Assembly: GCA_002839855.1 (NCBI GenBank)
Contig: PGYV01000002.1
Coordinates: 90,574-154,573, forward strand
DNA length: 64,000 nucleotides
DNA from: Candidatus Goldiibacteriota bacterium HGW-Goldbacteria-1
GTDB lineage: Bacteria > Oederibacteriota > PGYV01
Direction: 5' to 3'
Shown here: positions 1-64,000 of the stretch, one piece after another
Numbering within the stretch: the stretch's first letter is position 1
How the letters are laid out: each line of letters opens with the position of its first letter
The notes under the pieces: model-generated
Database searches by the model: none
What the model was told of the DNA's origin: nothing
The model's input: only the letters and a program-made list of their open reading frames with translations
Position numbers and translations under genes: made by a program

Positions 1-1153
1 TTTGCACCCGCTTGCTTTGTATTTTTACCGCAATATAAGGCATAAATATGGCGATAAAAAGCACAAGGCTTATTGCAATCATGGCAAGGTTAGGCAGCCA
101 TGCCGCGGTAAAGTGGTTCCATTTTCCCGAATAACCGTAAGACTGTCCCACTGAAAGCAGTATGTAATATAAAAATATTAAAACCAGCGAGAAACTTATG
201 GCGGTTATCTTGCCGCCTTTCTTTGTAAGCAGCCCAAGTGGTATGCCTATTATGGCAAACGCTATTACAGCGAAGGGAAGCGAGAATTTCTTGTGCAGCT
301 CCAGAATAACCCAGTTTTTGTCGTGCCTGCTCTGCGGCCCCTTCTTCATTTCTGTATAAAGTTCCTGTGCTGTCATTTCGCGGGAACCTTTTAAATCATC
401 AGCCACGTTCTTTTTTCGCATGGCGCCCTGTATGTCAAGGTCCACGTAATTGACGGCGAAAAAGATTGAATTTAACCGTTCCGGTTCCGTGAAAGAACCT
501 GTCTGAAGCACGCCGTTTTTTAACTTAAGCGCTATTCTGAAACTTTTTTCATCGGATATAAATTCGCCTTCTTTGGAAGTTATCACTTTTACCGGTTCGT
601 CAGAGTTTTCCTTGTCCTTGATGAAAATAAGGATATTTTTTAAAAGCTCGTTCTTATTGTCCTTTTCGCCTATGTAAAAGACGTAATCGTCAAACTGTTT
701 TATAAAAGTGTGTTCCTGTATAAGGATTCCGGAGCGTTTTTTAACTATTTCGTAATAGACTTTTTTGTATTCCAGATTCGCGGCAGGAAGCACATAGTTG
801 TTAAAAAGCACAAGCCCTGCCGTGACGATAAGGGCAAGCAGTATTGAAGGGATGGTTACCTTTGCAATGCTTATTCCGCACGCCTGCATACCGTGGTATT
901 CATTGTCCTGCACAAGGCGGCTGTAAGTTAAAAGTATGCCCACAAGAAAAGCCATGGGCAGGGTAACCGCAACCGTTGAGGGTAATAATAAAACAAGCAG
1001 TTTGGCGACGGTCAGGATATCCACGCCGTATTTAACCACAAGGTCGCTCATGACAAACAGGGAATTCATGATAAGAAAAAAAGTGAATATAAAAAATCCC
1101 ATAAGGGTTACGTATGACACCTCTTTAATTATGTATCTGGAAATTATTTTCAT
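1..1153 (-). CDS. LptF/LptG family permease (YjgP/YjgQ), 3' end cut by window edge
   Basis: Inner-membrane subunit of the ABC machine that extracts lipopolysaccharide from the inner membrane and passes it to the periplasmic LptA bridge. The reverse-strand frame is open for about 384 codons from the ATG at 1153 to the window edge. It begins MKIISRYIIKEV, the usual start of YjgP/YjgQ proteins, followed by three hydrophobic segments in the first ~105 residues, a periplasmic beta-rich domain of about 150 residues, and three more membrane segments near the end. The family is usually 350-390 residues, so only a few residues are missing. Its ATG overlaps the TGA of the upstream glycosyltransferase (ATGA at 1150-1153), which implies translational coupling. 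Whether it is LptF or LptG cannot be decided here. Confidence 0.88.
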   Translation of the reverse strand, partial: MKIISRYIIKEVSYVTLMGFFIFTFFLIMNSLFVMSDLVVKYGVDILTVAKLLVLLLPSTVAVTLPMAFLVGILLTYSRLVQDNEYHGMQACGISIAKVTIPSILLALIVTAGLVLFNNYVLPAANLEYKKVYYEIVKKRSGILIQEHTFIKQFDDYVFYIGEKDNKNELLKNILIFIKDKENSDEPVKVITSKEGEFISDEKSFRIALKLKNGVLQTGSFTEPERLNSIFFAVNYVDLDIQGAMRKKNVADDLKGSREMTAQELYTEMKKGPQSRHDKNWVILELHKKFSLPFAVIAFAIIGIPLGLLTKKGGKITAISFSLVLIFLYYILLSVGQSYGYSGKWNHFTAAWLPNLAMIAISLVLFIAIFMPYIAVKIQSKRVQ

Positions 1154-2613
1154 TGAATGCCTTTAAACCCCGTATTGTAATCAAAAAAGAACCTTAATTC
1201 GGCGGCGCCTTTTTTGTAGAAAAATTCATCTGTTGTTTTTGTACCCGTAAAATATACGGCCATTTCCGCGTGCTCCCAGGGGGCGCCATAAATAAACATG
1301 CAGCTGCCGCCCTTAAAATTCTTATATCCGTCCCAGAACCTGTAATGCTTGCGCGATTCGTGGGGTATTAAACAGTAAATTTCCGGATTATCTTTCATAT
1401 AAAAAGCAAGCAGGCTGGCTGTCTGGTAATGCCTTGAAGCAATAAACAACGGGCCTGTTTGGTTTAAAGTATTATAAACGCCGTCCGCTTTTTCGGCAAG
1501 TTCTTTGTAGCCATACGCTTTTTTTAGCGGATTTGCTTTTTCAGGTATGGGAAGTATGGGGTAAACAAGGTGAACGTGTATTAGTATAACCGCTATAAGG
1601 CCAAGCGTGTAAGGGCCGTGTACTGCAAGTTTTTTTAAAATTGGATTAAGGTTAAGGCTGAAAATATACCTTGTGGTGATAAAGAAAAGAGGTAAGAAGC
1701 AGTATGCCGGCCAGTTTGCCTCTACCCTGCTTTTAAGCGATAGAAGCAGGTAGGGTATTATGGATACAAAAAACAGGACAGCCATAAGGTATTCGTTTTT
1801 ATTATCACGTTTTTTAAGCGCTGTAAATGCCGCGGCTAACATAAACGGGAACAGAAAAGGGGATATTAAACCAAACTGCGCGCCTATAAGTTCTCCCAAA
1901 TATTTCAGAGTGAACCCGCCGTCTGCGCCTCCGCGGATAAACAGGTATTTAACAGTGGCAAAGTCGTGGGTTATGTTCCAGTAAATATACGGCGAAGCCG
2001 CAATTGCGGCGAACAGGGTGAAAATAAAAAGGTTTTTAAAAAGCTGTTTATTTATGGCAAGGGCAGTCAGCGCGAAGATAATAACCGCGGGATAAAACGT
2101 GGCAAGCGTCAGTTTGCTTATTACGCCAAAACCAAGTAAAAGCCCCGCCTGCATCCAGTATTTTTGTTTGTCCGGTTTCTCACATATATAAATCATCTGC
2201 AGTATAAACAGCGCGGCAAAGAACCCCATTACTGTGTCGTGCATCATAAGTATGCTTCCCGCCGCAAATATGACGGAAGACGCCATGTTAAGGATGTTTA
2301 TGAAATTTTCTTTTCTGTTTGTGTTGTGGGAATACAATTTATTATATATAAGGAAAGAAATTATCATAGTGGCGGCAGAGAGAATAACCGCGCCTAATCT
2401 TACCGTAAAAACGGTGTTAATATTTGTAAACAGGGTAAACAGCCAGATGACAACAGCTACGCCGGGGCCCTGTTCGTAGAATCCAAAATCCAGATGCCGC
2501 GCCCACTGCCAGTAATAAGCCTCGTCCCCCAGAAGGGGAAAAAGGGTAATAAACCAAAGTCGTACGGCGGTAACCGCCGCTATAAAAATAAAAATTGCTT
2601 TTGTGTGCTGCAT
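1150..2613 (-). CDS. ArnT/PMT-like integral-membrane glycosyltransferase
   Basis: A 487-residue polytopic membrane protein of the GT-C fold, the group that moves sugars from polyprenyl-phosphate donors onto lipids or proteins at the outer face of the inner membrane. The first periplasmic loop carries the acidic LLGDEAYYWQWARH motif (about residues 28-41); the DE pair is the catalytic signature of ArnT/dolichyl-phosphate-mannose mannosyltransferase relatives. About ten hydrophobic segments follow, then a ~120-residue soluble C-terminal region. Start ATG at 2613 is preceded by GGAGA at suitable distance. It is cotranscribed with the LptF/G gene (4-nt overlap), so an envelope-lipid or LPS-modifying role is a reasonable inference. 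The acceptor is unknown. Confidence 0.8.
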   Translation of the reverse strand: MQHTKAIFIFIAAVTAVRLWFITLFPLLGDEAYYWQWARHLDFGFYEQGPGVAVVIWLFTLFTNINTVFTVRLGAVILSAATMIISFLIYNKLYSHNTNRKENFINILNMASSVIFAAGSILMMHDTVMGFFAALFILQMIYICEKPDKQKYWMQAGLLLGFGVISKLTLATFYPAVIIFALTALAINKQLFKNLFIFTLFAAIAASPYIYWNITHDFATVKYLFIRGGADGGFTLKYLGELIGAQFGLISPFLFPFMLAAAFTALKKRDNKNEYLMAVLFFVSIIPYLLLSLKSRVEANWPAYCFLPLFFITTRYIFSLNLNPILKKLAVHGPYTLGLIAVILIHVHLVYPILPIPEKANPLKKAYGYKELAEKADGVYNTLNQTGPLFIASRHYQTASLLAFYMKDNPEIYCLIPHESRKHYRFWDGYKNFKGGSCMFIYGAPWEHAEMAVYFTGTKTTDEFFYKKGAAELRFFFDYNTGFKGIQ

Positions 2614-2680
2614 TATATCTCCTGATGGTGTTTCCTTAATAATATCACATAAGGGGGGAATATTGAAATGGTTTTAAGGC

Positions 2681-2710
2681 GCAGCTAGGCAGCTAGGCAG
2701 CTAGGCAGCT
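2681..2710. repeat. 8-bp tandem repeat (GCAGCTAG), nearly 4 copies
   Basis: Three perfect GCAGCTAG units followed by GCAGCT. It lies directly downstream of the divergent region of the glycosyltransferase gene and next to a hairpin element. No coding potential. Confidence 0.85.
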
Positions 2711-2723
2711 GAGTTTAGATCTG

Positions 2724-2752
2724 GTAGGCGCACCTTTTAAGGTGCGGCAGTT
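2724..2752 (+). repeat. Interspersed hairpin element, GTAG...GGCAGTT type
   Basis: GTAG, then a hairpin with 5-bp arms GCACC/GGTGC around TTTTAA, then GGCAGTT. The right half of the same element recurs at 7244-7261. The outer tags are shared with the elements at 2813-2842, 6497-6525, 13816-13867, 15090-15141 and 48976-49008, whose stems differ. Confidence 0.7.
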
Positions 2753-2812
2753 GAATGAATATAAAATAAAAATACCCGAGTCTACCAATAAAAACAATTC
2801 AAAACAAAAATA

Positions 2813-2842
2813 AACTGCCGCGGGCTAAAGACCCGCGTCTAC
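2813..2842 (-). repeat. Interspersed hairpin element, CCCGCG stem
   Basis: On the minus strand: GTAGAC, a GCGGG...CCCGC hairpin around TCTTTAG, then GGCAGTT. It matches the core of the two 52-bp copies at 13816-13867 and 15090-15141 but lacks their outer sequence. Confidence 0.75.
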
Positions 2843-2955
2843 CAAATCCACAACCAAACCGAGCTTCTGAGCCGCCGAGCTGCCTTTTTCAATCGCTTCT
2901 GCTTATCTGCCTAATGCTTAATTGCTTATTATCTTTATTATTACCTATGCTTATA

Positions 2956-2983
2956 TTGAAAAAATATGTAATTACTGTATAAT
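2956..2983 (+). promoter_or_regulatory. Sigma-70-type promoter for the HicB-like gene
   Basis: TTGAAA (2956-2961), 16-nt spacer, TATAAT (2978-2983), 32 nt before the ATG at 3016. The same TTGAAA-N16-TATAAT arrangement stands upstream of the YggS-family gene at 56781-56808, which supports it as the local housekeeping promoter form. Confidence 0.65.
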
Positions 2984-3015
2984 TATTATACGAATCACTT
3001 AAACAGGAGAAAATT

Positions 3016-3174
3016 ATGAAAAAAAGTCTGGTTGCTTATATAGAAAAAGATACTGAAACAAATTTGTTCGTCGCGGAAGTTCCGGGGATACCTGGCGCGC
3101 ACACACAGGCAAAAACAATGGATGAATTGCTTATAAATTTAAAAGAAGTAACGGAACTTTGCCTTGAAGAGTAG
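3016..3174 (+). CDS. Solitary HicB-like small protein (UPF0150 fold)
   Basis: A 52-residue protein starting MKKSLVAYIEKDTETNLFVA, with EVPGIPGAHTQAKTMDELLINL in the middle. This is the pattern of the partial RNase-H-like fold of HicB antitoxins (Y-x3-D ... PG ... A-T-x-E/D-A/E-L-x-N-L-x-E). AGGAGA at 3005-3010 sits 5 nt before the ATG and a good promoter precedes it. It lacks the C-terminal DNA-binding helix-turn-helix or ribbon of full HicB, and no HicA toxin is found on either side. Orphan copies of this family are common, so it may be a regulator, a remnant of a toxin-antitoxin pair or an unrelated adaptor. Confidence 0.7.
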   Translation: MKKSLVAYIEKDTETNLFVAEVPGIPGAHTQAKTMDELLINLKEVTELCLEE

Positions 3175-3482
3175 ATGACTTCATAGATTTATTCAATAAA
3201 TAACAGTTAACCGCATTAAATTCCAAAAAGCCGGATTTGTCACCATATTTTCATCTGTCCCTCATTTCTTATCTATGGGATATGGGATAACAGTTTATGG
3301 GTTAGGCTCTTGCATCCGTCCCTCCGTTTCCGCTTATGCTTAAATGCCTAATGCTTAATTGCTTATGTCTTAAAATTCCTGAAACTGCTTACCGCATGCC
3401 AAAATAGGCAATAATGATGTATAGATGCACGTTATAAAACCCTTTATTTACAGGTAAATATGATAAATACGATTTTATTTTC
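3175..3482. other. Intergenic region with recurring short-word repeats
   Basis: No gene is visible. It contains a TATGGGATATGGGATAA plus TTTATGGGTTAG block (about 3276-3306) that is repeated almost exactly at about 49297-49327, a CCGTCCCTCCG word, and a second copy of the CTTAATTGC/CCTAATGC words (about 3330-3368). Confidence 0.6.
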
Positions 3483-3510
3483 TTGCAAAAATTCACAAAA
3501 AAAGTATAAT
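3483..3510 (+). promoter_or_regulatory. Sigma-70-type promoter for the large secreted protein
   Basis: TTGCAA (3483-3488), 16-nt spacer, TATAAT (3505-3510), giving a leader of roughly 100 nt before the GTG at 3620. An AGGAGG ribosome-binding site lies at about 3608-3613. Confidence 0.55.
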
Positions 3511-3619
3511 TTTGACCGAAACTTAAACGGTTAAATGATGTCTAATTTTTGAACATAAATAAAGGCATGTTCTGAAACGCTAAAAAGATGATGCTAAACA
3601 CATTTCAGGAGGCTTTACC

Positions 3620-6382
3620 GTGAAAAGGCTTACATTCATTTTATTATCTTTGATAAGTTTTAATTTCATATTTGCCGCAGGCGGCACAATTCCTGCCGGC
3701 TTGCCCACAGTTTTTGGTTTTGGCACGATTGATAAGTCTGATACATATGCTGCAAGTTCACCTCATTTCTTTAAAGGGACAACAGCAGGAACCTGCTGGG
3801 ATTACAGTTACGCATATTTAACATCTGATTTCAGCGCTTCGGGATATAATACATGGACAGGCTGGGTGGCAGGCGGCCAGTGGGCTGCAAATGAACTTAA
3901 GTACTGGGAAGCAAGGGGGCAGATACAGGTTTTTTCTTTTTATTACACACCTTACGCTCTTGCCAACTATAATGACGGCGGAAAAATGAATCAGTATTAT
4001 AAGGACTTCAAATTGCTTTGTCAGGTTATAGCCGCGAATTCCACAAAAAAAGTTATCATTCACCTTGAACCTGACCTTCTTGGATTCTGGAGAAAAGCAG
4101 GCAGGTCAGCCACATCAACCGGCGCGGTTAAGGTGGGCGGGGCTAATTTTGGAGAGACGTGCGACGGCGTTGCAATTAACAGCCTGCCTGATACAATTCA
4201 GGGGTGGAGCGAAGCGTTATACAGGATAAGAAACCAGTACGGTGCCGGCAAGGTTTTGCTTGCTCACCACTACACTCACTGGGGCAATGCATCTTCCAAA
4301 GACGTGCTTGTTGACACATCGTTAAGCCAGAATGACGTTAACACACACGTTGATGACACAACTACATTTATGAATCAGGTTGAAAACGGAAAAAAGTATG
4401 ACCTTATATTTGTTGACCCGTCTGACCGCGACGCGGACTGGTTCAGAATAAAAGGCGGTGAAGGCAATACCCGCTGGACAGGGCCGGACCATTCCGGTTT
4501 TACAAACGCAAGGACATGGGGCAAGCTGGGTTATGTGTTTGACAGGGTATCCACAAATATGGCAAGAAAGATGATGTTCTGGCAGATACCGGTGGGCAAC
4601 ACGTATTATAAAACCTGCAATAACACCGACTACCATTACAGGGACAACAGCGCGCAGGAATTCATACCTTCAACCTCTATGGACGGTTCAAGCGGCACGC
4701 CGGGTGACGCGTATTCGCCCACAAGCACAACGACAGGGCCCGGTTACTGGGCGTCCAAAGGTTTCATTGGCGTGCTTTTTGGCGAAGGCGGTTATGACCA
4801 GTACCAGACTGCTTTTAATACTGTCACGCATTTAAGAGACTGGCCCAATGACGGAATTACAAATCCGGGAAGCGACGCCAGCCCGAATGGGGCGGTTTCA
4901 TTTGATGTATGGGGAAAGGCAACATCCACGGATGCCGATAACGAAGGCGGATATGTAAGAAAAGCGGTTGCCGCGTATTGCAGCAAAGGCAAGTATTCGC
5001 TTACAGGGGCGGTTAATACTCCCACATACACAAACACATCAACAAATACAGCCACATACACAGCGACAAGGACAAATACGGCAACAAGGACAAACACTCC
5101 GATACCGCCCACGTCAACCTATACTTTTACAAACACATCCACCAACACCGCGACACGGACATTTACAGCGGTTCCGCCTACGTCAACTTTTACCAACACG
5201 GCAACAAATACAGCCACAAGGACATTTACGGCAATACCGCCTACAGCAACGCACACGTTTACGCGCACCGCGACAAACACGCATACAAGCACAAACACCG
5301 CGGTTTTGCCCACGTTTACGCATACGCATACAAACACGTTTACAAGTACAAACACGCATACAGCCACTTTAATACCAACTTCAACAAACACGGTGCCTGT
5401 GGGTTCCACAAATACAAATACTTATACTGTAACAAACACGTTTACAAATACAAACACGCACACCGCCACAAGCACAAATACGCCGGTGCCGCCGACAAGC
5501 ACAAATACCACAATACCGTCATCAACCAACACAACAATACCGGGTTCCACAAACACATATACATTTACAATAACAAACACGCACACCGCAACGCATACAC
5601 CCACAAACACGGCAATAGCAGCGCTTGATGTAAACATAAACTATATGATACCTTCGGGAACCGTTACTCTTGGTTCCACAAGCGTAATACAGTTTAATTA
5701 CGCCATTGCGAACCAGCAGGCAAATACTGTGGTGATAATGCTTATGCAGGGCGGGCTTCCTGTTAAAACACTTGTGTATGACACAACTGCCAAAGCCCCG
5801 GGTAATTATAACGATGAACTTAATGTTACAAACCTTTTCAGCACAGTATCTTCCGGCAGTTATACAATAAGGGTAAGTGTTAACAATGCTGCTCTGGCTC
5901 AGTCTGATTTAGCGGAAACCGCCGCGTTTAATTTTGTGAATAGCCCTACATCAACTGCGACAGTACCGCCTGCATCAACCGCGACAAACACAAATACATT
6001 TACACACACGCCGACACCAACCTTTACGCACACATACACGCCTACGGAAATTGTAACTCCCGCGCCTACAGAGTCAATGGATCCAAAAATAGAAGACCTG
6101 CTGGTATACCCAAACCCGTATACCGGCGGCAAACTGAAAATACGCTGCACCTTAACAAAGAAGACGCAGGGTATTTCGTTCAGGTTATATTCCGCTTCTT
6201 TCAGGTTATTAAAAGAACATAAAAATACCGGCGCCCAGATGAACGGGGAAGTGATAGTGGAAGTACCGGAGAAAGACTTAAAACCGCTGTCAAACGGGAC
6301 ATATTATTATGTGTTAACCGCTGAAACAGAAGCCGGCTCCAAAATAAAATCCAAAGCAGATAAGTTTATAATAATGAAGTAG
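3620..6382 (+). CDS. Large secreted protein: N-terminal catalytic-like domain, Thr/Asn linkers, C-terminal sorting-type domain
   Basis: A 920-residue exported protein starting with GTG. Residues 1-20 form a signal peptide ending FIFAAGG. Residues ~25-460 form a globular Trp/Tyr/Asp-rich domain; [12 protein letters not shown] (about residues 148-159) resembles a TIM-barrel strand ending in an acidic catalytic pair, so a glycoside hydrolase is possible, but no family is recognised with certainty. Residues ~465-668 are a low-complexity linker of TNT, TFT and TAT units broken by IPPTST-like motifs. A beta-rich domain follows (~668-774), then a second linker (~775-822) and a C-terminal ~95-residue domain beginning VYPNPYTGG and ending [10 protein letters not shown]...KFIIMK. 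That last pattern is like T9SS type A sorting or FlgD-Ig domains. It stands alone with its own promoter. Role: probably a surface-displayed or released hydrolase; substrate unknown. Confidence 0.75.
5014..5622 (+). repeat. Coding low-complexity Thr/Asn linker
   Basis: About 200 codons dominated by ACN (Thr) alternating with AAY (Asn), with Ser, His, Phe and Pro at intervals. The near-repetitive DNA keeps the opposite strand open and produces Val-rich spurious frames. A shorter linker of the same style lies at 5944-6085. Linkers of this type separate catalytic from surface-anchoring domains and are likely O-glycosylation targets, by analogy. Confidence 0.85.
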
Positions 6383-6835
6383 TAAAAATAGCGGATTAAG
6401 CTATAGGCAGATAAGCATAAGCGGAATATAAAAAATGTTTTGGCAGCAGATATATTTGCTTGTTTTTGTTTTTTGTTTTGTTTTGTATTTGAACTCGTAG
6501 GGACAGCGCTCCCGCGCTGTCCGGCTCTTTTGTTTTTTGTATTTGAATACCTTCCTGCCTTCTGACCCTCGGCTTTATTTTTCCTACGCTTCTGCTTAAC
6601 TGCCTAATGCTTATCTGCTTGTTTTCTCCAAGCCGCCGAGTTGCTTTTCTTCCGTCCCTCGATTTCTTTCTTTCCAATCGTTTATATTTGATGTAATATA
6701 AATCATCTGGGGAATAAAAAGACAGTCTATACGGGAGAAATTTTGAATTTAAACCGGAAAATTAACAGGGGATATAACAGACAACGATATTTATCATTGG
6801 CAGATGATAACACAAATGATGATTTGGAGAAGTAA
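6383..6835. other. Intergenic region with hairpin element and word repeats
   Basis: No convincing gene. It holds the hairpin element at 6497-6525 and two blocks of GCTTATGC/CTAATGC words, at 6400-6425 (inverted) and 6588-6625. After 6680 the sequence is AT-rich and probably contains the promoter for the small membrane protein at 6836, but no clear -35/-10 pair stands out. Confidence 0.55.
6497..6525 (+). repeat. Interspersed hairpin element, ACAGCG stem
   Basis: GTAGG, then GACAGCG paired with CGCTGTC around CTCCCG, then CGGC. It is identical over this span to 48976-49004. Both copies are preceded by TTGTATTTGAA and followed by T-rich sequence, so the repeated unit extends beyond the hairpin. 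Confidence 0.8.
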
Positions 6836-7222
6836 ATGCTTTCAAAAAAGTTTTTAAATAAGAGACAACTGACAGTTTTTTTTACTTTTGGTATATTATA
6901 TATTATTATGATGGCGGTAATTGATTATAATAAAATGACGCCGATAGAGAATAGCTTATATGTCAGCATAAGAACGGTATTGTCATTAGCGGTTGCTTTA
7001 AGCTACTGGATTGTTATTTACGATATTTATCTTAAAGTTTTCTATTTGAAAAATGAAAAATTTACTTTCGGATTTTATGCGGCTTTAATTATTTGCATTC
7101 TATTTGTAGTGATATTTCGTGAAAGTATAAATAAGGCTATTTTCCTGACGTATTTTATTGCAACCCCGTTTATAATATTGCTTGTGTTTTTTATCAAATT
7201 TATGATTGTAAAGCGGATGTGA
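6836..7222 (+). CDS. Small polytopic membrane protein, unrecognised
   Basis: A 128-residue hydrophobic protein with four predicted membrane helices (about residues 13-32, 45-68, 80-98 and 104-124) and a basic end KFMIVKRM. GGAG lies at 6825-6828, upstream of the ATG. It is more AT-rich than the housekeeping genes here and stands alone between repeat-bearing spacers, much like the two membrane-protein genes at 14049-14895. I recognise no family. Confidence 0.55.
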   Translation: MLSKKFLNKRQLTVFFTFGILYIIMMAVIDYNKMTPIENSLYVSIRTVLSLAVALSYWIVIYDIYLKVFYLKNEKFTFGFYAALIICILFVVIFRESINKAIFLTYFIATPFIILLVFFIKFMIVKRM

Positions 7223-7307
7223 AATAGTTTAGGTTGAATTGTTTTTTAAGGTGCGGCAGTTGATTTATTATCTACGATATAAAAACCCGCGGCTAATGGA
7301 GCAGGGT

Positions 7308-7541
7308 TTAATAGTATACCTGTAACCTGTAACCTGTAACCTGTAACCTGTAACCTGTAACCTGTAACCTGTAACCTGTAACCTGTAACCTGTAACGGGC
7401 GCAGACAAATGAATCTTTTCCCTCTACCTTAACTTCAATCTTTCCGCCGCAGTCGCAGGTAAGGCGGCGCGGGCCTTTGCGTTTATCTTTATTTATGGGA
7501 ACATGGTTCTTTCTTCTGTCTTTGGCGCGGTTATCATCCAT
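7308..7541 (-). CDS. Small basic protein with a CxC...C zinc-ribbon-like core and repeat-encoded tail
   Basis: A 77-residue protein read from ATG at 7541, with a strong GGGAGG 7-9 nt upstream. Residues 1-27 are very basic (RAKDRRKNHVPINKDKRKGP). CDCGGKIEVKVEGKDSFVCA (about 29-48) looks like part of a zinc ribbon with only three cysteines. The last ~28 residues are GYRLQVT repeats translated from an 11-copy 7-bp tandem array. The array seems to have invaded or replaced the native C-terminus, perhaps removing a fourth cysteine. Function unknown. Confidence 0.55.
   Translation of the reverse strand: MDDNRAKDRRKNHVPINKDKRKGPRRLTCDCGGKIEVKVEGKDSFVCARYRLQVTGYRLQVTGYRLQVTGYRLQVYY
7319..7396. repeat. 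7-bp tandem repeat (CCTGTAA), 11 copies
   Basis: Eleven essentially perfect heptamers lie at the 3' end of the small zinc-ribbon-like gene. On the coding strand 7 bp is coprime to 3, so three units encode one GYRLQVT heptapeptide and no frame contains a stop. Gain or loss of a unit would change the frame in which translation leaves the array. Confidence 0.9.
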
Positions 7542-7768
7542 TATTATTACCTCCCGGGGATTAATTAATCAGTTAATTTTCTTATTTTAGCAAAAAAACA
7601 GCCTTCGGGCAATGGGAATATACGAAAGTTTTCGGTATAAAATACAGTAAAACATATCGCTTTCGTTCATTTTTCGCTTAAATACTTAACAAAATAAATA
7701 CTATTGACTATTTTATATATAATGATAAAATTATATATAATCAAAAAATGAATTAAAAGGGGCGTGCG

Positions 7769-9808
7769 GTGGCAGAAGTAATATACCGTATAAATTTAAA
7801 GATAAGCATAATAATATTATTATTTATATTTATTGCGCCTTTTACCTCCCTTAATGCCGGCAGTTTTGGCACAAGTACTGCTGAATTCCTTAAGATAAAA
7901 CCAGAAGCTGTTCAGGCGGGAATGGGCGAGGCGGGCACCGCTCTTCCGGACGGCACAAATGCCCTTATTTTTAACCCTGCAAATCTTGCGCTTTTGGATA
8001 AAGCGGAATTAACTCCCACCGGAATTTTCTGGTTTAATAATATCAACATGCAGCACATTGCTTTTGGCGTGCCGTTTGAAAAAGGCTCCGGTTTTGGTGT
8101 AAGCCTGCTTTATATTGATTACGGTTCTTATGACTCTACCGGCGGTACGTCGCCTTCTGTTTCCCTGAAAAATGCCGTCTTAACAGCCGGTTTTGGAAAA
8201 AGTTTTGGAAACACTTTCAGTTTTGGCGTGCAGTCAAGGGGGCTTTACGAAGATTTTATGGGCGATGTCAGCATGGGTGTGTCTTTTGACACGGGGATTT
8301 CGTTAAGCCTTTTAGAAAATAATATTTATGCGGCATTAACCGTAAAAAATCTGGGATTCTTATCCGGAACAAATGACATGTTTCCTGTGGAATTCGGCGC
8401 GGGCTTGGGTTTCAGGGTATATGAAGGTTCTTTTGATGTTTTCAGCGCCGCGATAGATTTTTCCAAGGCCGCGGGCGCGGATAATATTTTTGCCGGAGCC
8501 GGAATTGAATATTTTTTATTCCGCGCGGTGGCGCTTAGGCTTGGCGCAAAATATAGTAATGCAATGGACCTTGGCAAAATGTCTTTTTCTGACGTGACAA
8601 AACTTACGTCCTTAACCGGCGGGCTGGGGATTCACGTGGGCGATTTTGGGCTTGATTACGCCTTTACGCCAATGGGTGACCTTGGCGCGGTGCACAGGAT
8701 ATCCGCAACCATTAAATTCGGCGCGTCAATGTATGAACAGCAGCTGGCGGAAAAAAACGCGGAATTTGTGCCGAAAGCTATTGAAGTGCCAAAGGTGAAC
8801 GTGGAAAACGGAAGAATAAAATCAGTTTCTTTTAAGCCCAATGTCCCTGAAGAAAAAGTAAAGGAATGGAGCCTTGATATCAAGACGTCTGACGGCAAAA
8901 TTGTAAAGTCTTTTTCCGGCATGGGCGAAGTGCCAAAGGATTTAAGCTGGGACGGCACGGATAACGTGGGTAAAATAGCGGGCGCAAACACAAATTATAT
9001 CTTTGATTTTAAAGCTAAAGACTACACCGGGCAGATTATAAAAACGGTGGGGCAGATTATTCAGCCCAAAAAATATGAATTTGAAGTTCCGGTGGACAAA
9101 CCGTTTGTCCCGCTTAAAAACCGCGAAATGCTTGTAGCCCCGATAACACTGCTTGTGTCAAGTGACAGTGACGAAAGAAAAACAGTGCCTTTTGTCATGG
9201 TTAACAGGGAGATTAAGAAAATTAAAGACTGGAATTTTCAGATATTTGATTCAAAGGATATGCTGTTAAAAGAGTTTTCCGGCGGGGAAACACTGCCTTC
9301 GTACCTTGTGTGGGACGGCCTTGATTCCGCGGGCAAATACGTGGACGACCTTAAAGGGTGCAGATACGTGCTTAACGTAAACGGCGTTAACGGCAAAAAA
9401 GCGGTTATAAAAGACAGGCAGGTTATACGCGACCCGTTTATTATCACGGCAAAGAGCAAAAAACTTAAACTTGGAAAGAAGATATATTTTGACCAGAACT
9501 CTTCCGTTATAATGCCGGAAATGGCTGACAGGTTAAATCAACTGGCTGCCGAAATTGAAGGGCAGAAAAATGTCCAGGTTTATATACAGGGGCATTCCAG
9601 CGAGGAAGGCGATTCCGCGCAGAATTTATACCTGTCCCAGGAAAGGGCAAAAACAGTATTGCGGTATTTTGTGGAAAAATATAAAATGTCGCCGCTTTCA
9701 ATTACCACGGTGGGTTATGGCGCCAAAGTGCCGCTTAATAAAAACCGCACAGACACGGAAAGAAGAATTAACAGAAGGGTGGAAATAATCATAATGGGTG
9801 AAAAATAA
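7769..9808 (+). CDS. PorV/PorQ-like outer-membrane barrel fused to FlgD-like Ig domains and an OmpA domain
   Basis: A 679-residue exported protein. GTG start with AGGGG at 7757-7762; hydrophobic signal segment at residues 12-30. Residues ~33-310 match the PorV/PorQ/UPF0164 barrel style, with QAGMGEAGTALPDGTNALIF then NPANLALL. Two FlgD-type Ig repeats follow (~345-435 and ~460-560, each with a WDG motif). Residues ~565-679 are an OmpA-family peptidoglycan-binding domain with LSQERAKTV, VGYG and INRRVEI. The Asp usual in the GHTD motif is replaced (GHSSEEG). It is first in an operon and its TAA overlaps the next ATG (TAATG). It probably anchors an outer-membrane complex to peptidoglycan. Confidence 0.85.
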   Translation: MAEVIYRINLKISIIILLFIFIAPFTSLNAGSFGTSTAEFLKIKPEAVQAGMGEAGTALPDGTNALIFNPANLALLDKAELTPTGIFWFNNINMQHIAFGVPFEKGSGFGVSLLYIDYGSYDSTGGTSPSVSLKNAVLTAGFGKSFGNTFSFGVQSRGLYEDFMGDVSMGVSFDTGISLSLLENNIYAALTVKNLGFLSGTNDMFPVEFGAGLGFRVYEGSFDVFSAAIDFSKAAGADNIFAGAGIEYFLFRAVALRLGAKYSNAMDLGKMSFSDVTKLTSLTGGLGIHVGDFGLDYAFTPMGDLGAVHRISATIKFGASMYEQQLAEKNAEFVPKAIEVPKVNVENGRIKSVSFKPNVPEEKVKEWSLDIKTSDGKIVKSFSGMGEVPKDLSWDGTDNVGKIAGANTNYIFDFKAKDYTGQIIKTVGQIIQPKKYEFEVPVDKPFVPLKNREMLVAPITLLVSSDSDERKTVPFVMVNREIKKIKDWNFQIFDSKDMLLKEFSGGETLPSYLVWDGLDSAGKYVDDLKGCRYVLNVNGVNGKKAVIKDRQVIRDPFIITAKSKKLKLGKKIYFDQNSSVIMPEMADRLNQLAAEIEGQKNVQVYIQGHSSEEGDSAQNLYLSQERAKTVLRYFVEKYKMSPLSITTVGYGAKVPLNKNRTDTERRINRRVEIIIMGEK

Positions 9809-10866
9809 TGAAGTTAAGAAATTTTTTTGCTGCTGCGTTAATCTGCGCTGTTTTTGCGGCTGCGGTTTATGCCGCGGAAAGTCCGGAAGCTTTGTACAAC
9901 AGGGCAAACGAACAGGCGGCTATTGGTGATTCTGCCGCGGCTATTGACCTGTTTTACAGGGTCATTGAAGATTATCCCAAATTCACTTACGCGGCTGACG
10001 CTATGTACCGCCTTGGAAATCTGCTGTACCGCACCGAAAGATACGAAGAGTCGGAAAGGGTATTTAATGCCCTGGCGGGTAAATTTAAAAATTATAAACA
10101 CCTGGATAAGGTATATGAAAAACTTATACATATTTATGTGGAAGTTTACCCTGATAATGCCAAAGCGGACGCAATAAGGGACAGGTATAAAAAACGTTTT
10201 GGAATTACGCCTGTGCTTACCGCCATTGACAAGACACTTACAATTTTAAAAAGCGATGAACAGCAGGGGGCGAAAATACTTGCGCTTGACGCGCACCTGA
10301 TAACCGCCGGCAGGGTGTCGGTTGTATCACGCCTTGAAAAAGAGGTTTTCCCTTTAAGGAATTACATACTTGCAGAGGCATATTCGGCTGATAGAAAATA
10401 TATGGTGAAGAAAGACGGCGGGAAAAAGCAAAAAAATCTTGTTATTTATAATGCCGCGGGAAAAAAAGTAAAAGTGATAAAGCAATCCGCGGGCGGGCAG
10501 GCGCCGCAGTGGTCATGGGACGGCAGATATATCGGCTACACAATTCTGACAAAAAATGTAAGAAAAATAATGGTCTATGACGTCAAAAAGAATAAGGTTA
10601 GAAAGCTTTTTTCCGGAAAAAATGTGGAACCAATGCTTCTGTTTTCTCCGGAAGGCGGAAAGATAGTTTTTATATATAACGGCAATCCGTGGATAATGGA
10701 AAAAACCGGAAATAACATTTCATTTCTGGGGACGGTTAAGTTAAAAAAAGTAGTAATGGCGGCGTGGAGCCAGTACGGTGAAAAGTTAATTTTTATGCAG
10801 GATGGACGCAGTGATTTTAATCTGATAGTACTTGAAAGAAAGCGCCTTTTAATGGGCGGAAAATAG
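9808..10866 (+). CDS. Periplasmic TPR plus WD40/PD40-like beta-propeller protein
   Basis: A 352-residue protein with a signal peptide (residues 1-22, ending VYAAES). Two or three tetratricopeptide repeats cover ~25-130 (EALYNRANEQAAIGDSAAAI, YAADAMYRLGNLLYR). A beta-propeller-like part covers ~185-345, with repeated WSWDGRYIGY, FSPEGGKIVF and WSQYGEKLIF blades typical of TolB/PD40 repeats. Its start overlaps the stop of the PorV-OmpA gene by 1 nt. TPR, propeller and OmpA together are the domains of the T9SS protein PorE, here split over two adjacent genes; this comparison is an inference. Confidence 0.75.
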   Translation: MKLRNFFAAALICAVFAAAVYAAESPEALYNRANEQAAIGDSAAAIDLFYRVIEDYPKFTYAADAMYRLGNLLYRTERYEESERVFNALAGKFKNYKHLDKVYEKLIHIYVEVYPDNAKADAIRDRYKKRFGITPVLTAIDKTLTILKSDEQQGAKILALDAHLITAGRVSVVSRLEKEVFPLRNYILAEAYSADRKYMVKKDGGKKQKNLVIYNAAGKKVKVIKQSAGGQAPQWSWDGRYIGYTILTKNVRKIMVYDVKKNKVRKLFSGKNVEPMLLFSPEGGKIVFIYNGNPWIMEKTGNNISFLGTVKLKKVVMAAWSQYGEKLIFMQDGRSDFNLIVLERKRLLMGGK

Positions 10867-10878
10867 GGAGGTATTATT

Positions 10879-12753
10879 ATGAAAAAAAGTTTAATCGCCA
10901 GGCTGATTGCGGCCGTATTAATGGTGTTTATGGTATCCGCGGTCTTTGCGTCTGTGGAAGAATATAAGAAGGCCGTGGAGCTTGACGGTAACAATGTGGT
11001 AAAGCGGTTTAACCTTGGGCTGGCCTATTACAATGATTCACGGCACGACGAAGCGCTTGATACGATGAGAAAGGTGCTGGAAATAAACAGGGATGACAAA
11101 GCGTCGCATGACAAGGTGGATTTTTCCGCCGCGCAGATTTTAGGGATAATTTATTTTAATTTTAAAAACAATGATGATGAAGCGATAAAATATTTTGACA
11201 AAGCATCACAGCTAAACCCGGCGGACGGGGCCAATTATTTTTACACGGGGCTTGCTTACCTGCGCAAGGAAAATCTGGATAAATCAATAGAAGCTTTTAC
11301 CAAAAGCATAGCCAAAGGGTACGATGACATGGCAGAGGCTTATTTCAGGCTGGGGCAGTCGTATTATAAAAAGAATGTTTTTGGAGACGCGCTTATTAAT
11401 TTTGAAAAGTGTATTGATATAAAACCCAAGCATCTGGAATGCAGGGAACTTCTGGGGCTTATCTACCATAAAAGGGAAAATGCTGACAAAACAATAGAAA
11501 ATCTGAAAGAAGTTGTAAAAGCCAATCCGGAAAATTTTAACGCGCAGTATCTGCTTGGCCTTAATTACTTTAAGAAAAAAGAGTATGATAAGATGATAAC
11601 GGCGTATAAAAAGGCAATTAACATTAACCCTAACTTTTCCGACGCGCATTATAATCTGGGGATGGCATATTATTACAGGAATATGTATAAAGAAGCCATT
11701 GAAGAGCTGGAAACAGCCAAGAAACTTAATCCGGGCGATTCTTCCACGTTTTCGCTTTTAGCGCAGGTGAAGACCACCGGATACGACTATTACCTTAGCA
11801 GCGGCACAACATATCTGACGGAAGAAGATTTTATGAAGGCAAAAGAGCAGTTTACCCTTGCGCTTGCGGTAAAACCGGGCGACAGCGAAGCACAGAAATA
11901 TCTGTCTTCTGTAAACGAAAGCATATCAAAGCAGATTCCCGATTATCTTGAGAAAGGCAAAAAAGCTTTTGAAGCGGGCGATGTGGGCGGGGCATATAAT
12001 GCCTGGTATTATGTACTTCAGGTAAACCCGGATAACGGGGAAGCAAAAGCAGGAATGGCAAAGGTTGAAAAAAATATAAGCGAGCTTATTTCCGCCAAGG
12101 AAAAGCAGGCAAAACTTTATCTTAACCAGGAAAAATACACGGAAGCGGTTGATGAATATTACGAATTAAAGAAACTGCTTACCGGCACAAAGGCGCAGGC
12201 TGTGGATGAAAAAATACGCGCTGCCCGGGCTTCCCGCGATGCGAAACTAAAAACGCTTCTTATACAGGCGGAAAAACATTTCAGCGGCAGCGATAAAAAA
12301 GTAAAAAAAGATTACAGAAAAGCCGCACAAAAATTTAATGACGTGCTGAAATATGACCCAAAGAATTCATCCGCCCTTGACGGAATAACAAAGGTGAACC
12401 AGAAAATAGAAGCGGATAAGGATAAATATTTAAGCCTTGCCAGGCAGAATAAATCTTCACCGGAAAAAGCCAAGTCTTATTATCAGAAAGTGCTTGCTAT
12501 AGACCCCAATAACGAAGAGGCCAATAACGGTATAGAAAAACTTACAGGCACCCAAAGTAAAGCGTCTGTGGACGCTAAGGCCTTAAAATCGCTTTATTAT
12601 GAAGGCGTTGATAAATACGTAAACGGCGAGATTGAAGCCGCGATAACGGTATGGGGCAAAGTCATTGCCATGGACCCGGGGCACGCTGAAGCAAAGAAAA
12701 ATATCGCAAGGGCAAAAGAAAAACTTGCTGCCATAAAAAAATTAAGCAGATAA
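10879..12753 (+). CDS. Exported TPR-repeat protein
   Basis: A 624-residue protein with GGGAGG 8 nt before its ATG and a signal peptide (residues 1-26, ...VSAVFAS). More than ten tetratricopeptide repeats of the A-x-Y-x2-G-x3 / A-x3-F-x2-A-I-x2-N-P type run from ~28 to 620. The N-terminal six are near-consensus; the C-terminal ones are lysine-rich. Such solenoids act as periplasmic scaffolds. It lies 12 nt after the propeller gene and is presumably in the same operon. There is no lipobox cysteine, unlike the TPR lipoprotein PorW of characterised T9SS. The specific partner is unknown. Confidence 0.75.
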   Translation: MKKSLIARLIAAVLMVFMVSAVFASVEEYKKAVELDGNNVVKRFNLGLAYYNDSRHDEALDTMRKVLEINRDDKASHDKVDFSAAQILGIIYFNFKNNDDEAIKYFDKASQLNPADGANYFYTGLAYLRKENLDKSIEAFTKSIAKGYDDMAEAYFRLGQSYYKKNVFGDALINFEKCIDIKPKHLECRELLGLIYHKRENADKTIENLKEVVKANPENFNAQYLLGLNYFKKKEYDKMITAYKKAININPNFSDAHYNLGMAYYYRNMYKEAIEELETAKKLNPGDSSTFSLLAQVKTTGYDYYLSSGTTYLTEEDFMKAKEQFTLALAVKPGDSEAQKYLSSVNESISKQIPDYLEKGKKAFEAGDVGGAYNAWYYVLQVNPDNGEAKAGMAKVEKNISELISAKEKQAKLYLNQEKYTEAVDEYYELKKLLTGTKAQAVDEKIRAARASRDAKLKTLLIQAEKHFSGSDKKVKKDYRKAAQKFNDVLKYDPKNSSALDGITKVNQKIEADKDKYLSLARQNKSSPEKAKSYYQKVLAIDPNNEEANNGIEKLTGTQSKASVDAKALKSLYYEGVDKYVNGEIEAAITVWGKVIAMDPGHAEAKKNIARAKEKLAAIKKLSR

Positions 12754-12764
12754 AAGAGGCGGGG

Positions 12765-13787
12765 ATGAAAATAACGATATATGACGTTGCCAAAAAAGCC
12801 GGGGTTTCCATTTCCACCGCTTCTAAGGCGTTAAACGACCGCAAAGACGTGGGCGATAAAACAAAAGAAGCGGTAAGGATAATAGCCAAAGAATTAAACT
12901 ATGAACCTTCACGTTTTGCGCGCGCCCTTGCCATGAGAAAAACAGAAAACATAGGCGTGGTATCGGGCAGGTTTTACCGCGCGCCTGTCATTACCAACCC
13001 GTTTTATTCAAAGATACTTGAAGGCATTGAAGAAGTTCTGGCGGACACGGATTTTAACCTTGTCACCAATGTGGTAAAAAAAGAGCAGATTGAAGCGATG
13101 GAACTGCCGAAGATAATAAAAGAAAAAAGCGTTGACGGGCTGATACTTCTTGGGCATATGCCCGCGGATTACGCGGACATGATAATAGACAGGGGAATTC
13201 CCGTGGTTATGATAGACAATTCATATGACACGGATAAAGCGGACTGCATAGTGGCCGATAACGAAGGCGGCGCGTTTAATGCTGTTGAACAGCTGATAAA
13301 ACTTGGGCATAAAAAAATTGCTTATATGTCGCGAAACGGAAGGTACAGTTTTCTTTTAAGGCGCGACGGGTATAAAAGGGCGCTTATTGCCAACGGGCTG
13401 CCGGTGGATGACAACATGATAGTGTTCTGCAGGGAAAATCAGGAAGAGGCGGATGACCCTTACGCGTGGATGAAAAAGGTAATTGAAAGCGATAATAAAC
13501 CGGATGCGCTTTTTATGTGCAACGACATAAACGCGATACTTGCGATAAACATGCTTAAAGACGCCGGGTTAAAAGTACCGGATGATATGTCTGTGGTGGG
13601 TTTTGACAATATAGAACTTGCCGGCCACTTTATCCCGTCCATTGCCACGGTTAACGTGCCAAAAGAAGAAATGGGCAAGAAAGCGGTAAACATACTGCTG
13701 GATATAATGAACAAGAAAAGGACAGTAAAGGAAAAGATTGTCGTCCCGACAGAATTTATCATGGGCGGCTCGGTACGGAAGCGGTAA
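12765..13787 (+). CDS. LacI-family transcriptional regulator
   Basis: A 340-residue protein. Residues 3-50 are a classic LacI helix-turn-helix with hinge helix (YDVAKKAGVSISTASKALND, then NYEPSRFARALAMRKT). Residues ~60-340 form the periplasmic-binding-protein-like effector domain (NIGVVSGRF, SVVGFDNIELAGHFIPSIATV). GAGGCGGGG precedes the ATG, and the gene starts 11 nt after the TPR gene, so it may be read from the same operon. No sugar-catabolic operon adjoins it, so its target and effector are unknown; autoregulation of the envelope operon is possible but nothing in the sequence shows it. Confidence 0.9.
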   Translation: MKITIYDVAKKAGVSISTASKALNDRKDVGDKTKEAVRIIAKELNYEPSRFARALAMRKTENIGVVSGRFYRAPVITNPFYSKILEGIEEVLADTDFNLVTNVVKKEQIEAMELPKIIKEKSVDGLILLGHMPADYADMIIDRGIPVVMIDNSYDTDKADCIVADNEGGAFNAVEQLIKLGHKKIAYMSRNGRYSFLLRRDGYKRALIANGLPVDDNMIVFCRENQEEADDPYAWMKKVIESDNKPDALFMCNDINAILAINMLKDAGLKVPDDMSVVGFDNIELAGHFIPSIATVNVPKEEMGKKAVNILLDIMNKKRTVKEKIVVPTEFIMGGSVRKR

Positions 13788-13815
13788 GGCAGATGGTTGG
13801 ATGTTTAGATGCTTG

Positions 13816-13867
13816 GATGCTTGGAAAATCGGTGTGGTAGACGCGGGTCTTCGGCCCGCAGTAGTTG
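13816..13867 (+). repeat. 52-bp inverted-repeat arm (left), hairpin-element family
   Basis: This stretch matches 15090-15141 in inverted orientation at 50 of 52 positions. It contains GTAGAC, a GCGGG/CCCGC hairpin around TCTTCGG, and GTAGTTG. Just upstream are two or three ATGCTTGG words (13801-13825) that have counterparts outside the right arm. The hairpin could also terminate transcription of the LacI gene. Confidence 0.85.
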
Positions 13868-14048
13868 TTTTATGTATGTATTTAAAACGCCTCCCGTCTG
13901 TATAAAATTAATTTCTCAACACTAATTACAACTATCGGAAGGTATTTGTTGGCAGATCTGATGTATAAAAGGCTTGTGTTTTACTTGGTGGATAGGGAAT
14001 TGATATATGGTTCTTGGGTGTAATGTTGGAAAATGGCGGGGATTAAAG

Positions 14049-14390
14049 ATGAGAAAAATAATCTTTTTTTTAATCGTAACAGTATTTTTTGCTATACAGT
14101 TATTTTTTACTGCGAAGAATAATATGCATGTTGTTACGGCTTTGGTTTTAACTGTTATGCTTATTCCGGGATTGCTTCTTATTGTTTTTCCGGAAAAGAC
14201 TATAGAACTTCATATTAAATTACACGAATATTTAAAGAATAAGCCGGGCGTGATGAAGGTGCATTCGGAAGAGTTTTGGAAATCCATGGAATACGGCCCG
14301 AATAAGTCATACAACGTTAAATTGGTTAGAATCCTGGGTGTTTTAATACTTGGGTTTTCTATTTTCAGTCAATACAAATTCTTTTTTTAA
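14049..14390 (+). CDS. Small membrane protein, unrecognised
   Basis: A 113-residue protein starting MRKIIFFLIVTVFFAIQLFF. I chose the ATG at 14049 because CGGGGAT lies 7-13 nt before it; an in-frame ATG at 14007 would add 14 residues with no good ribosome-binding site. There are two strong N-terminal hydrophobic segments (5-24 and 31-53), an amphipathic middle (HIKLHEYLKNKPGVMKVHSEEFWKS) and a terminal hydrophobic segment (~90-112). No family is recognised. The gene is AT-rich and lies inside the 52-bp inverted repeats together with the next gene. Confidence 0.55.
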   Translation: MRKIIFFLIVTVFFAIQLFFTAKNNMHVVTALVLTVMLIPGLLLIVFPEKTIELHIKLHEYLKNKPGVMKVHSEEFWKSMEYGPNKSYNVKLVRILGVLILGFSIFSQYKFFF

Positions 14391-14433
14391 GAGGGTTTAA
14401 GGACTTGAAATTGAAAAATAACGGGGATAAAAA

Positions 14434-14895
14434 GTGAATGAATTGAAAGAGTTTATCAATTGGTTAAAGACGGCAAAAAAGAATGTGCTATTAGTATTCT
14501 CTGTTGTCGTTTTTTTAATTTTTAATGAATTGTTAGTTTTGTGGGTTACTTATATTTTATACCAGAATTATACAGTGTTTCCAATTGAACAGAATATGTT
14601 TATAAACTCTTTATCTATTTTTTTAGGACCTATATATTATTTTATTGTTATATTTATTGATTCATTTCCTCCTTTTCGTTATTTGATGGGGCTGAATGTT
14701 ATTATCCCTTTTATACCGGTTTTACTGTGTTTGGTTTATATTGCTGTAATTTTTTCAAAGTATAAAAAAATGTTAATACAAAATAGAAATAAAGCATTCA
14801 AATTTCTGTTGATGAATATGATGATATGGATATTTTTGGGAACGTTGATGTATATTTTGATTTTGTTTATTTATCCTGGAATTATGCGTCTTTAA
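14434..14895 (+). CDS. Small polytopic membrane protein, unrecognised
   Basis: A 153-residue protein from a GTG at 14434, preceded by ACGGGGATAAAA. This is nearly the same start context as the gene just upstream. Four membrane helices are apparent (~18-42, 58-78, 86-108 and 126-148), separated by short basic loops. Its base composition is clearly more AT-rich than the flanking envelope genes. Function unknown. It probably forms a two-gene unit with the preceding membrane protein. Confidence 0.55.
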   Translation: MNELKEFINWLKTAKKNVLLVFSVVVFLIFNELLVLWVTYILYQNYTVFPIEQNMFINSLSIFLGPIYYFIVIFIDSFPPFRYLMGLNVIIPFIPVLLCLVYIAVIFSKYKKMLIQNRNKAFKFLLMNMMIWIFLGTLMYILILFIYPGIMRL

Positions 14896-15089
14896 GTTAA
14901 ATGATAGTTGAATTTATTTTATACAAATTTATTAATTGCGATTACCGCATCGGTATTTGTGTTATAAGTTACACCAGTGATAGGGGATATATAGTAATAA
15001 TGTTTTATACAATTAGTAGAAGAGTAATCGACAGGAAAAGATGGCTCTGCTGTTTGGAAGGTTGGGAAAGATAATGCCGAAAGCAAGGG

Positions 15090-15141
15090 CAACTACCGCG
15101 GGCTGAAGACCCGCGTCTACCACACCGATTTTCCAAGCATC
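15090..15141 (-). repeat. 52-bp inverted-repeat arm (right), hairpin-element family
   Basis: Inverted copy of 13816-13867 with two mismatches, which fall in the hairpin loop and right stem (CTTCAGCCCGCGG against CTTCGGCCCGCAG). The pair brackets about 1.2 kb holding two AT-rich membrane-protein genes. Confidence 0.85.
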
Positions 15142-15215
15142 AAAGCGTCCAAGCATCCAAACATCCGATCTTCCAAGCATCCAAGCCTCTAACCCTCTAA
15201 CCCTCCAAGCCTCCA
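15142..15215. repeat. Degenerate tandem words (CCAAGCATCC, CTAACCCT)
   Basis: Imperfect 8-10 bp units read CAAGCATCC, AAACATCC, CTTCCAAGCATCC, AAGCCTCT, AACCCTCT and AAGCCTCC. The first units are the inverse of the ATGCTTGG words beside the left arm at 13801-13825. Confidence 0.7.
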
Positions 15216-15225
15216 TTTTATCTGT

Positions 15226-15254
15226 TTGCCATAACTCCCATATTAGTTTATAAT
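15226..15254 (+). promoter_or_regulatory. Sigma-70-type promoter for the LPS/SprA-like gene block
   Basis: TTGCCA (15226-15231), 17-nt spacer, TATAAT (15249-15254), 30 nt before the ATG of the O-antigen-ligase gene. It abuts the repeat tract that ends at about 15215. Confidence 0.6.
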
Positions 15255-15284
15255 ATTATATTATTATATATAAAGGAGCTGGAA

Positions 15285-16475
15285 ATGGTTAAATTTGACC
15301 TTAAAACAGGCGCTTTTTGGGCTTTGTGCGGGTATGCGGCGGTGTCTGCTGTGTCCATCACAATGGCGGAGATATTCTATATTTTGTCGCTGGTTTTGTG
15401 GATTGTCCTGTTTGTAAAGCAGAAGGATGAAACTGCTTTTAACATAAGCAAATTCATCCTTATCCCTTTTTCCGCTTTCATATTCATCCACTTTATTGCG
15501 GCAGTTTTTGGTGTTGACCCTTTAAACAGTATAAAAGACTTCAAAAAGGTCTATATAATGGGCGCGGTTTTTCTTGCTGCTTATATCTCCCGCAGCTCTT
15601 TGAATAAAGAGATGCTTATGCGGTTTTTTGCGGCAGGGGCGATATTTGTCGGCGGGTACGCTTTTTCCACCGGCATCTACCACAGGTTAATAATGCACGA
15701 AGCGGATTTTAGGGCTGTCTCTTTTTCCGGCAACCACATGCACGCGGGCGGAATGCTTGCTATGGCATGTGTGGTGCTGGCGGGGTTTATGGTGGCGGAA
15801 TTAAAGTCGTTAAGCGTTAAACGGTTGAACGTTCTTTTATACTCGCTTGGTTCTTTTTTCGCGGGGCTTGGGCTGGTCTTCACATTTACCAGGGGTTCCT
15901 GGCTGGCGGCTTTATGTGGAATGCTTATTATTTTTTTTATGGCCGGAAAGAAATACTTTGTGATTTTTCTTGTGATTATAGCAGCCGCGGGTTTTGCCCT
16001 TAAAGACACGGCAGTTGGCAAAAGGGCAATGAGTTCGTTTAATACAAACAAAGGCACTTCAAATATTGAAAGGGCTTATATGTGGGAAAGCGGTATTAAA
16101 ATGATAAAAGATAAACCGTGGCTTGGCATAGGCACCGCAAATGTCGGGAAAATATATCCGCAGTACATAAATCCGGAAGCGCGGGAGAGGCAGCAGGGGC
16201 ACCTTCATAATACCGCGATTCAGATTGCCGTAATAGACGGGCTTTTGGGGCTGGCGGCATTAATATGGCTTTTTGTATCGCTTTTAATCACGCAGATACG
16301 CGGCGCGCTGTCAGCTAACGGTTATGACAAACACGCGCTTTTTGCTTTTTTTGCCGTAACAGTTGTATTTGTGATAAACGGCCTCTTTGAATATAACCTG
16401 TTTTCATCGCAGGTGGCTTTAATGTTCTGGTTTCTTACGGGAATTTCTTTACGGCCAAGAATTCATGGCCAATAA
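15285..16475 (+). CDS. O-antigen ligase family protein (Wzy_C/WaaL type)
   Basis: A 396-residue inner-membrane protein with about ten membrane helices; AAGGAG precedes its ATG. The periplasmic loop with FTRGSWLAALCG (about residues 203-214) and the later WESGIKMIKDKPWLGIGTANV ... HLHNTAIQIAV block are the Wzy_C signature of enzymes that join polyprenyl-linked glycans to lipid A core or polymerise them. The conserved Arg of FTRGSW and His of HLHN are present. The heptosyltransferase gene 9 nt downstream supports an LPS role. WaaL and Wzy polymerases cannot be separated by eye. Confidence 0.82.
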   Translation: MVKFDLKTGAFWALCGYAAVSAVSITMAEIFYILSLVLWIVLFVKQKDETAFNISKFILIPFSAFIFIHFIAAVFGVDPLNSIKDFKKVYIMGAVFLAAYISRSSLNKEMLMRFFAAGAIFVGGYAFSTGIYHRLIMHEADFRAVSFSGNHMHAGGMLAMACVVLAGFMVAELKSLSVKRLNVLLYSLGSFFAGLGLVFTFTRGSWLAALCGMLIIFFMAGKKYFVIFLVIIAAAGFALKDTAVGKRAMSSFNTNKGTSNIERAYMWESGIKMIKDKPWLGIGTANVGKIYPQYINPEARERQQGHLHNTAIQIAVIDGLLGLAALIWLFVSLLITQIRGALSANGYDKHALFAFFAVTVVFVINGLFEYNLFSSQVALMFWFLTGISLRPRIHGQ

Positions 16476-16483
16476 GGAGCAAC

Positions 16484-17545
16484 GTGGTTAAAGTTGAGTT
16501 GTCTAAAATAAAAAGGGTTTTAATAATAAGGCCCGGCGCCATAGGCGATGTGCTTTTAACCACGCCTTTTATACGCGCGCTTAAAAAAGCTCTGCCCGAA
16601 GCGGTGATAGATTACGTGGCCGCGCCTTTTCCGGCCAAGATACTTGAAGGGAATCCGTACCTTTCAAATGTGATAGTGTTTGACAAGAGTAAAAAAACAA
16701 ATTTTATTGTTAAAAATATTAATGATTTAAATTTTTATTTATCGCTTGCCAAAAACAAATACGACCTTGTTTTTGATCTGTTCGGCAATCTGCGCTCCGC
16801 GCTTATGGCTTTTTTAAGCGGCGCGCGGTACAGGGCGGGTTTCACTTTCAGGGTAAGAAAGTATTTGTATAATATCAAAGTAAAGCCGGCGCAGGACCCG
16901 ATGTATAACGTTCATTACCACACGCAGTTATTAACGGCAATAGGCATTCCCGAAGACGGCGAAGAACTTGATTTTATAATTCCGGAAGCGGAAAAGGCAA
17001 AAGCGACGCGGTTAATAAACACAGTTAAAACCGGCGGCCCGGTTATAGGGCTTAACCCGTCCGGCACATGGCCCACAAAACGCTGGCCGGAAGAGAAGTT
17101 TGGCGAATTGGCGGGGCTTATTCTAAGCGGCATAAAGGGAAGTTCTGTAATTGTGCTGTGGGGCCCCGGCGAACAGCACATGGCTGAAAAAGTATTGAAG
17201 AATTGCCCGGTAAAACAGGGTATAATAATTGCGCCGCAGACATCGCTTAAGGAACTTGCGGCTTTAATAGGGCAGATGGATGTGCTGGTTACAAACGACG
17301 GTGCGCCCAAACATATCAGCGTGGCTATGAAGACGCCGGCGGTTACGATATTCGGGCCCACAAACAGTATTTCGTGGAATCCGCATAATAACCCGTATTA
17401 TCCCGCGGTGGTAAGCGCGCTTGCCTGCGCGCCGTGCGATAAAACGCAGTGCCCTGACAAAGATATTGAGTGCATGAAAAAGATAAGCGCGGCGGATGTT
17501 TTTGAAACGGTAAAAAATACTGCGGCATTAAAAAGCCGCGTTTAA
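16484..17545 (+). CDS. Glycosyltransferase family 9 (ADP-heptose:LPS heptosyltransferase-like)
   Basis: A 353-residue cytoplasmic GT-B enzyme that adds heptose or a related sugar to the LPS inner core. It starts at GTG 16484 with AAGGAG upstream. The N-terminal IKRVLIIRPGAIGDVLLTTP (residues 7-26) is the family-9 signature. The C-terminal half has GLNPSGTWPTKRWPEEKF (~185-202) and VTNDGAPKHISVAMKTPAVTIFG (~266-288), which form the donor site. A C-terminal cysteine cluster, CAPCDKTQCPDKDIECM, is typical of many members. It is cotranscribed with the ligase. Confidence 0.9.
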   Translation: MVKVELSKIKRVLIIRPGAIGDVLLTTPFIRALKKALPEAVIDYVAAPFPAKILEGNPYLSNVIVFDKSKKTNFIVKNINDLNFYLSLAKNKYDLVFDLFGNLRSALMAFLSGARYRAGFTFRVRKYLYNIKVKPAQDPMYNVHYHTQLLTAIGIPEDGEELDFIIPEAEKAKATRLINTVKTGGPVIGLNPSGTWPTKRWPEEKFGELAGLILSGIKGSSVIVLWGPGEQHMAEKVLKNCPVKQGIIIAPQTSLKELAALIGQMDVLVTNDGAPKHISVAMKTPAVTIFGPTNSISWNPHNNPYYPAVVSALACAPCDKTQCPDKDIECMKKISAADVFETVKNTAALKSRV

Positions 17546-17559
17546 TCAAGGAGGATGGC

Positions 17560-18219
17560 ATGGCTGAAATTGACATAGACAAGATGCTGGAACAAAGGGA
17601 ACAGGCGGGAAAAACCGGAAAGAAAAAAAGCGGCGTTAATATGAATGTTATATACGGCGCAGCGGCAGCGGTTGTGCTTGGTGTAATTGCTTTTATTGTT
17701 GTCACAATGATGAAACCAAACGCGGGGCTTTATTTTCCCGTGGAAAATACCGGTTTATCACTGTTTAATATTTCCGGTAAGAGCCCGGAGCGCTGGGAGT
17801 TTCTTGATAAAAAAGAAGTTATAAACGGAGAAACTTTCGCGATACTAAACAGGACAGACACGGGAAATAATTATACAGTGCAGGAATATTATTCATACGG
17901 AAAAACCGGAGTTATAAAAGCGTATATTTCTGAAAACTTTGGCGATAAAAAACCTTATGGTATGATAATGCTTCCGCCAAAGGTAAAAAAAGGCGCTAAG
18001 TTTAAAGCGGCTGATACCGCCGCCGGCCCGATTATGGGATCGGTAAACGAACCGGAGCTGATTTTAACAACGGCCGGGGAAATGGAAGCGGTAAGGGTGG
18101 ATTATAAAGGCGGCAGGGCGACTGATAAAAGTATATGGTATGCCCAAGGCCAGGGCGTAATAAAGACGGCTGACAGGTATAAAAATGAAACCATGGATAT
18201 TATAAGCATAACAAAATAG
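17560..18219 (+). CDS. Single-pass membrane protein of unknown function
   Basis: A 219-residue protein with GGAGG 5 nt before its ATG. Residues 1-28 are cytoplasmic and charged (MAEIDIDKMLEQREQAGK). One membrane helix (~29-51, VIYGAAAAVVLGVIAFIVVTM) is followed by a ~165-residue beta-rich extracytoplasmic domain (LYFPVENTGLSLFNISG, GGRATDKSIWYAQGQGVIKT). The middle resembles LolA/outer-membrane-sensor-like beta folds, but I recognise no family. It sits between the LPS genes and the SprA-like gene, 14 nt after the former, so an envelope role is likely. Confidence 0.65.
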   Translation: MAEIDIDKMLEQREQAGKTGKKKSGVNMNVIYGAAAAVVLGVIAFIVVTMMKPNAGLYFPVENTGLSLFNISGKSPERWEFLDKKEVINGETFAILNRTDTGNNYTVQEYYSYGKTGVIKAYISENFGDKKPYGMIMLPPKVKKGAKFKAADTAAGPIMGSVNEPELILTTAGEMEAVRVDYKGGRATDKSIWYAQGQGVIKTADRYKNETMDIISITK

Positions 18220-18227
18220 AGGGTGCA

Positions 18228-18281
18228 ATGATTTTAAAAACGTTAACACAGCATTCAAACAACAGGGTGAACAGGCCGTGA
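18228..18281 (+). CDS. 17-codon leader reading frame coupled to the SprA-like gene
   Basis: ATG at 18228 with GAGGG 5 nt upstream reads 17 codons (MILKTLTQHSNNRVNRP) and stops at TGA 18279-18281. That stop overlaps the GTG start of the large downstream gene (GTGA). The downstream GTG has only a poor ribosome-binding site of its own, so reinitiation from this leader is a plausible way to set its translation. It may instead be chance; no homologue is recognised. Confidence 0.35.
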   Translation: MILKTLTQHSNNRVNRP

Positions 18282-21200
18282 TTCGGCGCGCGATTAAATT
18301 ATTTCTAAGCGTGCTGATTTTTTCCGCGGTTTTTGCCGCTGCGGAATTATCAGCGGCAGAGCCGTCGATAGCAGAAGAGCCGGCCGCCTCAGGGGTTACG
18401 TCTGTCAACCGCTCGCCTTTTAATTTAAGGGCCAAGACTGACGGCATAAGGGTTATTTTGTCATGGGACGCTGATACCGCAGACGGTGTGACATACGAAG
18501 TTTACCGCGCGTCCGGGCCGGATGAAGACTATATTACAATTACAAAAGAGCCGTTAAAAGAACTCATATACATTGATTCGGCGGATTCAAGCGTAATTCC
18601 GCCGGAGAGCAATGTCACGTATTATTACAAAGTCGGCGCGGTTTTTAACGGCGCAAACCTTGGCGATTCAAATGTGGCTACCGCAAAACCGGTCGGCGTG
18701 CTTGAAGCGCCGCGCCAGATAGAAGCGTCTGCGGGTTTTTCTTCGGTAACGCTAAACTGGGTACAGCCGGATTCCACAGGGCCTTTTGAACTGTCCGGAT
18801 ATAACATTTACCGTTCCTTTAACAGGGAAGAACAGGGAATGCGGATTAACCCTGAAATCCTGAAAGTTACCACTTATGAAGATACAGGCCTTTCTGAAGG
18901 GACAGAATATTTTTACAGGGTGCAGACTGTTGATTTAAGGGGCGGCATGGTAATGTCACTTCCTGTATCCGCTATACCATATTCGCGTTTGGGCGGGCCC
19001 GCTGATGTCACGGTAAAAGCCGTATCTCAGGAAAGCATAAGGCTGTCCTGGCTGGAACCATTGGTAACAGGGGCTGCCGGAATACAGGGTTATAATATTT
19101 TTAGAAGCAATAATGCATCCTCTTTTTCGGAACAGCCGCTTAACATAGGCATTGTAAAACCGTATAAAGATGAAGCGGGCAGGTCTTTTTATTACGATAA
19201 CATAATATTAAGCCGCGACCCGCCTGTCCCGGGAGTGGAATATTTTTATAAGATAGTGCCTGTTGACGCTTATGGCAATTCCGGCACCGCAAGTGTGCCT
19301 GTGTCAACAAAAATAGAATGGGTAAGCGTGCCGCAGACGGGTATTCTTTCCGCTGATATTTCCCAGTACGGGCTGCCGCCGGAATCCAAGCTTGAAATCC
19401 GGGGGATGAAGTCTGTTAAGATTGGTTACACGGGTGTAATGCCGGATGATGCCATAGTGACAGGCGATAAAAAAGGTATTGATTTCACGCAGGCGTTCAG
19501 AGTAAGGTTAAACGGCAACATAGGCAGGAAGATACTTGTGGATGTGGATTATGATGACCAGAATCCCACAAGTGAATACACAAAAATTTCCATACAGTAT
19601 CAGGGCGAGAAAGAAGAGACAATTCAGGAAGCTTCTTTCGGCGATATAACATTATCGTTGCCGCCCACGCGCTACGCCAGCTATTCGCAGACGCTTTTTG
19701 GAATAAAAGGAAGGGCTGTGCTTGGCGATAAGTTTTCTGTGACCGCTTTTGGCGCGCAGGCAAAAGGTATTTCTGCCGTGCAGGAATTTACCGGAAATTT
19801 AAGGCAGAAAGAAGTAAACGGAAAAGAAGGTTACACGATACTTGACAACCAGTATCAGAAAAACATCTACTATTACCTGTCAAAAGACCCGGCGCACGTA
19901 AGCGCGCTTGCGCCCAACGCCGGGCTGCCCGTTCCTGCCGTGCCGGTTTCCATAAAGCCGGGTTCTGTTTTAATTTATTATGACGACGGGATAGCCAGCA
20001 ATGACATTCCCGCCGAAGTTATTTATTCCGTCCCCAACAGGACTTTTCATTTCAGGCCGCTTTTAATAGGTTCGGATTATGTTATTGACTATAAGAACGG
20101 CGTTGTGAAATTTAACATCGGCATACCTGATACAAGCACCATGGCTGTGGCTTTTGAAACAAGCGACGGGCAAAGGGTGGGGTATTCTTCGGACGGCAGT
20201 TTTAATTTTAACGAAACCGGGCTTACATCCGCCAGCACCGGTTACACGTCCGACAGCGCGCATCTTATACAGGATGGGCGGCAGAATACAACAGGCGATT
20301 TATCCCATAAAGTGCTTAACTATTATTACCTTGGCGAAACGCAGATAGAAAACCCGGCCAATGACGGGTATTTTTACATAGAGATAAGAAAAAAATCGCA
20401 GGAAAGCATTAATATTCCGCAGCCCAATAACAATGATTCTTCAAGGTATTATGAAATTGACACGGATATGGGGCTTTTAAAATTTAAGGCGTTCTTTCCG
20501 TTTGCTTCAAATTATTCAACACCGGCAGACCCGGGCAATAATGTAAGGCCTTCTAACTTAACGGAAGACGCGTACAGCTTAAGCGCGAATAAGTCCCTTT
20601 ATGAAATTTATCTTAAATATAATTACAGGGTATCTTCTTACAGGCTTGATAATTCGCCCGTGGTGTACGGCAGCGAAAGGGTTCAGATTGACGGGCGCGA
20701 CCTTTTAAAGGATAAAGACTATAATATTTTTTATGAGACCGGTGAAATAATTTTTATAGATAAAAATCTTGTGCAGCCAAGTTCCAGGATAAAAATTGCG
20801 TATGAATATTTTCCGTTCTTTCAGAGTTTTCAAAGCACGGTTGTGGGTGCAAGGATAGATTATAAGCTGTTTGATAATTTAAACCTGGGCAGTACGTGGC
20901 TGTGGAAATTTTCCAGCGCCGGGACAACAGTCCCTGACGCGCGTTCAACGGACACAAGGCTTTCAACGCCTGCCAGTATGTACATGCTTGACGGAGACAT
21001 AAAACTTACGCTGGATAAAAAACAGATTAACGAAGTTATAAACGGCGTGCCGTTTGTGGACGGGGCGGATTTACCGGTGGATTTCAGCTTTCAGGGTGAA
21101 GTGGCGTACAGCGATTTTAACCCTAACCTTTTTGAAAATGTCAGGACAAAGGAAAAAGGCGCAGCCATGATTGATAATATGGAAGGCGCAGATAATGTGT

Positions 21201-24200
21201 TATCGCTTTCCACGAACAGGTATTCATGGTTTCCGGCAAGCATACCGGCGGGAGTGGTGCCTGAAAACAGGGTGCTTACAGGAAAAGAAAATGTCACTGA
21301 AAACGGGCATCAGATAGTCACCGAAGGCACGCTGGGTTCTTCGGCACAGGTGATGCTGCGTTTAAATTACAGCGGGCTTACGCAGGACAGATGGGACGCG
21401 TACAGGTATGTGGTATCCGCTTTCGGGGAAAATCTTAATAATTTAAATTATATGGAAATGTGGGTTTATGTGGATACGGACAATCCGGTAAAGCTTAAAG
21501 TGGATGTGGGTATAATAAGCGAAGACAGCAACGGCAATAATACTTTTCAGCTGAATTCCACGTCCGGTGTAAGGCGGGACAGTGAAGACGCGGAAAATAA
21601 CGGCAAATTAAAAGCCGTTTATGATATAGGCATAGGCAGGGGTATTTATCCGGAAAATCCGGACTACTGGGGCGCGGGCAATGATGTCCTTGACACTGAA
21701 GATATGGACAATGACGGGCAGATGGACACTTCAGAGTCATATTATGAATTCAGTTCGGACGGCCCCAATTATTACCATCCGCAGCTGACACTGTCCCAGA
21801 AGGGCTGGCATCTGGTAAAGATACCCCTTTCTCAGTTTTCACAGTCTTTTGGGCTTAATTCTGACCAGCGCAATCCAAGCAGTACGGCATTTTTCTCCAT
21901 AATCAAACACGTAAGGGTAAGCATAAAAGGCGCCGGCGCGTCGCCAAGCGCGGGGCATATTAAAATTGAATCCATTAACTTTCTGGGAAATTCGTGGAGG
22001 TTAAAGACCTTAACCGGCGCTACAGACATGGTGGGTAATATTATAAATTCGCCGAATACCGCAAAGATGAACGTGGAAACGGTAAATCAGAATACCGATG
22101 AAGCGTATACGCCTAACGTGGATTATTTTGATTACCAGAAGGACGAAGATAAAAAATCCGAAGAGGCGCTTAAAATTTCCTATAAACTTTCCGCTTATGA
22201 CCAGAGGCCTTCGGACGGTCAGCCAATATATTACACCACCAAATTTTTAAGCGAGTCCACGGGGTATGACTACCAGCAGTATAAAAAAATAAAGATGGAC
22301 CTTTTATTTTCCAGAAAAAGCGGGGATGCGGGCGCGGGAAGGGTTATGTTTGTACGCCTGGGAACCGCTGCGCCGCCGCCCGGTGTGGACGAGACAAATT
22401 ATTACCAGTACAACCTTCAGATGGATTCTGTACCGGCGGACGGGGGCTGGCATACGGTGGAATTTGAAATTGACGGGTCCGATAAAAAACGCAGCGGCGC
22501 CGTGGGTTCTCCGAATTTAAGAAAAGTGCAGTACATTACTCTGGGTTTCATAAATCCGAATAACACCGTAACTGACGACGTCATATATGTAAATAACATA
22601 AGGCTTGTGGATCCGATTTCAAAAGTGGGTATGGCAAGGTATACCAATTCAGCCCTTAATATGGCGGGTTTTGGAAACCTGACGCATACATACGAAGAAC
22701 TTGATTCCGGATTCAACACAATCCTTGATATGGACAGGGCAAAATATCTGCAGCATTCAAGGGACAACAGGGTAAGGTTTGACTACACACAGATAAAAGA
22801 GGTGCCTGTCTCTGCGGAGATTGCAAAAACCGAGAGGTACACCGAAGATCAGTACAGAAATGACCCCACGTACACCAACAGTTTTTCAACGCCTGACACC
22901 GTGGTGGACAGTTTCAGAAATGACATATCGCTGATGTCGGTGCCCGGACTTACGCTTTCCAATGCTATTACCTTAAGAAATATGAAGTTCAATTATTTTC
23001 AGCTTTATGAATATCAGAATAATCTAAGTGAGGTGTTCACAGTAAGGCCTTACGCGCGCTATATGATTCCCACAGAGATAAAAGTGGGAGACCTGTTTAC
23101 CATACCGCTTGGGACAAACACTCTTGAAAGCAGCATGCTTGTAACAAACACCAAAACCGATTACGCGGATTATTTCGGCGTGACAATGAACACGCAGGCG
23201 ACATATTATGATCAGTGGAACTTAAAAAGGGAACAGGACCACGACTATAAGGGGAGTTTTACGGTAGATAAGCTATCCATTAACCCGTCATATAATTATA
23301 AACTTGGCGAAGAAAAAGGAAACCTTTTAAGCCGGTTTAATTATTATTATGATTCAATAGGCGATAAAAATTATACCGATAAATACCTTGTGACAAAGCG
23401 GGAAATAACACCAAAGATTAATATCAGCGCCCAGGAGATAGGTATAGTTTCACCTTCCATTGACTACACTTCAGGATACCGCTATGAGTATACGTCAAAC
23501 CTGCTTTATACAAACGCCTCGCTGTCGGCGCGTGCGCGCGTGGCAATCAGTAAAATTATACCGGTGCTTCCGGATATCACGAATATTTCCGCGGGGGTAT
23601 CGGATAGCAACAGGCGTTATGACAACAATTATTACCCGGGTTCTTTTAAGGCGTTTGATGAACTGCCGTTTGAGAAAAAATGGTATGTTTTTATATGGGA
23701 GTACTTTTACGACGAAAAATCTGTGGAAAGGCTTGAAGCGCTGTCTTATGGAGGCGCCATGTCGCGCGATTATACCCTTGACCTGGCGGAAATTAAATTT
23801 TTTGACAGGCTAAGGATAGCTATCGGCGCAAATTACAGTATTAGGCGCGATTCGCAGACCAGGACTTTAACGGGGATAAACGATTCTTTAAGGCTGTCGG
23901 CGCGTGAAATTTATTTTGATAAGGTTACTCTGCCGGGGCTGGAATTTTTAGTAAAGGACCAGACTGTATCCGGGTCTTATAATTACACGGTTACAAATAC
24001 ATATAACCCGCTTGACAGAAAAGAACTTATAAGGGGAACTAAAGGGCATGATGCCAGTTTTAATCTGCCATATAAGACAGAAGGGGATAACCCTATAAAC
24101 GGATCTTTAAGGTTAACTTACAGCAGGTCTGATTCAAAAGAGAAATATATTGAAAATTACCTTTGGACTCTGCGGCCGGAATTAAGCCTTAATTACGCGC

Positions 24201-24517
24201 TTAATATTACACAGCCGTTTACAATACCGGGCTGGATACCGTTTCTGGGTAATAAAATAATAAAACTTGATAACAGTATAAATCTAAGAAGCGTGCTGGC
24301 GTATTCGGTTATGCAGGGCGACGGCAGGGGCGATAATAATTTAAGCAAGAAAGACATTAAAGAACTGACTGCTGATCTGGGTTTTTCTTACAATATCCTC
24401 AGCAATATACGCACCAATGTCAACCTGCGCTACAGGCAGAAAGACGATTCGCAGGGGCAGGCAAGGGACAGTTTTAAATCTTTTGGCGGCACGCTTGAGT
24501 TTATAGCGGAATTTTAG
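18278..24517 (+). CDS. SprA-like giant outer-membrane translocon protein with N-terminal FN3 domains
   Basis: 2079 residues. Signal segment ~5-27 (LFLSVLIFSAVFAAA). Three fibronectin III domains cover ~44-345. From ~350 on it follows SprA (Sov), the T9SS outer-membrane channel. Matching features are FRVRLNGNIGRKILVDVDYD (~406-425); YQGEKEETIQEASFGDITLS, then SQTLFGIKGRAVLGDKFSVT (~445-485); MIDNMEGADN followed by W-x-PASIP (~962-989), like the DDFEGS...W-x-LAS motif of SprA; and a HVRVSIKG ... NSWRLKT block (~1215-1242). The rest is beta-strand-rich and ends EFIAEF, with the C-terminal Phe typical of barrels inserted by BamA. SprA proteins are usually ~2300-2500 residues. The GTG start overlaps a short leader frame. 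It lies in an LPS-to-mutL gene run. Confidence 0.8.
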   Translation: MIRRAIKLFLSVLIFSAVFAAAELSAAEPSIAEEPAASGVTSVNRSPFNLRAKTDGIRVILSWDADTADGVTYEVYRASGPDEDYITITKEPLKELIYIDSADSSVIPPESNVTYYYKVGAVFNGANLGDSNVATAKPVGVLEAPRQIEASAGFSSVTLNWVQPDSTGPFELSGYNIYRSFNREEQGMRINPEILKVTTYEDTGLSEGTEYFYRVQTVDLRGGMVMSLPVSAIPYSRLGGPADVTVKAVSQESIRLSWLEPLVTGAAGIQGYNIFRSNNASSFSEQPLNIGIVKPYKDEAGRSFYYDNIILSRDPPVPGVEYFYKIVPVDAYGNSGTASVPVSTKIEWVSVPQTGILSADISQYGLPPESKLEIRGMKSVKIGYTGVMPDDAIVTGDKKGIDFTQAFRVRLNGNIGRKILVDVDYDDQNPTSEYTKISIQYQGEKEETIQEASFGDITLSLPPTRYASYSQTLFGIKGRAVLGDKFSVTAFGAQAKGISAVQEFTGNLRQKEVNGKEGYTILDNQYQKNIYYYLSKDPAHVSALAPNAGLPVPAVPVSIKPGSVLIYYDDGIASNDIPAEVIYSVPNRTFHFRPLLIGSDYVIDYKNGVVKFNIGIPDTSTMAVAFETSDGQRVGYSSDGSFNFNETGLTSASTGYTSDSAHLIQDGRQNTTGDLSHKVLNYYYLGETQIENPANDGYFYIEIRKKSQESINIPQPNNNDSSRYYEIDTDMGLLKFKAFFPFASNYSTPADPGNNVRPSNLTEDAYSLSANKSLYEIYLKYNYRVSSYRLDNSPVVYGSERVQIDGRDLLKDKDYNIFYETGEIIFIDKNLVQPSSRIKIAYEYFPFFQSFQSTVVGARIDYKLFDNLNLGSTWLWKFSSAGTTVPDARSTDTRLSTPASMYMLDGDIKLTLDKKQINEVINGVPFVDGADLPVDFSFQGEVAYSDFNPNLFENVRTKEKGAAMIDNMEGADNVLSLSTNRYSWFPASIPAGVVPENRVLTGKENVTENGHQIVTEGTLGSSAQVMLRLNYSGLTQDRWDAYRYVVSAFGENLNNLNYMEMWVYVDTDNPVKLKVDVGIISEDSNGNNTFQLNSTSGVRRDSEDAENNGKLKAVYDIGIGRGIYPENPDYWGAGNDVLDTEDMDNDGQMDTSESYYEFSSDGPNYYHPQLTLSQKGWHLVKIPLSQFSQSFGLNSDQRNPSSTAFFSIIKHVRVSIKGAGASPSAGHIKIESINFLGNSWRLKTLTGATDMVGNIINSPNTAKMNVETVNQNTDEAYTPNVDYFDYQKDEDKKSEEALKISYKLSAYDQRPSDGQPIYYTTKFLSESTGYDYQQYKKIKMDLLFSRKSGDAGAGRVMFVRLGTAAPPPGVDETNYYQYNLQMDSVPADGGWHTVEFEIDGSDKKRSGAVGSPNLRKVQYITLGFINPNNTVTDDVIYVNNIRLVDPISKVGMARYTNSALNMAGFGNLTHTYEELDSGFNTILDMDRAKYLQHSRDNRVRFDYTQIKEVPVSAEIAKTERYTEDQYRNDPTYTNSFSTPDTVVDSFRNDISLMSVPGLTLSNAITLRNMKFNYFQLYEYQNNLSEVFTVRPYARYMIPTEIKVGDLFTIPLGTNTLESSMLVTNTKTDYADYFGVTMNTQATYYDQWNLKREQDHDYKGSFTVDKLSINPSYNYKLGEEKGNLLSRFNYYYDSIGDKNYTDKYLVTKREITPKINISAQEIGIVSPSIDYTSGYRYEYTSNLLYTNASLSARARVAISKIIPVLPDITNISAGVSDSNRRYDNNYYPGSFKAFDELPFEKKWYVFIWEYFYDEKSVERLEALSYGGAMSRDYTLDLAEIKFFDRLRIAIGANYSIRRDSQTRTLTGINDSLRLSAREIYFDKVTLPGLEFLVKDQTVSGSYNYTVTNTYNPLDRKELIRGTKGHDASFNLPYKTEGDNPINGSLRLTYSRSDSKEKYIENYLWTLRPELSLNYALNITQPFTIPGWIPFLGNKIIKLDNSINLRSVLAYSVMQGDGRGDNNLSKKDIKELTADLGFSYNILSNIRTNVNLRYRQKDDSQGQARDSFKSFGGTLEFIAEF

Positions 24518-24548
24518 CAAATATTTTAAAAGGGATGGAAATTATTTT

Positions 24549-27500
24549 ATGAAAAAATTATTTTTAACAGCACTTTTAATGCTTCTATCCGGTTTTGCCA
24601 TGGCTGCGCCATATGCGGTAACCGGGCTGTCGGTATATAATTGCGGCGGCATAAAACTTGTATGGGACGCGCCGTCTGACACTTCGACTGCTGTATCTTA
24701 TGTCATAAACAGGTCTGTGATAAGCGCAGGGCCGTTTGACCTTACCGTTACCGCTTCTGTTAATAATTACTATGACGCATCAGCTGATACCACGCTGGCG
24801 TATTATTATACGGTTAAGTCGGTGGATTTTACCGGCGCTACAGGCGCTGCGTCAGCGGCAAAAAGCACTTTGCCGGCTTCGCCTGAAAACCTGCAGGCAG
24901 TACCTTATAATGCAAAAAACATGCTATCCTGGCAGCCGTCTTCGGACGGTGCGGTTGAGTCATATAACATTTACAGAAGCAGCGGATATGGTTTTAAGAT
25001 ACTTAATAATACTTATAGTACAGAGTACACTGATGAAAGCGCTGCAAACGGCACCCTTTACTGGTACAGGGTGGCATCGTTAAAAACAAATCAGGAAGGT
25101 GCCTGCGCGTGTTCTGCTTCGGCAAAGCCATATATTCCTCCTTTTCCTGTAAGCGCAGTTGATGCTTTTGTGGAAGCGGGGGAGCTTACCGCCGCCTGGA
25201 CAATGTCCGCTCTGCAGGGGACTTACGAAATAGACAGTTTCAAAATATTCAGGTCAACTTCTTATGGGGATGAAAGTTTTTCTCCGGCTTCTGTTACGTA
25301 CACTTCTTACAGCGAAACCCTGCCGCTTGCCGGGCAGTTATATTATTACGCGGTGCGCACCATTGACACACAGGGAAATTCCTCGCCGGCGTATTGGTTT
25401 TCCGCATATAATCCAGGATTGCCGTCGGTACCTTTGGGGCTTACTGTCACGGCGGCAAATGCGGCGCGGATAAATATTTCCTGGCAGGCAAATCCGGCAG
25501 CTGAAGATATTACCGCGTATCAGGTAATAAGAAACTCCGCAATAATTGCCACAAAAGCCACCCCAACCGCCGCTTCATACGAAGACATGGATGTGGTTTT
25601 AGGAAATACATATTCATATTATATTCAGGCAATAAATTCTTTCGGCACAGGGGATGGCTCATCTGCGGTGACACAGACGGTTATACCCGCGCCACCGGCA
25701 GGTCTTACTGCAACCACAGGTGTGCTGCCCGGAACTGTTTATCTTAACTGGGCTGATAATAATGCTGAAGAAAATATTCAGACATATAATATTTACAGGG
25801 CCACGTCCGCGGTGACATTTAATTATACAACCCCGTATTTAAGTACGGGAACAGCCGGCGTTACAGACGCAGCCGTTGTAACGGGGACGCCATATTTTTA
25901 CAGTGTATCAGCGGTGACCGAAACTGCGTATGAGTCTTTTTCTGAAATAGTCTCTGCAATGGCTGTGACTTACGCGGCGCAGCCGGAAAATCTGACAGCA
26001 ACCGCTTACAGCAATTATGCCGAACTTTCGTGGGATAATCCCGGCGCGTCATACGCGATTGCTTCATTTAAAATATATAAAAGCACAGATGGTTCTGTTT
26101 TTAATTATCTGGCATCAGTTTCGCCCCCGCAGTTTAATGACGCAGGGCTTACAAACGGCAGTACCTATTATTACCGCGTGTCTGCTGTAAATATTTATGG
26201 CGAAAGCACCCACTCCGAGCATGTGACCATTACCCCGCAGGCGGGGTATTTTACGGAACCAAAAAACCTGACTGCAACGGCAGAAGCGGGGGACGGCAGA
26301 ATAATACTTTCATGGTCCGCGGTTCAATCGCAGGAAATTACAGGGTATAAAATATATAGAAGCACGGTGTCAGGGTCTTATGACACTGTGCCTTACGCGA
26401 CGGCTGTTACAATCACCGCATATACAGACAGCGCGGCCGCCACGCTTACCACTTATTATTATAAAGTCAGCGGCTATGGGGTGTCAGAAACCGCAAAGTC
26501 AGCTGAAGTTTCAGCAGCACCGTTTATCAGGCCGGGTCCGGCTTTAAATCTTACGCTTACAAGCCTGTATGACAGGGTATATCTTACATGGGATTCACCG
26601 GCAAATGATTATACATACAAAACAACTGTGAAATATAATATTTACAGAAGCACTTCGTCGCTTTCTTACAGCCAAAGCGCGTTTACCGCGCTTGCATCGG
26701 AATATACGGGGGCAAGTTATATTGACGCGCAGATAAATACGGCGGGAACTTATTACTATAAGATAAAAGTTATTGACGACATGGGAAATGAAGATACATC
26801 CACAACGGGCGTGCAGATAGTGTTAAGCGGGGTTATGGAACCGCCTGCGGTTTTAAAAGGCGTGGCTTCCAACAAACAGGTAAGGCTTGTCTGGTCATCG
26901 ATAAATCCGGATTCTTACAGTGTGTACAGAAAAACAACACAGACGGCGGCTGAATTTGGTGCGCCTATTGCCTATAATCTGGGTTTTGACGTAAAAGAGT
27001 ACGTGGACAGTAATGTGGAAAATAACATCACTTACATTTACGCGGTGGCCGCGGTAAATGATTCCGGTGAAGGCCCCAAGTCCAATCCGGTTTATGTCAC
27101 GCCGTACCTTGCTTCGGGGCTTCCGGCGGACGCTTCGGTAAAATTTGAAATAGAAAATAAAAAAGACGTAAGGTTATGGTGGAATCCCGCGTCTGACGGA
27201 ACATATCAGGTTGCGGGTTACAGCGTTTTCAGAAGCAATGACAACGGTTATTCTTATGTGCATTTAAGTGTAACTGCCGCTTCTGTTGTGGAATACACCG
27301 ATACAGCAACGGAATGGGATAATAATTATCTTTATATGGTACGTGTGGTGGATTCAGGCGGGAATACAGACGCCACATACACGCCTGTTAAAGTGGAACT
27401 GCCGCTTCCGAAAAATAAAATAAGGGTGTTTTCCAACCTTGTGGATTTAAGCAAAGGGGAAAAACTAAGATTAAAATACCTGCTTGTAAAGAGCGGCAAA

Positions 27501-27719
27501 CTTAAATTTTATATCACCACTTTAAGCGGAGTGCATGTGCGGACGCTTATTGAAAGTACATCAGAACAGGGAATAACTAAAAATCTGCCATTTGAAAGCG
27601 GTGACATTTTCTGGGACGGCACAAATCAGTCCGGTAAGAAAGTGGCATCCGGCGCTTATCTTATTGTGCTTGAAATGGACGGCGTAAGGGTAATAGAAAA
27701 AGCAGCTGTAGTTAAATAA
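24549..27719 (+). CDS. FN3-repeat surface protein with C-terminal FlgD-Ig/sorting-like domain
   Basis: 1056 residues. Signal peptide 1-20 (LLMLLSGFAMAAPY). About ten fibronectin III domains (~20-952) recur every ~90-95 residues with W-D/S, Y-x-IYRS and T-Y-Y-Y-V motifs. The final ~100 residues (954-1056, RVFSNLVDLSKGEKLRLKY ... FWDGTNQSGKKVASGAYLIV) match FlgD-Ig domains that serve as C-terminal signals in many T9SS-type cargo proteins. It starts 31 nt after the SprA-like gene, which suggests it is a client or partner of that channel. Likely on the cell surface; ligand unknown. Confidence 0.75.
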   Translation: MKKLFLTALLMLLSGFAMAAPYAVTGLSVYNCGGIKLVWDAPSDTSTAVSYVINRSVISAGPFDLTVTASVNNYYDASADTTLAYYYTVKSVDFTGATGAASAAKSTLPASPENLQAVPYNAKNMLSWQPSSDGAVESYNIYRSSGYGFKILNNTYSTEYTDESAANGTLYWYRVASLKTNQEGACACSASAKPYIPPFPVSAVDAFVEAGELTAAWTMSALQGTYEIDSFKIFRSTSYGDESFSPASVTYTSYSETLPLAGQLYYYAVRTIDTQGNSSPAYWFSAYNPGLPSVPLGLTVTAANAARINISWQANPAAEDITAYQVIRNSAIIATKATPTAASYEDMDVVLGNTYSYYIQAINSFGTGDGSSAVTQTVIPAPPAGLTATTGVLPGTVYLNWADNNAEENIQTYNIYRATSAVTFNYTTPYLSTGTAGVTDAAVVTGTPYFYSVSAVTETAYESFSEIVSAMAVTYAAQPENLTATAYSNYAELSWDNPGASYAIASFKIYKSTDGSVFNYLASVSPPQFNDAGLTNGSTYYYRVSAVNIYGESTHSEHVTITPQAGYFTEPKNLTATAEAGDGRIILSWSAVQSQEITGYKIYRSTVSGSYDTVPYATAVTITAYTDSAAATLTTYYYKVSGYGVSETAKSAEVSAAPFIRPGPALNLTLTSLYDRVYLTWDSPANDYTYKTTVKYNIYRSTSSLSYSQSAFTALASEYTGASYIDAQINTAGTYYYKIKVIDDMGNEDTSTTGVQIVLSGVMEPPAVLKGVASNKQVRLVWSSINPDSYSVYRKTTQTAAEFGAPIAYNLGFDVKEYVDSNVENNITYIYAVAAVNDSGEGPKSNPVYVTPYLASGLPADASVKFEIENKKDVRLWWNPASDGTYQVAGYSVFRSNDNGYSYVHLSVTAASVVEYTDTATEWDNNYLYMVRVVDSGGNTDATYTPVKVELPLPKNKIRVFSNLVDLSKGEKLRLKYLLVKSGKLKFYITTLSGVHVRTLIESTSEQGITKNLPFESGDIFWDGTNQSGKKVASGAYLIVLEMDGVRVIEKAAVVK

Positions 27720-27742
27720 GAGAATAAAGCAGGGGTTACTAA

Positions 27743-29494
27743 ATGGGAAGAATACAGGTGCTGCCGGCTAATGTGGCAAACCAGATAGCGGCAGGCGAAG
27801 TGGTTGTAAGGCCTGCGTCGTGCGTAAAGGAACTTCTGGAAAATGCAATTGACGCGGGCGCGAAAAATATTACAATCAATATTGAAGACGCCGGGAAAAA
27901 ATTAATAGAGATAAAAGACGACGGCTGCGGTATGGATGAAACAGACGCCGTTAATTCTTTTTTAAGGCATGCCACTTCAAAGATAACCGCGATAAAAGAC
28001 CTGGATTCAATTCAGACGCTGGGGTTTCGCGGGGAGGCGCTGGCATCTATTGCCTCTGTTTCGCGGATGGAAATGATAACCAGGACGCTAAAAGATGAAG
28101 CCGCAACAAGGATACTTTTTGAAAACGGCAAAATTCAGAAAAATGAAAAGGCCGCGGCAAACCCGGGCACTATTATAAGGGTAAGGGACCTTTTTTATAA
28201 TACGCCGGCACGCCTGAAATTCTTAAAATCCAAATACACGGAAGAAGCGCAGATAATTGATACGGTTATGTCACAGGGGTTATCAAAAGAAGATATTTCC
28301 CTTAAACTTTTTATTGACGGAAAAGAAGCGGTGGTTTTTCCGCCGGGGGCGGATTTTAAGGAAAAAGTCTGCGCGGTATTCGGAAATGAAGCCTGCGCCG
28401 CTTTATTGGAAATAGGCGAATACACGGATAACATCAAGATAACGGGTTTCATCTGCGCGCCGTCTGTCACCAAAACCAACCGTTCCGGGCAGTTTATGTT
28501 TGTCAACGGGCGCGTGATTTCAAGCAGGGCTCTGTCATACGCCGTCTATGAAGGGTACGGCACCCTTCTAATGAAAGGCAATTACCCGGTGACTTTCATA
28601 TTTATAGACATAAACCCGTCTTTTGTGGATGTCAACGTGCACCCTACAAAAGCGGAAGTAAAATTCAGAAATGAACATGACATTTATGTCCTTATAAAAA
28701 AGGCAGTGGAAAACGCTCTGGCAGCGGGCAATTTAACCAGAAACGCATATGCTGATGTTTTTGACGGCAATCAGAATCAGGACAGCTATAAAAACGCGGT
28801 GGGAGAATCCGTAAACAGATTTTTTTCAAATGAATCGCACCAGCTGTTTACGTCGCCGCTTGTTTCAGGGCCAAGGGAAGATGTCTCTTTTCAGACGCAG
28901 TCTCAGCGAAGGCAGTATTTTAATTTCAGGTTTTTAGGGCAGGTCAATCTTACTTATATAGTGGGTGAAGAACAGGGAAACCTTGTAATAATTGACCAGC
29001 ACGCGGCGCATGAAAAAGTGCTTTTTGAGGAAATAATGAAAGAGATTAATTCCGGGAAAGTAAGAATTCAGGAAATGCTGATACCGGAAGTGGTGGAAAT
29101 GACACCCGCGGAAAAACTTACCGTGGAAAATAATATGGAAGTTTTCATAAAAATGGGAATAGAGCTGGAGCCGTTTGGCGGCAATGCTTTTGGCATAAGG
29201 GCTCACCCCGTAATTATTAAAAATAAAGCCATAGGAAATATAGTAAAAGCGGTTGTTGACGCATTAAAAGAAAAAGGGACGGCAAGCGCGGATGAAGCTA
29301 TGAAAGACGCGGCCGCCACAATGGCGTGCAGGGCGGCGTATAAAGCGGGCGACGCGCTTAACCAGAATGAAATAGAGGCGCTGCTTACCCGGTATTTTGA
29401 AATAGACGCGCCGTTTTCATGCCCTCACGGAAGGCCGCCTATCGTTAAAATTGGGTTTGAAGAAATTGAAAAAATGTTCAAAAGAAAACTGTAA
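27743..29494 (+). CDS. mutL: DNA mismatch repair protein MutL
   Basis: 583 residues. It couples mismatch recognition by MutS to strand incision. The N-terminal GHKL ATPase has all motifs: ELLENAIDAGA (~29-39), DDGCGM (~57-62) and TLGFRGEALASIASVS (~92-107). The C-terminal domain keeps the endonuclease metal site: DQHAAHEKVLFEE (from D418), ACRAAYKAGD, and CPHGRP (from C560). It is therefore a nicking-type MutL, as in organisms without MutH. It follows the FN3 gene by 23 nt. No mutS is in the window. Length is slightly below the usual ~600-650 because the linker between domains is short. Confidence 0.97.
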   Translation: MGRIQVLPANVANQIAAGEVVVRPASCVKELLENAIDAGAKNITINIEDAGKKLIEIKDDGCGMDETDAVNSFLRHATSKITAIKDLDSIQTLGFRGEALASIASVSRMEMITRTLKDEAATRILFENGKIQKNEKAAANPGTIIRVRDLFYNTPARLKFLKSKYTEEAQIIDTVMSQGLSKEDISLKLFIDGKEAVVFPPGADFKEKVCAVFGNEACAALLEIGEYTDNIKITGFICAPSVTKTNRSGQFMFVNGRVISSRALSYAVYEGYGTLLMKGNYPVTFIFIDINPSFVDVNVHPTKAEVKFRNEHDIYVLIKKAVENALAAGNLTRNAYADVFDGNQNQDSYKNAVGESVNRFFSNESHQLFTSPLVSGPREDVSFQTQSQRRQYFNFRFLGQVNLTYIVGEEQGNLVIIDQHAAHEKVLFEEIMKEINSGKVRIQEMLIPEVVEMTPAEKLTVENNMEVFIKMGIELEPFGGNAFGIRAHPVIIKNKAIGNIVKAVVDALKEKGTASADEAMKDAAATMACRAAYKAGDALNQNEIEALLTRYFEIDAPFSCPHGRPPIVKIGFEEIEKMFKRKL

Positions 29495-29555
29495 GAATAA
29501 CATTGCGTAAAATCCGATAAGATTATCTTTGTCTTAATAACAAGGAGACGGAATA

Positions 29556-30476
29556 ATGTTTATGGTAATCTGCGGCCCTACAGCCTCGGGCAAGTCTGCC
29601 ATTGCGGTGGAAACGGCCGCGGTTTTAAACGGCGAAATAATATCTTCCGATTCCATGCAGGTTTACCGGGATATGGATATAGGCACAAATAAAATTTCAA
29701 TTGAAGCTCAAAAAGGTATTCCTCATCATCTTATCGGCATAATTGACCCTGAAAGCGCTTATTCAGCAGCTATGTTTAAAAAAGACGCGGAATCGCTTTT
29801 GGATGAAATAAAAAAAAGAAACAGCCTTCCTATTATATGCGGAGGAACAGGTTTATACATAGACGGCATAATTAAGGGCCTTGCTGTATCAGGGGAAGTT
29901 GATGAGTATATAAAAGAACGTATAAGGCGCCTTGAAAAAGAAAAGGGCGCGGAGTATCTTTATGAAATGCTGAAAGCAAAAGATCCGCAGGAAGCAGATG
30001 TTATTGACAGAAAAAATCCCCGCAGGCTTACAAGGGCGCTTGAAATAATTGAATCAACGGGCAAAAAAGTCTCGGATATAAAAAAAAGCACCGCGCAGAC
30101 GGCATACAAAGATGAATACATGATATTCGTAATTGACGCGCAAAAAGATGTGCTTTACAGCCGTATTGACAGGCGTGTGGACGCGATGGTAAATGACGGC
30201 CTGTTTGAAGAGGTTGAAGCTTTGTTAAAAAAAGGAATAAAGGCTGATTCCGTGCCTATGCAGGCGATAGGGTATAAAGAAGCTGCCATGTATATTTCAG
30301 GGGCGGAAAAAAAGGAAGATGTAATAATGATGATAAAACAGGCCACGCGCAATTACGCCAAACGCCAGCTTACATGGTTTAAACGCTATAAAAATGCGCA
30401 TCGGATAGATGCCACAAATGGGGATGAAAAAAAGGCCGCGCAGGACGTAATTAAAGCGTGGAAAAGCCAAAGCTGA
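29556..30476 (+). CDS. miaA: tRNA dimethylallyltransferase
   Basis: 306 residues, normal for MiaA. It transfers a dimethylallyl group to A37 of tRNAs reading UNN codons. It shows the P-loop GPTASGKS (7-14), SSDSMQVYRDMDIGTNK (~31-47), the GGTGLYIDGIIKGL loop (~95-108), the RRLTRALEI motif, and PMQAIGYKE near the C-terminus. AAGGAGA precedes the ATG. The mutL-miaA order is widely conserved in bacteria and supports both calls. Confidence 0.97.
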   Translation: MFMVICGPTASGKSAIAVETAAVLNGEIISSDSMQVYRDMDIGTNKISIEAQKGIPHHLIGIIDPESAYSAAMFKKDAESLLDEIKKRNSLPIICGGTGLYIDGIIKGLAVSGEVDEYIKERIRRLEKEKGAEYLYEMLKAKDPQEADVIDRKNPRRLTRALEIIESTGKKVSDIKKSTAQTAYKDEYMIFVIDAQKDVLYSRIDRRVDAMVNDGLFEEVEALLKKGIKADSVPMQAIGYKEAAMYISGAEKKEDVIMMIKQATRNYAKRQLTWFKRYKNAHRIDATNGDEKKAAQDVIKAWKSQS

Positions 30477-30533
30477 TGTGTTAATATTTTTCTTAATTGC
30501 AGTCAGGCTTCTTATTGAACCCGGAAGGAAAAA

Positions 30534-31784
30534 ATGAAAAAAATATTTTCAAATTTAAATTTTATGCTGCTGATGGCCGTGCAGACAGTGGAGCAGATAG
30601 GCGACAGCCTTACGCTTATGGCGCTTATAGCGTGGGCCATGCAGTCATCCGGCGCGGCGCACGCGTCAACCGCAAATATGACCATTATTCTTTTCTGGAT
30701 AGGAGTCCCAATACTGCTGGTTGGGCCGTTTAGCGGCGTTTTGATTGACCGGTTTAAAAGAAAAAATCTTCTTGCGTCGGCCACCGCTTCAAAAGGGATT
30801 TTTATACTTCTTATTTTTATGTATATGTCCGGTTATTCCCAAAACGCATGGCCTGCGGCGCTTCTGTATTTTTTTGTATTTATGAAATCATTTTCCACGC
30901 AGTTTTTTGTACCCGCAAAATCGGCTTTTATTCCGGATGTGGTGGGGGATGAAAATGCCCTTGTAAAAGCCAATTCGCTTTCTGCCACGCTGATGGTAAT
31001 AACGCAGATTTTTACCTACGCGGCCGCGGGAATCCTTATAGCGCAGTTTGGTTACAAAGTTATACTTATGGCAAGCGCCGCGTTATATATTCCGGCGCTT
31101 CTGCTTATCCTTCTGATTAATTCCGCCGAGAAACATGAAGAAAAAGGGCATTTTGAATCCTGGGGACACGCCATTGTGGATTTAAAGGAAGGTTTTGTTT
31201 TTATGTTTTCAGGCGAGCGTATAAAATTTGTCACAAGAAGGGTATTTGTCCTTATGATTTGCGCTATTGTATTTTACATCTCGCTTACCGGCGGTTTTTT
31301 AAAGGAAATAACGGCAGCCACAGGTTTAAAGCTGGAAGATATAAAAGCCCTTGGTTTTGTTCAGGCCGCGCTTGGGCTTGGGCTTGTGGCAGGGGTGGTG
31401 TTCCTTGAAAGGCTTATAAAAAGATTCGGCGAAATTAATCTGATAAGGATTGTATTTCCGGCTGTGGGGCTGGTTTTATCCGCTGTTTATTTTTTCAGAA
31501 ATTTTTATTTTCTGCTGGCTTGTGGCTTTCTGGCGGGAATGGCGGGTGTTATTCTGCTGTCAATCGCGGAAACCGTGGTACAGAAAGATTCCCCCTCGGA
31601 TATGCGCGGCAGGGTTTTTTCCGCTTATTATCTGTTCCGCAATACAGGGCCTTTAATAGCCGCGGCGCTGGCAGGGCTTCTGGTAAGGTTTATGGAAGAA
31701 AGCGCGATAGCGCTGGCGGCGGTTTTGTGCCTTGTGGTATATGGAATGGTTAATCTGGTATTTAATAAAAGCCGGAAGAATTAG
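30534..31784 (+). CDS. Major facilitator superfamily transporter
   Basis: 416 residues with about twelve membrane helices, in the MFS drug-exporter style. The loop between helices 2 and 3 has GPFSGVLIDRFKRKNLLA (~61-78), the family's motif A. The second half repeats it weakly as SDMRGRVFSAYYLFRNTGP (~353-371). GGAAGG precedes the ATG. The closest style is the ENTS/MdtH-like group of small-molecule exporters; the substrate cannot be told. The next gene starts 4 nt after its stop. Confidence 0.85.
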   Translation: MKKIFSNLNFMLLMAVQTVEQIGDSLTLMALIAWAMQSSGAAHASTANMTIILFWIGVPILLVGPFSGVLIDRFKRKNLLASATASKGIFILLIFMYMSGYSQNAWPAALLYFFVFMKSFSTQFFVPAKSAFIPDVVGDENALVKANSLSATLMVITQIFTYAAAGILIAQFGYKVILMASAALYIPALLLILLINSAEKHEEKGHFESWGHAIVDLKEGFVFMFSGERIKFVTRRVFVLMICAIVFYISLTGGFLKEITAATGLKLEDIKALGFVQAALGLGLVAGVVFLERLIKRFGEINLIRIVFPAVGLVLSAVYFFRNFYFLLACGFLAGMAGVILLSIAETVVQKDSPSDMRGRVFSAYYLFRNTGPLIAAALAGLLVRFMEESAIALAAVLCLVVYGMVNLVFNKSRKN

Positions 31785-31787
31785 TTT

Positions 31788-32339
31788 ATGGCAGATATAA
31801 GGCAGCCGCGTCCGGGGAAACTTATATGTTCTTTAATTTATTCGGATGAAAGCGCTTATACCGGCGCGCTGACTGAACTGAAAACTACATATGGGCAGAC
31901 TGATTTTGAAACACAGCAGGCGCCGTTTACTCATACGGCATATTACGGCGAAGAAATGGGAAACCGCTTAAAACGCAGGTTTGTCTCGTTTGAAAAGCCG
32001 GTTACGCCTGATGCTCTTGCGCCGGCAAAAGCACTTACAATTGAAATAGAAAAAAAATATCTTAATGAAAATGGCGGAAGAATTATAAATATTGACCCGG
32101 GTTTTCTGTGCCAGGCAAAACTTGTTCTTGCATCGGCAAAAAACTTCAGCCACCGGGTTTATATGTCGCAGGGCATATATGGAGAATCCACGCTTAGGTT
32201 TAACACGGATACAAAGTCTTACGAGCCCTGGCCGTGGACGTATCCTGACTATACACAGGCGGAAATTATAGGCGTGTTTAATAAAATAAGGGGTATTTTA
32301 ACAGAGCAGGCATATAAAAGCGGAGAAAAGAAGCGTTAA
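31788..32339 (+). CDS. DUF4416 family protein
   Basis: A 183-residue soluble protein with the DUF4416 pattern: LICSLIYSDESAYTGALTEL (~13-32), FTHTAYYGEEMG (~47-58), NIDPGFLCQAKLVLASAKNFSHRVYM (~101-126) and EPWPWTYPDY (~146-155). The function of the family is unknown; members occur mostly in deeply branching diderm and candidate-phylum bacteria. It is transcribed with the MFS gene (3-nt gap). Confidence 0.88.
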   Translation: MADIRQPRPGKLICSLIYSDESAYTGALTELKTTYGQTDFETQQAPFTHTAYYGEEMGNRLKRRFVSFEKPVTPDALAPAKALTIEIEKKYLNENGGRIINIDPGFLCQAKLVLASAKNFSHRVYMSQGIYGESTLRFNTDTKSYEPWPWTYPDYTQAEIIGVFNKIRGILTEQAYKSGEKKR

Positions 32340-32406
32340 AAATGAACCGAAAACAGCCGAAAAACCATTGTTTTAAGGCGGTTTCAAGCAAATGTGTTTT
32401 TTTTGT

Positions 32407-32435
32407 TTGACAGTCAAAGGGCTATTATGTTAAAT
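32407..32435 (+). promoter_or_regulatory. Sigma-70-type promoter of the PorV-flagellar operon
   Basis: TTGACA (32407-32412), 17-nt spacer, TTAAAT (32430-32435), in the 240-nt gap before the GTG at 32580. GGAGGA at 32569-32574 is the ribosome-binding site. The -10 is imperfect. Confidence 0.45.
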
Positions 32436-32579
32436 TGTTTTATCAGATACTGCATTTTTTGTATTGCGGAAAGTGATTTTAGAATGGCGCGCCTGTGCGC
32501 GTCAATTTAAATATTTATGCTGTTTTTTTGCCCGTATATTTATTTTCGGGATACATATTAGGAATAGCGGAGGACAATT

Positions 32580-34721
32580 GTGCGCATAAAAAGTGTAATT
32601 CTGTCCATTTTTGCAGTTATTATTTTATTTGCAGCGGTTCCGTTTGTGTCTGCGGACGATTTTACCGATACGCTGCAGATTACCTGGGAGAAAGTTAAAG
32701 AACCGTTTTTTGATAAATACAATCCTTTTGGAACAGGTGCAAGGGCAATAGGGATGGGAGAGGCTTTTTCAGCTATTGCTGACGACTCTTCCACGGTATA
32801 TTACAATCCTGCCGGCCTTGCGCAGATGGATCATAATGAAATTTTCTGGACAGGCGGAAGTTATTATGGCGGTGTCCCTTATACCGGATTTGCGTCTTTC
32901 ACAATGGCGCTGGGAGGGCAGTATTTCGGCCTTTCGTATGAAAAACTTTATCATCCAATAGGCAGGTATCCGGAGAAAGTCGTTATACCGGTACGCATTG
33001 GCAATGCAGGTGTTCCTCCTCCAACTCCTCTTTTTTATACAGAAAATATTGACATAACTGTTGGTACTTATGACTGGTTTGGCGGCGCAGGAATGGGCGG
33101 GCTTGACCCTTCGTGGCAGGAATTTTTAGGCGATAAATACAGGAAGTACATAAACCTTCCTTTTCAGACAAATAGCGTGCTTTTAACATATGCCACTCCT
33201 TTAACCTCGGACAAAAGTTTTAACTTTGGCGTAAACGTTAAATATATGTTTACTGATGCTGATGCTAAAAAAATTATTACTGATGAATTTGACGCATGGT
33301 CATGGGGGCTGGATGTGGGCTTCCTTTACAAGCTGCGCCTTATTGAATTCTTAAAAGACCTTAATATTTCAATTATGTTAAGGGATGTTTCGGGACAGAT
33401 GAAGAGGTACAAGACCGGAATAGAAAAAAACTTATTTTTTACTTCAACCATCGGGCTTTCAATGCGCACAACGCAGCTTATAGAAAAAGAAGTCACAAGT
33501 TTTTCCGTTGATTTTAATTCTGTAAATGACCCGGGCGTTTTAGAGCAGGAAAGATACAGGTTTAATTTTGGAGCGGAGCAGTGGTTTATAGACGGCCATT
33601 TTGCGGTAAGGGGCGGCCTTGTGGATGTTATGTATCCCGGCACGTGGAGGGCGTCTTTGGGCTTGTCAGCCAAGTATATTTTTGGAATTGATTACGCATA
33701 TGTATTTGGAGTTCCGCTTGGACAGGATGCTGAAAACGAAAGCGATTCGCACTGGATATCGCTGCACTGGGAATGGGGTAAAGTTGTAAGAAAGCTTCCC
33801 ACACCGGATGTTTTTGCCGCGGTAGAACCAATTTCTTTTGCTCCTAAAAACGGAGAAACTGTAATTTTCAAGCTTAACGCGGATTCAAAAGCGGGAATAG
33901 ACAGGTGGGCGCTTAACATACTTGATAAAAACAATAACCTTGTTAAATCTTATGTGGATATAGGCGCTCCGCCTTCGCAGATTATATGGAATGGCACGGA
34001 TAACAAATATCAGCCCCTGTCTGACGGGGAATACACTTTTATATTTGAAGCCACGGACAAACTTGGAAGCACGGCTTCCACTCCGGTGCAGACTGTAAAG
34101 CTGTTCACTCCGGTGCTTGAAGCTGTAAATAAAGAAGCACTGAATAAATTAAAAATTCTTTTAAAACAGATCGGCGACAGAGACCTTGCGGAAGACAACG
34201 CTCAGATGGCAAACGCGAAAGCGGGCGTGGAAGAGTGGAAGGCAATAAAAGGCAAACCGACACCGGTTCCTCCTCCTCCCGCAGGCACAATACCGGAGCC
34301 GCTTCCTTTAACGGCGTTCCCGGGTTTTGAAAACTATCAGGGCGCAACGCCAAGTGCGGCAGCTGGCAATGTTAATGTGGCGGGTTTCCCGAATGTGGAT
34401 TCATCCGCAATCAGGTCCGCTTACATCGCAACCGATGCTGACGGCAATAAACAGTTTATGATGGAATATGCAACGGCAAACACCATACCGCAGTATGTAA
34501 TGAAAGAAGTGGCAATGATGGCCAGAAGCATAGCTGAAAGCATGGGCGGTTCCATCAGTAACATAGGTATTAATGCTTTATATGGCGGCAGCAATACGAT
34601 GGCGGTCAACGTGCCTATTGCACAGGCTCAGAACTATTCAAGAGGATACATTTCCGCGGAACAGATGCTTCGCGGTGCAAATATTACGCTGAACGGCGAG
34701 ATAATAAATCCTAATTATTAA
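32580..34721 (+). CDS. PorV/PorQ-family outer-membrane protein with FlgD-like Ig domain
   Basis: 713 residues from a GTG. Signal peptide 1-25 (AAVPFVSADD). Residues ~40-400 are the PorV barrel, opening with GARAIGMGEAFSAIADDSST then YYNPAGLAQM (~48-77), the PorV/PorQ signature. A FlgD-type Ig domain follows (~415-512, IIWNGTDNKYQPLSDGEY). Then come a charged region, a Pro-rich linker (KPTPVPPPPAGTIPEPLP, ~560-577) and a ~130-residue C-terminal domain found nowhere else in this window. In T9SS, PorV carries cargo from the SprA channel to the surface attachment complex. It is the first gene of a run into flgF-flgJ. Confidence 0.8.
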   Translation: MRIKSVILSIFAVIILFAAVPFVSADDFTDTLQITWEKVKEPFFDKYNPFGTGARAIGMGEAFSAIADDSSTVYYNPAGLAQMDHNEIFWTGGSYYGGVPYTGFASFTMALGGQYFGLSYEKLYHPIGRYPEKVVIPVRIGNAGVPPPTPLFYTENIDITVGTYDWFGGAGMGGLDPSWQEFLGDKYRKYINLPFQTNSVLLTYATPLTSDKSFNFGVNVKYMFTDADAKKIITDEFDAWSWGLDVGFLYKLRLIEFLKDLNISIMLRDVSGQMKRYKTGIEKNLFFTSTIGLSMRTTQLIEKEVTSFSVDFNSVNDPGVLEQERYRFNFGAEQWFIDGHFAVRGGLVDVMYPGTWRASLGLSAKYIFGIDYAYVFGVPLGQDAENESDSHWISLHWEWGKVVRKLPTPDVFAAVEPISFAPKNGETVIFKLNADSKAGIDRWALNILDKNNNLVKSYVDIGAPPSQIIWNGTDNKYQPLSDGEYTFIFEATDKLGSTASTPVQTVKLFTPVLEAVNKEALNKLKILLKQIGDRDLAEDNAQMANAKAGVEEWKAIKGKPTPVPPPPAGTIPEPLPLTAFPGFENYQGATPSAAAGNVNVAGFPNVDSSAIRSAYIATDADGNKQFMMEYATANTIPQYVMKEVAMMARSIAESMGGSISNIGINALYGGSNTMAVNVPIAQAQNYSRGYISAEQMLRGANITLNGEIINPNY

Positions 34722-34734
34722 AAGAGAGGGGAAC

Positions 34735-36381
34735 ATGAAAAAAATAATAACAGCGGTTATACTTTCACTGGCACTGGCGCAGTTTGCGTTTGCCGGAGCT
34801 TTTGATAAAGGCGGCGTGCTTGGCGTTGGCGGCAGGGCGCTTGGAATGGGCCATGCTTTTGGCGCGGTTGCCGATGACGGAAGCGCCGTATACTGGAACA
34901 CGGCGGGTTTAACGCAGCTTGAAAGGGCGGAAGTTAACCTTTTTCTTGGGCCGTTGTTAAACGGAAAGGAATATTACACATTTCTTTCTTTTGGTTCGCC
35001 TTTCTTTCAGGACACAGCGTGGCAGCTGTCCGTGCTTTCCCTTATACATAACGACAAAAATAACACAAAAGAATTTACCGTAATCGGCAGTTTTGCGTCC
35101 GCGCTTAACCTTGAAAGGACTTTTTCGGTGGGCGTAAACGTTAAGTACTTAAATTATAATTCCACCGCTTCTTATACAACATCATCCGGCACCACGCTTC
35201 AGGGAATTGCAAACGGGCTTGGGCTTGATCTTGGCGTGCTTTATCAAATGCCTCTTCCTCAGTTTGGAAAAAAAATCAACCTTGGGCTTTTCATACAGGA
35301 TATTGAGACCACGCTGCACTGGCAGGGCGGTACCACAGAAGAAAAAATACCCACCATTTTTAAGATTGCAAGCGCATATTATATAGATGACAACCTTTTA
35401 ATGACAGCTGACCTTGATTTTTTTAATGACCTTAATATAAGCGGAATTCCGCTTCAGGAACCAATTTATGATATCAGCGGAAACACTATTACGGCGCTTA
35501 AACCGGATCCATACAGGTTACATGTGGGTGTGGAAGGCTGGTTCTTTAAAAGGCACCTTGGACTGCGCGGCGGATATACGGGTTTTGCCACAATGCAGGG
35601 CAGGCTTACAGGCGGCGTAACTTACAGGGAAGATATATGGGAAGTTGACTACGCATATATAGGGCACGCGGAACACCTTGGGGACTCACACAGATTCTCT
35701 GTTATTTTAAGGTTCGGCACAGAAAGGGAAAAACTTACCGCCATAAGCGTGGTAAGGCCTCCTAAGAATCTGAATTCATATCCGGCAAACGGCGCAATAA
35801 ACCTGACGTGGGAGCCAAACGAAGAGCCCAATGTCACGGGTTACGCCATTTACATGAGCAAATCACCGGGCGCAAGGTATATTCCGGTGGCAAAAAGAAT
35901 AAAAGAAAATTATGTGACAATTGACGGCTTAAAGAACGGCACAAGGTATTACTTTGTTGTGGCTTCAATTAATAATACATATCCATCGGTTGAAAGCGCG
36001 TACAGCAATGAAGCTTCAGCGGTACCGGCACCTGTGGTTCCGGGCACGCCTGAAATGTTCCCTGTAGCGCAGAAAAAAGAAGTAAGAAAGAATGGCGCTG
36101 TTGATGTAAAGTGGGGCAAAATGCCTCCTGCAAATATGGCGGGATACAATATTTATATAACGGAATCATCGGGCAAGGGATATGTTAAGGTTAACCCGTC
36201 GCCTGTAAATGATACTCATTTTGTGGTAAAAGGGCTGGAAGTTGGCAAAAAATACTTCTTTGTAATAACATCGGTTACAAATGATGTTCCGCCTATAGAA
36301 TCCAAGTTCAGCAAGGAATGGGCGGATGTGGCAAAACCTGAAGGAAGCATGACAGAGAACGCGGCCGCAGGCCAGAGGTAA
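34735..36381 (+). CDS. PorV/PorQ-family outer-membrane protein with two FN3 domains
   Basis: 548 residues. Signal peptide 1-20 (ALAQFAFAGAF). The PorV barrel covers ~25-335, with GGRALGMGHAFGAVADDGSA then YWNTAGLTQL (~30-59). Two fibronectin III domains follow (~341-433 and ~434-540), each with the GYAIYMSKS / GYNIYITESS strand. GAGAGGG precedes the ATG. It starts 13 nt after the previous PorV gene and ends 13 nt before flgF, so all three are probably on one message. Function within the family is unproven. Confidence 0.8.
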   Translation: MKKIITAVILSLALAQFAFAGAFDKGGVLGVGGRALGMGHAFGAVADDGSAVYWNTAGLTQLERAEVNLFLGPLLNGKEYYTFLSFGSPFFQDTAWQLSVLSLIHNDKNNTKEFTVIGSFASALNLERTFSVGVNVKYLNYNSTASYTTSSGTTLQGIANGLGLDLGVLYQMPLPQFGKKINLGLFIQDIETTLHWQGGTTEEKIPTIFKIASAYYIDDNLLMTADLDFFNDLNISGIPLQEPIYDISGNTITALKPDPYRLHVGVEGWFFKRHLGLRGGYTGFATMQGRLTGGVTYREDIWEVDYAYIGHAEHLGDSHRFSVILRFGTEREKLTAISVVRPPKNLNSYPANGAINLTWEPNEEPNVTGYAIYMSKSPGARYIPVAKRIKENYVTIDGLKNGTRYYFVVASINNTYPSVESAYSNEASAVPAPVVPGTPEMFPVAQKKEVRKNGAVDVKWGKMPPANMAGYNIYITESSGKGYVKVNPSPVNDTHFVVKGLEVGKKYFFVITSVTNDVPPIESKFSKEWADVAKPEGSMTENAAAGQR

Positions 36382-36394
36382 CGGAGGTAATAAA

Positions 36395-37195
36395 ATGATA
36401 AGCGGACTATACACGGCAGCATCCGGGCTTATTGCCCAGACAGAACAGCAGGATGTAATCTCTAACAACCTTGCAAACGTCAATACTAACGGGTATAAAA
36501 AAGACAGGGCGCTTTATATTACTTTCCCTGAAGTGTTTCTGCACAGGGTACAGGATGAAAAGGCCGTTATACCGGGTGCGGGTTTAAGGGATTTAATGGT
36601 TCCCATAGGCACAGTAGGCAAAGGCGTACAGCTTCGAGTTGACGGGATTAAACCTTCCATAACTGAAGAAGGTTCTTTTAATAATACAGAGAATAAACTT
36701 GATTTTGCGGTTAAGGGAAATGGCATGTTTGTTGTAAACACACCCAACGGCATCAGGTATACAAGGGACGGAAGTTTTTCGCTTGATTCAGATGGCAGGC
36801 TTGTTACAAAGAACGGGCATGCCGTGCTTGGACAGTCAGGTGAAATTATAATAAATGGTTCTGAAGTGCACGTGGATGAAGGCGGAAGAATATTCGTGGA
36901 TAACGCGGAAATGGATACTTTCAGGGTGGCGCTTTTTGATAATGCCACACCGCTTAGAAAAGAAGGCGATAACCTTTTTTACACGCTGGACGGGCAGCAG
37001 CTTGCGGAAGATATTGACGTGGAAGAAACAACAGTACTGCAGGGCTTTGTGGAATCAAGCAATGTTAACCCGGTACGTGAAATGGTGGAAATGATAACCG
37101 CGTTTCGTGCATACGAAGCGTCACAAAAAGCAATAACGGCGCAGGATCAGACGCTGGATAAAGCGGTAAATGAAGTTGGAAGAACATCAATTTAA
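36395..37195 (+). CDS. flgF: Flagellar proximal-rod protein FlgF (hook-basal body family)
   Basis: 266 residues. N-terminal MISGLYTAASGLIAQTEQQDVISNNLANVNTNGYKK and C-terminal VQGFVESSNVNPVREMVEMI-like helices form the coiled-coil of axial proteins. The middle (GNGMFVVNTPNGIRYTRDGSFSLD) is the FlgE/F/G D1 domain. GGAGG lies 7 nt before the ATG. It is paired with flgG, as usual. FlgF and FlgG are similar; order and length make this FlgF. A short AGCCC/GGGCT hairpin (37200-37213) separates it from flgG. Confidence 0.92.
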   Translation: MISGLYTAASGLIAQTEQQDVISNNLANVNTNGYKKDRALYITFPEVFLHRVQDEKAVIPGAGLRDLMVPIGTVGKGVQLRVDGIKPSITEEGSFNNTENKLDFAVKGNGMFVVNTPNGIRYTRDGSFSLDSDGRLVTKNGHAVLGQSGEIIINGSEVHVDEGGRIFVDNAEMDTFRVALFDNATPLRKEGDNLFYTLDGQQLAEDIDVEETTVLQGFVESSNVNPVREMVEMITAFRAYEASQKAITAQDQTLDKAVNEVGRTSI

Positions 37196-37234
37196 TTAAA
37201 AGCCCGTCAGGGCTAAACTGCAGGAGGTATTAAT

Positions 37235-38023
37235 ATGCTAAGATCACTTTGGACGGCGGCAACAGGAATGGCTGCGCAGCAGACAAACATAGACGTAATT
37301 TCAAACAATCTTTCAAACGTCAATACCACGGCGTTCAAGAAATCAAGGGCTGAATTTCAGGATCTTTTATATCAGACTATAAGGCCTGCAGGCGTTACCA
37401 ATAATATGGGAGCCCAGTACCCGACCCCGATAGAAATAGGGCACGGCACAAGGCTTGCCGCTACAACTAAATCTTTTACTCAGGGTGAAATTGTTCAGAC
37501 CAATAATACATTTGATGTTGTTATTCAGGGAGACGGATTTTTCCAGGTACAGCTTCCCAACGGCGAAATGGCCTATACCAGGGACGGCTCTTTAAAGATG
37601 GACGGTTCCGGCAACCTTGTCACTTCTGACGGTTATTTTGTTGAACCTCAGGTAACTATTCCTGCAGAAGCCACGCAGATTGTTATTAGGGAAAACGGAG
37701 AAATAATGGTCGGCGTTTCAGGCAACAATGAACTTGAAATGGTGGGAACGTTAAGGCTTACAAGATTTGCCAATCCGGCCGGCCTTGAAAGCATAGGAAA
37801 AAACCTTTACCGCGAAACAGAAGCGACAGGCGAACCTGTGGAAGGCACGGCAGGTTTTGACGGTTACGGAACAATAGGGCAGGGAATGCTTGAATCTTCC
37901 AATGTGAAAGTGGTGGAAGAAATGATTAACCTTATAGCATCCCAGAGGGCTTATGAAATAAATGCAAAGGCAATAACGTCTTCGGATGAAATGCTAAAGC
38001 TTGCAAATGACCTTAAGAGGTAA
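37235..38023 (+). CDS. flgG: Flagellar distal-rod protein FlgG
   Basis: 262 residues, the usual length. It begins MLRSLWTAATGMAAQQTNID, the standard FlgG start, then VISNNLSNVNTTAFKKSRAEFQDLLYQTIR, which includes the rod-specific DLLYQ segment that marks distal-rod proteins. It ends SNVKVVEEMINLIASQRAYEINAKAI. AGGAGG sits 7 nt before the ATG. It forms the distal rod crossing the peptidoglycan and is followed by the ring genes. Confidence 0.96.
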   Translation: MLRSLWTAATGMAAQQTNIDVISNNLSNVNTTAFKKSRAEFQDLLYQTIRPAGVTNNMGAQYPTPIEIGHGTRLAATTKSFTQGEIVQTNNTFDVVIQGDGFFQVQLPNGEMAYTRDGSLKMDGSGNLVTSDGYFVEPQVTIPAEATQIVIRENGEIMVGVSGNNELEMVGTLRLTRFANPAGLESIGKNLYRETEATGEPVEGTAGFDGYGTIGQGMLESSNVKVVEEMINLIASQRAYEINAKAITSSDEMLKLANDLKR

Positions 38024-38041
38024 TGATACAGGTTTAATTTC

Positions 38042-38992
38042 ATGAAAAACTATGTTTTTGTTCTTTTAACAGCTGCTTTTCTACTGCCAAACTGTATTTT
38101 TGGAGCTGTATCGGTAAGTTTAAAAAGCGGTTCGGTTGAAATTTCAGCCGAAAAAATATATGTAAAAGATGTGGCAGTGGTAATGGCGGATAATTCCGCA
38201 GCAAAGGAAAAGATTGAAGGGCTTTACTTGAAAATGTCCGCCATTCCGGGGCATCGTGTAAGCGTTACCAGAGAAAGGCTTGAAAATGTGATAAGAAGAT
38301 ATTACCCTGACGCGGATTTTTTCGGGGCTGAAAAAGTATATGTTATAACCAAAAGCACTAAGATAGATTATGACAGTGTGACCGAAGCGGCGGTAAAGTA
38401 TGTGATGGAAAACATGCCGTGGAAAAAAGAAGACGCGGAAATAATAACAAAGAACGCAAGGCGCGATATAAACCTGATTAAAGGTGAAGTTCTTTTAAAG
38501 GTAAAAGAAGATAATTCAGTCAGTTTTAAAGGGAATGTGATTGTCCCTGTGGAAGTATATGTAAACGGCAAATTTGAAAAGATTGAACCGGTATCATTCA
38601 TAGTAAAGGTGACAACAGACTGCCTTATGGCGGCAACTGATATGCCAAGAGGTTCCATTCTGTCACAGGATATGGTAAAGGTTATTAAAAAAGACATCAC
38701 GGATATTTCCGGTGATGTCTTAACAGATCTTTCGCAGGTTCAAGGGTTTTATACAAAGCGAGGAATACCGGCAGGCACCATATTATTAAATAACATGTTT
38801 GACCGGCTTCCCCTGTTCAAAAGGGGAGAACCGGTAAGTGTTATAGTCAAGATAGGTTCATTATCTGTTGAAACGACCGGAATTCCAAATAAAGACGGCA
38901 AGGAAGGCGAACTGGTAAAGGTTAAGCTTCAGACAGGCAAGACCCTTGACGGAAAAGTAAGCCCTGACGGAAGGGTAATAATAGAAAAATAA
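38042..38992 (+). CDS. flgA: Flagellar P-ring assembly chaperone FlgA
   Basis: 316 residues with a signal peptide (1-21, LLPNCIFGAV). The C-terminal SAF-type domain begins at about residue 195 (CLMAATDMPRGSILSQDMVKVIKKD) and includes GFYTKRGIPAGTILLNNMF and EPVSVIVKIGSLSVETTGI, characteristic of FlgA. It is longer than the ~220 residues of enteric FlgA owing to an extended N-terminal beta domain. It acts in the periplasm on FlgI. It stands 18 nt after flgG. Confidence 0.92.
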   Translation: MKNYVFVLLTAAFLLPNCIFGAVSVSLKSGSVEISAEKIYVKDVAVVMADNSAAKEKIEGLYLKMSAIPGHRVSVTRERLENVIRRYYPDADFFGAEKVYVITKSTKIDYDSVTEAAVKYVMENMPWKKEDAEIITKNARRDINLIKGEVLLKVKEDNSVSFKGNVIVPVEVYVNGKFEKIEPVSFIVKVTTDCLMAATDMPRGSILSQDMVKVIKKDITDISGDVLTDLSQVQGFYTKRGIPAGTILLNNMFDRLPLFKRGEPVSVIVKIGSLSVETTGIPNKDGKEGELVKVKLQTGKTLDGKVSPDGRVIIEK

Positions 38993-39020
38993 AATGAAAA
39001 ATTATATAAGGAGAAACGGC

Positions 39021-39638
39021 ATGGCAAAAAAGACTTTGACGTTCTTAATAACAGCCGCTTTTGTTATTTTATTCGCGGGCATATCGGCCGCTGATGACAT
39101 TGCTATAAATACAGATGACATGGGGTCAATGTATACAGATCATAAAGCATACAGGGTGGGCGATATTGTCACTGTGCTTGTGGTAGAAAGTACTCAGGCG
39201 GTGCAGTCAGCTTCTCTTAAAACAAATAAAAAGGCCGGCCTTGAAGCGGGAATGGGGATGAGTAACTGGGCAAACGGCGTATCCACTTCTTTTCCCAATG
39301 TGCCTTCATGGGGAATGGGAGCCGAGGAATATCAGGACGGCGGCGGTAAGACACAGCGCAGCGGTTCACTGCTTGCAAGTATTTCCGCAAGGGTGGAAAA
39401 AGTGCTTTCAAACGGAAACCTTTACATAAAAGGCACAAAAGTGATTCAGATAAACGACGATAAGCAGAACCTTATAATAAAAGGCGTAATAAGGCCGGAA
39501 GATATAGCTTCAAACAATACCATATACTCAACAAATGTGGCTGATGCCATGATAGAGTATGAAGGCAACGGCCCAATAGGCGAAAAGACATCGCCCGGAA
39601 TACTTACCAGATTTTTTGACTGGATAGGGCTGTTTTAA
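39021..39638 (+). CDS. flgH: Flagellar L-ring protein FlgH, without a lipobox
   Basis: 205 residues from the ATG at 39021, chosen because AAGGAGA lies at 39008-39014; an in-frame ATG at 38994 would add nine residues but has no ribosome-binding site. The signal peptide ends FAGISAAD. The core has MYTDHKAYRVGDIVTVLVVE, then GSLLASISARVEKVLSNGNL and KGVIRPEDIASNNTIYST, all FlgH hallmarks. FlgH is normally a lipoprotein, yet no cysteine follows the signal peptide, so the ring probably sits in the outer membrane without a lipid anchor. It sits between flgA and flgI. Confidence 0.93.
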   Translation: MAKKTLTFLITAAFVILFAGISAADDIAINTDDMGSMYTDHKAYRVGDIVTVLVVESTQAVQSASLKTNKKAGLEAGMGMSNWANGVSTSFPNVPSWGMGAEEYQDGGGKTQRSGSLLASISARVEKVLSNGNLYIKGTKVIQINDDKQNLIIKGVIRPEDIASNNTIYSTNVADAMIEYEGNGPIGEKTSPGILTRFFDWIGLF

Positions 39639-39693
39639 CCGGAATTTACAACCCGTACTAAAGCGCGGGTAATTATAACGAGGTGATAAACGG

Positions 39694-40821
39694 ATGAAGA
39701 AACTTTTAAAACCGGTATTAATGATATTACTTTTTGCCCTGATTGCAACTTCGCTTCTGGCTGTTGAATTAAGGGTAAGAAACATAGCAAGGTTTAAAGG
39801 CGTGCGCGACAACCAGCTTACAGGTTTCGGGCTTGTGGTTGGCCTTAAAGGCACAGGCGACAGGCAGACTACCGTGTTTACAAATCAGGCTGTGACAAAT
39901 ATGTTAAAACGCTTCGGCATAAATGATCCGTCTGAACAGATAAAAATAAGAAACGTGGCAGCGGTCATGGTAACCGCACAGCTTCCGCCTTTTGCAAAAA
40001 AAGGGGATAAGATTGACGTTGTAGTATCGTCAATGGGAGACGCCAAAAGCCTTGAAGGCGGAATTCTTTTACAGACAGTCATGAAAGGCGCGGATGAAAA
40101 AATTTATGTTACAGGACAGGGCCCGGTATCCACAGGCACCGGCGGAATGAACGTGAATCCCGGGATATCGGCAACCAAACAGACGGTGGGAAGGGTACCA
40201 AATGGCGGTGCGGTTGAAAGAGAAGTTCCTGTAACTTTTATGGATGACAAAAATGACATGTATCTTCTGCTTACAATACCGGATTTTACAACAGCTTCAA
40301 GGGTGACAGATATATTAAACTCGCAGTTCTGGTCCACAGAAACAGGGACAACTGTTGCGAACGCGGTGGACGCCGGTACAATTAAAGTACACGTACCTTT
40401 TGATTTTCAGAACAATCCCGTGGAATTTGCTGCGGCAGTAGAGGGCCTTTATGTAGAAATTGAAGAGCGTTCTGATAAAGTTGTAATAAACGAAAGAACC
40501 GGTACCGTGGTTATGGGTGCGGATGTGGCTATTGATACATGCGCTGTTGCTCATGGCGTATTTAATGTAAATATTAATGTGGTAAAACAGATATCGCAGC
40601 CCGCGCAGTACCTGCCGGGTGCTTCGGCAATGGAATATGAAAATTCCAATATTAAGGTTGAAGGCGCGGGCAATCAGTTAATATCGCTTCCGCAGGGAGT
40701 GGATGTGCTTGACCTGGTTAATGCTTTAAACACGCTGGGAGCTTCGCCGAAAGACATAATAAGCATACTGCAGGCAATAAAGGCGGCCAACGCGCTTCAC
40801 GGCACGCTTGAGATTCTATAA
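39694..40821 (+). CDS. flgI: Flagellar P-ring protein FlgI
   Basis: 375 residues with a signal peptide (1-23). VRNIARFKGVRDNQLTGFGL then VVGLKGTGDRQ (~26-57), VMVTAQLPPFAKKGDKIDVVVSS (~90-113), GGILLQT and GTIKVHVP are standard FlgI sequence. It forms the periplasmic ring around the rod. The length is typical. It is preceded by GAGGTGA and followed after 13 nt by the rod-binding flgJ-type gene. Confidence 0.97.
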   Translation: MKKLLKPVLMILLFALIATSLLAVELRVRNIARFKGVRDNQLTGFGLVVGLKGTGDRQTTVFTNQAVTNMLKRFGINDPSEQIKIRNVAAVMVTAQLPPFAKKGDKIDVVVSSMGDAKSLEGGILLQTVMKGADEKIYVTGQGPVSTGTGGMNVNPGISATKQTVGRVPNGGAVEREVPVTFMDDKNDMYLLLTIPDFTTASRVTDILNSQFWSTETGTTVANAVDAGTIKVHVPFDFQNNPVEFAAAVEGLYVEIEERSDKVVINERTGTVVMGADVAIDTCAVAHGVFNVNINVVKQISQPAQYLPGASAMEYENSNIKVEGAGNQLISLPQGVDVLDLVNALNTLGASPKDIISILQAIKAANALHGTLEIL

Positions 40822-40834
40822 GGAAGTGATTTAA

Positions 40835-41197
40835 GTGTCTAATTTTCTTGGCGGCGCGGAAATTTCCGCGCGGACAGAGATGCTTGGGCTTACAAATCAG
40901 CTTAAAAATGCTGAAATGCAGGCACAAAAAGCTGAAAACACAGGCGGTACAAATTCTGCAGACAGAGTGAAAAAAACTGCTGTTGAATTTGAATCAATTT
41001 TTCTGGGTTATATGCTTAAACAGATGAGAAAAACCGTGCCTGATGACCCGCTTTTTGGCAACAGCACGGCAAAAGACATATTCTATGACATGCACTACGA
41101 TAATATGGCAAAAGAAATGGCAAAAGCAGGCGGCATAGGCCTTGCGACAATACTGTACAATCAGCTGTCAAAAATGGATGGCAATACACAGAAGTAA
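40835..41197 (+). CDS. flgJ: FlgJ-type rod-binding protein, single-domain
   Basis: 120 residues from a GTG (AAGGAAG upstream). The central AVEFESIFLGYMLKQMRKTV then DPLFGNSTAKDIFYDMHYDNMA (~48-90) is the rod-binding domain. The C-terminal muramidase of proteobacterial FlgJ is absent, as in many other phyla, so a separate hydrolase must open the wall. It is last in the run that begins with the PorV-family genes; a new promoter follows. Confidence 0.88.
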   Translation: MSNFLGGAEISARTEMLGLTNQLKNAEMQAQKAENTGGTNSADRVKKTAVEFESIFLGYMLKQMRKTVPDDPLFGNSTAKDIFYDMHYDNMAKEMAKAGGIGLATILYNQLSKMDGNTQK

Positions 41198-41237
41198 TCC
41201 GGTTTATTCATCTTTTATCATTTCTCCCAAAAAAAAC

Positions 41238-41264
41238 TAAAGTTTTTCTATTTTTATCCGATAT
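41238..41264 (+). promoter_or_regulatory. Sigma-28 (FliA) promoter upstream of flgM
   Basis: TAAAGTTT (41238-41245), an exactly 11-nt spacer, then TCCGATAT (41257-41264). The consensus is TAAAGTTT-N11-GCCGATAA, so the -35 is perfect and the -10 agrees at six of eight positions. It lies 38 nt before the flgM ATG. This fits the known logic in which the late-class sigma drives its own anti-sigma. Confidence 0.8.
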
Positions 41265-41302
41265 ATTATTATCAGAAAGAATAATAAAGGAGGTATTTAA
41301 AC

Positions 41303-41593
41303 ATGGCAGACAATAACATTGGAAACATCAATCCGCTTATTTCGCAGGGTATTAAGGATATTTCCGGAAGAAACCAGCAGGTAATAAAGCAGGACGCTGC
41401 AGCTACCGGCGGAGTTTCAGACAAAGTTGAAATTTCCAAACAGGCAAAGTTAATAGGCAAAGCCCTTATGGAAATCAACAAAATGGATGATATAAGGACA
41501 GATTTAGTTGAAAAGGTGATTCAGGACAAAGTGGCTGAAACCGGAAAAGTCCCCGCAAATGTGCTTGCGGCCAAACTTCTTTTGGAAGATTAG
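41303..41593 (+). CDS. flgM: Anti-sigma-28 factor FlgM
   Basis: 96 residues, the family length, with AAGGAGG 9 nt before the ATG. The N-terminal half is polar and probably disordered. The C-terminal half (DKVEISKQAKLIGKALMEIN then RTDLVEKVIQDKVAETGK) matches the sigma-binding helices of FlgM (V-x-(I/L)-S-x-x-A ... R-x-x-(K/L)-V-x-x-(I/L)-(K/Q)). It blocks FliA until hook completion and is then exported. It heads the flgM-flgN-flgK unit behind a sigma-28 promoter. Confidence 0.9.
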   Translation: MADNNIGNINPLISQGIKDISGRNQQVIKQDAAATGGVSDKVEISKQAKLIGKALMEINKMDDIRTDLVEKVIQDKVAETGKVPANVLAAKLLLED

Positions 41594-41604
41594 GCGGATA
41601 TTTT

Positions 41605-42120
41605 ATGATAAACGCAGATACCGCCGGAAAATTTATTAAATGCGTGGAATCGCAAAAGGTAATATATCTTAAATTAAAACCTGTTGTGGCTGAGGAAAAT
41701 AAATTACTGTCTGAAAGAAAAGTTAAAAACCTTGAAACTCTCATAAAGAAACAGGAAGACATGATAATTGCCATAAAAAATCTTGAAGAAGAAAAAATGG
41801 AATTATTTAAAGCGCTGGCGCTTCAGGCGGGCTTTAAAAAAGAAGAGCCTGTAAGGCTGCAGGATGTAGTTGAAAAGGGCGGAGAAAGTTTGAAGAAAGT
41901 TGGGGAAGCGGTGGAAAGCCTGATGGCCGTGGTAAAGGAAGTTGACGGATTAAACGCCGGAAACGCGCACCTTATAAAAGAGTATCTTGGTGTTATGGAT
42001 TTTACGGCAAAATTAAAAGAAAAATTAAATAACAAAACATCAACTACTTATACAGACAGCGGTGTTATAAATGAAAAAAAGGCAGAGCAGCAAAAATCAA
42101 AATTTGATACAAAAATATAG
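41605..42120 (+). CDS. flgN: FlgN-like chaperone for hook-associated proteins
   Basis: A 171-residue helical protein with EENKLLSERKVKNLETLIKKQEDMI (~33-57) and a long C-terminal helix (MDFTAKLKEKLNNK). This is the FlgN fold, which binds FlgK/FlgL and delivers them to the export gate. It lies between flgM and flgK, the usual place, with short gaps on both sides (11 nt each). Sequence conservation in this family is low, so position carries much of the call. Confidence 0.82.
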   Translation: MINADTAGKFIKCVESQKVIYLKLKPVVAEENKLLSERKVKNLETLIKKQEDMIIAIKNLEEEKMELFKALALQAGFKKEEPVRLQDVVEKGGESLKKVGEAVESLMAVVKEVDGLNAGNAHLIKEYLGVMDFTAKLKEKLNNKTSTTYTDSGVINEKKAEQQKSKFDTKI

Positions 42121-42131
42121 GAGGGTTTAAG

Positions 42132-44225
42132 ATGAGCGTATTAATAGGGCTGGAAGCGGCATTAAAATCAATGAGGGCAAGCACAACCGCCATAAATACA
42201 GCGTCGCACAATATTGCCAATATGAACACGGAAGGGTATTCCAAACAGGCAGCCAATATATCCGCAACACAGCCGCTTAATAATCCAAATGGTGCAGGCC
42301 AGCTGGGAACAGGTTCGGCTGTTACGTACATTCAGAGGATAAGAAACCTTTATCTGGATACGCAGATAAGGTCTGAAATATCAAATCTTGGAAAAGCTGA
42401 AGTCTTATCGGATGTATATAAGAATATAATGGCTTTATTTCCTGAAGTTAATAATGCTTCAATTCCGGGTGTAACATATCAGCTTGAACAGTTCTGGCAG
42501 GGATGGGAAGATCTTGCTGTTGAATATACAAAGCCGGTGGCTGATCAGGATATAGCTTCTATAAATAATAGGATATATGCGGCTGCCCAGAATTTATCTG
42601 AACTTGTCAGTACAAAAGCTTCTTCGCTAAACGCTATGCAGATTGGTTTAAATAGTACGTTACGCACGGCCGTGGATGAGGCAAATACATATCTTGAAGA
42701 AATTGCTTCATATAACAGGACAATCATGAGGTCGCAGGGAACAGGGCAGATACCTAATGATATTTTTGACAAAAGGGAACTTGCGCTGCAAAAACTGTCA
42801 GAACTTATGAATGTATCAACCGCAGAAAGTACGGATGGTGCGCTTATTGTATTGGTTAACGGAATTGATGTGGTAAGCGGCGGCAATGCAAGGACAATAA
42901 GCACCATCAAGGGAAACAGTAAATCAGGAATGGATGATATTGCTATAGGTACTTTTAATATTACGGACAGTATTTCTTCCGGCAAAATTGCAGGCATTCT
43001 GGAAGCCAGAGATGTGGTTGTTCAGCAGTTCCTTACGGACCTTGACATACTTGCAAGCGGAATGATAAGTGTAGTTAACAGGGTTCACAGGACAGGGGTG
43101 GATTCTGTCACCGGTTTACAGGGTAATAGAAATTTCTTTGAAGGCACCCGTGCTGTTGATTTTCGCGTAAGTGAAGACATAGAGGACATATCTATGATAA
43201 GCGGAACGAAGTACCAGCCGGGCGATATAGCAGCTATTATGGCCAATCTGGATAACAAATTGATGAATAATTACATATCTTCAAGTAAGGTCATGGCTGT
43301 TTCTTCTACAACAACACTCGGATCTACAGGTTCGCTTGTAATAAACAATATTGAAGTGAAATTTGATGCCGCAGATACGGTTGCTGATTTGATTCAGAAG
43401 ATAAATGTTAATGTACAGGAAGTCTCAGCTGTGTTTGATGACAGTAACCATACATTTTATATCAGTGCAGCCAGGCAGATTATTATTGAAGAATTAAATG
43501 CGGGAGGCAATGCGGTAGTTCCGCCTCCTCTTTTAACCATGTTTAAACTGTTTCAGGAGCAGGTAAGTGCTGCGCCTGTTAATTATGGTAAATTGATATC
43601 CGGTCCGGATGTTGTTACTGATCTTTTAGGCTCTCCTCCCAGTATAGAACAAAGGCCCAATTTTTCTATAGATCCAGGGGTTGGTGGAACGCTGACAATA
43701 CAGTTTGAGAATCAGACATATGATATTAACTGGAATGAAGGCCAGCAGATAAACTTAATTGCGATGAATATAGGGTATATTGATAATGCTGGAACAAATC
43801 CTAATTTATTTTTAGCCACTTTTAGGGATAAAGATCAAAGAATGTACCTGTCTTCTAACATTAACAGCTGGGGAACGGGGAATGCGATCACACCATTTGT
43901 GATAACTGATAAAGATGGTTCGTTTGCGAAAGCCATGAACCTGATTAAACCATTAAGCGCGGAGAATCAGATTGAATCTATGTTTGGCGGGCTTAAAGCA
44001 AATTATGAAAGTGCGCTTAATGCGCAGTCTCAGTATAAAACAACGGCTGAAGCTCTGCAGGGAATGCAGTCTGAAGTGACCGCGGTAGATGAAAACGCGG
44101 AACTTGCAAAAGCCAAACTTTATCAGCGCTCTTATGACGCGTCGGTCAGGCTTATGGCTGTAATAGACCAGATGTTAAATATGCTGATAAACAGAATGGG
44201 AACGCCTTCATCTGATATTCAGTAA
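42132..44225 (+). CDS. flgK: Flagellar hook-associated protein 1 (FlgK)
   Basis: 697 residues. The N-terminus (GLEAALKSMRASTTAINTAS then HNIANMNTEGYSKQ) and the C-terminus (YQRSYDASVRLMAVIDQMLNMLINRMG) form the D0 coiled-coil. The EQFWQGWEDLAVEYTKPVADQ stretch (~120-140) is diagnostic of FlgK. The insert of ~350 residues makes it longer than the ~550-residue enterobacterial protein. AGGAGGG precedes the ATG. It is the last gene before a strong terminator; flgL, which usually follows, is absent here. Confidence 0.95.
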   Translation: MSVLIGLEAALKSMRASTTAINTASHNIANMNTEGYSKQAANISATQPLNNPNGAGQLGTGSAVTYIQRIRNLYLDTQIRSEISNLGKAEVLSDVYKNIMALFPEVNNASIPGVTYQLEQFWQGWEDLAVEYTKPVADQDIASINNRIYAAAQNLSELVSTKASSLNAMQIGLNSTLRTAVDEANTYLEEIASYNRTIMRSQGTGQIPNDIFDKRELALQKLSELMNVSTAESTDGALIVLVNGIDVVSGGNARTISTIKGNSKSGMDDIAIGTFNITDSISSGKIAGILEARDVVVQQFLTDLDILASGMISVVNRVHRTGVDSVTGLQGNRNFFEGTRAVDFRVSEDIEDISMISGTKYQPGDIAAIMANLDNKLMNNYISSSKVMAVSSTTTLGSTGSLVINNIEVKFDAADTVADLIQKINVNVQEVSAVFDDSNHTFYISAARQIIIEELNAGGNAVVPPPLLTMFKLFQEQVSAAPVNYGKLISGPDVVTDLLGSPPSIEQRPNFSIDPGVGGTLTIQFENQTYDINWNEGQQINLIAMNIGYIDNAGTNPNLFLATFRDKDQRMYLSSNINSWGTGNAITPFVITDKDGSFAKAMNLIKPLSAENQIESMFGGLKANYESALNAQSQYKTTAEALQGMQSEVTAVDENAELAKAKLYQRSYDASVRLMAVIDQMLNMLINRMGTPSSDIQ

Positions 44226-44236
44226 ATATATAAAAT

Positions 44237-44270
44237 AAAAAAGCCCGGGCATAAAAGCCCGGGCTTTTTT
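44237..44270 (+). terminator. Intrinsic terminator after flgK
   Basis: AAAAAAGCCCGGGC (44237-44250), loop of six, then GCCCGGGCTTTTTT (44257-44270): an 8-bp GC stem extended by A/T pairs and ending in a U run. It is symmetrical, so it could act in both directions. Confidence 0.92.
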
Positions 44271-44281
44271 ATTTGCCGGCG

Positions 44282-44310
44282 TTGACAAACGCGTGTCACT
44301 GTTATATCAT
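44282..44310 (+). promoter_or_regulatory. Sigma-70-type promoter for lnt
   Basis: TTGACA (44282-44287), 17-nt spacer, TATCAT (44305-44310), 35 nt before the lnt ATG and just downstream of the flgK terminator. Confidence 0.65.
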
Positions 44311-44345
44311 TAACTGTTTAAAAAAATAACCCGAAAGGTAATATT

Positions 44346-45869
44346 ATGAAAATACACCTTATTTTATTGGCTTTATTGTCATCTTTATTGCTTGCGTTTT
44401 CTTTTCCAAATATAATATTTCAGGGGCTTAATGTGCCGTCTTTTTTTCTTATCTGGTGCGCTTTTATACCTGTTTTTTATGTAATATTTAAGGAAGAAAA
44501 CATAAAAAGAACTTTTTGGTTTTCTTATCTTTCAGGCTTTGTGTTTTATGCCATAGGGTTGTACTGGCTTAAAAATGTATATCCTATGGGGGTTTTTGCC
44601 TATGTGTCATGGTTTGCGCTGGCGGCTTATCTGCCGCTATGGATTGCCATTCCGGCAGCGGTATCTGTTTTTTTAAAGAAGCGGTTTGACACACAGGTAC
44701 TGTTATCCCTTCCGGTGTTATTAACGTTTGGGGAATATATAAGAGAGTGGCTGTTTTCTGGTTTTCCTCTCTTAACTCCGGCGCAGAGCCAGTTTATGTT
44801 TCCGGAATCACTTCAGATATTAAAAATAACGGGCGTTCAGGGCTTAAATTATATTATATATTTTGTTAATACCGCGGCAGTGCTTTTAATTCTTAAAAAG
44901 TTTGATATTAAAGCAAAGCAGAATATCACAGCCCTTGCGGTTTTTACCGCGGTTTTCATATGTGCGGTTTTTTCATCATTTTTATATAGGGATATGAAAG
45001 CAACAGGAAAACCATATAACGCTGTTATACTGCAGGCGAATATAGACCAGGACGTGAACTGGGATGTCAATTACAGGATTAAGGTATTAAGCACAATGCA
45101 GCAAATGGTTAAAGAAGCTAAAATGTGCGAGCCGGATATTTTTGTATGGCCGGAAACAGGTTTTCCGGGAATGTTCGCGGCAGATGCTGCGGCGCCGGCT
45201 GAAATAACAGGATGGACACAAACGCCTGCTGTGCACCTTATAGGGTCGGATTACTCTGTTTATAAAGACGGCGAAATGAAATATTATAACAGTATTTTCG
45301 CGCTATCCGGTGATGCAAAGATAACAGGAAGTTATTCCAAATTCCACCTTGTCCCGTTCGGCGAATATGTGCCTTTTGCGTCCACCTTTAAGTTTGTAAA
45401 AAAAGTGGTAAGGCGCTATGGTTATGTTGGTTTTGAAAAAGGGGAAAAGATTGAACCGGTGCAGGCAGGTGCGTTTAAAACTGCGCCGCTTGTGTGCTAT
45501 GACGGGCTGTTTCCGGAAATAAGCAGAAAATTTGCGTATAAAGGGGTGGATTTTTTTGCCCACCTTTCTTATGAAACCTGGTATGGAAGGACTCCTGCTT
45601 CCGCACAAATATTTACAAATACGCTTTTAAGAGCCGTAGAAAATGACAGGTACCTTGTCCGCTGTGTGGCGTCAGGTATTTCAGGGATTGTGTCAAACAC
45701 AGGAGATATAGTTATAAGCTCGGGGCTTTTTGAAAAAGCAATGCTATGCGGAAAAATATACGTAAATGAAAAAAACAATAAGACGCTATATACAAAATAC
45801 GGTGATTGGTTCCCGTTCTTTATGCTTGTACTTTTAGCGGGCGCTGTATTTATTCAGAGAAAAAAATGA
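44346..45869 (+). CDS. lnt: Apolipoprotein N-acyltransferase
   Basis: 507 residues. It adds the third acyl chain to lipoprotein N-termini at the periplasmic face of the inner membrane. Six or seven N-terminal helices (~1-215) precede a nitrilase-like domain. The catalytic triad is visible: E270 in WPETGFPG, K332 in YSKFHLVPFGEYVPF, and C384 in LVCYDGLFPEISRK. A last helix lies near the C-terminus. Its TGA overlaps the ATG of the next gene (ATGA 45866-45869). Confidence 0.96.
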   Translation: MKIHLILLALLSSLLLAFSFPNIIFQGLNVPSFFLIWCAFIPVFYVIFKEENIKRTFWFSYLSGFVFYAIGLYWLKNVYPMGVFAYVSWFALAAYLPLWIAIPAAVSVFLKKRFDTQVLLSLPVLLTFGEYIREWLFSGFPLLTPAQSQFMFPESLQILKITGVQGLNYIIYFVNTAAVLLILKKFDIKAKQNITALAVFTAVFICAVFSSFLYRDMKATGKPYNAVILQANIDQDVNWDVNYRIKVLSTMQQMVKEAKMCEPDIFVWPETGFPGMFAADAAAPAEITGWTQTPAVHLIGSDYSVYKDGEMKYYNSIFALSGDAKITGSYSKFHLVPFGEYVPFASTFKFVKKVVRRYGYVGFEKGEKIEPVQAGAFKTAPLVCYDGLFPEISRKFAYKGVDFFAHLSYETWYGRTPASAQIFTNTLLRAVENDRYLVRCVASGISGIVSNTGDIVISSGLFEKAMLCGKIYVNEKNNKTLYTKYGDWFPFFMLVLLAGAVFIQRKK

Positions 45870-46594
45870 TAACACTTATTAGTGATGTTGATGGCACTCT
45901 GCTGGGAGACCAACCGGCGCTTAATGAATTGAATGAATTTATTTCCGCGAACAGGAAAGATTTCTATCTGGTTTATGCAACCGGAAGAGATGTAACAGAG
46001 ATGCAGCGGGGACTTTTTATTGAAGGGCTTTTAATGCCGGATGCGGCTATTTTAAGTACGGGTTCGGAGATTTACACGGTAAAAAATGGGGCTTTTTTAC
46101 CGGACGTTCAATGGGAAAATGTAATTTCTGCTTTGTGGGATAAAAACAAAGTGGAAGAAGCGGCAAAAAAAGTGGACGGTTTAATAACACAGGGAAAGTC
46201 AGAAAAGTTGAAAGTGTCTTATTTCATTAATCCTTCGGAAGCGGAAGAAGTAAGGCAAAAGTTTGGTAAATTATTCAGTGAAAACGGGATAAAGGCAAAA
46301 ATAATTATAAGCCACGAAAAATACCTTGATATAATTCCGGAAAACTGTGATAAGGGAAAAGCGGCGGCTTTTCTTGTGAATAAGCTTGCACTGCCGCTGG
46401 ATAGTTCTATTGTGGCAGGTGACAGTGAAAACGATATAGACCTTTTTGAATCGTTTTGCCGGGGTATAGTTGTAGGCAATGCCCATAATAAACTGAAATT
46501 AAGCGCCTTAAACAAGGATTTCTATATGTCCGGTACTGATTATGCAGCAGGTGTTTTAGAAGGTTTAAGATACTATATGCAGAGGTTAAAGTGA
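45866..46594 (+). CDS. HAD-IIB phosphatase, sucrose-phosphate-phosphatase-like
   Basis: 242 residues from the ATG at 45866. A frame extending upstream to 45806 runs inside lnt and is not used. Motif I is DVDGTLLG (residues 6-13), motif II is VYATGR (~39-44), motif III includes K188-region NCDKGKAAAFLV, and motif IV is VAGDSENDIDLFE (~190-202). This is the pattern of sucrose-phosphate and mannosyl-3-phosphoglycerate phosphatases. No partner synthase is nearby, so the substrate is open. It overlaps lnt by 4 nt and surE by 4 nt. Confidence 0.85.
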   Translation: MITLISDVDGTLLGDQPALNELNEFISANRKDFYLVYATGRDVTEMQRGLFIEGLLMPDAAILSTGSEIYTVKNGAFLPDVQWENVISALWDKNKVEEAAKKVDGLITQGKSEKLKVSYFINPSEAEEVRQKFGKLFSENGIKAKIIISHEKYLDIIPENCDKGKAAAFLVNKLALPLDSSIVAGDSENDIDLFESFCRGIVVGNAHNKLKLSALNKDFYMSGTDYAAGVLEGLRYYMQRLK

Positions 46595-47364
46595 GTATTT
46601 CAAAAAAGCCGCTGATAGTAATTTCAAATGATGACGGGATAAAAGCCAAAGGCATTAAGGCTTTATATAGTGAGTTTATTAAATTTGCAGATGTGTTTGT
46701 AATTGCCCCTGAAAGCGAGAAAAGCGGGGCTTCCCATTCCGTTACCATACATAAGCACTTAAAAGTAAAAAAAGTAAAGTTTGCCGATGCTTCCGGTTAC
46801 AGTGTATCCGGCACGCCGGCAGACTGCGTAAAACTTGCCATATTCAATCTTTGCAAGAGAACGCCGGATATTGTGGTATCCGGAATAAATCACGGCCCTA
46901 ATTACGGCAAGTTTATTATATATTCCGGTACTGTAGGCGCTGCCACAGAAGCCGCGCTTTTAGGCATACCGTCTGTAGCGGCATCCATAAATGATTACGA
47001 AAAGAATGCCGATTTTAAAAGGGCTGCCGAAATTACGGGAGATATTGTAAAAAATGTCCTGTCAGGAAAGGTCAAAATAAAAAAATACTCGCTGCTAAAT
47101 ATAAATGTGCCTGCGTCAACCGTTAAGATTAAAGGCGTAAAAGTTACGCATAAAGCCAATGATGAATTTAGGGAAAAGTACCTTGAAAAAAAGCATAAAG
47201 GCAAAACGGTATATTTCTGGCACGTTGTTGAAAGGGTAAGGCTTAAAGGGCCTGCTTCGGATATTGACTGGGTGGATGGCGGTTATGTAACTGTTACCCC
47301 GCTGCATTTTGACCTGACAGACAGGAAAACTTTAAAACAGTTAAAAATCAGGCTTCAAAAATAA
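46591..47364 (+). CDS. surE: 5'/3'-nucleotidase SurE
   Basis: 257 residues, the family length. It dephosphorylates nucleoside monophosphates and is linked to stationary-phase survival. Metal-binding ISNDDGIKAKGIKAL (11-25, D14/D15), APESEKSGASHSVTIH (~41-56), VSGTPADCVKLA (~72-83) and VSGINHGPNYG (~95-105) are all present. The GTG start overlaps the TGA of the HAD gene (GTGA). A symmetrical terminator follows. Confidence 0.96.
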   Translation: MSISKKPLIVISNDDGIKAKGIKALYSEFIKFADVFVIAPESEKSGASHSVTIHKHLKVKKVKFADASGYSVSGTPADCVKLAIFNLCKRTPDIVVSGINHGPNYGKFIIYSGTVGAATEAALLGIPSVAASINDYEKNADFKRAAEITGDIVKNVLSGKVKIKKYSLLNINVPASTVKIKGVKVTHKANDEFREKYLEKKHKGKTVYFWHVVERVRLKGPASDIDWVDGGYVTVTPLHFDLTDRKTLKQLKIRLQK

Positions 47365-47394
47365 AAAACACGCCCTGATATGGGCGTGTTTTTT
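47363..47394. terminator. Bidirectional terminator between surE and the Spy-like gene
   Basis: AAAAAACACGCCC, loop TGATAT, GGGCGTGTTTTTT. A 7-bp GC-rich stem with A and T runs on the two sides serves both convergent genes. Confidence 0.92.
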
Positions 47395-47414
47395 ATTTAA
47401 AAGTTTATTTTAAT

Positions 47415-47900
47415 TTAAGGCTTTTTTTCTTTGTGACTGCCAAAAAAACCTTTCTTTTTAAACGCGTCTTTTTTTGTTTCCATCAGAATAATAAGTTTTT
47501 TATTCTGCTCGGGGGTAAGAATTTTTTTAACTTCAAGCATATCTTTTAGACGCAGTTTCATAAGGGCTTTTTGGTTTTCTGCTATTTTGTCGCAGGTAGC
47601 ATCAAGTTTTTTTGTATCGGAAGAGTCTTTTTCAAGTTCGTCTTTTTGCTCCAAAAAAGTCATATGAATTTCATGCCTTAAATTAAGTGTTTTTTCGCGT
47701 GATTCGGTGCGTAACTGTTTTATCTTTAGCAGCTGGTCCTGCGTAAGGTCAAGTTCTTCGTAAAGGTCAAAAATACCGTCAGCGCCTACAACGCCGGGAC
47801 CGTTTCCGGGTTTGTCCCTGTGCGGTGTGTTTCCTGAAGCAAATAAAGGCACAACTGTTAAAACTGCAATTAAAACAAGTAATAAAGAAAACTTTTTCAT
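47415..47900 (-). CDS. Spy/CpxP-like periplasmic protein (LTXXQ family)
   Basis: 161 residues from the ATG at 47900, chosen because AGGAGG precedes it; a longer frame to 47936 overlaps the upstream gene. Signal peptide 1-21 (VVPLFASGN). The helical core has LYEELDLTQDQLLKIKQLRTE (~48-68) and KKILTPEQNKKLIILME (~129-145), two LTxxQ motifs. Relatives are periplasmic chaperones or metal/stress sensors such as Spy, CpxP, ZraP and CnrX. The third gene of the sigma/anti-sigma operon fits an envelope-stress sensor or output. It is terminated by the hairpin at 47363-47394. Confidence 0.85.
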   Translation of the reverse strand: MKKFSLLLVLIAVLTVVPLFASGNTPHRDKPGNGPGVVGADGIFDLYEELDLTQDQLLKIKQLRTESREKTLNLRHEIHMTFLEQKDELEKDSSDTKKLDATCDKIAENQKALMKLRLKDMLEVKKILTPEQNKKLIILMETKKDAFKKKGFFGSHKEKKP

Positions 47901-47925
47901 TTGAATAAACCTCCTAAAATATTGT

Positions 47926-48354
47926 TTAGTATGCATATGTCACGTATTCTATGTTTGACGGAATTTCATCGTCGTAGGTTTCATTTGACTGCGCGTAGGA
48001 ATCATATACAAATGCCGCAAGTTCGTCTTCCTGATTTTTAGGTGTAATTGTCATTTTAAAGAGTGAAAAAAGAAGTAAAAGTGAGAGCGCAAAAGCTGTC
48101 ACGGGAACAGGCCTTAAAAAGGGAATAGAAAAGCCTCTCTTTTGAGATGTAGATGCTTGTATATTACGGTACACCTCGTCAGGAACCGGTTCAAGAGAAT
48201 CCCTGAATAATGCCCTGACTTTGCTGATAGCATTGCTTTCAGCCATGCAGGAAGGGCAGTGTTTTAAGTGTAAGGTTACTTCCAGTTTTTCCATGGGTGA
48301 AAGTTCGCCTTTTTTCATGTGATACAATTTATCTGTTACGTCTTTGCAAATCAT
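47926..48354 (-). CDS. Membrane-bound zinc anti-sigma factor
   Basis: 142 residues. The N-terminal zf-HC2 domain has HLKHCPSC (H29, C33, C36) with C3, the zinc ligands of ZAS-type anti-sigma factors. One membrane helix lies at ~85-103 (VTAFALSLLLLFSLFKM), and an acidic periplasmic tail follows. Its ATG overlaps the TGA of the sigma gene (ATGA 48351-48354). It should hold the ECF sigma at the membrane and release it on an envelope signal, perhaps through the Spy-like protein encoded 25 nt downstream. Confidence 0.88.
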   Translation of the reverse strand: MICKDVTDKLYHMKKGELSPMEKLEVTLHLKHCPSCMAESNAISKVRALFRDSLEPVPDEVYRNIQASTSQKRGFSIPFLRPVPVTAFALSLLLLFSLFKMTITPKNQEDELAAFVYDSYAQSNETYDDEIPSNIEYVTYAY

Positions 48355-48824
48355 TTTAGTACCTCCTTGGCCAGTATGTCCCGTAGTTTTACGATAGCCC
48401 TGCTGGCTCTTGATTTTACTGTTCCGGTCTTGGTCTGAAGGATTTCAGCTATCTCTTCATATTTAAAGCCGCCTATTTCCGATAAAAGCAGGACGGCTTT
48501 GTGGTCATCATCAAGTTTATCTATAAAGGAATAGAAAGATAGGTTATCGGGCATTGATACCGTTGTTTCCGGTTCCATCTTTTCCAGTTTATCCCTGTGC
48601 GTGGACTGCCGTCTGATGTAGTCTATGCTGCTATTTATCGCCATGCGGTACAGATAGGTTTTTATATCTGCGTCGCCGCGGAAAGAATCCAGGCTGTTAT
48701 GCAGTTTGATAAATACGTTCTGCGTGACATCCTGGGCGTCATCACGGTTTCTAAGCATGCCCAGCGCCACGTTGTAAACGTATTTCCCGTGTTGCTTGTA
48801 TATTTTATCCAGCCGGCTGTCCAT
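48351..48824 (-). CDS. ECF-type RNA polymerase sigma factor
   Basis: 157 residues. Region 2: MLRNRDDAQDVTQNVFIKLH with IKTYLYRMAINSSIDYIRRQ (~22-77), which binds core polymerase and the -10. Region 4: LLLSEIGGFKYEEIAEILQTKTGTVKSRASRAI (~113-146), which binds the -35. It is first in a three-gene operon with its anti-sigma and a Spy-like protein; this order is typical of envelope-stress ECF groups. An autoregulated promoter would be expected in 48825-48900, but I cannot name it. Confidence 0.93.
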   Translation of the reverse strand: MDSRLDKIYKQHGKYVYNVALGMLRNRDDAQDVTQNVFIKLHNSLDSFRGDADIKTYLYRMAINSSIDYIRRQSTHRDKLEKMEPETTVSMPDNLSFYSFIDKLDDDHKAVLLLSEIGGFKYEEIAEILQTKTGTVKSRASRAIVKLRDILAKEVLK

Positions 48825-48844
48825 TTACTTATGGGCTCCTTTTA

Positions 48845-49422
48845 AACTTCAAAATTTAGACGTTTGTATCATAAATCCGGTTCCATCAGAAAAGCGGTAA
48901 ATTTAATCAATTATAGCAGAAATACCGATTATTAAACCCCGGAAAGGTGTTTATATATGTATTGTATTTGAAATTGTAGGGACAGCGCTCCCGCGCTGTC
49001 CGGCAGTTTTGTTTTTGTGGTGGTTGGAGCGAGCCTGCGAAGCGGAAATCCCGGCAATGAAGCGAGCATGCGAGCTGAAGCAGGCGGGATAGCCGCGTCC
49101 CTTTAGGGCGCATTTTCTATTTATTAAAATACTGCCTTTAAAATCAACTGCCGCGCCTGCAAAAAATAGCGCTTTAACGGTTTAAGCAATTAAGCAATAA
49201 CAGAATATATTATTGTTTCCGCTTCTGCTTAATTGCCTATAGCTTAAATGCTTTTTTTCCCGTCCCTCCGTGCATCTGTCCCTCGGCCTTTATTTATGGG
49301 ATATGGGATAAAAGTTTATGGGTTAGGAAACTCTCCGCCCCTCATATTTATATGTATCTCCCGCTAAAATTTGTTGTATAATAATAAAATATAAAACAGC
49401 TGGAAAAGGATAAATATTTATT
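48845..49422. other. Repeat-rich intergenic region
   Basis: No supported gene. It contains a hairpin element (48976-49008), a GC-rich segment with AAGCGAGCATGCGAGC-like inverted words (about 49027-49110), GCTTAATTGCCTATAGCTTAA words (about 49218-49252), CCGTCCCTCCG, and the TATGGGATATGGGATAAAAG block (about 49296-49325) also found near 3276. TATAAT at 49377-49382 may be the -10 for acpS, without a convincing -35. Confidence 0.6.
48976..49008 (+). repeat. Interspersed hairpin element, ACAGCG stem
   Basis: Identical over 29 bp to the element at 6497-6525, with the full right tag GGCAGTT. TTGTATTTGAA upstream is shared as well. Confidence 0.82.
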
Positions 49423-49791
49423 ATGATACGGGGAATAGGGATAGACATTACAGATGTCAAAAAATTAAAAACGGCCGTAAAGCGCAATAAGCGTTTTCTT
49501 TTACGTGTATTTAATCAGTTTGAAATTGATTACTGTTCCGGCAAGAAAAATTCCATGCTGCATTTCGCCGGCAGGTTTGCCGTTAAAGAGGCGTTTATTA
49601 AAGCGGTATCGGATGTAAAAGGGATCGCGCTAAACTCCATCAGCACAACAAACAACAAAAACGGCAGGCCGGAAATTCAGATAACCCCGGAAATTAAAAA
49701 AATACTTTTAATGAAAAAGGCAAAGTCTATACTGATTACAATTTCTCACACAGATACGGCCGCAGCCGCGGTCTGCATATTGGAGGGTTAA
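49423..49791 (+). CDS. acpS: Holo-[acyl-carrier-protein] synthase
   Basis: 122 residues. It transfers 4'-phosphopantetheine from CoA to acyl carrier protein. MIRGIGIDITDVKKLK (1-16, with the Mg-binding D8), LHFAGRFAVKEAFIKAV (~47-63, with the catalytic E of FAVKEA) and ILITISHTDTAAAAVCI (~103-119) are the AcpS motifs. It lies 3 nt before nnr; acpS-nnr adjacency is widespread. Confidence 0.95.
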   Translation: MIRGIGIDITDVKKLKTAVKRNKRFLLRVFNQFEIDYCSGKKNSMLHFAGRFAVKEAFIKAVSDVKGIALNSISTTNNKNGRPEIQITPEIKKILLMKKAKSILITISHTDTAAAAVCILEG

Positions 49792-49794
49792 AAA

Positions 49795-51339
49795 ATGTAC
49801 CTTGTTGATTCCGCTTCAATGAAAGCTATAGATGAAGTGACCACGGAAAAGTTTGGCGTTCCCGCCTCCATATTAATGGAAAATGCCGGCGCGAATACTG
49901 TAACCGCAATGACAAATGAATACGGGCCGCTTGCATACCGTAACATTTCGGTTTTTTGCGGCACAGGAAATAACGGCGGCGACGGTTTTGTAATTGCGCG
50001 CCATTTGTTAAGCGAAGGCGCTGCGGTTAATGTTTTTTTAACCGGTGATACATCTAAAATGTCACCCGAATCAAAGCGGAATATGGAATTGGCGCTAAAG
50101 TATGGAATAACGGTTGTAAAATTTGAATCGCTGGAAGACATTAACCGTAATAATCGGATGATATTATTAAGCGATATCATAGTGGACGCACTGATTGGTA
50201 CGGGATTAAGCAGGGATGTAGATGGTTTTATGGCACAGCTTATCGTATACATAAACACCCTTAACAAAAGAACAGTTTCTGTTGACATACCGTCAGGTGT
50301 TGACGCCGACACAGGCAATATAAAAGGTGTGGCTGTTTATGCGGATTTAACCGTTACTTTTGGACTGCCAAAAACAGGAATGGCTGTTTTTCCCGGGCAT
50401 GCAAATACGGGCAAGCTTGTGGTGGCGGACATTAATTTTCCTCCTGAATTATTATTGCAGCCAAGGCCGAATGTCCTTGTAACGGCAGAACTTATTGGCC
50501 CTTTATTACCTTACAGACAGCCAAACGCAAATAAAGGCAGTTTTGGCCCCATATTTATACTTGGCGGTTCTCCCGGTTTAAGCGGTGCTGTTGTGCTTGC
50601 CGCTAAAGCCGCTTTAAGAAGCGGCGCGGGAATAGTTAATGTGGGTATTCCGGAATCGCTACATAGCGTTGTAAAACCCGGTTGTGATGAAATGATTGTA
50701 ACTAACCTGAAAGAAACTTCAAAAGGGATGCTGGCATATTCCAATAAAGAAAATATATTAAAACTGTGTGCCGCCGCAAAGGTAGTAGTATTAGGGCCGG
50801 GAATAGGAAGGGACCCGGAAACGCAGAAACTTGTAAGGGAACTGACAGCAGAGCTTAAAAACCCGCTTGTAATAGACGCTGACGGTATAAACGCTGTTGC
50901 AGCAGACAAAAACTGCTTGAAAAATAATATCAAAGATGTTATTATGACACCACATATTGGAGAAATGGCAAGGCTTTGTGATATTGAAATTACCGAAGTA
51001 ATAAAGGGAAAAATAAAGATTTTAAAGGATTTTACCGCATCTTTTGGAATTAACGTTCTTTTAAAAGACGGCAGGTCAATGCTTGCCGATCCGCAGGGAA
51101 ATATGTATGTAAACACAACAGGCAATTCCGGAATGGCAACACCCGGAAGCGGTGACGTTTTAACCGGGCTTATCGCGGCTTTGATGGCGCACGGAATGCA
51201 GTCGGTTCAGGCGGGAATACTTGGAAGTTATATTCACGGGCTTGCCGGGGACTTATTACTTTCAGAAACAAGTGAAGAAGGCATAACTGCAGGAGACATT
51301 GCTTTAAATATTCCAAAAGCTATTATGAAGCTTAAATAA
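49795..51339 (+). CDS. nnr: Bifunctional NAD(P)H-hydrate repair enzyme (epimerase and dehydratase)
   Basis: 514 residues, the full fused form. The N-terminal YjeF_N epimerase domain (1-~215) has FCGTGNNGGDGFVIARHL (~62-79) and VSVDIPSGVDADTG (~161-174). The C-terminal ribokinase-like ADP-dependent dehydratase (~230-514) has GPIFILGGSPGLSGA, VVLGPGIGRDPET, MTPHIGEMARL and NSGMATPGSGDVLTGLIAALMA. It repairs hydrated NAD(P)H. GGAGG lies 8 nt before the ATG. Confidence 0.96.
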   Translation: MYLVDSASMKAIDEVTTEKFGVPASILMENAGANTVTAMTNEYGPLAYRNISVFCGTGNNGGDGFVIARHLLSEGAAVNVFLTGDTSKMSPESKRNMELALKYGITVVKFESLEDINRNNRMILLSDIIVDALIGTGLSRDVDGFMAQLIVYINTLNKRTVSVDIPSGVDADTGNIKGVAVYADLTVTFGLPKTGMAVFPGHANTGKLVVADINFPPELLLQPRPNVLVTAELIGPLLPYRQPNANKGSFGPIFILGGSPGLSGAVVLAAKAALRSGAGIVNVGIPESLHSVVKPGCDEMIVTNLKETSKGMLAYSNKENILKLCAAAKVVVLGPGIGRDPETQKLVRELTAELKNPLVIDADGINAVAADKNCLKNNIKDVIMTPHIGEMARLCDIEITEVIKGKIKILKDFTASFGINVLLKDGRSMLADPQGNMYVNTTGNSGMATPGSGDVLTGLIAALMAHGMQSVQAGILGSYIHGLAGDLLLSETSEEGITAGDIALNIPKAIMKLK

Positions 51340-51352
51340 ACAGGAGGCTTAC

Positions 51353-51817
51353 ATGGTTGTCCCAATACTGCTTATTCTTATCTCTTTTCTTTTTATCCTT
51401 ATGTGGGGCTGGATAATTTCCATTTTTTCCGCAAACCTGGGCATATCTAAAAAGATAGACGAACTTATAAACCAGCCTTTAACGGTGGAACAGAAGCAGG
51501 AACTTGATGACCTGCAGCTGGATCTTGACATTAACGCATACAGGGCGCGCAACGCGAAAAGGGTGGTTTTAATATTCTCTTTCCTTTATGTTCTTGCGGC
51601 TCTTGCGCTTATATGGGTAAATAACCGCTACGGTTTATATACATACGACGGCCTTCTTTCAACCATAAAACTTACAATGCTTATTGTTATCCTGTTTTTT
51701 GTTCCTTCTTATATTGGCCTTGAACTTATCAGCAACACGCAGGGCGCATCTGACAATATAGGCGCGCGCCTTAAATTTACGCAGGAATTAAAACCGGGAG
51801 AGGAAGTTGAAGTTTAA
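51353..51817 (+). CDS. Three-helix membrane protein of unknown function
   Basis: 154 residues with AGGAGG before the ATG. Helices lie at ~3-25, ~70-90 and ~107-127. Between the first two is an acidic amphipathic stretch (LTVEQKQELDDLQLDLDINA, ~43-62). The C-terminal tail is soluble. I recognise no family. It is 13 nt after nnr, and the next gene, a lipoprotein, overlaps its 3' end by 11 nt, so the two are probably produced together. Confidence 0.65.
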   Translation: MVVPILLILISFLFILMWGWIISIFSANLGISKKIDELINQPLTVEQKQELDDLQLDLDINAYRARNAKRVVLIFSFLYVLAALALIWVNNRYGLYTYDGLLSTIKLTMLIVILFFVPSYIGLELISNTQGASDNIGARLKFTQELKPGEEVEV

Positions 51818-52178
51818 AAGCTTTCTTTTTGTTCTGCTGACAGCGGTTCTATTTACGGCGGGATGCGCAGGCTTGCCTAAAGGCGCAAACCAGATACTGG
51901 ATTTTAAAATAACGCCGGACAAAGGCCTTGCGTCCGGCACAATTGTTTCTATAGAAGTAAAAACCACTGATATGATTGAAAAAGTTTTTGGCAGCGTTGA
52001 TGTGCCGGGCGCTTTTAAAGTGCCGTTAAAGTATGACAGTATCAAGAAACTGTGGGCTTTCAAAGCCATGATACCAATGGGTGTGGCAATTCCCAAAGGT
52101 GAATACACGGCTTGGGTTGAAGCAGTGGCAAAAGACGGACAAATATATAAAGCTGAAAAAAAGGTAACCACTTACTAA
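51807..52178 (+). CDS. Small lipoprotein with one Ig-like domain
   Basis: 123 residues from a TTG at 51807; GGGAGAGGAAG stands just upstream. The signal peptide ends in a lipobox-like FTAGC (C20), followed by ~100 residues of beta-rich sequence (ILDFKITPDKGLASGTIVSIEVKTTD ...), like a bacterial Ig or macroglobulin-type domain. It overlaps the preceding membrane-protein gene by 11 nt. Function unknown. With Gly at +2 and no Asp, it is probably sorted to the outer membrane if Lol rules apply. Confidence 0.65.
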   Translation: MKFKSFLFVLLTAVLFTAGCAGLPKGANQILDFKITPDKGLASGTIVSIEVKTTDMIEKVFGSVDVPGAFKVPLKYDSIKKLWAFKAMIPMGVAIPKGEYTAWVEAVAKDGQIYKAEKKVTTY

Positions 52179-52211
52179 GAAAAGTGCGGCCGCAAAAAAG
52201 GGGAACTTGAA

Positions 52212-53027
52212 ATGCCTTCCGTAAATAAAAAAAAGAAAACTGCAAAGAAAAAAAGCCCTGGAAAACCAACTGTAAAGGAACAGCAGCCTTTACCTAAAAA
52301 AAGTAATGTGGGCTTAATTGCTCTAATTTTACTTTCAGCTGTAATTTTAACCGGTGTACTTATGGCTGTTGACCGTTTTACAGCTTGGGGCAATGATGAA
52401 AAACTTATAGAAAGGGCCCTTGAAGGCGCGGAAAAAAACGCTATTTTTAAAAGGTATCCTGAAGTCATAAAAAAATACCAGTATGTTGTAAACCGCTGGG
52501 ATAATGACGAAAACTATAAAGACCATGTACGGCAGGCAAAACTTGGAATAGCCAAGGCGTACAAGGACAGCCAGCAGTTTATTCCCGCTATTGAAGGGTA
52601 TAAAGATCTTATCGCGGAATATAATACGGAAAAAGGCGATATGTATGCCTGGCTTATGCTGGAACTTGGGGAGTGTTATAACAGTATTCTTAACACCAAT
52701 GACGCGTTAAAGACATACACTGAAATAACAAAACAGTTTCCGGATACGGACTGGTCAGCAGAAGCGGTATTTGGAATAGCGGATGCATACCGTAATAACG
52801 GTGACAATAATAAAGCAATGTATTATTACAATAAGATAGTGGAAAAGTATAAAAAAGGTTTTTTAAGCGCGGAAGCGCTTACAAGCATAGGTAAGATATA
52901 TGAAAGCGACGGGGACGATAAACGCGCGCTGGAAATATATACAAGAGTGGTAAAAGAATACCCTGAAATAGTCACCGAATACGCTAAACTGAGGCAGACT
53001 GTCCTGAATGAACGCGTAAAGAACTGA
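52212..53027 (+). CDS. Membrane-anchored TPR protein
   Basis: 271 residues. The N-terminus is very lysine-rich (NKKKKTAKKKSPGK), then one helix (~33-52), then a periplasmic TPR/Sel1-like solenoid (~60-265) with repeats such as AKLGIAKAYKDSQQFIPAIE and AEALTSIGKIYESDGDDKRALEIYTRV. It resembles YbgF/CpoB and BamD-like scaffold proteins in style. It is followed after 5 nt by thiL, an unrelated housekeeping gene. Partner unknown. Confidence 0.72.
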   Translation: MPSVNKKKKTAKKKSPGKPTVKEQQPLPKKSNVGLIALILLSAVILTGVLMAVDRFTAWGNDEKLIERALEGAEKNAIFKRYPEVIKKYQYVVNRWDNDENYKDHVRQAKLGIAKAYKDSQQFIPAIEGYKDLIAEYNTEKGDMYAWLMLELGECYNSILNTNDALKTYTEITKQFPDTDWSAEAVFGIADAYRNNGDNNKAMYYYNKIVEKYKKGFLSAEALTSIGKIYESDGDDKRALEIYTRVVKEYPEIVTEYAKLRQTVLNERVKN

Positions 53028-53032
53028 GATTT

Positions 53033-54010
53033 ATGAAGGAATTTAAATTAATTTCCGCGATAAAATCCCAAATAACAGTTAAAGACAGCTCCCTGATAAA
53101 GGGAATAGGCGATGACTGCGCCGTAATTCAGGAAAGCGGCAGAAATTTATTAATTACCACCGATGCCTTTTATGAAAATACCCACTTCAAAAGAAAATAC
53201 TTTACCCCCATACAGATCGGCGCAAAAGCCGCGGCCATAAATATTTCTGATATCTGCGCCATGGGAGGAATTCCCAGATATATGTTTGTAAATATAGGGG
53301 TTCCAAAAAAAGATTCCGGAAATTATGCCGGTTTGATAATGCGCGGCATTCTGGCTTATGCTGAAAATTACGGCGTAGTGCTTGCGGGCGGGGATACAAT
53401 AAAGTCTGATAAGGTTTTTATATCCATAACTTTAATAGGGCAGGCCGATGAAGGTTTTCTTTTAAGGTCAGGCGCGCGCCCCGGCGACAGAATATTTGTA
53501 ACCGGATGCCTTGGCAGCGCCGCAGCGGGGCTGCAGATACTTGAAAAAAAAGGGGATAAAAAGATTAAAGATAATGAATCAGAGCTTGTAAAAAAATTCA
53601 TCTCACCGCAGCCTAAGCTTGAACAGGGCAGGCTTCTTTTAATGTCAAAGTGCGTCTCTTCGTGCATGGATCTGTCAGACGGCTTAATAAGCGATATTTC
53701 AAGGATATGCGAAGAAAGCCGCACAGGCGCGCGGATAGATGCGGACTTACTGCCGGTTTCGCCGTCACTTGCGGCATATGCGGCAAAAACTAAAACAACA
53801 GCCGCAGAATACGCGCTGTACGGCGGCGAAGATTATGAACTTTTGTTTACAGTTCCTGAAAATAAGGTGAAAAAGTTTGCAAAGTTTATGGCGGGCTATG
53901 GTGTTCCTTTTTTTCAGGCAGGAATGATAACGGCAAAAAAAGGTGTTTATGTTAAACGCGGCTCCAAAATAATAAAGGAGACTTATTCAAAGGCATGGAA
54001 TCACTTTTAA
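53033..54010 (+). CDS. thiL: Thiamine-monophosphate kinase
   Basis: 325 residues of the PurM-like fold. It converts thiamine phosphate to thiamine diphosphate. GIGDDCAVI (~23-31), TTDAFYENTHF (~42-52), AAINISDICAMGG (~67-79), VLAGGDTIKSDK (~115-126) and CMDLSDGLISDISRICEES (~208-226) are the ATP/Mg-binding motifs of ThiL. GEDYELLFTV near residue 269 is also characteristic. Its 3' end overlaps tsaE by 16 nt. No other thiamine genes are nearby. Confidence 0.95.
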   Translation: MKEFKLISAIKSQITVKDSSLIKGIGDDCAVIQESGRNLLITTDAFYENTHFKRKYFTPIQIGAKAAAINISDICAMGGIPRYMFVNIGVPKKDSGNYAGLIMRGILAYAENYGVVLAGGDTIKSDKVFISITLIGQADEGFLLRSGARPGDRIFVTGCLGSAAAGLQILEKKGDKKIKDNESELVKKFISPQPKLEQGRLLLMSKCVSSCMDLSDGLISDISRICEESRTGARIDADLLPVSPSLAAYAAKTKTTAAEYALYGGEDYELLFTVPENKVKKFAKFMAGYGVPFFQAGMITAKKGVYVKRGSKIIKETYSKAWNHF

Positions 54011-54465
54011 AGGGTTATATAGAAACTGAAAAACATGAAACAGCATCAGCCGCAGCTACTGTTAAACTTGCAAAAAAATACGCGCAGCGGCTTGCTGAAA
54101 ATGACGTGGTGGCGTTATCCGGGGAACTTGGCGCGGGCAAAACCCATTTTATTAAGGGTGTTGCTTCATTCTTTGGCGCTGACGGTAAAGCGGTTATAAG
54201 CCCCACTTTTAACATAATGAAAGAATACTACGGCACCACGATGAAGATATACCATTTTGACCTGTACAGGCTGGAAAACCACGCGGAACTTGAACGGATA
54301 GGGTTCAGGGATTACACGGCGGATGAAGGGGCTATCTGCGTGGCAGAGTGGCCCGAAAAAGTGATGCAGATTGCCGGTATCTATGACCATATAGTGAAAA
54401 TTAACCATAAGGGCGGAAATAAAAGAGAGATAATCTTTTATGAGAAAAAAGGCGGAAAAAAATAA
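53995..54465 (+). CDS. tsaE: tRNA threonylcarbamoyladenosine biosynthesis ATPase TsaE
   Basis: 156 residues. The Walker A is GELGAGKT (43-50); SPTFNIMKEYYG (~67-78) and IYHFDLYRLENHAEL (~84-98) are family motifs, with the Walker-B-type acidic residue in ICVAEWPEKV. With TsaB, TsaC and TsaD it makes t6A37 in tRNAs reading ANN codons. It overlaps thiL (16 nt) and its TAA shares one base with the tsaB ATG. Confidence 0.95.
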   Translation: MESLLKGYIETEKHETASAAATVKLAKKYAQRLAENDVVALSGELGAGKTHFIKGVASFFGADGKAVISPTFNIMKEYYGTTMKIYHFDLYRLENHAELERIGFRDYTADEGAICVAEWPEKVMQIAGIYDHIVKINHKGGNKREIIFYEKKGGKK

Positions 54466-55130
54466 TGAAGTCACTGCTTCTGGACACATCCACCAAAGAA
54501 ATTGGCATAGGCGTATTTGAAAACCGAAACTGCCTTTATGAAAGTTATATTGAAGGCGAGAAGCGTTACAACGCCGTCATAATGGGGATGATAGACAAAG
54601 CGTTAAAAAAGATAAAATTAAAGCCGGATGAAATTGACGTATATGGTTCCACGCTTGGGCCCGGTTCTTTTACGGGGATACGGGTGGGTATGGCTGTGGC
54701 AAAGGGCTTGGCTGACGGAAGCGGCGCGGCTTTTTTTGGCGCTGCAACGCTTGATGTTCTTGCCTATACGGGAGAAGGCTCGGGCGCAAAAAAAGTGTCA
54801 TTGCTGGACGCAAGGCGCAATGAGGTTTATATGGGTGTTTATAAAAAAGGCACCGTGGAATATGAACTGACCGCTAAGGAAAATATTGAGAAAGAAATAA
54901 AAGGTATATGTGATATTTATATTTTAGAGAGGGACATAAAACTGCTTGAAATAGCAGCGGAGAATAATAAAGGCAAAACCGTTATTATGGAACATATAAA
55001 CATACAGTCATTAAATAACCTTTTAATGGATAATAAAAAACAGGCTTCCAGGCAGGCGGTATATTCCGCAGCGCCGCTGTACATACGCCAGTCAGACGCG
55101 GAAATTCACGTAAAAAAGGGGAAAAAATAA
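54465..55130 (+). CDS. tsaB: tRNA threonylcarbamoyladenosine biosynthesis protein TsaB
   Basis: 221 residues of the ASKHA fold. LLLDTSTKEIGIGVFE (4-19), YGSTLGPGSFTGIRVGMAVAKGL (~60-82) and LLDARRNEVYMGVY (~112-125) are TsaB signatures. It is the scaffold partner of TsaD. TAATG junctions on both sides indicate tight coupling of tsaE, tsaB and the next gene. Confidence 0.95.
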   Translation: MKSLLLDTSTKEIGIGVFENRNCLYESYIEGEKRYNAVIMGMIDKALKKIKLKPDEIDVYGSTLGPGSFTGIRVGMAVAKGLADGSGAAFFGAATLDVLAYTGEGSGAKKVSLLDARRNEVYMGVYKKGTVEYELTAKENIEKEIKGICDIYILERDIKLLEIAAENNKGKTVIMEHINIQSLNNLLMDNKKQASRQAVYSAAPLYIRQSDAEIHVKKGKK

Positions 55131-55597
55131 TGGGAAAGATACGTCTTATGATTAAGTCGGCAATGGCGGCAGGGCTTATAATTGCCGCGATAGAGGTAAT
55201 TCTGTATATGGTGTATAAGGACGCGATAGCCACCGGTTTTCCGGGTTTCCCCAAGGATACGGACAGGGTGTTAACTCCGGTATGGCTTGCTGTAATTAAC
55301 ATTATTTTTGCTTTTGCGGCTGTGCTTGTCTTTCAGACGGTAAATAAGGCCCTTCCAGGAGGTTTTTTAAGGAAAGGGCTGAATTTTTCTTTCATATTGA
55401 TACTTTTAAGGGTTATTCCGGAAGCCGGATATTTTTACGCGGCATACGGATTTTCGGATAAAAGGGCTTTCTTAATAATACTTCTGCACTGCGCTTTTTC
55501 TTTAATTATAGGTTTTGTATTTTCAGGAAGTTATGAAGAGTTTGGTTTTAAGTCGGAAAAAAATGTTTCCAATACGGAGGATAGTAATGAAAATTAA
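55130..55597 (+). CDS. Four-helix membrane protein of unknown function
   Basis: 155 residues with helices at ~10-30, ~48-70, ~82-102 and ~112-132 and an acidic tail (EEFGFKSEKNVSNTEDSNEN). No family is recognised. It begins on the tsaB stop (TAATG) and overlaps the next gene by 11 nt. Confidence 0.6.
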   Translation: MGKIRLMIKSAMAAGLIIAAIEVILYMVYKDAIATGFPGFPKDTDRVLTPVWLAVINIIFAFAAVLVFQTVNKALPGGFLRKGLNFSFILILLRVIPEAGYFYAAYGFSDKRAFLIILLHCAFSLIIGFVFSGSYEEFGFKSEKNVSNTEDSNEN

Positions 55598-56336
55598 ACT
55601 GATTACATGCGCGTTTTTAATTTTAACTTTTTCTGCCGGGGCATATGCTGATACCACATCCGCGCAGACAGCACCGGAAGAGCCTGCTGAAAAGATATTT
55701 ATGCAGGTGGGGGCTTTGGAAAAAAAAGACGGTGAAAAATATATTTTAAGAAAGAAATCCGGAGAACTGGAATTTTATCTTGATGAAAACACTTTAATGT
55801 ATTCAACTGAAAATGCGGGGCCTGCAGATTTAAAGGAAGGCCAGCTTGTTCTTGTAAAAGGCGCAAGAAATGCAAATGCCATGCTGGCTTCCACTGTACA
55901 GGTGTATAATAGCTGGGATATTTACAGTTCTACAAAAGATAATCAAACAGACGCGGGCCAAAATCTGCTTTCGGGTTTTTTAAAAGGAACGGTAGTGCGC
56001 CCTAAAAGTGAAGCCGATGAATACGAGTACCTTCAGAATAAATACCTTACGCAAAAAATGCAGAATGACGCGGCGCTGGAACAGGAAGCCGAGGCACAGG
56101 GTGATAAAGTAACCGTTGAACCTAAGATTGATTATATAAGGCCGTTTTATATTAAAACAGCGGATAAAAAAGTGTATATGGTATTGTGCGATGGTTCCAC
56201 GCGGTTTACTTTAACTGACAAAAAAACAAAAGAAGACATGAAGCCGGGAGACAGGCTGAAACTATATTTTAATAAACGTATTACGATAAGGTATAAAAGC
56301 TATCCGGTTAAGATAGTCATTGAAAAGGCTAAGTAA
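55587..56336 (+). CDS. Exported protein of unknown function
   Basis: 249 residues from the ATG at 55587, chosen for the CGGAGG at 55575-55580 and the signal peptide (1-21, LILTFSAGAYADT); an in-frame ATG at 55515 would bury the signal peptide. The mature part has two OB-like beta stretches (LEKKDGEKYILRKKSGELEF, ~47-66; TADKKVYMVLCDGSTRFTLT, ~191-210) around a charged helical middle, EYEYLQNKYLTQKMQNDAAL. A 330-bp heptanucleotide array begins immediately after its stop codon. Confidence 0.62.
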   Translation: MKIKLITCAFLILTFSAGAYADTTSAQTAPEEPAEKIFMQVGALEKKDGEKYILRKKSGELEFYLDENTLMYSTENAGPADLKEGQLVLVKGARNANAMLASTVQVYNSWDIYSSTKDNQTDAGQNLLSGFLKGTVVRPKSEADEYEYLQNKYLTQKMQNDAALEQEAEAQGDKVTVEPKIDYIRPFYIKTADKKVYMVLCDGSTRFTLTDKKTKEDMKPGDRLKLYFNKRITIRYKSYPVKIVIEKAK

Positions 56337-56670
56337 CAGCTGACAAGTAACAGGTAACAGGTAACAAGTGACAAGTAACAAGTAACAAGTAACAAGTAAC
56401 AAGTAACAAGTAACAAGTAACAAGTAACAGGTAACAGGTAACAGGTTAGTTGTTAGTTGTTAGTTGTTAGTTGTCAGTTGTCAGTTGTCAGTTGTCAGTT
56501 GTCAGTTGTCAGTTGTCAGTTGTCAGTTGTCAGTTGTCAGTTGTCAGTTGTCAGCTGTCAGCTGTCAGCTGTCAGTTGTCAGTTGTCAGCTGTCAGTTGT
56601 CAGTTGTAAGTTGTAAGTTGTCAGTTGTAAGTTGTTAGTTGTTAGCTGTAAGTTGTTAGCTGTAAGTTGT
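56337..56670. repeat. Heptanucleotide tandem array in two blocks
   Basis: 56337-56446 consists of CAAGTAA/CAGGTAA units. 56447-56670 consists of TTGTTAG, TTGTCAG and CTGTCAG units. The two blocks are roughly reverse-complementary in kind (GTAACAA against CTGACAA read on the other strand), so the region can fold back on itself. It lies between convergently unrelated genes and has no coding signature. Confidence 0.9.
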
Positions 56671-56780
56671 CTCTTGGCGGAACACCGGTTTTGCCAAATG
56701 AAACGAAAGCGTTATTATATTCGTAATTTTGTCGGTTTTTCTCATTATGAAACTAAAATGGTTAATCCTTTAAAAACCTA

Positions 56781-56808
56781 TTGAAAATATCCCTTATTAG
56801 CTTATAAT
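56781..56808 (+). promoter_or_regulatory. Sigma-70-type promoter for the yggS-proC block
   Basis: TTGAAA (56781-56786), 16-nt spacer, TATAAT (56803-56808), 46 nt before the ATG at 56855. It is the same arrangement as the promoter at 2956-2983. Confidence 0.7.
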
Positions 56809-56854
56809 ACTAACTAATACAAAATCCTTATTAAAAAGGTATGCAAACTTCATT

Positions 56855-57544
56855 ATGGAACAAAAAAGTCAGATTAAAGACAATATTGAAAGTATTTTGA
56901 AGCGTATAAGAGCCATAAATAATGATGCTTTGCTTGTAGCTGTATCAAAAACGTTCTCTACAGATGATATTGAAGAAGCGGTTAAAGCAGGGATTAAGGT
57001 TTTTGGAGAAAGCAAGATTCAGGAAACTGAAGAAAAGCAGAAAGTTTTAAATGAAAAATATAAAGATCTTTCCTGGTTTATGATAGGGCACCTGCAGACA
57101 AACAAAGTAAACAAAGCAGTTTCAATTTTTAATATGATACAGTCTGTTGACAGTTTAAAACTTGCGGAAAAGATTAATTCAGCGTGCCTGAAAGAAGGAA
57201 AAGTTTTACAGTGCCTTCTGGAAATTAAAGTTTCGCCCGAAGAGACAAAGTTTGGAATTTCGCCTGTTGAAGCATTTGAAGTTTATAATAGGATAAAAGA
57301 AATGCAGGGAATAAAACCGGCTGGAATAATGGCTATGGCGCCTTATTCTGATAACGCGGAAGATTCAAGAATTTATTTTAAACGCGCCAGGAAAGTTTTT
57401 GATGAAATAAAAAAAGACGCGCCTGCTGATTTTGGGTGGCTTTCAATGGGAATGTCGCATGATTTTGAAATTGCGCTGCAGGAAGGCGCTAACATGGTAA
57501 GAGTCGGCACGTCTCTTTTCGGTAAAAGAAATTACACTAAATAA
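56855..57544 (+). CDS. YggS-family pyridoxal-phosphate homeostasis protein
   Basis: 229 residues, a PLP-binding TIM barrel. The PLP lysine is K32 in LLVAVSKTFS. FGESKIQE (~50-57), WFMIGHLQTNKV (~71-82), MAMAPYS (~159-165) and LSMGMSHDFEIALQEGANMVRVGTSLFG (~196-223) are family signatures. It buffers free PLP; null mutants of relatives disturb amino-acid pools. It lies just before proC and yggT, a widely conserved order. Confidence 0.94.
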   Translation: MEQKSQIKDNIESILKRIRAINNDALLVAVSKTFSTDDIEEAVKAGIKVFGESKIQETEEKQKVLNEKYKDLSWFMIGHLQTNKVNKAVSIFNMIQSVDSLKLAEKINSACLKEGKVLQCLLEIKVSPEETKFGISPVEAFEVYNRIKEMQGIKPAGIMAMAPYSDNAEDSRIYFKRARKVFDEIKKDAPADFGWLSMGMSHDFEIALQEGANMVRVGTSLFGKRNYTK

Positions 57545-57556
57545 TAGAGAGGCAAA

Positions 57557-58366
57557 ATGAGAAAGACAAGAATAGGATTCATAGGGTCCGGAAATATGGC
57601 AAAGGCTATCATGAAAGGCCTTGTGTCATCAAAAATGAAAACCTCAGTTGAACTTACTGCATATGACACAGACTCTTTGGCGCTTGCGTCCGTAAAAAAA
57701 TTATTTAAGGCTAAACCTGCCGCGTCAAATCAGGCGCTTGTTAAAGAATGTGATGTCATTTTTCTTGCCATAAAACCGCAGGTTTATGCGGATATATTAT
57801 CACCTTTAAAGCCGGATTTTACCGCGGGCAAATTAATAATCAGTATTATGGCCGGTTTATCCGTTAAAAAGATACAGGCTGTCACAGGCAAAGTGCCTGT
57901 GGTAAGGGTAATGCCAAACATGCCGGCGCTTGTGGGCGAAGGCGCGTGCGGGTACTGCGCGTCCAAAGAAGCTTCAAAAAAACAGATGCTTCTTGCGGAA
58001 ACAATACTGGATACTTTTAACAGAATAAAAATTTTATTACCCGAAAAACAGCTTGATACAGTGACGGCAATAAGCGGAAGCGGGCCGGCATATTTTTTCT
58101 ATTTTGCGGAAGCGGTAATGGAAGCGTCAAAAGAACTTGGGTTTGATATTAAGGATGCAAAAAAACTTATCGCGCAGACAATGATAGGTGCGGGGCAGGT
58201 TATGCTGGAATCTGAGGATACACCAGAAGTGTTAAGGCAAAAGGTGACATCCAAAGGCGGCACCACACAGAAGGCCATTGAAACAATGGAAAAAAGCGGC
58301 ATGAAAAACATTATTAAGGACGCCATCAAGGCTGCAAAAAATCGTTCGGAGGAACTTGGCAAATGA
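57557..58366 (+). CDS. proC: Pyrroline-5-carboxylate reductase
   Basis: 269 residues. It makes proline from pyrroline-5-carboxylate with NAD(P)H. The Rossmann motif is IGFIGSGNMAKAIMKGL (5-21), VIFLAIKPQV lies at ~67-76, VVRVMPNMPALVGEGACGYC at ~115-134, and the family signature AISGSGPAYFFYFAEAVMEAS at ~172-192. GQVMLESEDTPEVLRQKVTSKGGTTQKAI closes the site. Its stop overlaps yggT (ATGA). Confidence 0.96.
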   Translation: MRKTRIGFIGSGNMAKAIMKGLVSSKMKTSVELTAYDTDSLALASVKKLFKAKPAASNQALVKECDVIFLAIKPQVYADILSPLKPDFTAGKLIISIMAGLSVKKIQAVTGKVPVVRVMPNMPALVGEGACGYCASKEASKKQMLLAETILDTFNRIKILLPEKQLDTVTAISGSGPAYFFYFAEAVMEASKELGFDIKDAKKLIAQTMIGAGQVMLESEDTPEVLRQKVTSKGGTTQKAIETMEKSGMKNIIKDAIKAAKNRSEELGK

Positions 58367-58659
58367 CAACTTTTCAGTTTGCGGCAGGAATAATAATTGG
58401 ACTGGCTAATGCCTACATGATACTGGTTTTTCTGCGCGCGGCAGGCACTTGGCTGCCTTATGACGCACAGGTGAAATTCAGGTCTGTTTTTAAATTAATA
58501 GGCTCTATTACAGACCCGCTGCTTAATTTTATAAAAAGGTTTTTTCCTGCGCAGGTGGGAAATATGGATATAAGCCCTGTTATCGCGATACTTCTTATTT
58601 ACATAGCAAGAAAGGCGCTTTTAATCCTTGCTTCAAAACTGCTGCTTCCGGGAGTTTAA
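58363..58659 (+). CDS. YggT family membrane protein
   Basis: 98 residues with two helices (~6-28 and ~66-95) and the family core SITDPLLNFIKRFFP (~50-64). Role unknown; relatives are linked to osmotic tolerance or cell-division/chloroplast-envelope functions. It overlaps proC by 4 nt and shares one base with the next start. Confidence 0.88.
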   Translation: MTTFQFAAGIIIGLANAYMILVFLRAAGTWLPYDAQVKFRSVFKLIGSITDPLLNFIKRFFPAQVGNMDISPVIAILLIYIARKALLILASKLLLPGV

Positions 58660-58943
58660 TGATAAAAATAACACAGGCGGGCAGCGGTTTTGTTATAAAC
58701 GTTAAAGCGGTGCCTAATGCCAGAAAAACGCAGCTGGCAGGCGAATACAACGGCGCTTTGAAAGTGAAAGTGGCGGCGGTCCCCGAAGACGGAAAGGCAA
58801 ATGATGAAATTGTGGATTATTTCTCGGATGTGTTTGACATAAATAAGTCGCATATTGAAATTGTAAAAGGATTTAAAAGCCGGCACAAGGTAATAAAGTT
58901 AACCGGCGTTGAGGAAGACAAACTTAAAAAAATTCTGGCTTAA
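58659..58943 (+). CDS. DUF167 (YggU) family protein
   Basis: 94 residues. VKAVPNARKTQLAGEYNGALKVKV (~15-38), then AAVPEDGKANDEIVDYFSD (~39-57) and IVKGFKSRHKVIKLTG (~67-82), the complete DUF167 pattern. Function unknown. It starts on the yggT stop (TAATG), which preserves the yggS-proC-yggT-yggU order seen in many bacteria. Confidence 0.92.
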   Translation: MIKITQAGSGFVINVKAVPNARKTQLAGEYNGALKVKVAAVPEDGKANDEIVDYFSDVFDINKSHIEIVKGFKSRHKVIKLTGVEEDKLKKILA

Positions 58944-58982
58944 CGCGCTGTCTGCCGCGCAAAACGATACCCGGAGGCTATA

Positions 58983-59804
58983 ATGTCAGATTTAAAAAAA
59001 CAGATAGACAAAGCCGTAAAGAAGATAAATACCGTATCTAAAAACTTTTCACCTAAAGTCGGCATAATACTTGGAACGGGCCTTGGAGCCCTTGCCAAAG
59101 AAATAAAAGAACACTGTGTAATTGATTATAAGGACATTCCCGGTTTTCAGCAGTCAACAGCAGAGTCGCATTCCGGAAAACTTGTTCTGGGAGAATTGGG
59201 CGGAAAAAATGTTGTTGCAATGTCAGGCCGCTTTCACAGGTATGAAGGGTACACCATGCAGCAGATAACTTTTCCGGTGCGTGTTATGAAAGCGATGGGA
59301 GTTACGCACCTTTTAATTTCCAACGCGTGCGGCGGAATGAATCCCAAATTAAAAGGCGGTTCAATTTCAATTATAGAAGACCACATTAATTTTATGGGAG
59401 ATAACCCTTTGGTAGGGCCTAATGACAATGAACTTGGCGTACGCTGGCCGGACATGCTTTCGCCGTATTCGGCGGAATTAATTAAACTTGCGGAAAATGC
59501 CGCAAAAGAAAACGGCATTCAGATTCACAAAGGCGTTTACGTGGCTGTACTGGGTCCGTGTTTTGAAACCAGGGCTGAATACAGAATGTTTATGAAATTC
59601 GGCGACATGGTGGGAATGTCAACGGTTCCGGAAGTGATTGTGGGAGTACACGCCGGGCTTAAGATACTTGGCATATCGGTAGTGACAGATGAATGTAATC
59701 CTGACCAGCTTGAACCGACTGATATAGCCAAAATTCTTGCAAACGCCGCAGAGGCAGAACCCAAGCTTACTAAAATTATGAAAGAAGTTATAGCAAAGAT
59801 ATAA
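58983..59804 (+). CDS. Purine-nucleoside (or 5'-methylthioadenosine) phosphorylase
   Basis: 273 residues of the trimeric PNP/MTAP family. It splits purine nucleosides with phosphate. IILGTGLGALAKEI (~28-41), MSGRFHRYEGYTMQQITFPVRV (~80-101), ISNACGGMNPK (~112-122), GPCFETRAEYRMF (~186-198) and MSTVPEVIVGVHAG (~205-218) fit PNP. In the base-specificity loop VVTDECNPD the Asp stands where many 6-oxopurine PNPs have Asn and where MTAP has Asp. Together with mtnA 20-40 nt downstream, an adenine-type or MTA substrate is possible. Confidence 0.9.
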   Translation: MSDLKKQIDKAVKKINTVSKNFSPKVGIILGTGLGALAKEIKEHCVIDYKDIPGFQQSTAESHSGKLVLGELGGKNVVAMSGRFHRYEGYTMQQITFPVRVMKAMGVTHLLISNACGGMNPKLKGGSISIIEDHINFMGDNPLVGPNDNELGVRWPDMLSPYSAELIKLAENAAKENGIQIHKGVYVAVLGPCFETRAEYRMFMKFGDMVGMSTVPEVIVGVHAGLKILGISVVTDECNPDQLEPTDIAKILANAAEAEPKLTKIMKEVIAKI

Positions 59805-59845
59805 TAAGCCTAAAAAGGCTGAAAATGGTTTTAAGGGAGGCGCAG

Positions 59846-60910
59846 ATGAAAGAGACAAGCCCGGTAGAATGGAAGAATGGAACTCTTAAGGTTCTTGATC
59901 AGACGCTTTTACCGCATACAATAAAGTACATCTTATGCAAAAATTCAAAAGAGACAGGTAAGGCAATTGTGGATATGAAATTAAGGGGGGCGCCATTAAT
60001 AGGCATAGCCGCGGCTTTTGGAATGGCTATGGATATTAAAAAAAGCAAGGCTAAAACTTATGAAAAACTAAAAAAAGAGATGAAGGCAAGCGGCGATTTT
60101 CTGGTTAAGACCAGGCCGACCGCGATTAACCTTAAGTGGGCTATAACAAGAATGCTTGCTTTTGCCGAAGCCAACAGGGAAAGGCGTGTTCAAAGTTTAA
60201 AAGAACTGCTTGTAAATGAGGCGGTAAGAATATTCAAGGAAGACCTGGATAACAATAAACTTATAGGAAAAATAGGCGCGGAATTGATAAGGCCCAAAGA
60301 CAGGATATTAACACACTGTAATGCGGGGGGGCTTGCAACGGCAGGATATGGCACGGCGCTTGGCGTTATAAGGGCGGCATCAGCGCAGAAGAAAAAGGTT
60401 TCGGTATATGTGGATGAAACAAGGCCGTATCTTCAGGGCGCAAGGCTTACCACGTTTGAACTTGCGGAAATGGGAGTGGATCACCACCTTATTACGGACA
60501 ACATGGCAGGGTATTTTATAAGCAATAAACTTGTGGATGTAATTATAGTAGGCGCGGACAGGATAGCGGCCAACGGCGATACCGCCAACAAGATAGGAAC
60601 GTATACGCTTGCGGTGCTTGCGCATGTAAATAATATTCCGTTTTATGTGGCTGCACCTTCTTCCACGATGGATTTTTCCATAAAGTCAGGGGCGGAAATA
60701 CCGATAGAGATGAGGGGTGAAAAAGAGGTAACAGAGATTTTTGGCAAACAGATTGCCCATAAAAAGACAAAAGCGCTGCACCCGGCATTTGATGTGACGC
60801 CGGCAAGGTTTATAAGCGCCATTATCACCGAAAAAGGCATAATAAGGGCGCCTTTTGAGGCTAACCTTGATAAGGTAATTTTAAACAGGGATATTGTCGC
60901 AAAACTATGA
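59846..60910 (+). CDS. mtnA: S-methyl-5-thioribose-1-phosphate isomerase
   Basis: 354 residues from the ATG at 59846, which has GGGAGG 5-10 nt upstream; the in-frame ATG at 59825 would add seven residues. It catalyses aldose-ketose isomerisation in methionine salvage. MKLRGAPLIGIAAAFGMAM (~43-61), THCNAGGLATAGYGTALGVI (~159-178, catalytic Cys), DNMAGYFI and VGADRIAANGDTANKIGTY (~239-257, catalytic Asp) are all intact. It follows the nucleoside phosphorylase, which supplies thioribose-1-phosphate if that enzyme accepts MTA. Confidence 0.95.
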   Translation: MKETSPVEWKNGTLKVLDQTLLPHTIKYILCKNSKETGKAIVDMKLRGAPLIGIAAAFGMAMDIKKSKAKTYEKLKKEMKASGDFLVKTRPTAINLKWAITRMLAFAEANRERRVQSLKELLVNEAVRIFKEDLDNNKLIGKIGAELIRPKDRILTHCNAGGLATAGYGTALGVIRAASAQKKKVSVYVDETRPYLQGARLTTFELAEMGVDHHLITDNMAGYFISNKLVDVIIVGADRIAANGDTANKIGTYTLAVLAHVNNIPFYVAAPSSTMDFSIKSGAEIPIEMRGEKEVTEIFGKQIAHKKTKALHPAFDVTPARFISAIITEKGIIRAPFEANLDKVILNRDIVAKL

Positions 60911-61326
60911 GCGCCTGGGAAGATGACCATTACTGCATAGCGTGCGGAAAAGACAATCCTATCGGCATGAAGCTGGATTTTGTGCTGACAGAAGAGGGAA
61001 TAGAAACCAGCTATGTTTTTCCCAAGGTTTTTCAGGGGTATAAAGATACGGTTCACGGCGGAATGGTGGCTTTACTTTTAGATGAAATTATGGTAAATTT
61101 ACCGTTGCGAAAAGATAAAATTCCTGCTGTCAGTGCTGACATAAAAGTGAAATTAAAAAGGCCGCTGGCAGTGGGTGATGAAGTCCTGGCGCGGGCAAGG
61201 TATTTAAAAGTCCGGTCCAGGTTTTTTGTTGTAAAAGGCGAAGTGATAAGAAAAAGCGACAAAGAGCTTATAGCCGAATCCGAAGCCCTGTGTATTAAGG
61301 TTGACGGAAAAGGCCTTAAATTGTAA
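60907..61326 (+). CDS. PaaI-type hotdog-fold thioesterase
   Basis: 139 residues. The core VHGGMVALLLDEIMVN (~49-64) has the active-site HGG and acidic residue of PaaI/acyl-CoA thioesterases. The N-terminal CIACGKDNPIGMKL (~10-23) is a substrate-binding motif common in this subgroup. The ATG overlaps the mtnA stop (ATGA). Acyl substrate unknown. Confidence 0.88.
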   Translation: MSAWEDDHYCIACGKDNPIGMKLDFVLTEEGIETSYVFPKVFQGYKDTVHGGMVALLLDEIMVNLPLRKDKIPAVSADIKVKLKRPLAVGDEVLARARYLKVRSRFFVVKGEVIRKSDKELIAESEALCIKVDGKGLKL

Positions 61327-61368
61327 TATAGATAAATTCAGATTTTAAAATATACTGGAGGTTTTTGA

Positions 61369-61455
61369 ATGGGTTGCGGAAAGAAAAGGCACAAAGCAAA
61401 GATCAAAACACACAAGAGAAAAAAACACAGAAGAGAAATGAAATTTAAAAAATAA
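61369..61455 (+). CDS. 28-residue basic protein, AURKAIP1/COX24 (mS38)-like
   Basis: ATG at 61369 with TGGAGG seven nt upstream; the protein is MGCGKKRHKAKIKTHKRKKH followed by RREMKFKK. K-M/I-K-x-H-K-R-K-K-R/H is the pattern of the AURKAIP1/COX24 family, whose mitochondrial member is small-subunit ribosomal protein mS38. Bacterial copies are tiny and usually missed by gene callers. A ribosome-associated role is inferred. It stands alone, 26 nt before yebC. Confidence 0.7.
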   Translation: MGCGKKRHKAKIKTHKRKKHRREMKFKK

Positions 61456-61483
61456 TTATTTAGTTTAACAGACGGAGGAAATG

Positions 61484-62242
61484 ATGTCAGGGCATTCCAA
61501 ATGGGCAACTATTAAAAGGAAGAAAGCTTCCATTGACTCTAAAAGAGGCGCGGCTTTCACTAAGATTATAAAGGAAATTGTGGTAGCGGCAAGGGCAGGC
61601 GGCGGAGATCTTGACGGCAACGCCCGTTTAAGGACGGTTGTTGACAAGGCAAAGGCTGCTAACATGCCGTATGACAATATCAAAAAAGCAATAATGCGCG
61701 GTACCGGCGAGCTTGAAGGTATTACTTATGAAGAATTAATGTATGAAGGGTACGGTCCTGCGGGCGTAGCGCTGTTAATTGCCGTTACAACGGACAATAA
61801 AAACCGCTCTGCGGCAAGCGTAAGGGCGATTCTTTCAAAAGCCAACGGCGCAATGGCGGCTTTAGGCGCTGTTGCATGGCAGTTTGAACAGAAGGGCTAT
61901 ATTACGGTTCCCAAAGAAGAAATTGATGAAGATACGCTTATGAGCATCGCTCTTGAAGCGGGCGCTGATGATATTCAAAATGAAGACGCCACATATGATA
62001 TTTCCACAAAGCCGGCTGATTTTGAAACCGTTAAAAAAGCGCTTGATGATAAAAAAGTTAAATATTCCTCGGCAGAAGTTACAATGGTGCCAAAGAATTA
62101 TGTAAAGGTAGAGGGCAAAGCCGCGGAACAGATGTTAAGGCTTATGGACGCGCTTGATGAAGATGAAGACGTGCAGAACGTATACGCAAACTTTGACATA
62201 TCGCAGGAAGAAATGGACAGAATAGGAAACTTACCGGAATAA
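61484..62242 (+). CDS. yebC: YebC/PmpR family protein
   Basis: 252 residues from the second of two adjacent ATGs (61484), which is better spaced from GGAGG at 61474-61478. It begins MSGHSKWATIKRKKASIDSK. KIIKEIVVAARAGGGDLDGNARLRTVVDKAKAANMP, EGYGPAGVALLIAVTTDNKNRS and ANGAMAALGAVAWQFEQKG are unmistakable. Long described as a transcription regulator; recent work on the family points to relief of ribosome stalling. In many genomes it precedes ruvC, which is absent here. Confidence 0.97.
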   Translation: MSGHSKWATIKRKKASIDSKRGAAFTKIIKEIVVAARAGGGDLDGNARLRTVVDKAKAANMPYDNIKKAIMRGTGELEGITYEELMYEGYGPAGVALLIAVTTDNKNRSAASVRAILSKANGAMAALGAVAWQFEQKGYITVPKEEIDEDTLMSIALEAGADDIQNEDATYDISTKPADFETVKKALDDKKVKYSSAEVTMVPKNYVKVEGKAAEQMLRLMDALDEDEDVQNVYANFDISQEEMDRIGNLPE

Positions 62243-62255
62243 CCGATAATTAATC

Positions 62256-62288
62256 AAAAGGCGGGGCGTTTAAAGCGCTCCGCCTTTT
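62256..62288 (+). terminator. Intrinsic terminator after yebC
   Basis: AAAAGGCGGGGCG, loop TTTAAA, GCGCTCCGCCTTTTTT: a nine-pair stem extended through a G-T wobble and four more pairs, ending in six T. Confidence 0.88.
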
Positions 62289-62326
62289 TTATTATACGGG
62301 TAAATAATTGGTGTTGGAGGCAATAA

Positions 62327-63211
62327 TTGTATAAGACTTTAAATGAATACTTCCGCGAAAAATACAGCCACAGGGTACACAAGATAACCATAAGCCTGCC
62401 GTTTGCGTGCCCGAATAAAGACGGCAAGATATCATCTGACGGGTGCGTTTTCTGCAGGGAAGGCAGCCTTCCTGACGGGAATGACACGAAAATTCCCATA
62501 GAAAAGCAGATACGCGCGGGGATAAATAAGGGTAAAAAACGTTATGGAAAAAATACATTATTTATGGCGTATTTTCAGACAGGGACAAATACTTATGGCA
62601 GTGTCAAAGAGTTAAAAAAAATATATGACCCAATACTTGAATTTAAGGAAGTGATAGGGCTGGATGTCGGGACAAGGCCGGATTGTATTGATGATGAAAA
62701 GATAAACCTGCTTAAAAGTTACAGCGGCAGCTTAAAAGAGATATGGGTGGAACTTGGGCTGCAAAGCGCCAGTGATAAAACCTTAAAGGCAATAAATAGG
62801 GGTCATAACGCGGCGGAATATGTCCGCGCCGCAGAACTTGTAAAAGGCGCCGGATTAAAGCTGTGCGCGCACATGATAATAGGTATTAATGGAGAAAGCA
62901 GGAATGATTATATAAATACAATTAATATGATAATTAAGTCCGGCGCTGATGCAGTTAAAATTCACCCGTATCACATTCTTAAAGATACTAAAGCCGGCGA
63001 AGAGTACCTTAAAAAACCATTCAAACTCCTTTCTCTGGATGAATACGCGGACGCGCTGGCTGAATGTGTTAAGTTAATGCCTGCTGAAATGGTTCTGATG
63101 CGCTTTCACGGAGAGGCTAATGAGAATGTGCTGCTTGCTCCGGATTACTGCCTGCCGAAAAAGAGGGATGAATTAAAAGAACTGTTTTTAAGCAAAATCG
63201 GCCGTGTATAA
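62327..63211 (+). CDS. Radical SAM protein, YhcC/TIGR01212 type
   Basis: 294 residues from a TTG at 62327 (TTGGAGG 7 nt upstream). Cysteines C28, C40 and C43 in CPNKDGKISSDGCVFC have the longer CX11CX2C spacing of this family in place of CX3CX2C. FMAYFQTGTNTYGSVKELKK (~79-98), IGLDVGTRPDCIDDE (~112-126), WVELGLQSASDKTLKAINRGH (~142-162) and HMIIGINGE (~181-189) are typical. It is an iron-sulfur enzyme of uncertain substrate. It begins after the yebC terminator. Confidence 0.92.
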   Translation: MYKTLNEYFREKYSHRVHKITISLPFACPNKDGKISSDGCVFCREGSLPDGNDTKIPIEKQIRAGINKGKKRYGKNTLFMAYFQTGTNTYGSVKELKKIYDPILEFKEVIGLDVGTRPDCIDDEKINLLKSYSGSLKEIWVELGLQSASDKTLKAINRGHNAAEYVRAAELVKGAGLKLCAHMIIGINGESRNDYINTINMIIKSGADAVKIHPYHILKDTKAGEEYLKKPFKLLSLDEYADALAECVKLMPAEMVLMRFHGEANENVLLAPDYCLPKKRDELKELFLSKIGRV

Positions 63212-63261
63212 AGACGGTATTTTTGATAAAATATATTTTATTAAATAGACAGGAGAATACA

Positions 63262-63666
63262 ATGGAAGATATGAAATGGACAAAAGATTTAGCCACAGGA
63301 GTGGAAGTTTTGGATAAACAGCATAATCATTATATGTCAGTTTGTGAAAAGGCGTATAAGTCCGCGAAAACCGGTGGTGGTGTGGTCAATGCGTTGAAAA
63401 ACACTTATAAAGCGGCAGAAGAACATTTTGTAACAGAAGAGGCAATGATGGAAAAGTTACGCTATCCTGATATGGAAGGACATAAAAGGCTTCATGATAA
63501 ATTCCTTGAAATGGAACTGATGATTGCAAAAGAGGCGGCATCAGGAATGGATTCCAAAAAACTTGCGGTAAAGATAAAAGAAGAATTGTTTGACTGGTTT
63601 GTCCTGCATATTAAAAAGAATGATTTAAAACTTGTAAAAAACCTGGATATGAAGAAGATTAAATAG
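63262..63666 (+). CDS. Bacteriohemerythrin
   Basis: 134 residues from the ATG at 63262 (AGGAGA at 63251-63256). A longer frame to 63223 lacks a ribosome-binding site. All seven di-iron ligands are present: H21 (DKQH), H55 and E59 (HFVTE), H74 and H78 (HKRLH), H116 and D121 (HIKKND). It binds O2 reversibly in the cytoplasm and may supply or sense oxygen; in flagellated bacteria related domains also act in aerotaxis. It stands alone. Confidence 0.95.
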   Translation: MEDMKWTKDLATGVEVLDKQHNHYMSVCEKAYKSAKTGGGVVNALKNTYKAAEEHFVTEEAMMEKLRYPDMEGHKRLHDKFLEMELMIAKEAASGMDSKKLAVKIKEELFDWFVLHIKKNDLKLVKNLDMKKIK

Positions 63667-63694
63667 TTGACATAAATAAAGTTTAGTATAAAAT
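63667..63694 (+). promoter_or_regulatory. Sigma-70-type promoter for the tRNA
   Basis: TTGACA (63667-63672, starting directly on the hemerythrin stop), 16-nt spacer, TAAAAT (63689-63694), 67 nt before the tRNA. Confidence 0.5.
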
Positions 63695-63742
63695 TTATAA
63701 GTTCTTAAATAGGTTTGTAAAGTTGTTGTATAGTCGGTTGAT

Positions 63743-63854
63743 TAAAAATAGCTAAAAATGTGGGCGCATAGCTCAGCTGGTTAGAGTATTAGCTCGACAA
63801 GCTAAGGGTCACTGGTTCGATCCCAGTTGCGCCCACCATTTTTAGCTATTTTTA
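63743..63854 (+). repeat. 18-bp perfect inverted repeat enclosing the tRNA
   Basis: 63743-63760 is the exact reverse complement of 63837-63854; the right arm overlaps the CA of the tRNA CCA end. With the acceptor stem (GGGCGCA/TGCGCCC) the transcript could form a stem of about 25 pairs, and a run of T at 63855-63860 follows, so the right arm may also be part of a terminator. Confidence 0.9.
63762..63838 (+). tRNA. tRNA-Val (GAC), with encoded CCA and an unusual C33
   Basis: Complete cloverleaf: acceptor GGGCGCA/TGCGCCC; D arm GCTC...GAGT with a G10-T25 wobble; anticodon stem TTAGC/GCTAA with loop TCGACAA; variable GGGTC; T arm ACTGG-TTCGATC-CCAGT; A73 and encoded CCA. The anticodon at 34-36 is GAC. 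Position 33, nearly always U, is C here. The gene is enclosed by an 18-bp inverted repeat and followed by fragments of its own 3' end, so it may be a real but divergent tRNA or a non-functional copy. Confidence 0.82.
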
Positions 63855-63878
63855 TTTTTTAGACAAACTAAGGGGTGA

Positions 63879-63895
63879 GCCGCATAATATGCGGC
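63879..63895. repeat. 7-bp hairpin downstream of the tRNA
   Basis: GCCGCAT-AAT-ATGCGGC, a perfect hairpin without a following T run. It lies between the tRNA and a decayed copy of the tRNA 3' end (63899-63930). Confidence 0.7.
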
Positions 63896-63898
63896 GAA

Positions 63899-63930
63899 CG
63901 TTCGATATATCATGACAATTGCGCCCACCA
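63899..63930 (+). pseudogene. Degenerate tRNA 3'-end fragment
   Basis: CGTTCGAT, then unrelated sequence, then TTGCGCCCACCA. It carries the T-loop TTCGAT and the whole acceptor 3' strand plus CCA of the tRNA-Val at 63762 but no T-stem pairing and no 5' half. Confidence 0.6.
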
Positions 63931-64000
63931 TATTTTAAAAATATCATACGGCCGTGCCCCAGAGGGTACGCCCACCATATTTTAAAAATATCATACGGCC
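63922..64000. repeat. 47-bp direct repeat with tRNA acceptor-end sequence, running off the window
   Basis: A 32-bp sequence, starting CGCCCACCATATTTTAAAAA and ending ATCATACGGCC, occurs at 63922-63953 and again at 63969-64000, separated by 15 nt. Each copy begins with the tRNA acceptor/CCA end and contains the palindrome ATATTTTAAAAATAT. The window ends inside the array, so its full extent is unknown. Confidence 0.88.

Follow-up and report, generated by a model that had tools for sequence, protein, structure and literature searches.

The type IX secretion system (T9SS) has been placed in the Bacteroidota, possibly also in other FCB phyla, and is stated to be absent elsewhere (PMC11285876). 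In the Bacteroidota, a single PorV handles every type A cargo protein, and a dedicated SprF-like shuttle gene downstream of the cargo gene is confined to type B cargo (PMC12618676). P. gingivalis makes the barrel PorP and the peptidoglycan-binding PorE as two distinct proteins (PMC9143113). None of the papers searched links the T9SS to Goldbacteria, FCPU426 or Firestonebacteria.

The window described here, namely the whole stretch of 64,000 nucleotides that was analyzed, originates from a Candidatus Goldiibacteriota bacterium and encodes a homologue of the T9SS translocon SprA. The features referred to below are the following (coordinates within the window).

3620..6382, + strand: protein of 920 aa whose C-terminus is CTD-like (26 bits by the CTD model of its own genome)
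7769..9808, + strand: barrel of the PorV/PorQ family, fused in one chain with a FlgD-like Ig domain and a peptidoglycan-binding OmpA domain
15285..16475, + strand: O-antigen ligase (Wzy_C) family protein, in the same gene string as sprA
16484..17545, + strand: LPS heptosyltransferase family protein, in the same gene string as sprA
17560..18219, + strand: 219-aa protein upstream of sprA, apparently with a single TM helix at the N-terminus, and with a domain predicted to be periplasmic
18278..24517, + strand: sprA, encoding a 2079-aa homologue of the T9SS outer-membrane translocon, with a GTG start codon, a signal peptide and a terminal Phe
18419..19312, + strand: about three N-terminal fibronectin III (fn3) repeats of SprA (aa ~48-138, ~144-231 and ~240-345; Pfam and family profile), putatively periplasmic
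19361..24514, + strand: SprA core (aa 362-2079) with barrel strands, cap and periplasmic insertions, aligned to F. johnsoniae SprA 131-2401 in two overlapping models
24549..27719, + strand: secreted protein of 1056 aa, rich in fn3 domains and CTD-like at its C-terminus; its gene lies 31 bp beyond sprA
32580..34721, + strand: PorV/PorQ-family protein with a FlgD-like domain, below the family cut-off
34735..36381, + strand: barrel of the PorV/PorQ family, extended at the C-terminus by two fn3 domains

The Goldbacterial components share with the Bacteroidota T9SS (SprA/Sov-PorV; F. johnsoniae, P. gingivalis) a SprA homologue of matching fold, carriers of the PorV family and cargo with type A C-terminal domains (CTDs). 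They differ in that GldK, GldL, GldM and GldN were not detected by profile searches and PorU peptidase was found in 4 of 44 genomes, in the presence of many PorV-family carriers instead of one, and in the fn3 domains added to the SprA N-terminus. As in the type B cargo/SprF (PorP-like) pairs of F. johnsoniae, a barrel shuttle gene of its own directly follows the cargo gene (PMC12618676), but here the cargo carries a type A tail (TIGR04183) and its shuttle is a member of the PorV/PorQ family. The association of a carrier barrel with a peptidoglycan-binding protein is shared with the cell-wall-anchored PorP-PorE-PG1035 complex of P. gingivalis (PMC9143113), whereas Goldbacteria combine barrel and OmpA domain in one polypeptide, as in 7769-9808 of the window. 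These components are best read as a SprA-PorV export system in which carriers are paired with cargo and neither an energy chain nor a sortase is recognizable, SprA itself having descended vertically in the Goldiibacteriota/FCPU426/Firestonebacteria phylum. A probability of roughly 0.7 is assigned to this reading.

Identity and predicted structure of SprA

The 2079-residue open reading frame, whose N-terminus is signal-peptide-like, had been singled out in the first-pass annotation as a divergent SprA displaying a series of motifs in order and a terminal Phe. All of the quoted motifs, LNGNIGRKILVDVDYD, YQGEKEETIQEASFGDITLS, SQTLFGIKGRAVLG, DNMEGA ... WFPASIP and WRL, were located in the 18278-24517 protein. 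Across 21 SprA sequences from the phylum, many of their residues are invariant or nearly so, and Phe is the last residue in every case. The equivalog model TIGR04189 (surface_SprA; NCBIfam Sov/SprA) gives the window protein a score of 205.9 bits for a cut-off of 200, single stretches taken alone remaining below this cut-off. The motif set is therefore not a product of chance. A profile of 21 relatives compared to the PDB retrieved F. johnsoniae SprA (6h3i) with an E-value of 9.2e-54 in three stretches. Parabacteroides distasonis SprA, an outside reference whose gene was taken from plasmid records, was aligned using hhalign with a probability of 100 over 1027 columns and about 22% identity. With the Pfam profile SprA_N, an E-value of 0.001 was not reached by the window protein and was reached by three of the 21 relatives. 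The sequence match to known SprA ends around profile column 1460-1490 and the C-terminal barrel was therefore assessed by structure.

The core was folded with AlphaFold as two overlapping pieces, using 25-row alignments from named relatives. The mean pLDDT is 73.4 for the model of residues 352-1545 and 81.6 for that of residues 885-2079. The first four Foldseek matches of both models are the SprA structures 8gl6, 8gl8, 6h3i and 6h3j, with best E-values of 1.4e-50 and 1.1e-36, respectively. Upon superposition with VIA-align, the 352-1545 model matches SprA 131-1634 over 730 residues (Z 18.6, rmsd 5.9). The 885-2079 model matches SprA 787-2401 over 1032 residues (Z 17.0, rmsd 10.0), a Z-score nearly equaled by some unrelated barrels but over far fewer residues. 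In the latter model, the C-terminal 540 residues form about 20 long consecutive strands. The window SprA is thus predicted to adopt the SprA fold, a very large single-chain barrel with its cap. This expected fold is seen in both overlapping models; a single closed barrel of 36 strands, also expected, is not, since the protein was folded in two pieces. On the evidence of TIGR04189, of the 6h3i profile match and of the Foldseek ranking, the SprA-like nature of the protein is confirmed, as is its divergence. That it is orthologous to SprA/Sov, the T9SS translocon formed in the outer membrane by one giant chain, is close to certain. Both checks suggested in the first-pass annotation, a SprA profile search and a fold prediction, thus came out in favor of SprA.

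Three fn3 domains had been annotated ahead of the core. Two repeats are strongly matched by Pfam, and three consecutive blocks align to solved fn3 domains when the SprA family profile is used, in agreement with that count. The associated proposal of a different surface architecture is wrong or unproven. In F. johnsoniae, SprA extends its N-terminus into the periplasm and is bound there by SkpA and SprE (PMC10994853). As the fn3 block precedes the first barrel strands, and by analogy with the F. johnsoniae protein, a surface location was dropped and the block is most likely periplasmic. It might perhaps substitute for the SkpA/SprE partners. Only 12 of the 21 SprA proteins of the phylum reach an E-value of 0.001 for fn3, and the region ahead of the core spans 160-183 residues in Firestonebacteria versus 361 in the window protein. 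The block is therefore not essential and most likely represents a clade-variable addition to SprA.

Cargo proteins and PorV-family carriers

Type A CTDs were searched using TIGR04183, a profile that also matches one control outside the Bacteroidota (Deinobacterium chartae). The source genome displays 30 such places, 27 of them over the cut-off, and six relatives display 11-78 each. PorV_fam is over its cut-off in all 44 genomes, with 7-44 matches per genome and 31 matches, corresponding to about 29 genes, in the source genome. This family is a broad FadL-like subfamily, the window copies score far below the PorV equivalog cut-off, and some copies may do other things. Many of the carriers are extended at the C-terminus by TPR, fn3, FlgD-like (FlgD_ig) or OmpA domains.

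Eight strict pairs, in which a PorV match follows a CTD on the same strand at a distance of 128-161 bases, were found in the source genome, compared to 0.06 expected under uniform placement; neither reversed pairs nor pairs on opposite strands were observed. A CTD model specific to this genome was then built from six cargo proteins lying outside the eight strict pairs. With this model, 13 of the 29 PorV genes are immediately preceded by a CTD protein scoring 27-68 bits, the majority of these genes having no CTD gene directly ahead of them, and only two of the 55 ORFs of the window score above 6 bits. At least 13 pairs were also found among the matches listed in genomes G016, G030, G044 and G008, for an expectation below 0.1. 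Many cargo genes therefore have a PorV-family carrier gene of their own directly downstream. The pairing is strong statistically, and the gene pairs suggest that these barrels function as dedicated carriers. From such one-cargo-one-carrier pairs, the carrier that holds a given surface enzyme can be predicted, a matter of relevance since Goldbacteria include cellulose degraders (PMC7031533).

No conserved cluster of machine components surrounds the best general PorV of the source genome (L174:6990-13391), which lies just downstream of the F-ATPase operon; this order is common to the source genome and several relatives. In the window, the two PorV-family genes at 32580-36381 immediately precede flgF, flgG, flgA and other genes of the flagellum.

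Energy chain and proposed route of export

Profile searches for the Gld proteins covered 44 genomes, 25 of them near-complete, with matches listed down to about 20 bits. GldM and GldN were matched in none of the 44 genomes. Both searches were hence run without a positive control, and the absence of these two proteins remains unproven because their profiles matched no genome at all. GldL gave two weak matches, rejected as a chemotaxis receptor (MCP) and a coiled-coil-like ORF. GldK matched FGE-type domains only, in 14 genomes and never over the cut-off, as well as in B. subtilis, and these matches were rejected as generic FGE-sulfatase domains. The C25 peptidase of PorU was not found in the source genome nor in 40 of the 44 genomes. 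It is clear in the four others, which indicates that the C25 search works. Among the PorU-related proteins of these four genomes (L111, L112, L113 and L114), one or more carry a type A CTD. Judged from profiles devoid of a positive control, the known energy chain (GldK/L/M/N) is likely to be missing from the genomes searched.

The most serious alternative is a conventional T9SS with all of its parts, in which GldK/L/M/N are too diverged for profiles to recognize. SprA itself obtains only about 206 bits over the 2319 positions of TIGR04189, or approximately 0.09 bits per position, so that other parts could be very diverged as well, and the failure of the GldM and GldN profiles to match anywhere is compatible with this possibility. 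At a divergence similar to that of SprA, however, GldM and GldK are estimated to score about 35-45 bits, within the listed range. Four independent profiles failed across a set of genomes in which PorV, by contrast, was found at an E-value of 1e-60. A hidden conventional system is therefore considered less likely, and a SprA-PorV system devoid of a recognizable energy chain is preferred.

The operation of this SprA-PorV system can be outlined as follows. The cargo would reach the periplasm by Sec and, from the homology to known systems, its type A CTD would insert into the SprA pore, where a PorV-family carrier bound to the lateral gate would capture it. The cargo would exit via this gate bound to the carrier. 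As many cargo genes are directly followed by a carrier gene of their own, the carrier probably stays as a surface anchor. Its retention would remove the need for a PorU sortase, which fits the lack of the peptidase in most genomes. The OmpA, TPR, fn3 or FlgD-like tails, presumably located on the periplasmic side, would tie the carriers to the cell wall or to other partners. Ejection of the carrier could be powered by a motor that is either unrelated or extremely diverged, or could draw its energy from the folding of cargo and the binding of carrier on the outside of the cell. The full proposal, in which export runs without the proton-driven GldLM motor and the GldKN track and each cargo passes to a PorV-family carrier of its own, kept as a cell-wall-linked anchor, is tentative and given somewhat less than even odds. 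If true, translocon and carriers can operate apart from the gliding-derived energy chain that has been proposed as the origin of the T9SS.

Neighborhood and distribution of sprA

In the window, sprA belongs to a gene string composed of O-antigen ligase, heptosyltransferase, the 219-aa protein, sprA, the 1056-aa fn3 protein, mutL and miaA. Its position after two genes of surface polysaccharide families, along with the broad FadL-like nature of PorV_fam, would be in line with SprA and the PorV barrels serving another purpose, such as surface polysaccharide/LPS export or outer-membrane assembly, the CTD link being secondary. The neighbors of sprA differ in other families, however, the gene immediately following sprA codes for a CTD-like protein, and the dozens of CTD proteins per genome and their ordered pairing with PorV genes argue in the same direction. 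Such a different purpose is accordingly held to be improbable, in favor of the export of CTD cargo by SprA and PorV.

The 219-aa protein has no match to any family. Relatives belonging to the order have a gene of like size ahead of sprA, and both flanking genes, upstream and downstream, are of the same size throughout the order. A large fn3/FlgD-like gene recurs downstream of sprA in families f7, f15 and f16, homology being hard to judge in the presence of fn3 repeats.

The first-pass annotation had also placed the window outside the Bacteroidota, and this assignment stands. In the alignment of relatives, the source genome groups with Goldiibacteriota/FCPU426/Firestonebacteria, the aligned sequences being labeled Candidatus Goldiibacteriota, candidate division FCPU426 or Candidatus Firestonebacteria, with a few MAGs labeled otherwise. 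SprA is present in 40 of the 45 genomes of the phylum and in 24 of the 25 good ones. In the SprA tree, families are monophyletic and match the genome families, and SprA is therefore old in the phylum. The description of the T9SS mainly from Bacteroidota and the FCB group might suggest a recent horizontal gain of sprA from Bacteroidota, or the contamination of one assembly, an explanation already contradicted by the spread over the phylum and the congruent families, opposed as well by the low identity to Bacteroidota SprA and the gene order kept around sprA within the order, and hardly credible as a result.

Two further arrangements were noted upstream of sprA. An MCP-like gene separates the ~220-aa gene from sprA in three families belonging to the same order (L045:16192-17823, L046:4743-6389 and L048:12389-14008); it is absent from this position in the window. 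In one family, a LytTR response regulator, possibly regulating sprA, is encoded directly upstream (L062:12169-12918).
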